Source: Liolophura sinensis
Lineage: Eukaryota > Mollusca > Polyplacophora > Chitonida > Chitonidae
DNA length: 64,000 nt
NCBI RefSeq assembly: GCF_032854445.1
Contig: NC_088307.1
Span: forward strand, 18,860,017-18,924,016
Reading direction: 5' to 3'
Shown: one piece after another, positions 1-64,000 of the stretch
Layout of the letters: each line of letters starts with the position of its first letter
Position numbering within the stretch: the first letter of the stretch is position 1
Notes under the pieces: generated by a model
What the model saw: the letters and a program-made list of their open reading frames with translations, nothing else
Database searches by the model: none
What the model was told of the DNA's origin: nothing
Position numbers and translations under genes: made by a program

Positions 1-2385
1 AACTTCAACCATCTGAAACCAGATATCTGGGCAATGGAGTAACCTGGACCAGGGACTGCATTTGACAACCTCCACACAGGATGATCTCCCCTTCATTGTC
101 AGTGTTTTGTCATTGTCAGTATTTTAACATGTGAAAGATCTGTATTTCAACTTGACACTTGTGCAAACCTGATCGTGTGACCCACCTTGTGTACTGCTGG
201 GCAAACTGCTTTAAGGGGAGATAACTGTGTAACGTCTGACTAAAGTTTGACCAGATTTGCCAGACCATGATCTGGAAACTATTCTTTCTGCCTGGTGAAA
301 ACACTGTGTGACTTTGCAATAAGTTATTGACGACTTTTTTGCCACAAGATGATTTATTATATCATCCTGATGGTTTCATAATTCTGCTTTATTGGAAATT
401 GTCCTTTGTAAGCATCCTGTGTTGTTACGATATCATACTGTCCTGCTGTCATATGTGGGAGACTGCTTGTGAGGCAGAGATTCTGTTTCGTGAAGTACTT
501 TTTGTGCTTGTGTCAGATATTTATGAAAACAATGAATGCTCTAATGGTGGACTGAAAAGTGCCCACAAGGTCACTGGATCTGATCATGGAGAATAATTTT
601 ATGCATTGTCCATTATTTTGTGATTGATACATCTGATGTCTGCACACATTAAACATCAGGCTGATGCTTACGTGTTCGTCAAAAATTGTCTTCTCTAAGA
701 ACACATTATATTCGTCTGTTTTTTTTTGTTGTGCATTACCTGGGGACATTTGACAAATTAGAAGGTAAATTGTGCAATGTTGTCCAACAGGCACTGCTAC
801 CAAGTTATCGGATCCGAAAATAAGTGCTTTTGTTGTAAGAGAAATAAAGTAGATTGAACATCAAACATTCAGTAGTTTGCAACAGTTTGAGTGTTGTTTG
901 CAACGGGTAAACTGTGGAGCTCTTGAGAATTGTTGCTGTCTTAAGAGGTCTACAAATGCAAAGCAGTACTTGAAACAACATTGCAGTCACAGGGTCTGTC
1001 AACGTCAGATTTACTAACAACATTTTTATTATTTTTGTTTTTTTGTGTTTTTTGTTAATGCATGCATTTTGTGATTGATACATTGAATGTCTGCACACAT
1101 CAACCATTAGACTGATGTTTAGGTGTTCCGTTAAAAATATCAAGGTTTGTAAACACATCATTTGTCCATCAATACCAAACAGAATTCAGCATGTGACTTG
1201 TTGTGTCCAAAGTTCTCAGCTTTTAGTGTATCAGGTGAGATTTTTACTCTAGTTCATTTGCACTGAGTTGTTCCCCCTTGGTAACATTGTGATCTGTATC
1301 AAAGAGTTTGTAACCACCTGTAGCACAGAGGTCCAAAATGATGAACTTTTGTTCTTTCTTCTATTACATCGGAATTCTCTCATAAAAACCCCTTGGCAGT
1401 ACACAAGCATTCCAGGTTCCAGCATTACAAGTACACACAGAACACATCGACGTGTTTAGCTGCAGAACACATCGACGTGTTTAGCTGCGATTTAGGCCCT
1501 TTTGTACAACTTGTCCTCGAGTCTCCTATTGACAAAAAGTATATCTCCATGCTCTGTATATCTCATCAGGACAGGATTGCTGGCCTGTTTTCCATGACCA
1601 TAGAGATTTGAAAACCAGAGAAAACAGTCCTTTCACAGTATTTCCTTTCACATGCACTCTATGAGGAACACCAATGCATATTTCGGTAACATACCTCTTC
1701 AGAAATGTATTCCACAACATACCCCTTATTCTTCCAATTTTTAGGACCGATTTTAAAAGTGCTAAAAGCAAAGAATTACATTTATCTTCCAGCTTTTTTT
1801 GAAAAATAAAGATGAATATGTTGATCATTAGATCGCCTAACCATGTGAAAAAAAAAAATTATCCCTGTTACAATTGCATGTAAAGTGGCGAAAAATGGCA
1901 GAAAAAATTTTGAGTGTTCCAAAAAATTAGAAGAATTACCATAATTCTAATTTTTGGGGACAGATATTTGTAGTAATGATATGGGTATGTTGTTCATTAG
2001 ATGGCCAACCATGTAAGAAAAAAAGGAGCTGTGACTTTCTGAGATTTTATAGATTACCTGGTACACAAACCCTTGGTTTACTTTTTCAATTAATATTTTT
2101 GGTTTAAACAGTATTCCAAAATGATATTAATAACTAGAAGATTATGCACGTTTTTTTTGGGGACTAGCTAAGGAAGACACAACTTGCTTTATGTTTTTGG
2201 GTTTGTTAATACAGACCTGTAATTTGGGTACTTTAAATCTTCAACCTTTTTAACAACTAAAGCACTTTTTTCTGTGGAATTTATGCATACAATTATTATG
2301 AAAATGATGCAAAACAAAAAAACTGTTTGTGTCATTAATGATGATAAATTATTTCTCTACGCACCAATAGTTCTGTCAGAATGTT
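1..2385. other. Non-coding stretch, no gene recognised
   Basis: AT-rich DNA with only short chance reading frames. A roughly 85-bp segment at 617-700 recurs diverged at 1067-1150. A 24-bp direct duplication lies at about 1440-1487. A ~40-bp motif at 1810-1850 recurs at 1979-2018. These look like fragments of an old repeat. Confidence 0.6.
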
Positions 2386-2398
2386 TCAAAATAGTGGT

Positions 2399-2581
2399 GT
2401 TCAAGTCCAGCTCATGCTGGCGGCCGTACGTGAGAAGGTCTGTCAGCAACCTGCGGATGGTCGTGGGTTTCCCCCAGCCTCTGCCCGGTTTCCACCCATC
2501 ATAATGCTGGCCGCCGTCGTATAAGTTGAAATATTCCTTGAGTACGGCGTAAAACACTAATCAAAAAAAAAAAAAAAAAAA
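2399..2581 (+). mobile_element. tRNA-derived SINE family 1, 5'-truncated
   Basis: Contains the family core (ccagctcatgctgg, aacctgcggatggtcgtggg, ggccgccgtcgtataag, cgtaaaacac) and ends in an A run. It is flanked by a 13-bp target-site duplication, tcaaaatagtggt, at 2386-2398 and 2582-2594. Confidence 0.9.
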
Positions 2582-2814
2582 TCAAAATAGTGGTTTGCAT
2601 AGGTGGGTTGAAAAGGTTCCAGAATTAGGGATAGCATATATTATTCTCAACCAAAGGCTAATACATTAGCCTGAAGATCAGTCCCATTGTGTTCAGTTTC
2701 CCTGGCAGGAATGGATCTTGTAAATCTGTCTTTTCATCCAAAACACAATAGAAAATGTTAGTCCGGTTTAGTTCAAGTGGCATATACTATCAGTTCTAAC
2801 ATTTGTCAGCACTG

Positions 2815-2990
2815 AGTTCAAATCCAGCTCATGCTGTTTCCTCTCCTGTTGTACGTGGGAAGATCTGACAGCAATCTGCGGATGGTCGTGGGTGTCCCCC
2901 GGGCTCTGCCCGGTTTCCTCCACCGTAAAGCTGACCGCCGTCGTATAAGTGAAATATTCTTAAAGTACAGCGTAAAAAACACAATAATAT
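2815..2990 (+). mobile_element. SINE family 1, diverged partial copy
   Basis: Same core as the copy at 2399, beginning at the B-box-like gagttcaaatccagc. No clear target-site duplication is seen. Confidence 0.82.
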
Positions 2991-2999
2991 TTCCGTTCT

Positions 3000-3420
3000 G
3001 AACTATAGAAATGTTGATAAAAAAGTGCTGGTTGCATTCACTGAACTAGGAACTCTTAGAAGTTACAGACACTTTCATGCAACCATTTTTTGTAAACAAA
3101 AGCATCTACATTGAAAGAAAGTAAAAAATGTGGTTCAAAAGAATTTAAGGTTGGAACATCTTTATGTGTTACTCGTTTTAAAATTTTGTATTTTGTTTTC
3201 ATTATTAGATTATTTTACACGTGAAAATTATTTAAACAACATTCATTATGTATAGGGAAGACTGAGAACTCCATGTTTTATATAAAAAAAATTTAACTTG
3301 AATAAAATTGAGCATAAGTATGACTTAACAATAGTCAACTTTTCTGTGTTTGAATTGCTTTATTAAGGAGAGCCTTGGTTTTCTGGGGAGATGTAGTTTA
3401 ATTTAATGCGAGCTGAAAGA
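3000..3420. other. Non-coding, no feature seen
   Basis: AT-rich DNA with homopolymer A runs and no supported gene or repeat. Confidence 0.5.
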
Positions 3421-3424
3421 AGTC

Positions 3425-3645
3425 AGTGAGGGCTTGGGTTTAACGTTGTACTTAACAATTTTTCAGTCATTTGACAATGAAGGAAACTTTGTACATGTGT
3501 ATGCAATGTTTCTCCTTGTTGTAGGAGAGATTTCCACTGCTCTTTTATCTAGTGCTGTTTCACAGAGACACCTTACCGAAGGCAAATAAGCCGCCATGCC
3601 CGAGTCATTATACTGACACGGGTCAACCAGTTGTTTGCACTGCTA
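3425..3645 (-). mobile_element. tRNA-derived SINE family 2, partial
   Basis: Reverse-strand match to the element at 58217: shared caccttaccgaaggcaa, gccgccatgcccgag and attatactgacacgggtcaa blocks. The middle contains extra sequence. Confidence 0.75.
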
Positions 3646-3712
3646 GCTGTTCCTGTTCCACTGTTTCCTGCTAGCGCAGGACTATGGCCTGTGAGCCTCT
3701 CATCAGTGTGAT

Positions 3713-3802
3713 TGCTGTCAAGTCCAGCTCATGGTGACTTCCTCTGCCATCAATCTGCAGATGGTGTAGTGCAGCGTACAACTTAAATTAAATAAATAAA
3801 TT
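3713..3802 (+). mobile_element. SINE family 1, short decayed piece
   Basis: Retains tcaagtccagctcatg, a fragment of the core and an AAATAAAT tail. Confidence 0.65.
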
Positions 3803-3974
3803 AATTGGAACCTAGACTGGCTGAGATGTACATGTTTAGCTTAATTTGATGCAAGTTAAAAGGAACCTGATGCAAAGTTGGCTCTTACTAACAAGGTTAC
3901 CAACTTCGCTATGTTTGATTTTGTTTGGTCTAAGTCTTCTTTCTTCAACCCTTTATATGTATTGATCAGATATC

Positions 3975-5240
3975 CAAGAGTGCAATGTAGGCTATATCAT
4001 ATGGTGACGGGGGACAAGAATGCTATGTAGGCTATATCATACGGTGAAGAGGGAGAAGAATGCTATGTAGGCTATATCATATGGTGAAGAGGGACAAGAG
4101 TGCAATGTAGGCTATATCATACGGTGAAGAGGGACAAGAATGCTATGTAGGCTATGTCATACGGTGAAGAGGGACAAGAGTGCAATGTAGGCTATATCAT
4201 ACAGTGAAGAGGGACAAGAGTGCAATGTAGGCTATATCATACGGTGAAGAGGGACAAGAATGCTATGTAGGCTATATCATACGGTGAAGAGGGACAAGAG
4301 TGCAATGTAGGCTATATCATACGGTGAAGAGGGACAAGAATGCTATGTAGGCTATATCATACGGTGAAGAGGGACAAGAGTGCAATGTAGGCTATATCAT
4401 ACGGTGAAGAGGGACAAGAATGCTATGTAGGCTACATCATACAGTGAAGAGGGACAAGAGTGCAATGTAGGCTATATCATACAGTGAAGAGGGACAAGAG
4501 TGCAATGTAGGCTATATCATACGGTGAAGAGGGACAAGAATGCTATGTAGGCTATATCATACGGTGAAGAGGGACAAGAGTGCAATGTAGGCTATATCAT
4601 GCGGTGAAGAGGGACAAGAGTGCAATGTAGGCTATATCATACGGTGAAGAGGGACAAGAATGCTATGTAGGCTATATCATACGGTGAAGAGGGACAAGAG
4701 TGCAATGTAGGCTATATCATACGGTGAAGAGGGACAAGAGTCCAATGTAGGCTATATCATACGGTGAAGAGGGACAAGAATGCTATGTAGGCTATATCAT
4801 ACGGTGAAGAGGGACAAGAGTGCAATGTAGGCTATATCATACAGTGAAGAGGGACAAGAGTGCAATGTAGGCTATATCATACGGTGAAGAGGGACAAGAG
4901 TGCAATGTAGGCTATATCATACAGTAAAGAGGGACAAGAGTGCAATGTAGGCTATATCATACGGTGAAGAGGGACAAGAGTGCAATGTAGGCTATATCAT
5001 ATGGTGAAGAGGGGCAAGAATGCTATGTAGGCTATATCATACAGTGACTGGGGACAAAAGTGCTATGTAGGCTTTATCACACTGTGACTGAGGACATAAG
5101 TGCTATGTAGGCTATATCATACAGTGACTGGGGACAAAAGTGCTATGTAGGCTACATCATACGGTGACAGGGACAAGAGTGCTATGTAGGCTATATCATA
5201 CGGTAACCAGACAAAAATGCTAAGTAGGCTATATCATAAA
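3975..5240. repeat. 40-bp minisatellite, 3' of DHPS copy A
   Basis: About 31 units with core gtaggctatatcatac. Most units are of two alternating kinds (..gagtgcaat.. and ..gaatgctat..), giving an 80-bp higher-order period over part of the array. The last units next to unique DNA are more diverged (gtgactggggac type) and match the array at 24893-26385. Confidence 0.97.
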
Positions 5241-5399
5241 GAAACGGGGAGATGAGTCCCCACAGTGTATGTTGTCTGTATCATGTATGCACACCACATT
5301 GGTGGAAGACAAACTGTCCACAATGCATGTTTGTGGACTATGGAAACTGACAACACAAGTTTCACTAGCCACTTGTCACTAAGGCCCCGCAAGCAGTGA

Positions 5400-5795
5400 G
5401 AGCAGGGGAATGTACAAATTCACTGCCCTTGACTGGTTTTGAACCTGCACACCATGAGCCCCAGAGATTGAAAGGCAAGTATATATGCTTGAGGTTTAGC
5501 ATTGTACCGGGTACTTAACAATTTTTTAGTCATACGTTCAATCATTAGGTGTGTGTATATATACTGCGTCTTTTTGTGGCGGGACAAGTCCATGCCGTGA
5601 AAGTGCTGATGCCACTGAAGTATCATGCCGAAGACACCAGACATGACACTCCACCCAGTCACATCATACTCACACTGGGCAAACCAGTCCTGTTTCCTTG
5701 CTCTAACCTCTCAGTGTTTAGCGCCAAGCGAGGCAGCAGAAAGCACCATTTTTAATGTCTTTGGATTGACCCCAACCTGGGTTAAAAAAACAAAA
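5400..5795 (-). mobile_element. SINE family 2, copy A
   Basis: On the minus strand it reads from a tRNA-like aacccaggttggggtcaatc through aggaaacaggactgg and gtgtcttcggcatgat to actaaaaaattgttaag. A partner in opposite orientation lies at about 6085. The counterpart in copy B is at about 26525-26925. Confidence 0.75.
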
Positions 5796-6084
5796 GATAA
5801 CCTCAAGAGTGACAAGCGCCACTAACGACATCCTAATTTAACTCGTAACAAAAAAATCTAGAAAAAATAAATGAATCTTTGCACATCTAGTTTTCAGCTG
5901 AGCATCTGATGAGTTCTATGTGATTTTTTTATAGTTATTTGCCACTTGGCTGAACTTAATTGCCCTTTTCAGGCCAAGTTCCAAATCAAGATACAAGTAT
6001 ACATAAATCCAGCCACAGTGAATTGTGAAGTGTGGTTATGAAAAGATTAATGTATGTTTCATTGATTTCATTGAATTTTATGCT

Positions 6085-6300
6085 GTGCTAAAGAAAATTT
6101 TTTTTGACTGCTTTGCTGAGTTTGAGTGTCCGTCTCAAAGTCAGGAGACCTGGGATCAAACTCGGGTTGGGTCACGCCAAAAACATTATAATGATACTTG
6201 TAGCTGCCTTGCTTGGCACAAAGCACTAAGAGGTCAGAGCAAGGAAACAGGACTTGCCATGCCACAGGATTCAGTCTATATAACACACTCATAATGACTT
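6085..6300 (+). mobile_element. SINE family 2 relative, partial, copy A
   Basis: Has the tRNA-like gagacctgggatcaaactcg and the shared gcttggcacaaagcac and aggaaacaggact blocks. Copy B counterpart about 27245-27430. Confidence 0.7.
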
Positions 6301-7224
6301 CCTGCTGTCATATGACAAAAAAATAGCTGGACAAAGCACATATGCACATGTATAAGAATAAACAGATATATCTGTGTCATCTGAAAGCCTTTAACAGCAG
6401 AAAAAATCCACACAATCTTATTTTCACTCCATTTTGTGTTTTTTAGCCTGTTGGCTCAACTGCAGAACGCAAAATATAGTTGGCGTCGCCTAACTTATGT
6501 CTCTCTCCATAAACAGATAACTTTTGAAAACAGTGAAGGAAACACCGTTCAATGAACGTCCTCTGCAAAAAACAACAAACTCTCACTAAAAGTTTTATAA
6601 AAAAAAATTTATTACATACATATAAATCTATTTACAGCAAGCTTTAAATGAAATATTTTACAACAGGCTTTACAGAGTGTAACAAGTGACCAAACAAGCT
6701 CCAACCCAGTTCTGAACATTTTCACTCACCCAACCCGCTCCCTACTACACCTTGCCAAAAATTGAACAAAATATCTACAATATCTAGAAAACATTGGTGG
6801 TAAACTTTACTCTGTGGTTTAGTCCTCATAGAATTATCTTGAAAGGTTTTGTCTATCGGGACAATGTTAAGTTTTGAAATTTGGAAGCAACCATGGGGTG
6901 GGGGGGGGGGGGGGGGGAGTTGAGAAATTGGCAGACTGCCAACATAGACACAATAGCTCTTGCGTAAAAGTTGTAATGGGAGTTTCAATAAACCTAAGTG
7001 AAAATTTCAAATACACAACTGTTTGGGTAGTCTTGGTCATTTGATAAATATTTACAACACGTTTGATTGTAACTTGAACATTTCCAATCACAGTGGTTAT
7101 ACTTATCACACACTCTCACCCATCCCCATAGCCCTTCCAAACCAGTCCAAATTTAACAAAAATTTGGAATATATCTTACAACACTGTCTCTCAGCTTTGC
7201 TGTACAACCTTGTCAACAAAATCT
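6300..7224. other. DHPS: DHPS 3' flank, copy A
   Basis: Probable 3' UTR close to 7224 and then flank. It includes a poly-G run near 6899-6917 that is much shorter in copy B. No other gene is seen. Confidence 0.5.
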
Positions 7225-7335
7225 TCACAAGTCTGGGCAATCATTATTTTTGCATTCTTCGTTGTATTTCTTGAAATTTTTCACAAACGTTTCAGCAACC
7301 AAGAGTGGAAACAGTAATGTGGCTTCACCAAACAC
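7225..7335 (-). CDS. DHPS: DHPS copy A exon 8 (terminal)
   Basis: 36 codons plus [14 protein letters not shown] and a short lysine- and asparagine-rich tail ending CPDL. The acceptor is a strong pyrimidine run ending aag|GTG. The 3' UTR would continue toward about 6600, where TTTATT at 6608-6613 reads AATAAA on the gene strand; copy B has lost that exact hexamer. Confidence 0.92.
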   Translation of the reverse strand: MFGEATLLFPLLVAETFVKNFKKYNEECKNNDCPDL

Positions 7336-10300
7336 CTTAAAAAAAAAAACAACAAAAACAACAAAATTTTACGTCAATAAATAAACATGTTCAACTCATA
7401 ATACTTGTATATAAATATTTATTGTGTTTGATCTAAAATTTCGTCAATGACTAAGTCACTCGTTACACAGAATTCTGATTTTCTATTGATCTTTGTTCGT
7501 GGGAACGTCTGCCAGTAACCTACAGATGGTTGTGGGTTCCCCCCGGGCTCTGCCCGGTTTCCGACCACCATAATGCTGGCCGCCGTCGTATAAGTGAAAT
7601 ATTCTTGAGTACAACGTAAAACACCAATCAAAATAAAATAAATAACAATAAATAAATCTATTGATCTTAAATAGAGGATGTTTCAGTTTAGAAGGTAGGA
7701 TATCCTTCTGGAATAAGTTTCACTTAAAAAATAATAAACCTCTCCCTTGTTACAGGACAGTTCATTACAACACGAGGCTCTACTCAATTAAACACACAAA
7801 TGTGTCCCCTGGCCCCGGTTGTTCGAAATTGTATTAAGACTTAATACCAGATTTAACTTTAAACCAAGTCTTCAATTTTGTAATTAGCCCAAAAATAATT
7901 GCATAACAGTATATTAAATATGAACTTAGTCTGCTGCTGTTATACTTTAGATTTTGGCCAACTGTACTGGCTGCTGAAATTGGCTAAAATCTCAATTATA
8001 CAATTTGACTTCATACCAGTATTTGCTAATACACTTTTGAACAGCTGGGCCCTGATTATTTCACAAAGTTGTTTTTGTTGCACACATCTGTAGATACATA
8101 TACATTTGAAAGTTTCAGTTAATGTCAGTTATATTTGAAATGTGTAGGAAGTCTTACTTGATAACATGGTGTCATATTTTAGGTCTGTAACTGGCCATCA
8201 CATACCTTGACAGGTGTGGCATCTGTCCTAATTTTCCCCCAAGACACGGCTTCATCAGGACTGGCTCCAGAATCACTCCCATCAAATTCAGAGGCTGTGT
8301 TCAAATACACCGAGAAATTTGCTCCGTTTCGCTGTCAAACAAAACACAATTCTTTCAATGCTGAAAATTTTAAGTATGTAACAGTTCATAGTACAAATAT
8401 CTACATCACAGTACATCACAAAATTTTGATTTGATATTTTGGTTTTCATAAATGAAGACCTACAAGACATGTACACTGAAAAAGGGTATAAAAACACTTT
8501 CGAGTAGAGTGAATTATTTTTTATTAAAATGTGAAACTTAATAATTTATACAAGGGTAAGAGAGACCATGAGGTTAACATTACAGGTGTGGTTTCTGATC
8601 ACTGACCATGGGGTTAACATGACAGGTGTGATATTTGATCACTGACCATGAGGTTAACAAGACAGGTGTGGTGTTTGATCATTGACCATGAGGTTAGCAT
8701 TACAGGTGTGGTGATTGCTCACTGACCGTGAGGTTAACATTACAGGAGTAGTGTATGATCACTGACCGTGAGGTTAACATTACAGGAGTGGTGTTTGATC
8801 ACTGACCATGAGGTTAACATTACAGGTGTGGTGTTTGATCACTGACCACAAGGTTAGCATTACAGGAGTAGTGTTTGATCACTGACCATGAGGTTAACAT
8901 TACAGGAGTGGTGTTTGATCACTGACCATGAGGTTAACATTACAGGTGTGGTGTTTGATCACTGACCATGAGGTTAGCATTACAGGTGTGGTGATTGCTC
9001 ACTGACCGTGAGGTTAACATTACAGGAGTAGTGTATGATCACTGACCGTGAGGTTAACATTACAGGAGTAGTGCATGATCACTGACCATGAGGTTAACAT
9101 TACAGGTGTGGTGTTTGATCACTGACCATGAGGTTAACATTACAGGAGTGGTGTTTGATCACTGACCATGAGGTTAACATTACAGGTGTGGTGTTTGATC
9201 ACTGACCATGAGGTTAGCATTACAGGTGTGGTGATTGCTCACTGACCGTGAGGTTAACATTACAGGAGTAGTGTATGATCACTGACCGTGAGGTTAACAT
9301 TACAGGAGTAGTGCATAATCACTGACCATGAGGTTAACATTACAGGTGTGGTGTTTGATCACTGACCATGAGGTTAACATTACAGGTGTGGTGTTTGATC
9401 ACTGACCACAAGGTTAGCATTACAGGAGTAGTGTTTGATCACTGACCATGAGGTTAACATTACAGGTGTGGTGTATCATCACTGAGCATGAGGTTAACAT
9501 TACTGGAGTAGTGTATGATCACTGACCATGAGGTTAACATGACAGGTGTGGTGTTTGATCACTGACCATGAGGTTAGCATTACAGGTGTGGTGTTTGATC
9601 ACTGACCATGGGGTTAACATGACAGGTTTGGTGTTTGATCACTGACCATGAGGTTAACATTACAGGAGTGGTGTTTGATCACTGACCATGAGGTTAACAT
9701 TACAGGAGTGGTGTTTGATCATTGACCATGAGGTTAACATTACAGGTGTGGTGTTTGATCACTGACCACAAGGTTAGCATTACAGGAGTGGTGCTTGATC
9801 ATTGACCATGAGGTTGGCATTACAGGTGTGGTGTTTGATCACTGACCATTAGGTTAGCATTACAGGTGTGGTGTTTGATCACTCCTCCTCCAATGATGAT
9901 CATTCCTGTGTTGATCGCATACACCGCCTGACTGTTTATTCGACGAATATCTGAGAAGAAAAAAATGAAAAAATGACAAATATTGAGAGCAAGCCTAAAA
10001 TCAGCCACTAATGCTGAATTAATCAGTAAATTAGTATTCCAGAAATGTTTGAAAAATATTTTGAAAATTCTACACCTCTTACCAACAAAATAAATAACTA
10101 ACAATCGTCGGTACCTGGCCACTCATTTGGTGACACGATTTTGCCATGTTATGGTTATCTACAGTGACATCACAAGCGTTGTGTTTTAGAGGCCTTGCTC
10201 GTCCTCGTCCTGCACAGGTGTAGGCATTTGGCCTAGCTGGCAGTACCAATTTCAGGGATTTCACTGAACATAGCATGATTCTGATTGATAACAGACCCTT

Positions 10301-13300
10301 TCATTCATATTTTAAGGAGATATTTTCGTAATAAATCTGACATTGCTAAAGAAAAAAAAATGCAAAGTCACAATATTTTCCTTCAAGCTCTCCTGAGGCA
10401 GTTTTCTTGCCAGCTCACCCTGACAAGTTGTTGCAATATCTTGCCCATTCTCACAAGGGCAGCTGTTCTCAGTTCCCTCTTCCTAAACATGTAGTCCAAA
10501 ATGCATCAGCTTAACACTTAAGCTAACCGCAAATTCCAATTTATTGCATCAGTATCTGTCTATCCACTAAAAGAAACCACCCTGACAATCGAGAGCCAAC
10601 AGGTAACAGTGTAAGTGATTGGCCAAGTCGGAAAGTGCTTCCACAACATGGCTGCTCGGGGTGAATTTTCTGTCAGTGCCATATGCCCAATGCTGAACTT
10701 CATATTCTCGGCTTTCAAAACTTTACAGAATTTTGTTACATATTTTTCTGTGATAATTGTCCTATATCATTTTTTCTGTGTATATATAGTGGCAGACTTT
10801 ACGTTCACTTTAACACAGCCTCCCTCCTCCCCAAAACCAAGGTAAGACTCACTTATCAAAACAAACTTATAATTATAGCAACATTGCAAATGTATTAAAA
10901 AAATACAACAAAAAAGATGTTATAAATGTTCAACATGGTTCTACATCCATATTCCAAATTCAAATCTGAACGCTTTTTCAGATTTAGCCAATGGTTTGTT
11001 CAACAAATTCATCAAACTGGTTTAATTAATTTTGCAACATATATTCTTTTCAAGACACTGTCCCCAAAAGAAGCTGAATAATTGTGAACGACACAGGACA
11101 GCTCAACTGCAAACTTGGAGGCGATTTTAAGGATTCCTCTATTCGGGATTTTAGAGACTCTGACATTTAACACACACTTAAAAATAGTCCCAAACCCATC
11201 AGCACCTCTTTGTAGTATGGATTTTCAACCAGTAACTAAAGCAGAAATCTTTAACCTTTCCTTAATCTTCAATCTTCCACTGTGAATGACATTCAAAATC
11301 TTGTCGCCATGCCGACCACTACTTCAACTTACCCTCCACAATATCCACGACTAGACCTGGGTTCTTGTATGAATGGAAGTATAACATGTCACCAAGGGAA
11401 CCGTCCGTCAGGGCAGGAGAAAACACTGGAATATTGTTCTGGAAATGTAAAACACATGCATATGTTTTTGCACTTACTTCTTTAATGTTGACTAGTAATT
11501 ATTTAAATTGTTTTTTTTTGCATATGTATTTTTTTCCGCTTTGGGATTTAGATATATCTACTTGGTTACAACTGTCTTCTGACACAGCTCCATTTTTCTG
11601 TCCGGCAGTTTGTCAATTACCACTGTATTCTAACATAGTAATTCGCATGAAACCATGCATTTTCAAAAAATATTATTTTTGGTGCTGAAATTCATTTTTT
11701 TCTCATAAGATATCATCCTACCTTCCAAACAATCCCTAAAAAAATGAGTAATCAAGACATGTTAAATACAGTACTCGCAACTGTCTGCCTTATTCTCAAA
11801 TAATATTTCACTTGAATGAAGACATTCAGGGGTTTCAACAGTCAGGGGTTTCAACAGTCAGGGGTTTCAATAGTCAGAGATTTCAACAGTCTGGGGTTTC
11901 AACAGTCAGGGGGTTTCGACAGTCTTGGACATAAGTGACTGAATGATTGTCATTTGACACACAAGACTCAAGAATTTACCTTGTAAGCCCAGTAGCATAC
12001 AGACTCTGGGTTGTCAATTTCCTTTCCCAATCTGTGGATGATTTTGGATGGCGTCCATGACATTCCCTGGAAATCAGAAAGTGACAAATTACTGATGTGC
12101 GTTTTGTCTGACACTGTTTCAAACAGGTCCCCTTTGCATTTGACTGACTGTGTGTTTGACACCCTATTTGACAGACGGGCTGTGCATTTGTCTGATTGAC
12201 TGTGTACTTGGCACCCTCTCTGACAGAATGACTGTGCATTTGTCTGACTGAATGTGTATTTGACACCCTATCTGACAGATGGGTTGTGCATTTGTCTGAC
12301 TGACTGTGTATTTGACACCCTATCTGACAGGTTGGCTGTGCATTTGTCTGACTGACTGTGTATTTGACACCTTATCTGACAGATGGGCTATGCATTTGTC
12401 TGTGTATTGGACACCCTATCTGACAGATGGGCTGTGTATTTGTCTGACTGACTGTGTATTGGACACCCTATCTGACAGATGGGCTGTGCATTTGTCTGAC
12501 TGTGTATTGGACACCCTATCTGACAGATGGGCTGTGCATTTGTCTGACTGACTGTGTATTGGACATCCTATCTGACAGATGGGCTGTGCATTTGTCTGAC
12601 TGACTGACTGTATTTTGACACCCTATCTGACAGATGGGCTGTGCATTTGTCTGATTGACTGTGTATTGGACACCCTATCTGACAGATGGGCTGTGCATTT
12701 GTCTGACTAAATGTGTATTGGACACCCTATCTGACAGATGGGCTGTGCATTTGTCTGACTGACTGTGTATTTGACACCCTATCTGACAGATGGGCTGTGC
12801 ATTTGTCTGACTAAATGTGTATTGGACACCCTATCTGACAGATGGGCTGTGCATTTGTCTGACTGACTGTGTATTTGACACCCTATCTGACAGATGGGCT
12901 GTGCATTTGTCTGACTAAATGTGTATTGGACACCCTATCTGACAGATGGGCTGTGCATTTGTCTGACTGACTGTGTATTTGACACCCTATCTGACAGATG
13001 GGTTGTGCATTTGTCTGACTGACTGTGTACTTGACACCCTATCTGACAGATGGGCTGTGCATTTGTCCGACTGGCTGTGTACTTGACACCCTATCTGACA
13101 GATGGGCTGTGCATTTGTCTGATTGATTTATGGGGGGAGGAAACTGAGCAGATCTATGATGGTGAAACCAATACACTTTATAAGGTATGTGAAACCTTCC
13201 AACAGAAACAGAGATGAACCATCAAGAACCTTGTTGTCAAAAATCTACTACAGGACTTAATTCTCAATTAACTCTCTCCATCAGTTGTTGTTGTCGAAGG

Positions 13301-16300
13301 ATATTTCATTCTGTTCTATTACAAACCTCCTCTTTTTGCTCCCTTAACATGTCATCCAATATCGGCATCAACCAGTCCTCAAATTTACAGTAGTTTTCAT
13401 TTGGAACCAAAAGGTTGCCAATCCTGTTGATGCCCTTAGCTCGGAGTTCCTTCCCTTTAAGGCGGAAATCGCCCAGGTAGGTGGATCCCAGGCATTTGAT
13501 AAGATCTTCTTCAATTCCACCTGCTGTTGTTGTTATGCAGTCAACCTGTTTGAGAGGAACAAAAAAAAAAAAACTTATCTATTTATCTTTTTCACTGCGA
13601 TTTAATGTTACAGAATATTCCACCGTGGTAAGCTTCTGTTTACGGGTGGAGGAAACTGGGCATAACCAGGAGAAAACCACATCCTTTTGGCATGCACCTG
13701 ACAAACCTCTCGATTTAAAGCCGGTGATGAACCACTAGGAGTTGGATTTGAGTACATCTAATAGCAGAAACTGGAGGAAACCTGGCAGAAACCAGACAGA
13801 ACCTGGCAGAAACCACAGTGGGCCTTCTTTCATAAAACTTTGTACTGGTAATCATATTTCTGGTATGACAACTTTTTTTCGGTAAAAGATGTGGTCTAGG
13901 TGACAGCGCCACAAGGCAATAAAATGATATTCGAAGTTTTGTGAAAGTAGTCACAGAGGAAAACTAACAGAACATTTGACAGATTGAAGAAAACCAAATT
14001 ACCTCACCAAGCACCTAACAAATCTCCTGATGTAGGCGTCAGTCTTTGGCAATATTGATTTTTTAGTCCAACATAATTTTTAGTTTAAAATGAAATTCCT
14101 GTTACATGTAACAATGAATTACATGTACTTTGATTTCCGGTTTTAATACATTTTACAAGAAAACAACACAAACAAAACAGATGCTTAGTGGGTTAGCATT
14201 TTGTACAGCAGTTATTTGATAGACAAAAAAGAACTTCAAGGGGTTATTAAGGAATCAGATATCATTTCATTTCGCACATCAATCTTTTTTTTGTAGAAAT
14301 TATTCTTCTTTTCCTTACCATGTTATGTTGCACAAGGTATCGTATTGTCTCCCTAACTCCTGACGATATCAAGTTAGATGTGTACGCCAAAAAAATTGTG
14401 CAATTCGTCAGTTCTCTTTTGCACGGATTCATGTTGATTTCTGGTCGCTTACCTTCAGGGACTGGTTGGAATTTGGTATAAATCTGTATTAAAGAAGGGG
14501 AAAAAAGATAAGAAATAAACATAATTAAAATACTGTAAACCTTAATTTTTCCTCACCACAAGTAAATCTGTTTTTGAACAACAAACCGACTTATGACCAT
14601 CCTATTACCCTTATTCCTCAACCTTTTGTCACATGAAGGAGCAACTTTCAGTGCACTTTATGAATGTTTTTAATTTGATATTGGAGACAAAACTTACAAT
14701 GGTTGAATTGGCCTATTTCAGGGCTTCACAAACATATAATTTTATAAGTCTACATAGAAAAATGCCCTCAGAATTTGCTAGAATAAACACCTTGCAAACT
14801 TGCCAAAAAGGTTGAACAATTAGGGCAAGGTTCTATACTCTTATGTTCTCTTTAACAGAGGTATTAACAAAGAAACAAGCAATAATTCGCAATAGCTGCC
14901 ATATTGCACAAAAAGTCGACCATGCGACATTTGTGTCATCTTGCACAAAGGTCTCTCTCTGACTAAATAAACCATCGTGAAAATTAGGATGTGAAACGCT
15001 TACCAATCAACCGACATATAGACAGTATGACTTACACAGCTGTTTGCTGTCCTTAGCTAAGAAAAGGTCAAAGATCACATGTGTCTGAGATCACCTTTTC
15101 CAGCCAACCTTTGTAACATATAATTCTTTAGTATGACCTTCAAAAACAATCAAATGAACTACCCTAATTTGCATATGAAACTTTCAGTGCAACTTATGCA
15201 CATTTCTAATTTGACTTTGCAGACAAAACTACACTGGTTGGATTGACCCAGTTTCAAGGCTTCACAAAAGTATACATTTTTTGGGGTCTACACAGAATAA
15301 TGCCTTCGGAGTATGCATGAATAAACACCTTGCAAACATGCGAAAAGGTTGAAGAATTACAGTACATTTTTTTGTTTAGTTATGCTCAAGGATTTTTTAA
15401 AGGAGAACCCCTATGGCTTTATTTTCACACTAAATGTTATTTATGCTAAGTTAGTTTGAAAAGCGCATTTAAAAAATATTATGTTGACTAGTTCCATTTA
15501 CTTTAACAAAAAACCCATTAAAGATCGGACGTTCTGCCTGTTTTGTCAACAGCAGAGCCCTGGCCAGGTGACACCCCATGAATCCCCGCCGGGATTGTGT
15601 ATCGAAAAGCCCTGCAATTCATAGCCAAATCCATGCATTAGGTCTACCCACAGTATGCTTTTCCAGAAGCTATAATGCGACTTAATCTATAGTCACCCCT
15701 ACATGCACAGCTCTTACTCAGCACCCTGAAAATAATAGAAGTAAAACAATTTTACAACAAATATTTTGAAGCATAGGCTAACGGAGTTGTATTAGATCCG
15801 GGAAAAGCCTGTACGGCTTCGAGGCTGGGCGATACAATGGCCGATTCTTCGCTCACATATAGACCACGTAGATGACAGAAATGCGCTCCCATCTGGTTTC
15901 TCTGAATTTCACATTCGGACATTTCACCGAATTAAGGTAGTACCTGTGGGGAATTTGGCATGCTTTCACAATTAACAGAGTGTAAATTTTTACAGCCAAA
16001 TCGAGCAACGCTGGCTGCAACACAAGGATCCATGCAGTCAGGCCAGCCGATTGCGAGTTGCACTGACGACAACAGTCTGTCACTCAACAGCGGTGAAACT
16101 AACAATTGTGTTTTAAAAAAGTAAATAAGGCTTGAATTATATTGAATGGAAACAACAACTGGTAGCACACGGAAATGTCCATTTAAAATTGACTGGGTTC
16201 AAAATGTGGGCTTCTGGGTCTGGTTTCCCATGAAGGGCTTCAAGGTACGGCATGTTGTGGCGTGTAACGAGCGCATAGCGGCCTGTAGGCGACGTGTGAA

Positions 16301-17289
16301 CTAAACAAAGGGCAAAGGCTATAGGCGGCTCCCAACAGTTCCTGTCGCAGCCTGCGGCTTCAAGCAAGCAAGTAGCCAGACAACTTCTGCAGTCTGGGAG
16401 TGAAAATCAGGGACGTCTCTTTTGTTTGGTTTTTTGGGGGTACTATAATGCTCGTCCTTCGGCCTTATTTTTTAGTACGCATGACTGAATGAGCAAGTCG
16501 CATATGAATATGATTGTCCCCCTTAATCAAAGGGCGCTTTTGACGAGATCTTGCTCATATTTTCTAAATCGATGCCATTTTTAGGCCGTGTATGTAACTT
16601 TACAGTACCCTGAGTTGTGTTACTGCAGTTGCAAAGCCACACTTGGGCAGGGAATAATCTCGAAATCAGTTGTAAAAGTATAGCGATTGTCTCCTGTGGT
16701 CTGTGTTGCACACATAGAGAAGCCTCACATGCCTGCTGAATCAAGATGGTTTTCTCTGCAGCGGACAAGGAATTGATCACCTTTTCAAGTAAAACAAGGT
16801 AGAACATCATTTTGAAATGTCCGGAACATGTGTTTTTTGACTCTATTTTGATTTTGGCCCCATGAACATTAATCTTAAAGAATGAAATTGAAATTTAGTC
16901 TGTACACTTAAGACATAATGGCTTTTGAGTGTGTAAATTTTCAGGAGCTGGCGTAAGAGGGTTTCGTAGATATTGAGTGTCAAAGTACAGCCCATTTTTT
17001 TTATACCCACCCGATGTATTGCTTCATTTTGTTATCTGAAGAATGAATAACATTTCGCTCACAACCATTTACATCAAAGTCCTACCATTTTGTTGATTTC
17101 CTCCACCGCCCGACCAAAATTTGTCGCCTGGAATCCCGTAGTAGTGTATGACTTGAGCAACTCGTGGAAATCGAGCCCTTTGTTGAAATCGTACCCCTGG
17201 ACTTTGATTGCATCTTCTGCCATCTGCTGGCTCTCTACCAAGACTGCTGCAGCAGCCACCTGAGGGATGCCACTTTGTGACGAGTCCAT
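7225..17289 (-). CDS. DHPS: Deoxyhypusine synthase, copy A (8 coding exons)
   Basis: Deoxyhypusine synthase is a cytosolic, NAD-dependent enzyme that transfers the aminobutyl group of spermidine to one lysine of the eIF5A precursor, the first step of hypusine formation. Coding exons (minus strand, 5' to 3') are 17086-17289, 14319-14483, 13327-13545, 11980-12066, 11333-11438, 9847-9950, 8206-8331 and 7225-7335. All junctions are GT-AG, all exons join in frame, and the sum is about 373 residues (human about 369). Seen in the translation: GYDFN and [10 protein letters not shown] near the N terminus, TSNLISSG at about 103-110 (NAD site), TTAGG at about 129-133, the KHH motif at about 286-288, and SWGKI with the catalytic lysine at about 328 (human Lys329). 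The start is the ATG at 17289; the open frame extends slightly upstream but without another ATG. Introns are loaded with minisatellites and SINEs. It is intact here and has a second copy at 28349-38456. Confidence 0.95.
7494..7656 (+). mobile_element. SINE family 1 in DHPS intron 7, copy A
   Basis: 5'-truncated copy with an AAATAAAT tail and a 12-bp target-site duplication tctattgatctt at 7482-7493 and 7657-7668. Confidence 0.92.
7811..8052. mobile_element. MITE-like element in DHPS intron 7, copy A
   Basis: About 242 bp with imperfect terminal inverted repeats (ggccccggttgttcgaaatt against the complement of the end, gggcccagctgttcaaaag). A diverged copy of the same family lies in SCAI intron 3 at 54606-55068. 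Confidence 0.72.
8206..8331 (-). CDS. DHPS: DHPS copy A exon 7 (catalytic lysine)
   Basis: 42 codons, phase 0 at both ends. It encodes [19 protein letters not shown]; the lysine of SWGKI (about residue 328) aligns with the human catalytic Lys329. Confidence 0.95.
8565..9885 (-). repeat. 40-bp minisatellite made of DHPS exon 6 end plus 5' splice site, copy A
   Basis: About 33 tandem units reading, on the gene strand, agtgatcaaacaccacacc then tgtaatgctaacctcatg|gtc. This equals the last ~36 bases of exon 6 and its donor. Every unit keeps an ATG|GTCAGT-like donor. The array runs directly into exon 6 at 9847. Confidence 0.96.
9847..9950 (-). CDS. DHPS: DHPS copy A exon 6, end amplified into the intron
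   Basis: 104 bp encoding [27 protein letters not shown] and TCNANLM, donor ATG|gtcagt. The KHH motif (about 286-288) is part of the spermidine site. The last ~36 exon bases and the donor are the founder-like unit of the 40-bp minisatellite that fills most of the following intron. Confidence 0.94.
9951..11332. other. DHPS: DHPS intron 5, copy A
   Basis: No gene or clear repeat recognised. Only short chance frames are open. In copy B the same intron carries an extra ~197 bp at 30774-30970. Confidence 0.55.
11333..11438 (-). CDS. DHPS: DHPS copy A exon 5
   Basis: 106 bp, ending in phase 1 with donor G|gtaag. It encodes [16 protein letters not shown] and the [12 protein letters not shown] segment. 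Confidence 0.94.
11822..11930. repeat. 18-bp tandem repeat in DHPS intron 4, copy A
   Basis: About six units of tcaggggtttcaacag. Copy B keeps only two or three units near 32588-32624. Confidence 0.88.
11980..12066 (-). CDS. DHPS: DHPS copy A exon 4
   Basis: 29 codons, [17 protein letters not shown] then [12 protein letters not shown]. The acceptor is tttccag|GGA and the donor AAG|gtaaat. In copy B one base of the GGG run at this acceptor is missing. Confidence 0.94.
12120..13125. repeat. 52-bp minisatellite in DHPS intron 3, copy A
   Basis: About 19 units with core tatctgacagatgggctgtg and catttgtctgactgactg. Some units carry small length variants (loss or gain of a gact). It lies close to, but does not include, the exon 4 acceptor. 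Confidence 0.96.
13327..13545 (-). CDS. DHPS: DHPS copy A exon 3
   Basis: 73 codons, phase 0 at both ends, acceptor after caaacag, donor GAG|gtttgt (weaker than consensus). It encodes [16 protein letters not shown], the STYLGDF loop and [20 protein letters not shown], all hallmark DHPS sequence. Confidence 0.95.
13605..13840. repeat. Dispersed repeat fragment in DHPS intron 2, copy A
   Basis: Contains fattened phrases typical of dispersed elements here (gggtggaggaaactgggc, ccaggagaaaaccac) plus an internal duplication of ctggcagaaaccaga. Copy B counterpart at about 34145-34380. Family uncertain. Confidence 0.45.
14319..14483 (-). CDS. DHPS: DHPS copy A exon 2
   Basis: 55 codons, phase 0 at both ends, acceptor after taatacag, donor ATG|gtaagg. 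It encodes [15 protein letters not shown] and [12 protein letters not shown], the NAD-binding stretch, at high similarity to animal DHPS. Confidence 0.95.
14597..14820 (+). repeat. Dispersed repeat R1 in DHPS intron 1, copy A
   Basis: About 220 bp containing gagacaaaactt, ttggcctatttcagggcttc and accttgcaaacttgcc. Related segments occur at 15145-15365 and in SCAI intron 2 in both orientations. Copy B counterpart 35180-35402. Confidence 0.7.
15145..15365 (+). repeat. Dispersed repeat R1, second unit in DHPS intron 1, copy A
   Basis: Same family as 14597-14820, about 550 bp downstream, suggesting a larger tandem or composite element. Copy B counterpart 35690-35895. Confidence 0.7.
15366..17085. 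other. DHPS: Rest of DHPS intron 1, copy A
   Basis: No gene recognised. In copy B the matching intron has about 660 extra bases at 37240-37902. Confidence 0.5.
17086..17289 (-). CDS. DHPS: DHPS copy A exon 1
   Basis: 68 codons starting MDSSQSG and ending EEINKM, with donor ATG|gtagga. It holds the variable N terminus and the conserved GYDFNKG and [12 protein letters not shown] stretch. The sequence just upstream in mRNA sense (ctgttcttcag) resembles an acceptor, so a 5' UTR intron is possible. Confidence 0.93.
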
Positions 17290-17454
17290 GGCCGACAAGT
17301 CTGAAGAACAGAGGTGTATTTCTCCGCTTATTTTATTGTTTGATTTGGGTTTTAAGTCAGCTGTGCTTAAGAATATCTCGCTATACTAACTGAGAAAATC
17401 TGGAAAATTACAAAAGTATGGCCGTTTTTACAAAAAGCTTTTTTTTATTTGGGC

Positions 17455-17455
<1 letters not shown>

Positions 17456-17484
<29 letters not shown>
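17456..17484. repeat. (TGAT)n microsatellite, copy A
   Basis: About seven tetranucleotide units. Copy B has a slightly shorter run at about 38626-38652. Confidence 0.9.
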
Positions 17485-17485
<1 letters not shown>

Positions 17486-17949
17486 TCTACTTCCATTTCT
17501 ACTTAAGAGTTTTCGACCTGTACGTAAGGTTTTGGATAGGGGATAACAAACACTATTATCATATATGTACTAATTTTTGTCGAAAGACAAATAAAAATAA
17601 AGCCAAGAAAACACAATTTGTTAACTGCAAGTAATTTATGCGATTACTGCCGTACATAATGCAGTTTACACATAACTTTTCCAGCTGTCAACTCCAATTT
17701 GAAGGCAGAGAACTATAGTGGTAAGTTGTAAAGACTAGGTTACGCTGTTTATGTTATGCTTTCCGCATGACTCCTTTCATCAGTTAATTCATGCTTCCAA
17801 GTTCCCCGAATGAGCCTGAGTGGACAAAGATTGCAAGCAGGAGAGACCATTTTCAAATACTGTGCACGTGACAAAAGTATGTGACACACAAGCGCATATG
17901 CATTTAACCCTTACCACATTCGTCTTTCTTAACATTTTCACATTCAAAT

Positions 17950-18216
17950 TTATTTATTTATTTGATTGGTGTTTTACGCCCTACTCAAGAATATTTCACT
18001 TATATGAAGGCAGCCAGCATTATGGTGGGGTTTAACCGGTCAGAGCCGGGGGGAAAACCCACGACCATCCGCAGGTTGCTGACAGACCTTCCCACTTATG
18101 GTCAGAGAGGAAGCCAGCATGAGCTGGACTTGAACTCACAGCGACCGCATTGGTGAGAGGCTTCTGGGTCATTACGCTGCCTTAGCGCACTAACCAAATG
18201 AGCCACGCAGGCCCCC
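17950..18216 (-). mobile_element. SINE family 1, full length, copy A
   Basis: On the minus strand it starts with a tRNA-like head (A-box-like tggctcatttggttagtgcg, B-box-like tgagttcaagtccagc), then the family core, then an AAATAAAT tail. A 13-bp target-site duplication ttcacattcaaat lies at 17937-17949 and 18217-18229. It defines the family as tRNA-derived. Confidence 0.94.
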
Positions 18217-18541
18217 TTCACATTCAAATGGTTTAGTGGTAAAGACCAGGGTTTTACCTGGCTGTAATTTTTGTGGGGTCCAATGGACCCCATTCAAATA
18301 AAAAAGTGGGGTCCCACATACCATAATGGGGGTCCAATGAATTTTTAATATATAAATGACCTATAAAAACACATATATATATTAATGACCTTTGTGCTCT
18401 GTTTATTTTATTCAATGTTACAAAAAGTTTTTTTTCTCTATCATTAAAGTCAAACTCTCAATTTATGTTATGATTATCACTTTTATAGTCACTGAGTGGC
18501 CTTGAGTGACAGTCTGACTAACTGTACACTGAGAGAACTTA

Positions 18542-20629
18542 TTAATGAGGAAGTCTTTTTTTCATATCAGTGACAATTTTGGCTGCTCTGGCAAAGTCAA
18601 AGTGCTCCACACTGCCACCATTCAGTTTGATAAACATCAGCCTGTTTAGACGTTCTGGGGTTATCTGGTTCCTGGATTTGTTCTTGATTGCATTTTGGAT
18701 GGAAAATCCCCTCTCACATGGGGCAGAGGAAACTGGAAGCACCAATGCAATTTTGCCAAGTAACACAAAGTCAGGAAACTCTTCATTAAACTCTCTGATC
18801 AACACTTTCACAAAAGCTTCAAATGAAAGCACTTGGTATGACTTAGCTCAGTGTTTGAACTGTAGAAAGCTAGCTTCCATTCTCTCTTTGTTAACAAGCT
18901 CTTGGTAAAACTCTACTAACACACCAAACTGTTGCACGCCATAATCTAAGAGGTTAAGGTCACTAGGGTATCGCCCTGGGTTGAACAGGACATCAAAACA
19001 TTCAAGCTTGTCTAACATGTCACTGGGAAACCTGTCATCAAGGTTACTGCTGAGCTTATCCAGGTAGGTATTTCTGATATCATTAAACCTTTGCCTGAGA
19101 ATGTTATTATCTGTAACATTCACATCATGGTACTTCATGCTGCCTCTCCTGTTGTTGGCATCTCACCCAAAGCATGGAGGATTTCCGTTACCTTGCTGGA
19201 CCCTTTTCTCATGTCAGTCAATGTGTTCTTGGCAGAAGTAACACTGTGTTTGATATGAGAAAGGTTGACGGCATCTTTCTGGAACGTAAGACTTAGAATT
19301 CCAATGGCTGTTAAAATGTCAATGAGGAGGGCTGTGAACAACAGGAACAATGAATTGCCGATAAATTTCGATAGTCCTACTGCTTTCGGTGATTTTTCCG
19401 CATCAAGGGAGAGCATAATGGCAAAATAACTGTCTAGAATCATTTTCACAGCAGACTCAATAGAAAGCCAACGAACAGATGTGGGTTCCACGATTTGTTT
19501 TGCCTTGCCGTTAAGAACAGTTTGTAGTTGTCTTAGCTTATCGTATCTGACAGAAGAATCCCTGTAAAACTGATAGAGTGAGTGGATCATGGCGTGATAG
19601 TTCTTGCAATACTCAATCGACTTTTCTGCCTGGGATACAGCTAAATTCAAACGGTGAGCCACGCAGTGGATATGGACAATATTCTTATTTCGACGGACCA
19701 GTTGTGCGCCGAGGCCATTGTGACGACCAGTCATTATAGCCGCTCCGTCAGTTCCCAGACCAAGGACTTTCTGCATGTCATCCTGGCAAATGTTTTTCCT
19801 TTCCAAAACTGAGATAATGGCAGTTTCAATACCAGCAGCGGTACCGTCTGTTATACGTTCATTGCCTATAAACGACACATGCACTTCTCCATTGTCAATG
19901 TATCTAACATAAATGGCAATTTTTTTTTTCCACTGATACATCACAAGTCTCGTCCAACATTATGCCAATGAAGTCACTTGCCTGTAATTTGTCAAGAATG
20001 CTTTCCTCCGCGACTTGTTCTATACACTCCTCCATTTCGGAGACAATTTGCGGCCGTTTGTAGTACTGCTTCACTTTTACACCATTCAAAACTTGCAAGT
20101 CCATTAGGTCTCGAAAATTATCAGCGGCAATGTTATTTTTGGCCATCACAAAAACAGTTCTTAGCTGAATCATTTTACTGTTCATTTTTTCGTCGTACGT
20201 ATTTTGGCTGACTTCGCGAACTTTTTTCATGGCCGCATCTGTGTGAGAGCGCATATGTAAAATAATATGTACAGCCTCGATGTGTTGTTTAGAATCTTGA
20301 TGGCGGGACAATGCGCTGAGTTGAAAGTTACAACAGCCCTGGTTTGTTGTGAAGGAATTGTCAAAATTTGCACTTTTACAAGTGTTACATATCATACCCG
20401 AGGCCTGGGATTCGGAGTTGGCCCTACTCAACCATGGAAATTTCGTTTGCCATTCGGTTTGAAACGATCGAGTGCGAGCCCGTTTAGGTGCCGATACCGC
20501 GTCTGTGTCAGTGTGTGAAGTTTTTTCAGCTTCAGCCGGCTCAGGTGATTCAGAATCACGCATGACAACAGTGTGGCTAGACTCGGATCCACCGCCGAAA
20601 AACTTTGACAACTTGGACTGTTTGCTCAT
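18542..20629 (-). pseudogene. hAT transposase (ZNF862/C17orf113-like), broken
   Basis: Starts at the ATG at 20629 (MSKQSKLSKFF). The reading is split into pieces: 20629 to about 19904, 19944-19135, 19138-18848 and 18832-18542. Features in order: a BED-like zinc finger (C81, C84, H110, H116), the first catalytic Asp region MLDETCDVS, the second GLGTDGAAIMTG, a CVAHRLNLA motif, and a C-terminal dimerisation block (SSAPCERGFS). Breaks are one frame change at an A run near 19918-19930 (minus strand), a second near 19135-19160, and an in-frame TGA at 18848-18850. The protein is therefore not made as one chain unless these are sequencing errors. Confidence 0.9.
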
Positions 20630-20960
20630 GATTTGCTTTGAATGATAGCACATTTGCTCAGCGGACCGCTTACACTTTACAGCGCGTGCTGTGTGCACTG
20701 AAGCAGTGCGTCAATTCATTGATCCCCCTCTAGCAGCATACGTCACAATTGTAGGCCACGCATGCTATTTTTAGCGCTGGATGTGCCATGTTGCTACCGT
20801 AGAACACCTGGATGCTGGTTTATGAAAATAACTGGATACATGAATTATTTTAGTGACTAAATCAGCTTCCATGGGCACTTGGATGTGGTTGTAAATTTTG
20901 GGTTTTTTTTTTTGTTGCGTCCCATGGGACCCCTGCTGATGCATTTTTTGCGTCCAAGTC

Positions 20961-20991
20961 AAAAAACACGCGTCAGAGACGCGTGTTTTTT
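20961..20991. repeat. Perfect hairpin in hAT subterminal region
   Basis: A 14-bp stem (aaaaaacacgcgtc) with a 3-base loop (aga), about 17 bp from the transposon end. Confidence 0.9.
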
Positions 20992-21182
20992 GCGTCCGGT
21001 AAATCCCTGTAAAGACATTGGGCAACTGTATGGACCCAAAGTCTGATGGAAGTTTGAATCCAATTGTATTCATGGGAACCACAAAGGTAACACAATTAGA
21101 TGTATACAATCCACTCATGACTGTACATGCAAGTGACATAATACAGTACATAGTATGAAAAAAATGCATTTAAGCTGAATCA

Positions 21183-21295
21183 CCATTTCATTTATTTATT
21201 TGATTGGTGTTTTATGTCGTATTGAAGAATATTTCACTCATACGACAGCGGCCAGCATTACTGTGAGAGAAAACCCAGCAGAACCTGGGATCAAT
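21183..21295 (-). mobile_element. SINE family 1, truncated, copy A
   Basis: Only the 3' half of the family is present (gattggtgttttatgtcg, agcggccagcattactg on the plus strand). Copy B counterpart 39605-39712. Confidence 0.82.
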
Positions 21296-21804
21296 ATTTC
21301 AGGGGTCTCACAAGCTCATGCGGGTTTATGCGAGATAAGGTGAAAAAAAATAAATCACATAATAACCTGGCTAAAACATATGAGTTTACGGAAGCTGGTA
21401 ATGCCATTGAACTGATCAAGATGTTTAGGGCATTGTAAAGATTATTTGTGCCATAAGGTAGAGTGACATCAATAAGCCCAATCCATTATACGGGTCTAAC
21501 AAATTCACCCAGATACAGGCAAAACAAGGTGGGGGGGTTCTCGCAAAGTAACATAGATAAAAAGCATGATTTAATTGTAGTTGCCAGATTGCAAATACAC
21601 CTGCCTGTCAACTCAACACTGCAGTTTGCACCTGACATAAAATCACATCTTTTAGCCGCTGTAGTTTGCAAGAGCCATCCCCCTGTTTCACCTAAATCTG
21701 CGTGAGCACCCACAACCCCAAAAAGCTGCCTGGGGATGTTCTGGCGAAGAACCCCCATAACAATGAAAAGTGGGTCAGAGACCATAAAAAGGTATCAATC
21801 GCAT

Positions 21805-22277
21805 TAGCCCCGAAAGGCTCCAACACCTTTTCTTACACTGGCCTAGAGTAGTTGGAGTCTTGAGGCTTACAATGTGAATTTCATACTCACTGACGATCCA
21901 GGCTGATTATCTTTGTCATAGGAAAAGTCTCACGCAAATAAAAGACATCAGTTTAAAGATCTGCTTTCCACACCCACCACATCGCACCATAAAGACTTCT
22001 ATGGTATACGCTCCTCTGCAACTACGGCCATGCTGAGGAGCTACTTGTATGTCCTGCTTCATAGTGGAGCAGTGGGAAGATGGTAGCATACAGTGGAAGC
22101 CTTCATGGCTGTTATAAATCTATTCTAAATTGAGTAGGGGCGTGCATGTACGGTGGCGGTGCAGTGGGTGTGGAAAACAGATCTTTAGGTTGGTGCCTTT
22201 TATTTGTGCGAGACATGTTTGAGACTCCAATGATGCTAGGCCAGTATAAGAAAAGGAGCTGGAGTCTTTTGGGGCTA
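21805..22277. mobile_element. Foldback (long-TIR) element, copy A
   Basis: About 473 bp whose two ends are inverted copies over roughly 160 bp: tagccccgaaaggctcc.. and the complement of ..ggagtcttttggggcta, including ccttttctta(c/t)actggccta, caaataaaag and aaagatctg(c/t)tttccacacc blocks. No coding capacity. Confidence 0.85.
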
Positions 22278-22494
22278 CAATCTTATATTAACATATAGGC
22301 TAACTCTTTTTGCAAATCAAACATCTCCACCATTTTTTTTTCTTAACCTATGATCTGACCGATACCGACTCCAATAACCTGGAAAACAGCAGATAAATAG
22401 CAACCTAGTCCTTACAACTCCCCTACGGCGTCCATAACGTCAACATAATGTCATTAACAGCTAAGAAAGTGTCTAGTTTCAGTCTTACTCGTAA

Positions 22495-22565
22495 CCTCAA
22501 GGTTGTCGCGATAAAACTGAAATATTGTTGAAAGCGACGTTAAAACTTTCACTCACTCACAACCT
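22495..22565 (+). mobile_element. Copy A-specific short insertion resembling a SINE tail
   Basis: About 66 bp (ttgaaagcgacgttaaa, ctttcactcactcac) missing from copy B near 40915. It resembles the 3' end of SINE family 2 (gacgttaaaccccaagcactcactc at 58540). Confidence 0.55.
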
Positions 22566-24497
22566 CCAGGACCCACGTGGTGCTCAGATATCGTCACTGT
22601 GTACTCACACTTTGAGATCTTGAAGAGGTCGGACGTATAGTCAACTAATAACAACAATGAAAATATTGTTCACTTAAGTTCAACTTGCTTTGTGATTTGC
22701 ACAGGCATGGAGAACACAAATCGTCGTTGCACAACACCAATTAAATGTTAATCTTGCACGTGTTTGTAGTAGCGAATGTGTACACTGAATTTGATTTAGT
22801 AAACCATCGTGGATTCCGACATATTTTACCCTGGGAGTCAAACACCCGCAGAGTTGAATGGCGTGGCTTTTTGAAACCGAAATTTGTTTTCGGATGAGGA
22901 CCGATTTTATAATTCATTGCAAAACACTGATAACTTAAACCCTCAGTTAGGTTAACCTTGAATAACTATATTTGTGATTTTATTTATGTCTTTACTTGAT
23001 TTGGTGTTTTTGGAGTTTTTTTTTTGTCTGAAGCAAATATAGCAAGGAGTGCATGGCTACTGTTAAGTAGGCCGATAATATGAAATGTAAAGAAATGTCA
23101 AGTGGAGTCTTACAGTTTATAAAGCATACAATATAGCCTATTCTTTGGTGTTGATTTCTTCAACAATGCTCTTTCGATGTTTCTAAAGACAGATTATCGC
23201 TTCTTAATGGCCGAGATTGACAACAGAGGCATTTCTGGCACTTATAGACCCAGGATCGATATATTCGGGACAATTCGGAACTATATTCGTGTTATATATT
23301 ACAACCGCAAACGTTTACCGAACAACTACTTGGCCCTCATGCCGATACCCTAAGTGATATTTGGATATGCATTTGTATGCCCCTACATGTACTTATAATA
23401 TATTCTCCGAAAATTTTGCTTTTGTCATTGATTACTGTCTTTCAGTTTGCAGAGAATCACCTACATGTAGGCCTATGTGTTGTTTACTATTACTGTTTTA
23501 AAGTTTTGCCGATATTCTAGAAATGGTCATGCGTGTGTGCGCGTGTGTATAAGGTGTAGTCAGGACTCTGTAAGGGTTGTCATTGTCGGCGTTGAGCACA
23601 TAATGGCCTGCATGACTAAAAGTGGTCTGCACGGAGGAAAATCGGCCTATCATGATTTGGAGAACAGACTCGTACGTGTTGTTGAACACAAAATCAAGTT
23701 TCCTAAAAGATTCACTAATACAATAGCATTATCTCGGAGACGACTTCTGCAAGTGGAACTTTGGGAATCCTATTTGGCCCTAATTAATGGCAGTTATTCG
23801 ATCTTCATCACACATAACAAATTTTTATAGACCTAAGTCATGAAAGAACTTTCAAGAATAAAAGAGTTTTCAAGTATAATTTCAAATTGAGAGGAAAAAA
23901 AAAGAATGCTTCAGAGACAATTTATATCTCGAGATTTGGATTAAGAAGCATGGGTTGATACCATAACGTAGTACAAGTGGGGTAGTATTATTGGTGAAAC
24001 AAGGATATTAGAGGAAACTTTCGTGCTTTCGTGCCTCGCAATTGTTCATTTTTCTCTTAGACATATAATGTGATACAATAAAAAAAACATTTACAGCATT
24101 TTCAAAACAGCCTAGATGAGCCGAAAAATAATACAGATGGCTTTTTCACCGATAGATCGATGGTTATATACGTTGTATATTATAAACTAGGGTTATATTT
24201 CAGTGGGATGTAATCGGTGTTTGTAGTAAAGTAGTTTCAGTCTACAACCGTAAAAAAAAGCTTGGGTCCACTTCCGCATTTGCGCTCTCCGTTTAGATTG
24301 CTTCTCAGGCCATGAATTAAAAATGGTATTGTTGCGACAGTGGGTGATTTCTGTCAGATTTGACTGTGATTTTCCCCGGATGAATACGTAAAACAGCATC
24401 TTTTTCATCAGTTGGTCATAATTTCCACGTTACGTCAAAGGTGCGTGGGTGACATTTTGGTTAGAGAATAAGCCGCAACCAGCAAACAAAATTCAAC
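22566..24497. other. Intergenic DNA 5' of SCAI exon 1, copy A
   Basis: No gene recognised. A 117-codon frame at 23477-23830 is open in both copies but has no recognisable domain. The last ~100 bp before the ATG are the presumed SCAI 5' UTR. Confidence 0.5.
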
Positions 24498-24595
24498 ATG
24501 TCGTCCGACGTAGGTATGGATGAGAACGAAAGGAAAATAGTGAACGAATTCTGTCATCTACTGGAGAAATCAAAGCAGCTTTTCAACGGCCTCAG
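24498..24595 (+). CDS. SCAI: SCAI exon 1, copy A (orphan, followed by gap)
   Basis: 98 bp identical in content to exon 1 of the full gene at 42843: MSSDVGMDENER, then FCHLLEKSKQLFNGL, donor CAG|gtgagt. About 97 bp later the sequence enters a 200-N gap and the next bases are minisatellite, so no further SCAI exon follows this copy. It is the right-hand end of haplotype block A rather than a separate gene. Confidence 0.88.
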
Positions 24596-24692
24596 GTGAG
24601 TTTAGCAATTCTGCTAACAGTTTGTGCCATTGGTTCAATTATTGCACTCTCAGTCTGAGAAAAAGGCGCAAAATGTTGCAGTTGATAGTGAC

Positions 24693-24892
24693 NNNNNNNN
24701 NNNNNNNNNNNNNNNNNNNNNNNNNNNNNNNNNNNNNNNNNNNNNNNNNNNNNNNNNNNNNNNNNNNNNNNNNNNNNNNNNNNNNNNNNNNNNNNNNNNN
24801 NNNNNNNNNNNNNNNNNNNNNNNNNNNNNNNNNNNNNNNNNNNNNNNNNNNNNNNNNNNNNNNNNNNNNNNNNNNNNNNNNNNNNNNNNNNN
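24693..24892. other. Assembly gap, 200 N
   Basis: Exactly 200 unknown bases, a typical fixed-size placeholder. It joins SCAI intron 1 to the middle of a minisatellite that belongs 3' of DHPS. Confidence 0.99.
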
Positions 24893-26385
24893 TACGGTGA
24901 CGGAGGACAGAAGTGCTGAGTAGGCCATATCATATGGTAATGGAGGAACAAAAGTGCTGAGTAGGCCATATCATATGGTGATGGAGGACAAAAGTGCGGA
25001 GTAGGCCATATCATATGGTGATGGAGGGACAAAAGTGCTGAGTAGGCCACATCATATGGTGATGGAGGACAAAAGTACTATGTAGGCTCTATCACTTTGG
25101 CAGCAGACAAAAGTGCTACGTAAGCAATATTATACGGTAACGAGACAAAAATGCTAAGTAGGCAATATCATGCTGAAACGGGGAGAAAAGTCCCACAGTG
25201 CTATGTAGGCTATATCATACTGTGATGGAGGACAAAAGTGCTATGTAGGCTATATCATACTGTGATGGAGGACAAAAGTGCTAAGTAGGCTATATCATAC
25301 TGTGACAGAGGACAAAAGTGCTATGTAGGCTATATCATACTGTGATGGAAGACAAAAGTGCTAAGTAGGCTATATCATATGGTAACGGGGACGAAAGTGC
25401 TATGTAGGCTCTATCACACTGTGACTGGGACAAAAGTGCTATGTAGGCTCTATCACACTGTGACTGAGGACAAAAGTGCTATGTAGGCTCTATCACACTG
25501 TGACTGAGGACAAAAGTGCTATGTAGGCTATATCATACAATGACTGGGGACAAAAGTGCTATGTAGGCTATATCATACGGGGACGGGGAAAAAGTGCTAT
25601 GTAGGCTATATCACACTGTGACTGAGGACAAAAGTGCTATGTAGACTATATCATACAGTGACTGGGGACAAAAGTGCTATGTAGTCTATATCATACAGTG
25701 ACTGGGGACAAGAGTGCTATGTAGGCTATATCATACAGTGACTGGGGACAAAAGTGCTATGTAGGCTATATCATACAGTGACGGGGGACAAAAGTGATAT
25801 GTAGGCTATATCATACAGTGACTGGGGACAAAAGTGCTATGTAGGCTATATCATACAGTGACTGGGGACAAAAGTGCTATGTAGGCTATATCATACAGTG
25901 ACTGGGGAAGAAAGTGCTATGTAGGCTATATCATACAGTGACAGGGGACAAAAGTGATATGTAGGCTATATCATACAGTGACTGGGGACAAAAGTGCTAT
26001 GTAGGCTATATCATACAGTGACTGGGGACAAAAGTGCTGTGTAGGCTACATCATACAGTGACTGGGGAAGAAAGTGCTATGTAGGCTATATCATACAGTG
26101 ACGGGGGACAAAAGTGATATGTAGGCTATATCATACGGGGATGGGGGACAAAAGTGCTATGTAGGCTCTATCACACTGTGACCGATGACAAAAGTGCTAT
26201 GTAGGCTATATCATACAGTGACTGGGGACAAAAGTGCTATGTAGGCTACATCATATGGTGACGGGGGACAAAAGTGCTATGTAGGCTATATCATACGGTG
26301 ACGGGGGACAAAAGTGCTATGTAGGCTATATCATACGGTGACAGAGGACAAAAGTGCTATGTAGGCTATATCATAAGGAAACGGG
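24893..26385. repeat. 40-bp minisatellite, copy B
   Basis: About 37 units of the same family (gctatgtaggctatatcat), mostly the gtgactggggacaaaa type. The left end is cut by the N gap. Confidence 0.97.
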
Positions 26386-26524
26386 GAGACGAGTCCCACA
26401 GTGTATGTTGTCTGTATCATGTATGCACACCACATTGGTGGAAGACAAACTGTCCACAATGCATGTTTGTGGACTATGGAAACTGACAACACAAGTTTCA
26501 CTAGCCGCTTGTCACTAAGGCCTC

Positions 26525-26925
26525 GCAAGCAGTGAGCGCAGGGGAATGTACAAATTCCCTGCCCTTGACTGATTTTGAACCTGCACACCGTGAGCCCCAG
26601 AGATTGAAAGGCAAGTATATATGCTTGAGGTTTAGCATTGTACCGGGTACTTAACAATTTTTTAGTCATATGTTCAATCATTAGGTGTGTGTGTATATAT
26701 ACTGCGTCTTTTTGTGGCGGGACAAGTCCATGCCATGAAAGTGCTGATGCCACTGAAGTATCATGCCGAAGACACCAGACATGACATTCCACCCAGTCAC
26801 ATCATACTCACGCTGGGCAAACCAGTCCTGTTTCCTTGCTCTAACCTCTCAGTGTTGAGCGCCAAGCGAGGCAGCAGAAAGCACCATTTTTAATGTCTTT
26901 GGATTGACCCAACCTGGGTTAAAAA
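26525..26925 (-). mobile_element. SINE family 2, copy B
   Basis: Near-identical counterpart of 5400-5795 at the same position 3' of DHPS, so the insertion predates the split of the two copies. Confidence 0.75.
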
Positions 26926-27244
26926 AACAAAAGATAACCTCAAGAGTGACAAGCGCCACTAACGACATCCTCATTTAACTCGTAACAAAAAAATCTAGAA
27001 AAAATAAATGAATCTTTGCACATCTAGTTTTCAGCTGAGCATCTGATGAGTTTTATGTGATTTTTTATAGTTATTTGCCACTTGGCTGAACTTAATTGCC
27101 CTTTTCAGGCCAAGTTACAAATCAACATACAAGTATACATAAATCCAGCCACAGTGAATTGTGAAGTGTGGTTATGAAAAGATTAATGTATGTTTCATTG
27201 ATTTCATTGAATTTTATGCTGTGCTAAAGAAAATTTTTTTTGAC

Positions 27245-27430
27245 TGCTTTGCTGAGTTTGAGTGTCCGTCTCAAAGTCAGGAGACCTGGGATCAAACTTG
27301 GGTTGGGTCACGCCAAAAACATTATAATGATACTTGTAGCTGCCTCGCTTGGCACAAAGCACTAAGGGTCAGAGCAAGGAAACAGGACTTGCCATGCCAC
27401 AGGATTCAGTCCATAAACACACTCATAATG
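27245..27430 (+). mobile_element. SINE family 2 relative, copy B
   Basis: Counterpart of 6085-6300. Confidence 0.7.
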
Positions 27431-28348
27431 ACTTCCTGCTGTCATATGACAAAAAAATAGCTGGGCAAAGCATATATGCACATGTATAAGAATAAACAGA
27501 TATATCTGTGTCATCTGAAAGCCTTTAACAGCAGAAAAATCCACACAATCTTATTTTCACTCCATTTTGTGTTTTTTTAGCCTGTTGGCTCGACTGCAGA
27601 ACGCAAAATATAGTTGGCGTCACCTAACTTATGTCTCTCTCCATAAACAGATAACTTTTGAAAACAGTGAAGGAAACACGGTTCAATGAACGTCCTCTGC
27701 AAAGAACAACAAACTCTCACTAAAAGTTTTATAAAAAAAAAATTATTACATACATATACATCTATTTACAGCCAGCTTTAAATGAAATATTTTACAACAG
27801 GCTTTACAGAGTGTAACAAGTGACCAAACAAAGCTGCAACCCAGTTCTGAACATTTTCACTCACCCAACCCGCTCCCTACTACACCTTGCCAAAAATTGA
27901 ACAAAATATCTACAATATCTAGGAAGCATTGGTGGTAAACTTTACTCTGTCGTTGATTCCTCATGGAATTATCTTGAAAGGTTTTGTCTATCGGGACAAT
28001 GTTAAGTTTTGAAATTTGGAAGCAACCATTGGGTGGGGGGGTGGTGGAGAAATTGGCAGACTGCCAACACAGACAGGACAGCTCTTGCGTAAAAGTTGTA
28101 ATGGGAGTTTCAATAAACCTAAGTGAAAATTTCAAATACACAACTGTTTGGGTAGTCTTGGTCATTTGATAAATATTTACAACCTGTTTGATTGAAACTT
28201 GAACATTTCCAATCACAGTGGATATACTTATCACAAACACCCACGCATCCCAATAACCCTTCCAACCAGTCCAAATTTTTAAAAAATTTGGAATATATCT
28301 CACAACAATGTCTCTCAGCTTTGCTGTACAACCTTGTCAACAAAATCT
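27430..28348. other. DHPS: DHPS 3' flank, copy B
   Basis: Counterpart of 6300-7224. The poly-G run is reduced to about seven G. No gene seen besides the presumed DHPS 3' UTR. Confidence 0.5.
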
Positions 28349-31300
28349 TCACAAGTCTGGGCAATCATTATTTTTGCATTCTTCGCTGTATTTCTTGAAA
28401 TTTTTCACAAACGTTTCAGCAACCAAGAGTGGAAACAGTAATGTGGCTTCACCAAACACCTTAAAAAAAAAAACAACAAAATTTTATGTCAATAAATAAA
28501 CATGTTCAACTCATAATACTTGTATATAAATATTTACTGTGTTGGATCTAAAATTTCGTCAATGACTAAGTCACTCGTTACACAGAATTCTGATTTTCTA
28601 TTGATCTTTGTTCGTGGGAATGTCTGCCAGCAACCTACAGATGGTTGTGGGTTTCCCCCGGGCTGTGCCCAGTTTCCGACCATAATAATGCTAGCCGCCG
28701 TCGTATAAGTGAAATATTCTTGAGTACAACGTAAAACACCAATCAAAATAAAATAAATAACAATAAATAAATCTATTGATCTTAAATAGAGAATGTCTCA
28801 GTTTAGAAGGTAGGATATCCTTCTGGAATAAGTTTCACTTAAAAAATAATAAACCTCTCCCTTGTTACAGGACAGTTCATTACAACACGAGGCTCTACTC
28901 AATTAAACACACAAATGTGTCCCCTGGCCCCGGTTGTTCGAAATTGTTTTAAGACTTAATACCAGATTTAACTTTAAACCAAGTCTTCAATTTTGTAATT
29001 AGCCCAAAAATAATTGCATAACAGTATATTAAATATGACCTTAGTCTGCTGCTGTTATACTTTAGATTTTGGCCAACTGTACTGGCTGCTGAAATTGGCT
29101 AAAATCTCAATTATACAATTTGACTTCATACCAGTATTAGCTAATACACTTTTGAACAACTGGGCCCTGAATATTTCACAAAGTCGTTTTTGTTGTACAC
29201 ATCTGTAGATACATATACATTCGAAAGTTTCAGTTAATGTCAGTCATATTTGAAATGTGTAGGAAGTCTTACTTAATAACATGGTGTCTTAGTTTAGGGC
29301 TGTAACTGGCAATCACATACCTTGACAGGTGTGGCATCTGTCCTAATTTTCCCCCAAGACACGGCCTCATCAGGACTGGCTCCAGAATCACTCCCGTCAA
29401 ATTCAGAGGCAGTGTTCAAATACACCGAGAAATTCGCTCCGTTTCGCTGTCAAACAAAACACAATTCTTTCAATGCTGAAAATTTTAAGTATGTAACAGT
29501 TCATAGTACAAACATCTACATCACAGTACATCACAAAATTTTGATTTGATATTTTGGTTTTCATAAATGAAAACCCACAAGACTACATGTGCATTGAAAA
29601 AGGGTACAAAATCACTTTCGAGTAGAGTGAATTATTTTTTATTAAAATGTGAAACTTAATAATTTATACAAGGGTAAGAGAGACCATGAGGTTAACATTA
29701 CAGGTGTGGTTTCTGATCACTGACCATGGGGTTAACATGACAGGTGTGATGTTTGATCACTGACCGCGAGGTTAGCATTACAGGTGTGGTGTTTGATCAC
29801 TGACCGTGAGGTTAGCATTACACGTGTGGTGTTTGGTCACTGACCATGAGGTTAGCATTACAGGAGTGGTGTTTGATCCCTGACCGGGAGGTTAGCATTA
29901 CAGGTGTGGTGATTGCTCACAGACCATGAGGTTAGCATTACAGGTGTGGTGTTTGATCCCTGACCACGAGGTTAACATTACAGGAGTGGTGTTTGATCAT
30001 TGACCATGAGGTTAACATTACAGGTGTGATGTTTGATCACTGACCATGAGGTTAACATTACAGGAGTAGTGTATGATCACTGACCATGAGGTTAACATTA
30101 CAGGAGTGGTGTTTGATCACTAACAATGAGGTTAGCATTACAGGAGTGGTGTTTGATCACTGACCGTGAGGTTAGCATTACAGGTGTGGCGTTTGATTAC
30201 TGACTGTGAGGATAGCATTACAGGTGTGGTGTTTGATCACTGACCGTGAGGTTAGCACTACAGGAGTGGTGTTTGATCACTGACCGTGAGGTTAGCATTA
30301 CAGGTGTGGTGTTTGGTCACTGACCATGAGGTTAACATTACAGGTGTGGTGTTTGATCACTGACCTCAAGGTTAGCATTACAGGTGTGGTGCTTGATCAT
30401 TGACCATGAGGTTGGCATTACAGGTGTGGTGTTTGATCACTGACCATTAGGTTAGCATTACAGGTGTGGTGTTTGATCACTCCTCCTCCAATGATGATCA
30501 TTCCTGTGTTGATCGCATACACTGCCTGACTGTTTATTCGACGAATATCTGAGAAGAAAAAAATGAAGAAATGATAAATATTGAAAGCAAGCATAAAATC
30601 AGCCACTAAAGCTGAATTAATCAGTAAATTAGTATTCCAGAAATGTTTGAAAAATATTTTGAAAATTCTACAGCCCTTACCAACAAAATAAATAACTAAC
30701 AATCGTCACTACCTGGCCACTCATTTGGTGACATGATTTTGCCATGTTATAGCTATCTAGAGTGACATCACAAAACCTAGGAGCTCTCCCGTACCATCGG
30801 TATTAAACAATGTGAAAATGAGAAAATAAAAAAAAAAACACAAATATACACAAAAAATAAACACAAATATGCCTGATAACCAACCAAAGAGTTTCAGCTC
30901 TGTTCCGTGTTTGAAGGGCCGATGTTTCTTTCAGTTTTGCACTCAGTCAGAGCAATGTTCGTGGACACAAGCGTTGTGTTTTAGCGGCCTTGCTCGTCCT
31001 TGTCCTGCACAGGTGTAGGCATTTGGCCTAGCTGGCAGTACCAATTTCAGGGATTTCACTGAACATAGCATGATTCTGATTGATAACAGACCCTTTCATT
31101 CATATTTTAAGGAGATATTTTCGTAATAAATCTGACATTGCTAAAGAAAAAAAATGCGAAGTCACAATATTTTTCTTCAAGCTCTCCTGAGGCAGTTTTC
31201 TTGCCAGCTCACCCTGACAAGTTGTTGCAATATCTTGCCCAGTCTCACAAGGGCAGCTGTTCTCAGTTCCCTCTTCCTAAACGTGTAGTCCAACATGCAT

Positions 31301-34300
31301 CAGCTTAACACTTCAGCTAACCGCAAATTCCAATTGATTGCATCAGTATCTGTCTATCCACTAAAAGAAACCACCCTGACAATCGAGAGCCAACAGGTAA
31401 CAGTGTTAATGATTGGCCAAGTTCGTAAGTGCTTCCACAACATGGCTGCTCGCAGCCGTCAGTGCCATATGCCCAATGCTGAACTTCATATTCTCAACTT
31501 TCAAAACTTTACAGAATTTTGTTACATGTTTTTCTGTGATAACTGTCCTATATCATTTTTTCTATGTATATATAGTGGCAGACTTTACGTTCACTTTAAC
31601 ACAGCCTCCCTCCTCCCCAAAACCAAGGCAAGACTCACTTATCAAAACAAGCTTATAATTATAGCAACATTGCAAATGTATTAAAAAAATACAACAAAAA
31701 AGATGTTATAAAAGTTCAACATGGTTCTACATCCATATTCCAAATTCAAATCTGAACGCCTTTTCAGATTTAGTCAATGGTTTGTTCAACAAATTCATCA
31801 AACTGGTTTAATTAATTTTGCAACATATATTCTTTTCAAGACACTGTCCCCAAAACAAGCCGAATAATTGTAAACGACACAAGACAGCTCAACTGCAAAC
31901 TTGGGGGCCATTTTAGGGATTCCTCTATTCAGGATTTTAGAGACTCTGACATTTAACACACACTTAAAAATAGTCCAAACCCCATCAGCGCCTCTTTGTA
32001 GTAGGGATTTTCAACCAGTAACTAAAGCAGAAATCTTTAACCTTTCCTTAATCTTCAATCTTCCACTGTGAATGACATTCAAAATCTTGTCGCCATGCCG
32101 ACCACTACTTCAACTTACCCTCCACAATATCCACGACTAGACCTGGGTTCTTGTACGAATGGAAGTATAACATGTCGCCAAGGGAACCGTCCGTCAGGGC
32201 AGGAGAAAACATTGGAATATTGTTCTGGAAATGTTAAACACATGCATATGTTTCTGCATTTACTTCTTTAATGTTGACTAGTAATTATTTAAATTGTTTT
32301 TTTTTTGCATAGGTATTTTTTTCCGCTTTGGGATTTAGATATATCTGCTTGGTTACAACCGTCTTCTGACACAGCTCCATTTTTCTGTCAGGCAGTTTGT
32401 CAACTACAACTGTATTCTAACATAGTAATTCGCATGAAACCATGCATTTTCAAAACATATTATTTTTGGTGCTGAAATTCATTCCTTCCAAACAATCCCT
32501 GAAAAAATGAGTAATCAAGTTATGTTAAATATAGAAATCACAACTTTCTGCCTTATTCTAAAATAATATTTCACTTGAATTTCAACACTCAGGGGTTTCA
32601 ACAGTCAGGGGTTTCAACAGTCTTGGACATAAGTGACTGAATGATTGTCATTTGACACACAAGACTCAAGAATTTACCTTGTAAGCCCAGTAGCATACAG
32701 ACTCTGGGTTGTCAATTTCCTTTCCCAATCTGTGGATGATTTTGGATGGCGTCCATGACATTCCTGGAAATCAGAAAGTGACAAATTACTGACAGTGCAT
32801 TTGTCTGACACTGTTTCAAACAGGTCCCCTTTGCATTTGACTGACTGTGTTTGACACCCTATCTGACAGACGGGCTGTGCATTTGTCTGATTGACTGTGT
32901 ACTTGGCACCCTCTCTGACAGAATGACTGTGCATTTGTCTGACTGAATGTGTATTTGACACCCTATCTGACAGATGGGCTGTGCATTTGTCTGACTGACT
33001 GTGTATTTGACACCCTATCTGACAGGTTGGCTGTGCATTTGTCTGACTGACTGTGTATTTGACACCTTATCTGACAGATGGGCTGTGCATTTGTCTGACT
33101 GTGTATTGGACACACTATCTGACAGATGGGCTGTGCATTTGTCTGACTGACTGTGTATTGGACACCCTATCTGACAGATGGGCTGTGCATTTGTCTGACT
33201 GACTGTGTATTTTGACACCCTATCTGACAGATGGGCTGTGCATTTGTCTGACTAAATGTGTATTGGACACCCTATCTGACAGATGGGCTGTGCATTTGTC
33301 TGATTGACTGTGTATTTGACACCCTATCTGACAGATGGGCTGTGCATTTGTCTGACTAAATGTGTATTGGTCACCCTAACTGACAGATGGGTTGTGCATT
33401 TGTCTGATTAAATGTGTATTGGACACCCTATCTGACAGATGGGCTGTGCATTTGTCTGACTGACTGTGTATTTGACACCCTATCTGACAGATGGGCTGTG
33501 CATTTGTCTGACTAAATGTGTATTGGACACCCTATCTGACAGATGGGTTGTGCATTTGTCTGACTGACTGTGTACTTGACACCCTATCTGACAGATGGGC
33601 TGTGCATTTGTCCGACTGACTGTGTATTTGACACCCTATCTGACAGATGGGCTATGCACTTGTCTGATTGATTTATGGGGGGAGGAAACTGAGCAGATCT
33701 ATGATGGTGAAACCAACACACTTTATAAGGTATGTGAAACCTTCCAACAGAAACAGAGATGAACCATCAAGAACCTTGTTGTCAAAAATCTACCACAGGA
33801 CTTAATTCTCAATTAACTCTCTCAATCAGCTGTTGTTGTCGTAGGATATTTCATTCTGTTGTACATTTTCTATTACAAACCTCCTCTTTTTGCTCCCTTA
33901 ACATGTCATCCAATATCGGCATCAACCAGTCCTCAAATTTACAGTAGTTTTCATTCGGGACCAAAAGGTTGCCAATCCTGTTGATGCCCTTAGCTCGGAG
34001 TTCCTTCCCTTTAAGGCGGAAATCGCCCAGGTAGGTGGATCCCAGGCATTTGATAAGATCTTCTTCAATTCCACCTGCTGTTGTTGTTATGCAGTCAACC
34101 TGTTTGAGAGCAAAAAAAAATAACTTATCTATTTATCTTTTTCACTGCAGTTTAATGTTAGAGAATATTCCACCGTGGTAAGCTTCTGTTTACGGGTGGA
34201 GAAAACTGGGCATAGCCAGGAGAAAACCACATCCTTTTGGCATGCACCTGACAAACCTCTCGATTTAAAGCTGGTGATGAACCACTAGGAGTTGGATTTG

Positions 34301-37300
34301 AGTACATCTAATAGCAGAAACTGGAGGAAACCTGGCAAAACCTGGCAGAAACCAGACAGAACCTGGCAGAGACCACAGTGGGCCTTCTTTCATAAAACTT
34401 CGTACTGGTAATCATATTTCTGGTATGACAACTTTTTTTCGATAAAAGATGTGGTCTAGGTGACAGCGCCACAAGGCAACATCATTTATGGGAAAAGTTA
34501 CAAAAAAATGACATTCGAAGTTTTGTGAAAGTAGTCCCAGAGGAAAACTAACAGAACATTTGACAGATTGAAGAAAACCAAATTACCTCACCAAGCACCT
34601 AACAAATCTCCTGATGTAGGCATCAGTCTTTGGCAATATTGATTTTTAGTTCAACATAATTTTTAGTTTAAAATGAAATTCCTGTTACATGTAACAGTGA
34701 ATTACATGTACTTTGATTTCCGGTTTTAATACATTTTACAAGAAAACAACACAAACAAAACAGATGCTTAGTGGGTTAGCATTTTGTGCAGCAGTTATTT
34801 GATAGACAAAAAAGAACTTCAAGGGGTTATTAAGGAATCAGATATCATTTCATTTCGCACATCAATCTTTTTTTTGTAGAAATTATTCTTCTTTTCCTTA
34901 CCATGTTATGTTGCACAAGGTATCGTATTGTCTCCCTAACTCCAGACGATATCAAGTTAGATGTGTACGCCAAAAAAATTGTGCAATTCGTCAGTTCTCT
35001 TTTGCACGGATTCATGTTGATTTCTGGTCGCTTATCTTCAGGGACTGGTTGGAATTTGGTATAAATCTGTATTAAAGAAGGGAAAAAAGATAAGAAATAA
35101 ACATAATTAAAATACTGTAAACCTTAATTTTTCCTCACCACAAGTAAATCTGTTTTTGAACAACAAACCAACTTATGACCATCCTATTACCCTTATTCCT
35201 CAACCTTTTGTCACATGAAGGAGCAACTTTCAGTGCACTTTATGAATGTTTTTAATTTGATATTGGAGACAAAACTTACTTTGGATGAATTGGCCTATTT
35301 CAGGGCTTCACAAACATATAATTTTATAAGTCTACATAGAAAAATGCCCTCAGAATTTGCTAGAATAAACACCTTGCGAACTTGCCAAAAAGGTTGAACA
35401 ATTAGGGCATGGTTCTATACTCTTATGTTCTCTTTAACAGAGGTATTAACAAAGAAACAAGCAAAAATTTGCAATAGCTGCCATATTGCACAAAAAGTCG
35501 ACCGTGTCAGGTTTGTGTCAGCTTGCACAAAGGTCTTACCAATCAACCGACAGATAGACAGTATGACTTACACAGCTGTTTGCTGACCTTAGCTAAAAAA
35601 AGGTCAAAGGTCACATGTGTCTGTGATCACCTTTTCCAGCCAACCTTTGTAACCTATAATTCTTTAGTATGACCTTCAAAAACAATCAAATGAACTACCC
35701 TAATTTGCATATGAAACTTTCAGTGCAACTTATGCACATTTCTAATTTGACTTTGCAGACAAAACTACACTGGTTGGATTGACCCAGTTTCAAGGCTTCA
35801 CAAAAGTATACATTTTTTGGGTCTACACAGAATAATGCCTTCGTAGTATGCATGAATAAACTCCTTGCAAACATGCGAAAAGGTTGAAGAATTACAGTAC
35901 ATTTTTCTGTTTAGTTATGCTCAAGGTTTTTTAAAGGAGAACCCCTACGGCTTTATTTTCACACTAAATGTTATTTATGCTAAGTTAGCTTGAAAAGCGC
36001 ATTTAAAAAATATTATATTGACTAGTTTCATAGGATGTTCTGCCTGTTTTGTCAACAGCAGAGCCCTGGCCAGGTGACACCCCATGAATCCCCGCCGGGA
36101 TTGTGTATCGAAAAGCCCTGCAATGCATAGCCAAATCCATGCACTAGGCCTACCCACAGTATGCTTTTCCAGAAGCTATTGTGCGACTTAATCTACAGTC
36201 ACCCCTTACATGCACAGCTCTTATTCAGCACCCTGAAAATAATACAAGTAAAACAATTTTACAACAAATATTTTGAAGCATAGGCTAACGGAGTTGTATT
36301 AGATCCGGGAAAAGCCTGTACGGCTTCGAGGCTGGGCGATACAATGGCCGATTCTTCGCTCACATATACACCACGCATATGACAGAAATGCGCTCCCATC
36401 TGGTTTCTCTGAATTTCACATTCGGACATTTCACCGAATTATGGTTGTACCTGTGGGGAATTTGGCATGCTTTCACAATTAACAGAGTGTAAATTTTTAC
36501 AGCCAAATCGAACAACGCTGGCTGCAACACAAGGATCCATGCAGTCAGGCCAGCCGATTGCGAGTTGCACTGATGATAACAGTCTGTCACTCAACACCGG
36601 TGAAACTAACAACTGTGTTTTAAAAAAGTATCACTGGCAAAAATAAATAAGGCTTGAATTATATTGAATGGAAACAACAACTGGTATCACACGGAAATGT
36701 CTGGGTTCAAATGGTGGGCTTTTGGGTCTGGTTTCCCATTATGGGCTTCAAGGTACGGCATGCTGTGGCGTTTAACGAGCGCATAGCGGTCTGTAGGCAA
36801 TGTGTGAACTAAGCAAAGGGCAAAGGCTATAGGCCGCTCCCTACAGTTCCTGTCACAGCCTGCGGCTTCAAGCAAGCAAGTAGCCAGACAACTTCTGCAT
36901 CCTGGGAGTGAAAATCGGGGACATCTCTTTCGTTTGGTTTTTTGGGGGTATTATAATGCTCGTCCTTCGGCCTTATATTTTAGTACGCATGACTGAATGA
37001 GCAAGTCGCATACGAATATGATTGTCCCCCTTAATCAAAGAGCGTTTTTGACGAGATCTTGCCCATATTTTCTAAATCGATGCCATTTTTAGGCCGTGTA
37101 TGTAACTTTACAGTACCCTGAGTTGTGTTACTGCAGTTGCAAAGCCACACTTGGGCAGGGAATAATCTTGAAATCAGTTGTAAAAGTATAGCGATTGTCT
37201 TCTGTGGTCTCTGTTGTACACAGAGAAGCCTCACATGCATGCAGGGAATGTACCGCTGGGACGTCACAAGGTCAACAGTGGCTCTGTCGTATTGGAGTAA

Positions 37301-38456
37301 ATTTTCTGATGTTTGATGACCAAATTCTGCTGTTTTTCTTCCGTTTTCGACATTTTGAACAAGCGGACTGGATTCAGGGCTAAACCACCAACCTTTGGCA
37401 AGTAACTGACAAACTTTTCCAATAGACTTGCACACCATGTTGGTGGGAGACAACTGGTCTTCAACAAACGTAAGATTGCTCAAACAGCCCATCTAGCACC
37501 ACCTACAGGCCTTACTGTCTCAAAGATCCCTGGACAAAATTTGTAAGCCATTGAAACTATGTTTCAGGCCTGTATACATAAAAAAATGGGCCGTACTTTG
37601 AAGCTGCATTGCTCCATTATCCTTTGTTCAAACCCTTTCAAACTTTAGACATTCAAATGGCATGATTTTGTTAATATACTGACCAATTTTCAAAGTCATA
37701 GCTTGAGTAGTCTGTACACAGGATTAAAATGAAAACATAGCCTCAAAAACGCACGTTCCGGTTACCCACATTGCATCACCTGTCAGGTGTCATGAGTAGA
37801 GCATGCGCTGCACCTGTGTGACATGCGTCAATCAAGTGTCCTCTGGAAAAATTGTCTGGCTTTAGTGTCAGAGAAACCCTTCTGACAGACAGGCACAAGT
37901 TTTGCTGAATCAAGATGGTTTTCTCTGCAGCAGACAAGGAATTGATCACCTTTTCAAGTAAAACAAGGTAGAACATCATTTTGAAATGTCCGGAACATGT
38001 GTTTTTGACTCTATTCTGATTTTGGCCCCATGAACATTAAACTTAAAGGATGAAATTGAAATTTAGTCCGTACACTTAAGACATAATGGCTTTTGAGTGT
38101 GTAAATTTTCAGGAGCTGACGTAAGAGGGTTTCGGAGATATTGAGTGTCAAAGTACAGCCCATTTTTTTATGCCCACCCGATGTATTGCTTCATTTTGTT
38201 ATCTGAAGAATGAATTACATTTCGCTCACAACCATTTACATCAAAGTCCTACCATTTTGTTGATTTCCTCCACCGCCCGACCAAAATTTGTCGCCTGGAA
38301 TCCCGTAGTAGTGTATGACTTGAGCAACTCGTGGAAATCCAGCCCTTTGTTGAAATCGTACCCCTGGACTTTGATTGCATCTTCTGCCATCTGCTGGCTC
38401 TCTACCAAGACTGCTGCAGCAGCCACCTGAGGGATGCCACTTTGTGACGAGTCCAT
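28349..38456 (-). CDS. DHPS: Deoxyhypusine synthase, copy B (frame broken at exon 4)
   Basis: Second copy of the DHPS gene in the duplicated block. Exons are 38253-38456, 34902-35066, 33881-34099, 32678-32763, 32119-32224, 30445-30548, 29321-29446 and 28349-28459. All are the same length as in copy A except exon 4, which is 86 bp instead of 87 because one G is missing at the acceptor (cag|GAATG instead of cag|GGAATG). Read literally this shifts the frame for everything downstream, including the KHH and SWGKI active-site motifs. A few substitutions are seen elsewhere, for example EGK to EDK in exon 2. Given the 200-N gap between copies, this is probably the other haplotype, so the lesion may be a heterozygous null allele or a sequencing error. 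Confidence 0.88.
28609..28771 (+). mobile_element. SINE family 1 in DHPS intron 7, copy B
   Basis: Same insertion as 7494-7656, with the same duplication at 28597-28608 and 28772-28783, so it is shared by both copies. Confidence 0.92.
28926..29168. mobile_element. MITE-like element in DHPS intron 7, copy B
   Basis: Counterpart of 7811-8052. Confidence 0.72.
29685..30482 (-). repeat. Exon-6/donor minisatellite, copy B
   Basis: About 20 units of the same 40-bp repeat, ending in exon 6 at 30445-30548. It is roughly 13 units shorter than in copy A. Confidence 0.96.
30774..30970. mobile_element. Copy B-specific insertion in DHPS intron 5
   Basis: About 197 bp absent from copy A at the matching point near 10173. 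It is bounded by a 5-bp direct repeat cacaa at 30769-30773 and 30966-30970. The family is not recognised; it could be a small non-autonomous element. Confidence 0.6.
32678..32763 (-). pseudogene. DHPS: DHPS copy B exon 4 with 1-bp deletion
   Basis: Compared with 11980-12066 this exon lacks one G of the GGG at the acceptor. The normal frame ([13 protein letters not shown]) is present but only reached in the wrong phase from exon 3. Confidence 0.85.
32815..33665. repeat. 52-bp minisatellite in DHPS intron 3, copy B
   Basis: About 16 units of the same repeat as 12120-13125. Confidence 0.96.
37240..37902. other. Copy B-specific segment in DHPS intron 1
   Basis: About 660 bp between tcacatgc and gctgaatc that copy A lacks at about 16730-16738. 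It contains a fragment of a dispersed repeat (aaccaccaacctttggcaag) also seen inverted near 55430. It could be an insertion in B or a deletion in A; no clean target-site duplication is seen. Confidence 0.7.
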
Positions 38457-38622
38457 GGCCGACAAGTCTGAAGAACAGAGGGGTGTTTCTCCGCTTATTT
38501 TATTGTTTGATTTGGGTTTTAAGTCAGCTGTGCTTAAGAATATCTCGCTATACTAACTGAGAAAATCTGGAAAATTACAAAAGTATGGCCGTTTTTACAA
38601 AAAGCTTTTTTTTTATTTGGGC

Positions 38623-38653
<31 letters not shown>

Positions 38654-39118
38654 TCTACTTCCATTTCTACTTAAGAGTTTTCGACCTGTACGTAAGGTTT
38701 TGGAAAGGGGATAACAAACACTATTATCATATATGTACTAATTTTTGTCGAAAGACAAATAAAAATAAAGCCAAGAAAACACAATTTGTTAACTGCAAGT
38801 AATTTATGCGATTACTGCCGTACATAATGCAGTTTACGCATAACTTTTCCAGCTGTCAACTCCAATTTGAAGGCAGAGAACTATAGTGGTAAGTTGTAAA
38901 GACTAGGTTACGCTGTTTATGTTATGCTTTCCGCATGACTCCTTTCATCAGTTAATTCATGCTTCCAAGTTCCCCGAATGAGCCTGAGTGGACAAAGACT
39001 GCAAGCAGGAGAGACCATTTTCCAATACTGTGCACGTGACAAAAGTATGTGACACACAAGCGCATATGCATTTAACCCTTACCACATTCGTCTTTCTCAA
39101 ACATTTTCACATTCAAAT

Positions 39119-39384
39119 TTATTTATTTATTTGATTGGTGTTTTACGCCCTACTCAAGAATATTTCACTTATATGACCGCAGCCAGCATTATGGTGGGGT
39201 TAAACCGGGCAGAGCCGGGGGAAAACCCACGACCATCCACAGATTGCTGCCAGACCTTCCCACTTATGGTCAGAGAGGAAGCAAGCATGAGCTGGACTTG
39301 AACTCACAGCGACCGCATTGGTGAGAGGCTTCTGGGTCTTTACGCTGCCTTAGCGCACTAACCAAATGAGCCACGCAGGTCCCC
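39119..39384 (-). mobile_element. SINE family 1, full length, copy B
   Basis: Same insertion as 17950-18216 with the duplication at 39106-39118 and 39385-39397. Confidence 0.94.
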
Positions 39385-39604
39385 TTCACATTCAAATGGT
39401 TTAGTGGTAAAGACAACATCGGGCAACTGTATGGACCCAAAGTGCTGTCTGAGAACTGTCTGATGGAAGTTTGAATCCAATTATATTCACGGGAACCACA
39501 AAGGTAACACAATTAGATGTATACAATCCACTCATGACTGTACATGCAAGTGACATAGTACAATACATAGTATGAAAAAAATGCATTTAAGCTGAATCAC
39601 CATT

Positions 39605-39712
39605 TCATTTATTTATTTGATTGGTGTTTTACGTCGTATTGAAGAATATTTCACTCTTCCGACAGCGGCCAGCATTACTGAGAGAGAAAACCCAGCAGAA
39701 CCTGAGATTAAT
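39605..39712 (-). mobile_element. SINE family 1, truncated, copy B
   Basis: Counterpart of 21183-21295. Confidence 0.82.
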
Positions 39713-40230
39713 ATTTCAGGAGTCTCACAAGCTCATGCAGGTTTATGCGAGATAAGGTGAAAAAAAAATAAATCGCATAATAACCTGGCTAAAACATATG
39801 AGTTTACGGAAGCTGCTAATGCCATTGAACTGATCAAGATGTTTAGGGCATTGTAAAGATTATTTGTGCCATAAGGTAGAGTGACATCAATAAGCCCAAT
39901 CCATTATACGAGTCTAACAAATTCACCCAGATACAGGCAAAACAAGGTGGGGGGGTTCTCGCAAAGTAACATAGATAAAAGGCATGATTTAATTGTAGTT
40001 GCCAGATAGCAAATACACCTGTCTGTCAACTCAACACTGCAGTTTGCACCTGACATAAAATCACCTCTTTTAGCCGCTGTAGTTTGCAAGAGCCATCCCC
40101 CTGTTTCACCTAAATCTGCGTGAGCACCCACAACCCCGAAACGCTGCCTGGGGATGTTCATGCGAAGAACCCCCATAACAATGAACATCTGAAAAGTGGG
40201 TCAGCGACCATAAAAAGGTATCAATCACAT

Positions 40231-40703
40231 TAGCCCCGAAAGGCTCCAACACCTTTTCTTACACTGGCCTAGCGTAGTTGGAGTCTTGACGCTTACAATG
40301 TGAATTTCATACTTACTGACAGTCCAGGCTGATTATCTTTGTCATAGAAAAAGTCTTGCGCAAATAAAAGACATCAGTCTAAAGACCTGCTTTCTGCACC
40401 CACCACATCGCACCATAAAGGCTTCTATGGTATATACTCCTCTGCAACTGCGGCCATGCTGAGGAGCTACGTGCATGTCCTGCTTCATAGTGGAGCAGTG
40501 GGAAGATGGCAGCATACAGTGGAAGCCTTCATGGCTGTTATAAATCTATTCTAAATTGAGTAAGGGCGTGCATGTATGGCGGTTGTGCAGTGGGTGCGGA
40601 AAACACATCTTTAGGTTGGTGCCTTTTATTTGTGCGAGACTTCTTCTAGACTCCAACGACACTAGGCCAGTATAAGAAAAGGAGCTGGAGTCTTTTGGGG
40701 CTA
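40231..40703. mobile_element. Foldback element, copy B
   Basis: Counterpart of 21805-22277, also about 473 bp. Confidence 0.85.
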
Positions 40704-42842
40704 GAATCTTAAATTAACTTAAACCTCTTTTTGCAAATCAAATATCTCTACCATTCTTTTTGTTAACCAATGACCTGACGATTCCAATGACCTGCAGAGC
40801 AGCAGGTAAATAGCAACCTAGTCCTTACAACTCCCCTGCGGCGTCCATAACGTCAACATAATGTCATTAACAGCTAAGAAAGTGTCAAGTTTCAGTCTTG
40901 CTCTAAACCTCAAGGACTCACGTGGTGCTCAGATATCGTCACTGTGTACTCACACTTTGAGATCTTGAAGAGGTCGTACGTATAGTCAACTAATGACAAC
41001 AATGAAAATATTGTTCACTTAAGTTCAACTTGTTCTGTGATTGCACAGGCATGGAAAACACAAATCGTCGTTGCACAACACCAATTAAATGTCAATCTTG
41101 CACGTGTTTGGTAGTAGCGAGTATGTACACTGAATTTGATTTAGTAAACAATCGTGGATTCCGACATATTTTACCCCGAAAATCAAACACCCCAAGAGTT
41201 GAATGACGTGGCTTTGTGAAACCGAAATTTGTTTTCGGACGAGGACCGAATTGATAATTCATTGCAAAACATTGGTAAATTAAACCCTCAGTTAGGTTAA
41301 CCTTGAATAACTATATTTGTGATTTTATTTATGTCTTTACTTGATTTGGTGTTTTTGGAGTTTTTTTTTGTCTGAAGCAAATATAGCAAGGAGTGCATGG
41401 CTACTGTTAGGTAGGCCGATAATATGAAATGTAAAGAAATATCAAGTGGAGTCTTACATTTTATAAAGCATGCAAGAAATAGCCTATTCTTTGGTGTTGA
41501 TTTCTTCAACAATGCTCTTTCGATGTTTCTAAAGACAGATTATCACTTCTTAATGGCCGAGATTGACAACAGAGGCATTTCTGGTACTTATAGACTCAGG
41601 ATCGATATATTCGGGACAATTCGGAACTATATTCGTGTTATATATTACAACCGCAAACGTTTACCGAACAACTACTTGGCCCTCATGCCGATACCCTAAG
41701 TGATATTTGGATATGCATTTGTATGCCCCTACATGTACTTATAATATATTCTCCGAAAATTTTGCTTTTGTCATTGATTACTGTCTTTCATTTTGCAGAG
41801 AATCACCTACATGTAGGCCTATATGTTGTTTACTATTACTGTTTTAAAGTTTTGCCGAGATTCTAGAAATGGTCATGCGTGTGTGTGCGTGTGTATAAGG
41901 TGCAGTCAGGACTCTGTAAGGGTTGTCATGGTCGGCGTTGAGCACATAATGGCCTGCATGACTAAAAGTGGTCTGCACGGAGGAAAATCGGCCTATCATG
42001 ATTTGGAGAACAGACTCGTACGTGTTGTTGAACACAAAATCAAGTTTCCTAAAAGATTCACTAATACAATAGCATTATCTCGGAGAAGACTTCTGCAAGT
42101 GGAACTTTGGGAATCCTATTTGGCCCTAATTAATGGCAGTTATTCGATCTTCATCACACAGAACAAATTTTTATAGACCTAAGTCATGAAAGAACTTTCA
42201 AGAATAAAAGAGTTTTCAAGTATAATTTCAAATTGAGAGGAAAAAAAAAAGAATGCTTCAGAGACAATTTATATCTCGAGATTTGGATTAAGAAGCATGG
42301 GTTGATACCATAACGTAGTACAGGTGGGGTAGTATTATTGGTGAAACAAGGATATTAGAGGAAACTTTCGTGCTTTCGTGCCTCGCAATTGTTCATTTTT
42401 CTCTTAGACATATAATGTGATACAATAAAAAAACATCTACAGCATTTTCAAAACAGCCTTGATGAGCCGAAAAATAATACAGATGGCTTTTTTCACCGAT
42501 AGATCGATGGTTATATACGTTGTATATTATTAACTAGGGTTATATTTCAGTGGGATGTAATCGGTGTTTGTAGTAAAGTAGTTTCAGTCTACAACCGTAA
42601 AAAAGCTTGGGTCCACTTCCGCATTTGCGCTCTCCGTTTAGATTGCTTCTCAGGCCATGAATTAAAAATGGTATTGTTGCGACAGTGGGTGATTTCTGTC
42701 AGATTTGACTGTGATTTTCCGCGGATGAATACGTAAAACAGCATCTTTTTCATCAGTTGGTGATAATTTCCACGTTACGTCAAAGGTGCGTGGGTGACAT
42801 TTTGGTTAGAGAATAAGCCGCAACCAGCAAACAAAATTCAAC
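40704..42842. other. Intergenic DNA and presumed SCAI promoter, copy B
   Basis: Counterpart of 22278-24497. Distance from DHPS start to SCAI start is about 4.4 kb here and 7.2 kb in copy A. No other gene recognised. Confidence 0.5.
42776..42782 (+). promoter_or_regulatory. CRE-like motif upstream of SCAI
   Basis: tacgtca, matching an ATF/CREB-type site, 61 bp upstream of the SCAI ATG. It is present in copy A as well. A single short motif is weak evidence. Confidence 0.25.
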
Positions 42843-42940
42843 ATGTCGTCCGACGTAGGTATGGATGAGAACGAAAGGAAAATAGTGAACGAATTCTGTC
42901 ATCTACTGGAGAAATCAAAGCAGCTTTTCAACGGCCTCAG
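42843..42940 (+). CDS. SCAI: SCAI exon 1
   Basis: 32 codons plus two bases, from the ATG at 42843 to donor CTCAG|gtgagt. It encodes the acidic start and the conserved LLEKSKQLFNGLR segment. Confidence 0.94.
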
Positions 42941-45900
42941 GTGAGTTTAGCAATTCTGCTAACAGTTTGTGCCATTGGTTCAATTATTGCACTCTCAGTC
43001 TGAGAAAAAGGCGCAAAATGTTGCAGTTGATAGTGACGCACGTCCAGCCTAGGCCTTAGGCGACGTGTGTTGACAGCTGACAGAACCCTGGCATTGTCAT
43101 CTCGGGCGGAAATAACAAAGTGTCTGACATTTAATTGTTAAGCCAAGACAGTCAGCTAGCAGATCTGTTTCTCATATAGAAGGCATAAAGTCTCTAATTT
43201 TTAAGCTGTTGCTTCTACACAATGAAATAGTAGGCATCAGATGTAGATAGTAAAATGATAATGTAGTATAGTCCTAATGCTAAGTCTGCACTACTTCCCT
43301 AGCCAGTTCATCACTCAGCTTGTAGAAAAGTCAAACTCTGCATTGATAAACTGTCTTTCAACATTAATGGAGCGAAATTTTTCATTCCAACATGTTCGCT
43401 ATCGTTGAAAGTTGAAAATTAACTTAAAATATTTTAACACCAGCCTTGTGGACCTTTTACCTTTTTTCTGATAAATGATTTTGCTCTCTGCTTATGACGG
43501 TTTAATGTCCATCAACTAATCCAACTGACTGGGTTTGGAAGAAAAAGAGAGCGTGAAGAGTAAAGTACCATTTCCGGGCTGCGGAGAAAGCCCACTGGTT
43601 GTCTATGAAGCTGTAGATTTCATACTTGCGTTCTTTTTTCATGCACATGGATGGAGATCAGCGATATAGGTCGTATTTATATTATACTAGTTATAAGGCA
43701 AATATGCTTGTGTTAAAAACAAACCAAACCAAAACATTATAAATCAACTTGCTTTCATATTTGTATTTTGTTGAGTACAGTGTAAGACATAATTTTCTGA
43801 AACATTGAAATATTTATGGATTTCTTTCTGTTACAGAGATCTGCCTCAGTATGGACATAAGCAGTGGCAGGCATATTTCGGACGGACTTTCGATGTGTAC
43901 ACAAAGCTTTGGAAGTTTCAGCAACAGCACAGGTGCCATGTTTTGTTTTTTTGTGTTGTAGTTTACTAGGTTTAAAGTTGAAGAAGCTGTAATGCCTTAA
44001 ATGTTCAAAGTACTAGCTCGCTGAGACTATCAGGCCCTTGAGGTCACAGGTTCAAATCCAGCTCTCGCTGTTTTAGCTGCGACTTTAAGTCAGCAGGTTT
44101 TTCAGATACTTGACGAAGGTAAGTGGTTAACCCTGGAAGCTCAGTTTTCTCCAACCGCAAGCGTCGAGTCCAGTGGGGTTTATCAACACAACACAGATTC
44201 ATGAGTACAACACCACTCCATAATGTACAAAAAACTCGCGAACTGGCCAAGGACTTTAATATCAAATACAAATAACCCCGAGTAGAAATACCTATATAAA
44301 GTTGATGTTGTATAAAAATATGAAAACTGGCTTGGAGAAAGGTTTTGTTGATCGCCATGTTCTCATCAGGCAGTGCACTGTGTATCCAATGCTTGACTAT
44401 TCCTGACTTGCTTTTAGTTTTTGCCTTTGTACATGTATTTTGCAGAATTGAAGAATCCACAAATGTGTCAACTTTTGAGAAAACACAGATAGCCGTTGAC
44501 TTCCAGTTGCCTTAAGCATTTTAAGTTACAATGTACCGTTCTTTGCTACTGTACAATACAAAAAATTACGGGTCTTCAGGATCCAATATATCGCCAAGTA
44601 TGGCATCTGATTAATCTGATTGGACCTCAATGCTACGCGGTTCAAACCAAACTTTTGCAGATGTTTTATACTACTGCTTAGACAGTGTGATAGTTTCATG
44701 TCGAATACTGTACAGTCAATGACCGTATGGTATGGCGCACTCACGAATCCTTACGTTAGTGTCCAGAAGCTATACGGTACCAAACATTTGCTGTGCAGTA
44801 CTTTATATAAAATATTATTTATAACAGTGTGTTACTGCGTATGGATCTTTACACTGCTTAGTACATGTAAGTTCTGCGTGTTAAGCGCACTGCACTATGC
44901 AGTGAAAGTTTTCATATGTAGTACCCAATGATCCAAGCACAAGTAATGTTTGAAATCAAGACTGCCATATCAAGTACAAAAGGTACGTCATGTAATATTA
45001 AATTTAGAATACAGCCTGACCATCCTGACGCAGAGTTGGTAATACTGTTCGCCTTAAAGTTGAAAATGATGTCTGCTTCCATTGTCAGATGAACAGCTCT
45101 GGGTGGTCTGGTACTGTACCTCATATCTGTGCTACTGTAAATCTTCAACATTTTGGCATGTTTGCAAGGTGTTTATTCAAGCACATTCTGAAGGCATTTT
45201 TCTATGTAGACTGATAAAATTACTCTTTTGGTGAAGACCTGAAATAGGCCAACCCAACCAATGTAGTTTTGTTAAATCCAATTAAAAATGTTCATGTGTG
45301 GCACTAAATGTTGCTCTTTCATGTGTAAAAAGAGCAATTAGGGTATTTATGTGTATAAGAGCATGGCTATATCTTATGTAAAAAAAAACCCTGAAGTTTC
45401 TGATCTCAAACTTTGAGGTGACATTGTCACTGTACAGCATTAGATGCAACTCAAATGATGCTTTCTGAGAGCTTTTAAGTCTGTGAATGAAAGAAATTTG
45501 TGTAAACTTTTTATTGGTAAACTATCATGTTTTTGATCATTTTATGTAGTATCATTAGAACAGCTTAATTAGTAGGGCCCAACGGTTTGGGAGCCCAAAC
45601 CCTCTCCAGAACTGACAAAAGGGCCCAGGACGTGGCCTAAAAGTACATAAATACACCGAACACATTTTGCAGTTAGTATACAATCTCCATGGAGAAAATC
45701 ATCAGGAAACGTTTCTTTGCTCACATTATATGTTGAGATCCATGCTCCATATTTCCTGACTTTTTCATTTTCATTGTCTCATCTTTTTTGGTTTTTTTTT
45801 TGTTAGCCAGTGTACATTTACACCTGCAGAGTGAAAGAGTTGATATGTGCTTAGACAGTAAATGTACATGTGTTGACACTGGAAATGTACGTTTTTACAC

Positions 45901-48900
45901 AGGAAATGTACATGTACATGTATTTACATAGGAAATGAACATGTACATGTATTTACACAGGAAATGTACATGTACATGTGTTTACACAGGAAAGGTACAT
46001 GTACATGTATTTACACAGGAAATGTACATGTACATGTACATGTATTTACACAGGAAATGTACATGTACATGTGTTTACACAGGAAAGGTACATGTGTTTA
46101 CACAAGAAATGTACTTGTACATGTGTTTACATAGGAAATGTACATGTGTTTACACAAGAAATGTACTTGTACATGTGTTTACATAGGAAATGTACATGTG
46201 TTTACACAAGAAATGTACATGTGCTTACACAGGAAATGTTTATGTACATGTGTTAACACAGGAAATGTGCATGTGTTTGTACATACAGTTTTAATGCTGA
46301 TTAATGACTAAAGTTGCAGCTCTGTGTTTTAAACATAGCTAAAATAAAGTTTCAAGTTATTTAAGTTAATCTTACAAGGCACATGCTTTGTACGAAAAGT
46401 GTCAAAGGCACTGTGCAAGAACTTGAACTGTATTTGACTTTTATCCATGGCTCAGGTTTCTTATATGCTTCATTCTGGGAGCTCTATTGCTTTGAAAAAG
46501 GTATTTTGAGGTTTGTTGTTTTTTTAGCAAGGTAGGATGATATTCTGCTGGTCAAGTATACATATAACACCACAGGTAATATTTCACGACATTTATGTGC
46601 ATCTTAAAATGTTTTTCGTTGGGCGAATTTTTAGGGCAAAAACACGTTCTCTATAATGATTTAGCGTGTTATGATGGAGTATATACAGACAAAGCGTGAG
46701 GGTGTTGTTCAATGGTCATTATCCCAAACAATCCTAATTTCTCAAACCGCTGAAGCTGGATCATATTATGTAAAACAAAGGACTACAACATGGAGAGCGA
46801 AACTAGAACATCAGCATCAGCTTGATCAATAGTCCCTAGTAACCCGGTGAAATCTGGCCTCTTGCCAGTTTACATCAGTTCCCAACTGCTCATTTAAATG
46901 CTAAAAAGGTGGCAACTTTATTAATACAGGCCTTCTAGCACCATGGCTTCAGCAGAATTGCATACAAAAACATGAATCCAATGATTGCGGTATTTATTGC
47001 AGTTTATTAGACATCACCGGTCTAAAAATGACTCAAAATACTGTGTTGTCATCACATTTAATAAATATTTAAAGTGGTTTTACTTATGATTTTTGGCCTA
47101 TTAAAGTTTATCAGCAGTAATCCATTCAAATTTTAGCTGTAGCCCATGTGTTAAAAGGTTGAGGAATTAGGGTAGATTGAATTGTAAATTTGAAAAAGTT
47201 ATAATGCGACATTTAGGAAATTTATTCCGGATTTTAAATGATGACTTGTGCACAGATGAGACTGAAGTTTTGTGAAAGGTAATTATTTGGGCTACAGCTA
47301 AAATTTGATTGGATAAGTGTGCATAAATTGCACTGAAAGTTGCTATTTTATTTGTGAAAAGGTTGGGGAAATAGGATAGACTACATGTTTGTCCATTTTG
47401 TAGAGGCCCACAGAGCACATATAGTTTTACTACAATTACGCGTACATAGACAGTGCCTGTCTGTAGTGTAACTTGCACACACACTGTATGCACATTGTTA
47501 AATTCTGTGAGGCTGGGCGATTGTCTGACACCACATTTGATTAATTTCGGCTTTTAGTGCCACAACATTCATTGTCTTGTCACTACATTTGACATTGTCA
47601 CGGCATCAAGGTAGTTGTTGCCATGGCAACGCAGCATGCCTTCCTTCGTATGTATACATACACTAGTATATACTGTAGGTGTATGTACCCGAGCTTTTAA
47701 CTGGGATATTATGATGCAATACAGATCGGCAAGCGCCTCTTTAATATGGATTTTATGGTAATCATGTTAGATTGGAAATGTTGGAATATTCCAGGCCTTT
47801 AAAAGATTTGCATATATATCATAAAGCTGTTTTCATATATGGGATAGATAATGAATGTTAAACAGGTTCTGAAATGAAAACCAGAATAACTGATCCAATG
47901 CATTTATTACTTATTTGAAATTTGATATCAGTAGTAGTAGTAAAGGTTATATTAGATTGGGACTAGCAGGTTATTTCAGGCCATCCCTAAAATGAATTCG
48001 TTTGGTATAACTCAACCAAAAAAAAAATAATAAAAAAATAAAAAAGAGAAAAATGGTAGGGCTGTTTTTTTTATTTAAAGTTTAGGTTATTAAAAATGAT
48101 AGAAATTTTAAAGAATTAACATTGAAAGAAAAAGTAGAAAAATCCAGAGTAGGGCCCTTTTTTGAGGGTTTAATTGACAGCTTATCCCAGTCAGCATTTT
48201 TTTTTTTTAAATCATGGCCTTAGACGAGAACTGGTACGTTACTCTTGATTCTAAATGTAATGTAAATCCTTATGCAACGTAAATCCTTATGCAACGTAAA
48301 TCCTTATGCAATGTAAATCCTTATGCAACGTAATTACAATAATCTTATCAAATAAATAATACATATGTAAATGGTATTTACATATTCCAGGCATAAAAGA
48401 TGCTTTTCAGGACAGTTCTGTTGAAAGTTTCTAGTTTAAGATAGGAAGCATACTCCAAGTATACATGGTGGAGCAAAAGTCTGGACCCATAGGCAGTTGT
48501 GATTTATGCTAACAAACCAAGAACATTACAAGCATTAAAAGATAACATCACACACGAAATTGAAACCATAAGAGGGAATAACTCTATACTGGTTGATTCT
48601 GGGACCAATCCTATTCCCATTATATATAAATGACATATCGAAAGTAACAGACGTTCTGAATATCATAATCTTTGCGGACGATACTAGCACAACTTATTCC
48701 TGTGAAAATGTCGATGAGGCTATCACGACTTCATCTTACAAGCTAGGAAAGCTGAACACTTGGTTCTGTGCAAACCACCTTTCACTAAATGGTAACAAAA
48801 CAAAGTATATGTTAATCTCGCCCACGAGTTGACATAGACCACAAATTACTGTTCCCTTGACGGTTCTGGGACAGATGTTAACGAGTCAGGGAGTTCAAAT

Positions 48901-51900
48901 TGCTTTGTTTTATGTTTAACGAAAAGCTAAATTGGACGTCACACATAGATTGTATTCGTAAAAAGGTCTCGAGGAATCTAGGTATATTAAACAACTTTCA
49001 GGATTCAGTGAATAAAAAACACTTTTTATCCTTTGATCTACCCCTATTTTTCATAAGGGAATATTTTGTGGACAAACACGTATAAGTCTCACTTGCAACA
49101 TCTGCAAATATTGCAAAAACGCGCTATTCGAATTGTGACTGTCTAGGTCCCTAGAACACAAAAAGCCATTTTTTTGTGCTGTTGAAATTCTGCCCTTATC
49201 TGAATTGAACATTTTTTCTATTAATATGATGTTGCATTAATTTTTCCATCACCCTGAAGTATAACCACCTAGCTTTACTAATTACATTATTAAAAACATT
49301 GACATATGTCACTACGGCACAACACCTCGGCCATTAGATCTGTATCGAACCCCCTTTAAAAGTAATCTGTCCTATCGTTCAATTCAAGTGACTGGCCCTC
49401 GGGAATGGAACAAACTCCCTTCATACTTACGCAATATTCAGTCAATTTCCTTATTCAAATCTAAACTGATATCGTATATCCTGCAGCACTTATTCTCCGT
49501 TTAGTCTAACACACAATAATATACTTTATAGTCGTTACCATAAGCACCTGTATATATTATTTATTTATTTACTTTTTTTTTTTTTCACAGGAACAGATAA
49601 TCACCATGTTTATAAATCACAGTAGTTCACATGCCTGTAATATTTACATATTGTATGTTAATAGGATAGAGCAAGTTTCACGGAGCTTTACTCCCGCGAG
49701 TATGTTTCTGTATGTTTATATAAATCTTATGTTTAGTATATTATATTGGTGAATAAACAAACAAACAAACAAACAATACTTCGAAATGTGCAGAGATCAT
49801 GTGTCTCCTGAGTAAGAAAGTGTTTGGAGGAAGGTGGAAGTCAGTTCGAACACTTATGGTAAACTGTAAATTGTTATATAGTAAATTGCCTATGGGTCCA
49901 GACTTTTGCTCCACCCTGTATATTAGCAAAATTCCTCAATCTTTTCACATATTAAAGAGTAACTCTTAGTGCAATATATGCACATTTTTAATTTGATTTC
50001 AGAGACAAAACTATGTTGGTTGGATAGGCCATTTTCAGGTCTTCACAAAAAGTATAATTTTATCAGTCTACTCAGAATAATGCCTTCAGAATATACAAGA
50101 ATAACACCTTTCGTACATGCGAATTCCACCAGCAAAATTTGAGTACTTTGCACGGTCTCTGCAAGGTTAAGTGTATGAAGTTAACATTGTCCAAATATGA
50201 ATTTAAATCTAAATGTACCCTGGCAAGTTTCAAGGCTTCACAAAAAGTATAATTTTATCCGTCTACACAGAATAATGCCTTCAGAATATGCTTGAATAAA
50301 CACCTTACAGTTAGACCTTGCAAAAATTAGAGTATCAGTTTTCGTGTAGAAATTGGGATGTCTGAATGAACATTACTGACTGAACATGTAGTTACGTGTA
50401 CTGTGTTTCACATAAATTTAAGCATTTTTCAAGTGTCGCATTTTGTTGGATTCTGATTGTGTCATCCACGTTATAGGACCACTTAACATTTTGAAAATTT
50501 TTTTTGTTAAAGATTAATTTCTTTAATTTCTCATTTAAATGTTGGCATCAAATGTGTCTTTTTTTTTTGCCTTGCTGAAATTGCAGATTACAGGCCAAAC
50601 TTTAGAAATTGACATATCCCCAGAGTTGGGTGTGTATTTACTGTTACAACTCATTCAGAATCCCAAACCAAGTCCTGCTGAACACTGAGATTGTTAATAG
50701 CATCACAGAGACACCTGCTAAATCATGGGTGCTAAATCTAGACATGGATGAATTATTTAGATCGCCATTTCAGAGTTGAATTGACAAACGCTGAGCTAAG
50801 CAGCAGTTTTCCGTGATCAGATTAAAAGGAATTGATTGTAAGTTCATGTATATTAAAGGTGCTATGCGTGACAAATTGTACATGTACAGCATGCACAATG
50901 TCGCAGGATACAGGGGTCGAGTTAAGAAAAAAAAATTTGTGAGTGGGTTTAGGTTTACTAAAAGGCTGTGCAGGTGAATTCTTTTGGGTATACCAGTTTT
51001 GGTGCAAAATGTTGGTTTAAACCATGTACTTTTACGTTTGTTATCTGTCCCTGTATAAATCAGTTGTAATATCTATCTGACTGTCAAGTTTTTTTATTCT
51101 GTTTATGTATTTATTTATTTATTTGATTGGTGTCTTACAGCGCACCCAAGAATCTCTCACTTGTCCAACAAAGGCCAGCATTCTGGTGGGAGGGAACTGG
51201 GCTAAATTGTGGACATCCTTTCTTTTAACATTGGGCCTTATATCTTCTAATATGGGCCATTCTCTTAGTGAAAAGGGCCTGGATGCACAGAATCTTCTGT
51301 GGGGGGGGGGGGGGGGGGGGGGGGATGTCATGTCTACACATGGAGCGACTTAATGTTTAATTGCACTTCCTGGACACGTAATTCGTATAATTGAAATGGA
51401 AACGTAATTGTCAGTATACCCTAAACGACCTAAAATGTCACAAACAAAAGTGCATTTTAGAGGCAAGTAAATGTCACGAAATATTTGTTTTTGGAGCTGA
51501 ACCTTTCAACAGTGGAACATGAACCCATTATCCAAGCAAACTTCAAAACACCTTTTTAAATTCGTAACTCTCGGAATCAGGAAAAATTGGCAAATTAGTC
51601 ATTGACGAAATTTAGGGTCATTTAGGATACTTAGCGAGTTAAGTTGAAAGTCAGAACACAGTGTTTGGTTGTGGATGGCAGTAGTTTTTGTTGACTTTTT
51701 GGGGGGGGGGGGGAGATATTTCTGTTTGCTTCTTTCTTTTTGCCTCTGACAAGCTTTTAATGCATAATTTTCAGATTTAATTCGTCACAGGTATTTATGC
51801 AGCTGACTGAAAATGGCAATTTTTTGACCATACTTTGGCTTGTTTGTGTATTAAAACAGGTCTGCTTAGTAGAACATCCACCAAAAGAGCATTTGAATTG

Positions 51901-54900
51901 ACTTGATTACAACTATAGGGCAAAGGCGTGGAACTTCAGATGCTCTTGGCCAGTGGCTGAAAAACGGTGTATGTGCATGTAGTAGTTAGCTGAAATATAT
52001 CCGAATTACGAAGAATTTCAACATGAGCTCAAACCTGTGTGGTAAGCAGCTTTTCCCCAAACTTCATTTATTGGCGAAGAAAAATCAAGCTGTTTACATT
52101 CAAGGGACCTTAAAAATTTTTTTTTTTTTTAACGAACAACTTTATATATAAAAACTGATTTTTCTTTTACGTAATAACAAATTCAAGCCCAGAGCTAGAT
52201 AACGTTTCCTGGTTTCTCCCTCCACCTCTCTCAGAACACCTGAAGCCTAATGTACACGTTTGGGCAGGGCATGTTTTATAATTGTTGAGCTAATTTCAAA
52301 TCTGCCCCAAGATACCCAAACGTCCTAATATTACCCTACTGGATGTATGTATCTGAATAGTGCTGACTACAACTGCTACGTTCAGACTCACTTTGGCCTG
52401 TGTACAAGTGTATAGAAAATAGGCCAGCGGGGGTGCCATCCGCATTATTGGGAAATGTCACAAATTTGCTAACAGCTTGTCCATGAACCCATCAGGGATT
52501 TAAAATGAATATTTAATTAAGGTACAAGTGTATATTTCATTCAGTTCATCACTACCCTGTCTTTATTTGTCGGTTAGTATCAAGGCTGCCAGCTGGCCGT
52601 TTAGGTTTTGTTAATCTTGTCTGCATTAAACTTTACACCACCTGCTCTGAGGTATTCATATACGTACATGTGGCTGTGAATATAATGGTGACTCTCTACT
52701 AGTCTTAAAGGAGTCTGGGCAGTCAATGCAGTTTTGTTTCCAAAAAAAATTAAAAATGTGCATGCATTGCACTGAAAGTTGCTCTTTCATATGCAAAAAA
52801 GTAGAGGTATTAGGGTAATAAAAGCTTTAAGAGTAGGGCATTTATTGAAGGCGCCCATAGGTAATGCCCAAAGAACATATTTTCAATGATAGCCTTTTAC
52901 AGTTCCAGTATTAAAGGAGAAGAAAACTTAAAAACACGACACTATAGGTTGAAAAAAGCACATTTTTTTTTCTATCTGGTGGTGCCTGCTGCATAATTTT
53001 GCGATTTTTTCCTCGCCATGCACGTAAAGCCTGAAAACGGCAAAGCTGGCATAAATCGCTGAGTCAATCGCGTCCTCCATTTTTAACACCCTGTAATTTA
53101 TGCTGGGGGTGTGTTCCCTCTCAGCCATTGTGAGTCGTTAAAACTGCCAGCTTGTTCGCGTAAATTCGGAACCTACGTCCAACATTCCGGTTTCCTGATC
53201 ATCAAGCGGAAAATGAACTCTACTGTTCGCTACCTTCTGGAAAGAAGAGTTCTACAGGAAATTCGACAGCAATTCTCCTCCTAACACAGAAGACTTCAGG
53301 ACTAGTTCTTAGGCAATATTGAATCACCCGCAGAGGATGTTGGCACGGACTTTATTTATGATTTATCAACTTGAGGTACATATGAGAATTTTTTTATGGC
53401 ATGCACGTGCGAGCAAATGCATACTCTTTTCGATGGTATTTGATTGATATTTAAATTTTCTTCTCCTTTAAACTAGGTAGGAACATTTACTGCGTGTTCA
53501 GTGTTACCCCCCCCCCCCCCCCCCCCACCTCTCCACCCCTCCACCCCCTCCACCACCCCTCCAGTGAACAGAGATTGAAGAACAACAGATGTAAATGCAT
53601 CCTACTTTGTCATAAAATAGATCAATGAATTATAACCTAAGGAAGCAATACGATCTCGGTAAGGTACTGGTAAGATGTGGTTACCATAGCAACATGATCA
53701 TGATCGTGTTTATGATCCTGACCTTACATTACAGTGGTCAAAGTGTTTGATCATTCGCTTGTTTTTAAGAGCTCAAAATAAAAATGATGACCTCAAATTG
53801 TGCACAAGTCGTCATAAAGATGATTTTTGTATCGTGCAAATTTTCATAATTTTGAACTCCTGGATGGTTGTTATATTTTATAAACTTCCATGTTGCTTTG
53901 CCTTCTGGTAAATGAAATCTAATACATTTGCCACCTTTACTTCGTGTTCGATGACCGCACTTTTTGTTGAGCTCATCATTTTCAAGAGCTGAAAATACCG
54001 TACATTCTGACCCTTGCATCATTGAACATTCCAAACCATCATCTAAAGATAAAGGGAGTCAAGTGACATTTCATAGTCATTGGTCACACAATACCAGTTA
54101 AGTTGCTTTTCTTGAAAAGTTATACATTTAAGTGCAATAAGTAATGCTTTCAATGGATGGCAATATGGGTTCAAATCCAGCGGTGTTGAATTTGACTTGA
54201 TATATAATTTTGATCTAGGTCTGCCAGCAACCTGTGGATGGTTGTGGGTTTCCACCGGGCCCTGCCCGGTTTCCTCCCACCATAATGCTGGTCTCCGTCG
54301 TATAAGTGAAATATCCTTGAGTACGGCGTAAAACAACAATCAAATAAATAAATAAATAAATAATTTTGATCTTGTTTGCAGGCCTGTGCTTGATGGAAAG
54401 TATGGACTTAAGCGATGGCAGATTGGGGAGATTGCATCAAAGATAGGACAACTTTACTACCACTATTAGTATGTACACTTTGTATAGAGTTCTTGTCTGA
54501 AAATGTGAACTACCTGTACATGAAATTGAATAGGTTAGAAGAAAAGAAACAACAAGGAAACAAAATAAAAAAAATTAAAAAATCAACTGGTGTTACTACC
54601 TTTTAGCGGAACTTAGTACCAGATTTAACTTTAAGCCAAGTATACAATTTTGTGCTTTGCCCAAAAATAATTTCTCAGAAGTATATTATATATGAAGTGA
54701 ATCTTCTGGTCTTATACTTTCAAGAACAACTGCATTCGGCTGCTGAATTTGGCTAAAATGTTATATGTAAAATATGACTTAATACCAGTATTAGGGGGAT
54801 TCGTGGCCGTGGAGGTTAGCACACCAGCGTGCGGCAATGAACCAGGAGCCTCTCACCAACGCGGTTGTTGTGAGATCAAGACAAGTAAGGCAACCTGTGA

Positions 54901-57900
54901 ATGGTCCTGGGTTTCTTCCGGGCTCGGCTTGGTTTCCTCCCACCACAATGCTGGCTACTGTCGTATAACTGAGATATCCCTGAGAATGATGTAAACCAGC
55001 AGTCAAATAAATTAATAAATAAATACCAGTATTAGCTAATACATTTTTGAACAGCGGAGTCCCCCATAACAAGCCACAGTAGGATTAAATATAAGCCAGA
55101 TTAGTACACATCCAGGAAGAGCTTACTTGTAAAAGGCGCATCATTGCCAAGGTGTTAAGATGATTATCTTCAAATGTCTGGGAAACATGAAGTGTCAGTT
55201 CCATCCCAGACAGTGGATTTTGATGCCTTCTCTGCCATTTATGCTCGTATTGGGAGCCTCGGTGGCAATAATTTGTTGACAGCTATCATAGAATAATTTG
55301 TGTGGTCTTCCATGAATTTTGTGAGATATCAGTTACTTTTTACATTTATGCCATGCACATCATTGTCTGTCAGTGAAGATCAGTGTGTCACATGTGGGAA
55401 AGTTTGTCAGTTATTTGCCAAAGGTTGGTGGTTTTCTCTGACCACAGATGTGTATGTGTGAAAAATTCTCCATAAGGGAGAATAAAACCTGTTCAGAAAA
55501 ATAAAACCATAGAAATGTCTTGTAAATGATGGTGTGATTCTGTACAAATTGTGAATCATTCCAGCTTTAAGGCTTTGCATTCGCAGATATGAGCCAGATG
55601 AAATGTGCATGCATACATTGCTTATCTTTGGGTGGGTATTGGATGGGACAAGACTGGATGGGACAAGACTTACTGTTCCACCTTACTAAGGGTTCATTCC
55701 AGCAGTGTATGTATGTGTTTGTCAAGATGTTAGGTCAATCGATAATTTTTCTCCCAGCAAAACAGTCTAGAAGAGCAATGTCTCAAATGCTGTTGAAGTC
55801 CACAAAGAGATTAATCACTGGCATTTGTTTTCATCCAGAGCATATCTCTGCATAAAGTTCCCCACTTAAAAACAGCAGGGCTTTGCTAAATAACAGAAGT
55901 AGGGCACTAGAGAAACTTACTCAGGGCTTCTCAATTCTCTAGTCCTTGAGTGCTTTAAATGTATATATATATACTGTATATATAATCTTGTTGTTGTTGT
56001 TGCAGCCTACGTACCAGCGAGACTAATTATCTGAACGAATCTTATTCGTTTTATGCCGCTATTCGAATGAGAGCGTACTACTCCAAAGCAGCTAAAGATG
56101 ACAGGTATGTCAGCGATGTTATCTGCGTAGCTACATTATTTCATTTTAATCCCTTTGTTAATCTGGATTTAGCCCCAAATGGGTTGGTAGCACTAATATC
56201 TTTCCCCGCCTACAACCATTATATAATAGTTTCATGTCTGTCGGGTTTTAGGTACTCAGCGCAAAGTCTACAGCTTTTTTATCTGTTGTTATTAATAGTG
56301 ATAATATTATGGTATGATATTGTCTGTCCATGAAGTTTTTGATGTTACCACTTTTTCTGCGGAGCAACTTTTAGGATTTTAGGTGTTAGGATTTTTTTTC
56401 ACTTTTTCCGAACAGAATCCTACTTAAAAATGGAATGACTTTGCTTTCAAATTTATTCCCACTATTTCTTTTTACACAGACATTTTCTATATCATCACTA
56501 CTTTACTTAGTTCTTTGAAATAGGACAACCATATATGTATTTCGATCAACACCAAGCCTGGTGGCCTCAGAGGTTCCAAGTCTGTTGTTGTCACAGGAAT
56601 TACATGCTCTAACTAAAAGATGTTTTTAAAATAAATTTTGTGGAAGATGAAGTTGAAGGATCACAACATATGTTAGTTATACAAGTGTTAGAAAACTGGG
56701 ATTCCTGCTAATATCATTCTAACATAAAACGAAGGATAACAACAACAACAACATTCTCATCATCAGTCACAGTGCTGAAAACTGGATCTTAAATTTAGTT
56801 GGAAGTGTTTTTGTACAAACTACATGAATTAAAATACGTTCAAAATATTTCCATTCTAAGGTGGGCTGTGTAGGCCATTTTGATGGTGTTGAGTGTCAAT
56901 GATATCACAAGCCTTTCTTCATTGTATTTATAGCCATAATAGCGCTTCAGTGTTGATTTGTGCACACTACATACATAATACACTTATTTACCATACCAGT
57001 ATTTACATTGGCCAAGTTTAAATGTTAAGAATTTATTTATTTATTTTATTTGATTGGTGTTTATGACGTATTCAAGAATTTTTCACTTATATGACGACGG
57101 CCATCATTATGGTGGTAGGATTCTAGGCCGAGCCTGGGGGAAGCTCACAACCATCCACAGGTTGCTGGCAGACCTTCCCACAGTTGGGCAGAGAGGAAGC
57201 CAGCATGAGTTGGACTTGAACTCATAGCCACCACAGTGAGAGGCTCCTGAGTCATTGTGCTGAACTGGCGTGCTACTCCCTACGGCCACGAAGGCCCCCA
57301 GTCCCTGTGAATCTCAGCAATAAAAATGTCACCCACAAGGCTCACCTTAGATTTCAACCATTTATTATTTTACACTAACTTCTTTTCCATATGATATTGC
57401 TAACTGAGTTGTCTAGCCTGTGTCTGAAGAGCAGGTCTGTTGTTGTTGCTGTTGTCCTTCAAGTTCACTTCCTGATGGTATTCATTTATCACCACAGCTT
57501 CTCGGAGTGATCTCCCTTTGAAAGTCATTCAAGCATTATATAATCTTAAAGTTGGTGTTTGGGATCCTGCGCAGAACGGGTGATAAGAAGGATAAACAAA
57601 GGCACATGACCATTTATGCTTATACAGCCTAATACAGACTTGAACGACTGCCCAGGATTCAGCTTTTTTTCTTTTGAATTTTTTTTTATTAGTTTTTTTT
57701 TGACTTAAAATGGCCTCAGGTGTCACGAAATATGCAAAATTTGTGTGTGACTGCCTGGGTGATATTGCTTTAACATGGCCGAATGGTTTTGTTTGTCCCA
57801 CAGCAAAGAAATCCCTACCATGCACACTCAAAACAACTATTACACTTAACTTGGAAGGGTTTGATTGGCTTCCAAAGGGAGATCACTCTGTGCGCCTGTG

Positions 57901-60900
57901 TTTACCACCTTTCTTAACCCCACTAACCTTTATTCTGTCTAACCCACACCTGCCTACTAAAAAGAAAAGATTCCAGGAGCTCCAGAGATACCAATGACAT
58001 TTCCCGGGACTATTTTCTGGGGCGAAGTGACTCGGTTCTACCCAGGTTTGTGATTTGACAGAAGCTTTACTAACAGTAATCATCATCAAACATCTGTCTG
58101 CAGGTCTTTTGCATTTTGGCTTACAACATGTTTTTATTGTGCATTTGTCAGTCAGTTTTTCCATACCATTGTCCTATGTGTGTGGTTATCATACGTGTAC
58201 AACACCTTTGTGAAAATGACTGGCCCCGATAGCACAGTTGATAAAGTGTCCGCTTCGGGAGCGGTAGATCCAGGGTCAATCCTTGTTTGAGTCACACCTA
58301 AAACTTTAAAAAGAGGTAGTTGTAACTTCCTCGTTCACCATGAAGGGGATAGCGCAGTGACAGGTTGACCCGTATCAGTATAATGGCTCAGGCGGGGCGG
58401 CTTACTTGCCTTCGGTGTGTCGTCTCAGTGAAGCAGCACTAGATAGAAGAGCGGTGGAAATCCGTCCTGCAGCAAGGAGGCACATTACATGCACTTTAAT
58501 GATTCCTTCGTCATGTGACTGAATAATTGTTAAGAACGACGTTAAACCCCAAGCACTCACTCGCACTCTGTATGAAAATGGACCCTGTTCCCTTTATGAT
58601 TCATGCATATGCATTGGTTGCTAACTTTGCTTTGGTTCAGTCAGTTTCTGTTTGTTTGCTTACGGTATGTATAGACTATATGGCTTATAGCATCTTCATT
58701 TAATAGTTAGGTTTTAGCTTGAATGAGTGAAAATTATTTGATTCTGGAGGAGTGGTCTAAAGTGTTGCCTCTGGAAACACTTTAGTCCAGAAGAAAAGTG
58801 ATGAAAATTTTAATATAGGCCTTTCTGGATTTATATGAGGAACTTTTATGGTGCTGTGAAAGATAGGGTGGTTTCCCCCTGGACTTTACCAGGTTTCCCC
58901 ATAACTGTTACAAGTTTCATCTGACTTTTACTGGTTTCCTGTGTGGACCGAATCTAGCAACAGTTAATTGAGCGAAATATGATAATGGTAAAAATGATGA
59001 GTTTTATGTTTGAAGGTAAAAACACGGAATGACAGACTCCTAATCTTCTAGACTTACCTACATATATTCTTCATTATGATGAAAAAAAAGCAGCGTGTGT
59101 TCTGATAAATAAACATGTAAAGGATTGAAAATAAATTCCTTTCTTGCACCAAAATAACCATATTGTGATAGATATTTTTGCTTTTACTGTATTAATTGTG
59201 CTGTAATTTTAACTCCTCCAGCTCATGCTGGCTTCCTCTCCGGTTGTAATTGGGAACGTCTGCCAGCAACCTGCAGATGGTCGTGGGTTTCCCCCTGGGC
59301 TTTGCTTAGTTTCCTCCCACCATAATGCTGGCCGCCGTCGTATAAGTGAAATATTCTTGAGTACGGCGTAAAACACCAATCAAATAAATAAATAAATAAA
59401 TAAACTCCTGCTACCATACATGGCTCATCAGAGTTCAGGTAAATGTTTTGATTAGACAATCTGTTACAATGAATCAGAGTCTTTCCGCTGTGTTGTGACA
59501 GACCAGACCTGATGGTGAAGAAACTACGCTATTACGCCCGCTTCATTGTGGTGTGCTTGTTACTGAAGAAAATGAAACTAGTCAGAGACTTAGTGAGGGT
59601 AAGTTTTTAGTAACTCTTTGAAAGAAGGTATAGTTGTCCCATTATATACATTGATTCATATAAAGCTGTGTACAAACAGTGCTGTTTGTCATATTGACTG
59701 TTAAATTCAACTAGTCAAAGGAAAATCTGCATTACCTGAGAATTGGGCCTTAGGAAATCTTCTTCAGCTCAGAAATGGGCCTTAAAAAATCTGTTTGACC
59801 TTAGAATTGGGCCCTAGGAAATCTGTTAGACCTGAGAATTGGGACATAGCAAATCTGCTTTACCTGAGAATTGGGCCTTAGGATTCTGCTTTACCTGAGT
59901 ATTGGGCTCGAAGAAATGTGTTTACCTGAGAATTGGGCCTTAGGAATTCTACTTTACCTAAGAATTGGGCCTTGGGAAATCTGATTCATCTGAGAATTGG
60001 GCCTTAGGAAATCTGTTTTACCTGAGAATTGGGCCTTAGGAAATCTGTTTTGCTTGAGGAAAGCTTACCTCTTATGTTGGTTTGTTGCTGTTGCACATAT
60101 CAGGAATTGGCCAAACAGATTGATGATTACACAACAACATATGAGCCAGAGGACCAAATGGAATGGAATCTAGTACTGGCGGAGATCAAGGCTTTTATTG
60201 AGGCAAGTGAACAAATTGACAACTACATTATTATTGATTTCTTCTTGTAAGAATCAATGATTAGAACTGCCAGCATGTTTTATGATTTGTTTTCTACATA
60301 ATATATCATATTTTTTTGTATTGCCATAGCCAGATTCTACACCCTCTTTACATCTTGTAAAATTTTTTGCTCGTTATTCTGTGTGGCAGAATAAAATAGA
60401 TTTGAGAGGGAAAATACTGACACTGCACCTGTAACATTGGGATAAATTGATTCGTCATTTTGATTCTGATGTCACTTTGATTCTGATGTCATTTTGATTC
60501 TTTTGTACCATTTCTGTCGACAGGCTGATGGGATGCTGAGTGTGGTAGACGTGGACTCTTCCCCAGTGGTGTTGTCTTATCGTCTGACGCCCTTGAATAC
60601 CCCACCCCTGGAGAAGGGCACACCCATGTACTTAACCCTGCAGGAGATCCTCATTGTGGGAAACTGTCACGAACAGGTATATACCTTGCTGTGTGTATCT
60701 CAGACCCAATAGCCAATCGTACAACCTCTTTGGGTACAAACTTAAAAGAGCTGACAACACCTGACTAAATGTATACATGAATATGCATTGATAAAGTTTA
60801 AAGAGCATAACGTTTGGTCTTTGTGATGCTACATTGGGGAAATTCAGTTATTGTATCAAAATCAACATTGAGAACATGTAAAGCATTGCCATTTTATCAG

Positions 60901-63423
60901 TTTTGGTCAGTCGGGCACAAGTTATCTCTACAACCCGAGAACACAGCTGTTTTCGCTTTTGTTCCGCGAACCCGTTTTGCCTTTTAACCCATAAATGTTT
61001 GGGGTATGAGTGGCAATATTATATTGTTACATTTACAACACTAATCATGTCTATATGTGTATGTGTCAGGTAAAGCTCAGTGAACTGACACTAATCCTGT
61101 GTATTTGTGTGTATTTTTCCCAGTTGAAGCTCAGTGAACTGACACTAATTCTGTGTATTCGTGTGTATTTTTGTCAGATGAAGTTTAATGAGCTGACACC
61201 AATCTTATTTATTTTTGTGTATTTTTCCCAGTTGAAATTCAGTGAGCTAATACTAGCCCTGTATATTTGTGTGTATTTTTGCAAGGTGAAGTTCATTGAG
61301 TTGATACTAATCTTGTGTATGTGTGTGTATTTCTGTCTGGTGAAGTTCAGTGAGCTGACACCAATCCTGTTTGTTTTTGTGTATTTTTTCCAGTTGAAAT
61401 TCAGTGAACTGACACTAACCTAGTGTATTTGTATTTTCCCCAGGTGAAGCTCACTGAGCTGACGCTAATCTTGTGTATTTGTGTTTATTTTCCTCAGGTG
61501 AAGTTCAGCAAGCTGACACTAATCTTGTGTATTTGTATTTTCCCAGGTGAAGTTCAGTGAACTGACACTAATCCTGTGTATTTGTATTTTTTCCAGGTGA
61601 AGTTCAGCCAGGTGACACGTATGTTGTGTACTTGTATTTTCCCAGGTGAAGTTCAGTGAGCTGACAATAAGGTTGTGTATTTGTGTTTTCCCAGGTGAAG
61701 TTCAGTGAGCTGACACTAATCTTGTGTATTTTTGTTTTCCCCAGGTGAAGTTCAGTGAACTGACACTAATGTTGTGTATTTGTATTTTCCCCAGGTGAAG
61801 TTCAGTGAGCTGACATTAATGTTGTGTATTTGTATTTTCCCCAGGTGAAGTTCAGTGAGCTGACACTAATCCTGTGTATTTGTATTTTCCCAGGTGAAGT
61901 TCAGTGAGCTGACACAAATCTTGTGTATTTGTATTTTCCCCAGGTGAAGTTCAGCAAACTGACACTAATGTTGTGTATTTGTGTTTTCCCAGGTGAAGTT
62001 CAGTGAGCTGACACAAAGGTTGTGTATTTGTATTTTCCTCAGGTGAAGTTCAGCAAACTGACACTAATGGTGTGTATTTGTGTTTTCCCAGGTGAAGTTC
62101 AGCCAACTGACACTAATCTTGTGTATTTGTGTTTAATTCCCCAGGTGAAGTTCAGTGAACTGACACTAATGTTGTGTATTTGTATTTTCCCCAGGTGAAG
62201 TTCAGTGAGCTGACATTAATGTTGTGTATTTGTATTTTCCCCAGGTGAAGTTCAGTGAGCTGACATTAATGTTGTGTATTTGTATTTTCCCCAGGTGAAG
62301 TTCAGTGAGCTGACACTAATGTTGTGTATTTGTATTTTCCCCAGGTGAAGTTCAGTGAGCTGACATTAATGTTGTGTATTTGTATTTTCCCCAGGTGAAG
62401 TTCAGCCAACTGACACTAATCTTGTGTATTTGTGTTTAATTCCCCAGGTGAAGTTCAGTGAGCTGACACTAATCCTGTGTATTTGTATTTTCCCAGGTGA
62501 AGTTCAGTGAGCTGACACTAATGTTGTGTATTTGTATTTTCCCCAGGTGAAGTTCAGCAAACTGATACTAATGTTGTGTATTTGTGTTTTCCCAGGTGAA
62601 GTTCAGTGAGCTGACACAAATCTTGTGTATTTGTATTTTCCCCAGGTGAAGTTCAGCCAACTGACACTAATCTTGTGTATTTGTGTTTAATTCCCCAGGT
62701 GAAGTTCAGTGAGCTGACACTAATGTTGTGTATTTGTATTTTCCCAGGTGAAGTTCAGTGAGCTGACATAAAGGTTGTGTATTTGTATTTTCCTCAGGTG
62801 AAGTTCAGTGAACTGACACTAATCTTGTGTATTTGTGTTTTCCCAGGTGAAGTTCAGTGAACTGACACTAATGGTGTGTATTTGTATTTTCCCAGGTGAA
62901 GTTCAGTGAGCTGACAATAATGTTGTGTATTTGTGTTTTCCCAGGTGAAGTTCAGTGAGCTGACACTAATCTTGTGTAAATGGTGTGTATTTGTATTTTC
63001 CCAGGTGAAGTTCAGTGAGCTGACAATAATGTTGTGTATTTGTGTTTTCCCAGGTGAAGTTCAGTGAGCTGACAATAATGTTGTGTATTTGTATTTTCCC
63101 AGGTGAAGTTCAGTGAGCTGACAATAATGTTGTGTATTTGTGTTTTCCCAGGTGAAGTTCAGTGAGCTGACACTAATCTTGTGTATTTGTGTTTTCCCAG
63201 GTGAAGTTCAGTGAGCTGACACTAATCTTGTGTATTTGTATTTTCCTCAGGTGAAGTTCAGTGAGCTGACACTAATCTTGTGTATTTGTATTTTCCTCAG
63301 GTGAAGTTCAGTGAGCTGACCCTGGACATGTTCCGCATGTTACAGACGTTAGAGAGAGAACCACAGGAGGATTTGTCCACACAGATCTACGACACATCCC
63401 CAGCCCCGGGCAAACAACCTTTT
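42843..63423 (+). CDS. SCAI: Suppressor of cancer cell invasion, 5' part (8 coding exons, continues past window)
   Basis: In mammals SCAI is a nuclear protein that represses MRTF/SRF-dependent transcription (for example of beta1-integrin) and acts with 53BP1 in double-strand break repair. Exons found: 42843-42940, 43837-43932, 54382-54468, 56006-56104, 59502-59598, 60104-60202, 60524-60676 and 63301-63423. They join in frame to about 284 residues, roughly the N-terminal half of the ~600-residue family. Strongly conserved stretches include QYGHKQWQAYFGRTFDVYTK, YGLKRWQIGEIASKIGQLYY, HYYLRTSETNYLNE, KKLRYYARFIVVCLLL, and VKFSELTLDMFRML. The four early introns are phase 2 and the later ones phase 0. 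The N terminus is shorter than in human. Intron 2 is about 10.4 kb, intron 6 is GC-AG, and intron 7 is mostly a minisatellite copying its own acceptor. The remaining exons lie beyond 64000. Confidence 0.95.
42941..43836. other. SCAI: SCAI intron 1
   Basis: About 0.9 kb, no repeat or gene recognised. Its first ~96 bp also exist in copy A before the gap. Confidence 0.7.
43837..43932 (+). CDS. SCAI: SCAI exon 2
   Basis: 96 bp, acceptor tctgttacag, donor CACAG|gtgcca. It encodes DLPQYGHKQWQAYFGRTFD and VYTKLWKFQQQH. Confidence 0.95.
44005..44240 (+). mobile_element. Possible SINE-like fragment in SCAI intron 2
   Basis: Has a B-box-like aggttcaaatccagc and a body resembling SINE bodies, but no target-site duplication or tail was found. 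Confidence 0.35.
45110..45360 (-). repeat. Dispersed repeat R1 in SCAI intron 2
   Basis: Reverse-strand match to the repeat at 14597 and 15145 (gcaaggtgtttattcaagca, gaaataggccaacccaacc, aagttgctctttcat-like end). Confidence 0.7.
45865..46275. repeat. Short-unit minisatellite in SCAI intron 2
   Basis: Irregular units of about 18-42 bp built from aggaaatgtacatgtacatg and tgtttacac. The chance frames over it are repeat artefacts. Confidence 0.95.
46276..48459. other. SCAI: Middle of SCAI intron 2
   Basis: Mostly unremarkable AT-rich DNA. R1-like fragments occur at about 47100-47175 and 47280-47370. An 18-bp tandem repeat (aatccttatgcaacgtaa) with about five units lies at 48247-48330. Confidence 0.6.
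48247..48330. repeat. 18-bp tandem repeat in SCAI intron 2
   Basis: About 4-5 units of aatccttatgcaacgtaa. Confidence 0.9.
48464..49918 (+). mobile_element. Mariner-like element remnant interrupted by a retrotransposon
   Basis: Terminal inverted repeats ca(t/g)ggtggagcaaaagtct with ggacccataggca at both ends, flanked by TA on each side (48462-48463, 49919-49920). Between them are only the C-terminal part of a mariner transposase (NKPRTLQALKDNITHEIETI at about 48508-48592, then LRNVQRS and CLEEGGSQFEH after 49778) and an inserted non-LTR element. The 5' two thirds of the transposase are gone. Confidence 0.85.
48593..49777 (+). mobile_element. Non-LTR retrotransposon 3' fragment (reverse transcriptase)
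   Basis: A degenerate reverse-transcriptase C-terminal half: GPILFPLYINDI, then the catalytic FADDT motif, then LNTWFCANHLSLNGNKTKYM. It continues in other frames to a jockey-like end (TGPREWNKLPSYLRNIQSIS near 49390-49450) and an (aaac)n tail at about 49750-49775. It is inserted within mariner transposase sequence and truncated at its 5' end. Confidence 0.87.
49925..50320 (+). repeat. Dispersed repeat R1, two units in SCAI intron 2
   Basis: Plus-strand R1 sequence at 49925-50115 (gagacaaaactatgttggtt, agaataatgccttcagaata) and a second piece at 50220-50320. Confidence 0.72.
50321..51100. other. SCAI: SCAI intron 2, no feature seen
   Basis: AT-rich DNA without recognised genes or repeats. 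Confidence 0.5.
51101..51205 (-). mobile_element. SINE family 1, truncated, in SCAI intron 2
   Basis: Only the 3' end of the family (gattggtgtcttacagcgc, aaggccagcattctggtggg on the plus strand) with an AAATAAAT tail on the minus strand. Confidence 0.8.
51300..51324. repeat. Poly-G run
   Basis: Over 20 consecutive G; similar runs at 51701-51713 (G) and 53506-53526 (C, followed by CCACC repeats to about 53562). Confidence 0.95.
51714..54203. other. SCAI: Right part of SCAI intron 2
   Basis: No gene recognised. It holds an R1 fragment on the minus strand at about 52705-52830 and the C-rich tract at 53506-53562. Confidence 0.55.
54217..54359 (+). mobile_element. SINE family 1 immediately upstream of SCAI exon 3
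   Basis: 5'-truncated copy with an AAAT tail. A 13-bp target-site duplication ataattttgatct lies at 54204-54216 and 54360-54372, so the duplicated bases now form part of the pyrimidine tract of the exon 3 acceptor. Confidence 0.92.
54382..54468 (+). CDS. SCAI: SCAI exon 3
   Basis: 87 bp, acceptor tgtttgcag, donor TTA|gtatgt. It encodes PVLDGKYGLKRWQIG and EIASKIGQLYYHYY. A SINE and its target-site duplication end only 9 bp upstream of the exon. Confidence 0.95.
54606..55068. mobile_element. MITE-like element in SCAI intron 3, split by a SINE
   Basis: Diverged copy of the element at 7811-8052 (taccagatttaactttaa, gcccaaaaataatt, ctaatacatttttgaacag). The SINE at 54795-55021 is inserted in it. 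Its left terminal repeat is poorly kept. Confidence 0.75.
54795..55021 (+). mobile_element. SINE family 1, near full length, nested
   Basis: Includes the tRNA-like head (gattcgtggccgtggaggtt) and the AAAT tail. The 14-bp target-site duplication aataccagtattag lies at 54781-54794 and 55022-55035. Confidence 0.94.
55069..56005. other. SCAI: SCAI intron 3, right part
   Basis: Nothing recognised except a short fragment near 55395-55445 that matches, inverted, a dispersed repeat also seen at 37383-37455. Confidence 0.5.
56006..56104 (+). CDS. SCAI: SCAI exon 4
   Basis: 99 bp, acceptor after a TTG repeat ending tgcag, donor GACAG|gtatgt. It encodes LRTSETNYLNESYSFYAAIR and YYSKAAKDD. Confidence 0.95.
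56105..57029. other. SCAI: SCAI intron 4, left part
   Basis: No gene or repeat recognised. Confidence 0.5.
57030..57300 (-). mobile_element. SINE family 1, full length, in SCAI intron 4
   Basis: Minus-strand copy from a tRNA-like head (ggggccttcgtggccgtagg) to an AAATAAAT tail. Target-site duplication not evident. Confidence 0.88.
57301..58210. other. SCAI: SCAI intron 4, middle
   Basis: No gene recognised; short open frames on both strands lack any known domain. Confidence 0.5.
58217..58560 (+). mobile_element. tRNA-derived SINE family 2, long copy
   Basis: Starts with a tRNA-like head (tggccccgatagcacagttg, cggtagatccagggtcaatc), then a body with attatactgacac-complement and cttgccttcggtgtgtcg blocks, and ends tgttaagaacgacgttaaac. 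Partial relatives lie at 3425-3645, 5400-5795 and 6085-6300. Confidence 0.8.
58561..59210. other. SCAI: SCAI intron 4, right part
   Basis: No gene or recognised repeat. Confidence 0.5.
59218..59402 (+). mobile_element. SINE family 1 in SCAI intron 4
   Basis: 5'-truncated, well preserved, AAAT tail. Short target-site duplication aactcct at 59211-59217 and 59403-59409. Confidence 0.9.
59502..59598 (+). CDS. SCAI: SCAI exon 5
   Basis: 97 bp, acceptor tgtgacag, donor AGG|gtaagt. It encodes PDLMVKKLRYYARFIVVCLL and KKMKLVRDLVR, ending in phase 0. Confidence 0.95.
59715..60062. repeat. ~31-bp minisatellite in SCAI intron 5
   Basis: About 11 units with core acctgagaattgggcctta then ggaaatctg. It ends about 40 bp before exon 6. 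Confidence 0.94.
60104..60202 (+). CDS. SCAI: SCAI exon 6 (GC donor)
   Basis: 33 codons: ELAKQIDDYTTTYEPEDQME, then WNLVLAEIKAFIE. The only donor that keeps the frame and joins to ADGML in exon 7 is GAG|gcaagt, a GC-AG intron with the usual strong AG|GCAAGT context. Confidence 0.92.
60524..60676 (+). CDS. SCAI: SCAI exon 7
   Basis: 51 codons, acceptor ctgtcgacag, donor GAACAG|gtatat. It encodes ADGMLSVVDVD, a variable middle, and LTLQEILIVGNCHEQ. Confidence 0.94.
60677..61059. other. SCAI: SCAI intron 7, left part
   Basis: Unique sequence with no feature seen, ahead of the acceptor array. Confidence 0.6.
61060..63300 (+). repeat. Splice-acceptor minisatellite in SCAI intron 7
   Basis: About 44 tandem units before the true exon 8. 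Each unit is tgtgtatttgtattttcccc-ag|gtgaagttcagtgagctgac or a close variant: a pyrimidine tract, CAG, then the first ~20 bases of exon 8. The first seven units are about 54 bp and more diverged, several with cagttgaa or cagatgaa; later units are 49-53 bp. Most contain CAG|GTGAAG, which looks like an acceptor and a donor at the same point. Confidence 0.97.
63301..63423 (+). CDS. SCAI: SCAI exon 8
   Basis: 41 codons, acceptor ttttcctcag, donor CTTTT|gtaaga. It encodes VKFSELTLDMFRMLQTLERE and a less conserved QEDLSTQIYDTSP stretch. Its first ~20 bases and its acceptor are repeated about 44 times upstream. Confidence 0.93.
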
Positions 63424-64000
63424 GTAAGAAAATAGACTTATCAATGGGTCAACAAATGGCTCATGTTGTCAGATTTTGACAGATGCATGATTTTTGAGAC
63501 ATATTCACCTGGTGCAATGTGATTAACTGTGGTATAATATGCATAGACAGAATGGAATTTTTTGACAAAATTTTCTGGCATGTGTTTTACTGTGTATACC
63601 AAGAGCTAAGAAGCCAAATCGCTTAGAAAATCAAGTTTTAATGTGAAACTGAATCTGCTGTATAAATTCAAATATCTGAAGTCTCTGTTTGTGGCTGCCT
63701 TTTGCCAACATCTCGGGTTTCGTGAAATTGTGAAATTCATCTGTTGGTGTAGGGTAGTACTGCTGTAATAGTCAACATTGATGTTAATACATTCAGCTCT
63801 GTGTTTAGTATCGTAATTCGTCGAACTTTTTGACCAGCTGAGCAGCACATGTTGTTGAAATCCTCAGGGGGAAAGTTGAGGAAACAGGGTCAGGGGATGT
63901 AGGGGAATCTGATCAGATACCTCCTGCCTTTAGATTTATGTGTTCATTTGATTAGTGTTTCTGTTTCAAGAGTTCTGATGTCGCCCTATTGTCAAACTGT
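63424..64000. other. SCAI: SCAI intron 8, 5' part
   Basis: Begins with donor gtaaga. No further exon was recognised before the window ends. Confidence 0.6.

Follow-up and report, generated by a model that had tools for sequence, protein, structure and literature searches.

Forty-four internal copies of the SCAI exon 8 acceptor boundary in an apparent boundary minisatellite of the chiton Liolophura sinensis

In human IFI6 (6-16), a minisatellite with a short unit multiplies splice donors beside the real one. Ratchet points of flies, where an acceptor is followed directly by a donor, typically lie in very long introns. In lancelets, boundary minisatellites termed "mirages" are reported not to disturb the mRNA (PMC3087553); the cases are Adh3, with units of 10–72 bp, the globins BflGb6 and BflGb9, PGBD5, and troponin C (PMC3087553, PMC3902484). 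For human UBC and VCX3A, passages of PMC10809524 describe arrays of AGGT sites at the repeat pitch that are dual-specific, that is, potential donors or acceptors, and consider repeat expansion with such a site likely to be less harmful, since splicing can remove the additional copies. Acceptor and donor are also juxtaposed in the ratchet points and RS-exons of Drosophila and vertebrates, where a cryptic exon is defined by a downstream donor (parts of PMC8605326 and PMC6224609), and part of PMC10156609 reports recursive splicing in a broader range of intron lengths than is typical of flies.

Here we describe an array that resembles these systems, in a window of 64,000 nucleotides of the L. sinensis genome (contig NC_088307.1, 18,860,017–18,924,016, forward strand; positions below are those of the window). 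The host gene is SCAI, as the first-pass annotation had called it: the predicted SCAI model of this species (P0002) matched the full length of the joined exons at 98%, a match that also argued against a lancelet origin, which the mirage literature had suggested. The array lies in intron 7 (60677–63300, 2,624 bp), which contains all internal boundaries, and the protein model joins GNCHEQ|VKFSEL, the same as junction 60676|63301. Splice-site scores, here and below, come from a simple matrix of the human consensus.

60524–60676, + strand: SCAI exon 7, ending in CAG, phase 0, from the spliced match to P0002
60677–60682, + strand: intron 7 donor, CAG|GTATAT, 5.8 bits
61038–61069, + strand: left border, the apparent original intron end (ACACTAATC...GTGTCAG), from the sequence and the TRF border
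61070–61497, + strand: units 1–8, divergent and probably old copies, 54 bp in 7 of 8
61498–63300, + strand: units 9–44, 36 copies, mostly 49–50 bp, with CAG|GTGAAGTTCAG at every boundary
63301–63423, + strand: SCAI exon 8, 123 nt, 41 codons, starting GTG AAG (Val-Lys), from the spliced match to P0002
63424–63429, + strand: exon 8 donor, TTT|GTAAGA, 3.6 bits

TRF reported one array at the 3' end of intron 7 (61038–63320; period 50, 45.0 copies, 86% matches). Splitting it at the exon-start anchor gave 45 boundaries; the last, at 63301, is that of exon 8, and the other 44 are internal, lying between 61070 and 63251. The approximately 45 tandem acceptor copies of the first-pass annotation are thus real. 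Each unit is a copy of the final 29–34 bp of intron 7 and the initial 20 bp of exon 8. Unit lengths were 50 bp (17 units), 49 bp (16), 54 bp (7), 53 bp (3), and 60 bp (1); the earlier size of 49–50 bp holds for most units but not at the 5' end, where most are 54 bp. Aligned to the exon 8 acceptor region, the array scored 88, which none of 500 shuffles reached (their mean was 16.7), whereas the five other SCAI acceptors in the window scored 15–23, the best of them (56006) being equalled by 10 of 200 shuffles. The copies sit within a pre-existing intron of SCAI, whereas intron gain by tandem AGGT duplication would give a new intron that relatives lack. A search that passes over very common words found the array at a single site in the 609-Mb genome (E ≤ 0.001). 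Judged from its sequence, the feature is a minisatellite, derived from the intron 7/exon 8 boundary by tandem duplication. Its 44 units comprise 32 distinct sequences, an exact two-unit block recurs only once (units 14–15 are identical to units 22–23), and mean identity within units 9–44 is flat with distance (0.88–0.91 at the tested lags).

In nearly all units, a pyrimidine tract, an AG, and a donor-like GTGAAG are present along with a branch-point-like motif. Of the 44 internal boundaries, 43 retain the acceptor AG (unit 6 has TG) and 40 the GT (it is lost in units 2, 3, 4, and 7), leaving an intact AG|GT, an acceptor directly followed by a donor, in 39. Units 8–44 read exactly CAG|GTGAAG (37/44), and a yTnAy motif lies within ~45 nt upstream of the AG in 35 of the 36 units 9–44, the exception being unit 12. 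Several earlier statements can be weighed against these counts. That a 3' splice site abuts a 5' splice site was correct, and "most units" was a fair description of CAG|GTGAAG, although units 2, 3, 4, 6, and 7 each lack an intact acceptor or donor. The likeness to a recursive site extends to the layout, but that layout follows automatically: the units resemble ratchet points because exon 8 starts GTG AAG, and any faithful copy of the boundary reads CAG|GTGAAG. The AG|GT arrangement is thus inherited, and by itself it is not evidence for recursive splicing. Weakly founded was the view that exon definition must favor the last acceptor, since only two of the gene's 14 donors score lower than that of exon 8 and, in the simple matrix, 30 of the 44 internal acceptors score above the true one, many with a margin of just 0.1 bit.

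Direct precedents, which the first-pass annotation did not cite, are the mirages of lancelets (PMC3087553) and the dual-specific sites in tandem repeats (PMC10809524). Like the chiton array, mirages are tandem repeats spanning a boundary between exon and intron; AG/GT signals are present in many, and the authentic boundary lies next to them. They differ in host, and in size and number: BflGb6 haplotypes have 3 and 6 units of 150–160 bp, whereas the chiton has 44 of ~50 bp, nearly nine-tenths of which (the 39 above) retain both signals. The length of mirages differs among alleles or cells; the chiton count is that of one haploid assembly. The UBC repeats are coding and, in the passages of PMC10809524 that treat them, reported as spliced, whereas those of the chiton lie in an intron, are for the most part out of frame, and carry putative sites. 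Compared with ratchet points, the chiton array has dozens of sites at a ~50-bp pitch, derived from a real exon and known here from sequence, and its 2,624-bp intron is not very long. The IFI6 minisatellite, human and short in its unit, lies on the donor side, in contrast to the acceptor side here.

We followed the reading frame from each copy. Each of the 44 internal acceptors led to an in-frame stop when reading was continued as far as exon 8. The TGA that had been placed no more than roughly one and a half units on was confirmed for 35 of them, which reach a stop after 7–20 codons; the other nine (units 1–6, 8, 20, and 38) run for 27–117 codons. Unit lengths of 49 and 50 bp shift the frame (33/44 units). 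The initial bases of exon 8 contain a stop in both off frames, and stops in both off frames also arose in 22% of shuffles of bases 7–20 of the exonic stretch.

All three readings offered by the first-pass annotation, decoy acceptors, a stepwise-splicing ladder, or a neutral array, fit the sequence. We favor, at a probability of roughly 0.68, the reading that the array is a boundary minisatellite of the mirage type that is mostly tolerated, without selection for a task. The normal SCAI message would join 60676 to 63301 irrespective of copy number. If an internal acceptor were used, one of two outcomes might follow. In one, the CAG|GTGAAG rebuilt by the splice, which scores 7.5 bits compared with 5.8 bits for the exon 7 donor, would be spliced again to a later acceptor; because the donor is rebuilt, the false acceptance would leave a zero-length exon and no trace. 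In the other, the accepted copy would be read as exon, usually with a frame shift and in all 44 cases with a stop, and such RNA would be expected to be degraded. Both outcomes would limit harm, which is why we take the array to be largely tolerated. Of the 208 possible acceptor-to-donor fragments of at most 300 nt within the array, 12 are open and a multiple of three; the low share agrees with tolerance, but these 12 would escape both stop and frame shift. Some low-level internal splicing, possibly recursive, is likely. None of the 120 of 364 predicted-protein matches listed was a truncated chiton SCAI of the kind internal acceptance would give (the closest listed was 90% identical), a weak negative for internal use and neutral for tolerance.

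The same signals could be read as a working recursive ladder, in which intron 7 is routinely removed stepwise via the internal AG|GT sites, each unit serving as a cryptic RS-exon with the GTGAAG of the next as its donor. The abundance of intact AG|GT and the rebuilt donor that outscores the original agree with this, as does the position of a donor one unit downstream of most units, which the RS-exon model requires in the account given in part of PMC8605326. The unvarying boundary of units 9–44 also agrees: all 36 units read CAG|GTGAAGTTCAG without variation, while 11 of the 22 following columns vary, and units 1–8 vary at 6 of the first 11 columns that are invariant in units 9–44. We calculated p of about 0.02 for the splice-site window −3 to +6 and p = 0.004 for the first 11 columns, which were picked after looking. 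This invariance is one hint beyond neutrality, for which neutral decay has no obvious account, but it could alternatively come from a young age or from copying from exon 8. However, the intron is short, the layout is automatic, and the same donor would persist at exon 8 after the final step and outscore the exon's own donor, so skipping of exon 8 is predicted unless it is repressed (by the EJC, in the relevant part of PMC6224609). We therefore regard a routine ladder as unlikely. A form of it under selection, which would cancel its own errors, seems quite unlikely: a copy would persist only with a working donor after its acceptor, because an acceptor lacking one offers no way out by a second splice, the internal units would be zero-length exons in transcription, and copy number would set the number of steps and with them a delay in SCAI splicing.

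If internal acceptors were instead used to a meaningful extent as regulatory decoys, SCAI protein would be lowered via nonsense-mediated decay, with copy number as the dose. The many internal acceptors that score above the true one, the stop reached from every copy, and the frame-shifting lengths of most units would suit such poison splicing; both off-frame stops, however, stem from the exon's own first 20 bases rather than from tuning, as their frequency in shuffles indicates, and we hold this to be improbable. An error in copy number introduced by assembly is very improbable. The array is repetitive and HiFi coverage is merely 14×, but the mean HiFi read of 8.3 kb is several times the array length (both from parts of PMC11068029), and the diversity of unit sequences makes collapse or false expansion unlikely.

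Under the favored reading, that of a tolerated mirage-type repeat, boundary minisatellites otherwise described for lancelets are now found in a mollusc, with far more copies than in the globin cases. Forty-four similar acceptor-donor pairs at a near-fixed pitch before one real exon form a natural series, on which models of 3' splice site choice (first-come, exon definition, or recursive) differ in predictions that can be counted. Since so many units are distinct, reads that contain array sequence could often reveal the copy used; five tissue transcriptomes of Liolophura are public, according to part of PMC11068029.

We also surveyed arrays (period at least 20, at least 4 copies) across 294 kb, made up of the window itself, an adjoining 30 kb, and 20 of 100 10-kb stretches drawn at random from this contig, counting the two halves of the window's large duplication separately. 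Among 40 arrays, strong AG|GT sites occurred in the SCAI array only. Strong acceptor-like AGs were present on some strand of seven others, with 11 in the array at L006 9258–10000 and 1–4 in each of the other six; the L006 repeat, TTTTTCAG, has no GT, and no exon was recognized at its right end. Donor-like sites alone were common, with at least 5 on some strand in 13 other arrays. This small sample from one contig gave no evidence that boundary arrays are a widespread habit of the genome. Within SCAI, two further arrays were compared with nearby boundaries and rejected as copies: one of 32 bp lying ~45 bp before exon 6 (score 16 against that boundary, equalled or bettered by 199 of 500 shuffles) and one of 29 bp in intron 2 (compared with the exon 2 region; 131 of 500 shuffles did as well).

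An RNA-structure signal was too weak to build on: two stretches folded somewhat more stably than their shuffles (z = −1.96, matched by 3 of 100; z = −1.57, by 8 of 200). The units can pair with each other because their exonic part is nearly palindromic (AGUUCA/UGAGCU).

The contig that holds the window is 30.1 Mb long, and the genome comprises 609 Mb in 632 contigs; PMC11068029 gives a HiFi assembly of Liolophura japonica as 609.5 Mb in 632 scaffolds. Over its full length, the protein joined from the exons was a 98% match to "protein SCAI-like isoform X2 [Liolophura sinensis]" and, judged by this match, the host gene is SCAI. Mapping the SCAI-like model to the window plus the next 20 kb placed 15 coding exons and 14 introns, and the exon numbering of the first-pass annotation proved correct.

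Limits of SCAI from mapping of the model (window coordinates)
42843, start of SCAI exon 1
70445, end of the last SCAI exon

Exon 1 has a second copy (24498-24596 and 42843-42941) in a tandem duplication of ~18-21 kb (3975-24692 and 24893-43037), in which long blocks are 92-98% identical and minisatellite lengths differ between the two copies. A GC donor (GAG|GCAAGT) was seen at intron 6 (60203-60523), and intron 2 contains an open frame (48572-48829; motif ...FADDT...) that we take to resemble part of a reverse transcriptase.

At the end of intron 7, TRF delimited the array at 61038-63320, with a period of 50 and 45 copies. Cutting it at the exon-start anchor gave 44 internal boundaries, numbered 5' to 3', plus exon 8 itself. 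Each unit consists of the first 20 bases of exon 8 (GTGAAGTTCAGTGAGCTGAC) followed by the intron end (ACTAATCTTGTGTATTTGTATTTTCCCAG or similar); in 33 of the 44 units the pitch is 49 or 50 bp. The left border merges into the intron end that seems to be the original one (ACACTAATC...GTGTCAG); inspection of the join, CTGAC|ACTAAT, shows AC to be common to both parent sequences. Likeness of the array to the exon 8 boundary scored 88 versus 16.7 in shuffles, none of 500 shuffles being as good, and on this comparison the resemblance is beyond doubt. Five other SCAI acceptors scored 15-23 against the array, at most weakly above shuffles (56006: 10/200). Identity to unit 44 is 0.72-0.88 in units 1-8 and 0.80-1.0 in units 9-44, a pattern typical of minisatellites whose edges are old. 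By its sequence, the array is a real, well-formed boundary minisatellite.

We scored splice signals with a simple human-type matrix, based on the human consensus and applied to one gene, on which the 14 real SCAI acceptors span 3.8-12.4 bits. On this scale, 37 of the 44 internal copies reached at least the upper-median real acceptor (8.6); 30 scored above exon 8's own acceptor (11.2), by margins of 0.1 to 2.4 bits, and four equaled it. The same matrix found 12 acceptors of at least 9 bits in the rest of the SCAI introns (22.8 kb, sense strand) and no AG|GT site, an acceptor directly abutting a donor, of at least 9 bits there. An additional AG within -30 to -3 occurs at just 4 of 45 boundaries. 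Human-type donor scores were 5.8 for exon 7 (CAG|GTATAT), 7.5 for the CAG|GTGAAG rebuilt after splicing to a copy, and 3.6 for exon 8's own donor.

If the rebuilt donor were used, the copy would add nothing to the message, and recursive splicing at the array units, which the first-pass annotation had raised as a stepwise ladder, is possible. When a copy was read straight to exon 8, an in-frame stop was met in every case (44/44), within 7-20 codons in 35; the first 20 bases of exon 8 hold a stop in both off frames, and the 49- and 50-bp pitches shift the frame. Units of 54 bp, at the 5' end, preserve the frame, and reading remains open across several of them, yet a stop follows downstream. These units lie within a 137-codon open frame (61010-61420) with an 18-residue repeat. 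Of 208 fragments running from an acceptor to a donor over 300 nt or less, 12 were both open and in frame, and 10 of these fell among units 1-9. According to PMC8605326, recursive splicing requires that the ratchet point have a cryptic exon, whose inclusion depends on several factors, donor competition among them. Units 8-44 each have an equal-scoring donor one unit downstream, so a mixture of outcomes is predicted.

Exon 8 opens with Val-Lys directly after a phase-0 intron, and at the corresponding place all seven SCAI proteins compared (six molluscs and an annelid) carry EQVKFSEL. Val-Lys can be coded only as GTNAAR, so an exon starting at the Val codon opens with a donor-like GT; the AG|GT juxtaposition thus arises as a by-product of coding. 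The terms of PMC6224609 would make exon 8 a candidate annotated RS-exon in its own right.

All 36 copies in units 9-44 share the same first 11 exonic columns and the same unit-ending CAG, and 11 of the 22 columns just after the invariant 11 vary. Units 1-8 differ among themselves at 6 of those 11 leading exonic columns. In a test of 36 columns, a splice window (-3 to +6) free of variable columns had a chance of 0.022, the pyrimidine tract being excluded because its length changes. The chance was 0.0036 for the first 11 exonic columns, which were picked after seeing the data, and 0.067 for GTGAAG alone. Since duplication makes array columns non-independent, the invariance is a hint, not proof, that broken splice sites were purged. 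We regard this invariant boundary as the strongest lead beyond what is known.

Lancelets have boundary-spanning minisatellites, described as "mirages", at Adh3, globins, PGBD5, and troponin C (PMC3087553 and PMC3902484); PMC3087553 reports regular mRNA and unstable copy number, and proposes mirages as a route to intron gain. Two further papers describe tandem dual-specific AG|GT sites in human UBC (PMC10809524) and, in human duplicated genes, exon-intron boundary repeats able to create new introns (PMC2812944). In searches of one open-licence library we found no comparable array in a mollusc and no description of a longer boundary array, with Adh3 and troponin C copy numbers outside the comparison. 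The SCAI array belongs to this known mirage-type kind; its phylum is new among the cases found, and its copies are many. Public tissue RNA-seq makes the recursive-splicing question answerable at once.

A 32-bp minisatellite (59723-60058) ends ~45 bp before SCAI exon 6; it was rejected as a copy of the exon 6 boundary, which it does not match. Outside the window, a 53-bp minisatellite at 9258-10000 of one stretch (L006) continues in another (L025, 1 to about 610); no exon was recognized beside it, and most of its units carry the acceptor-like motif TTTTTCAG.
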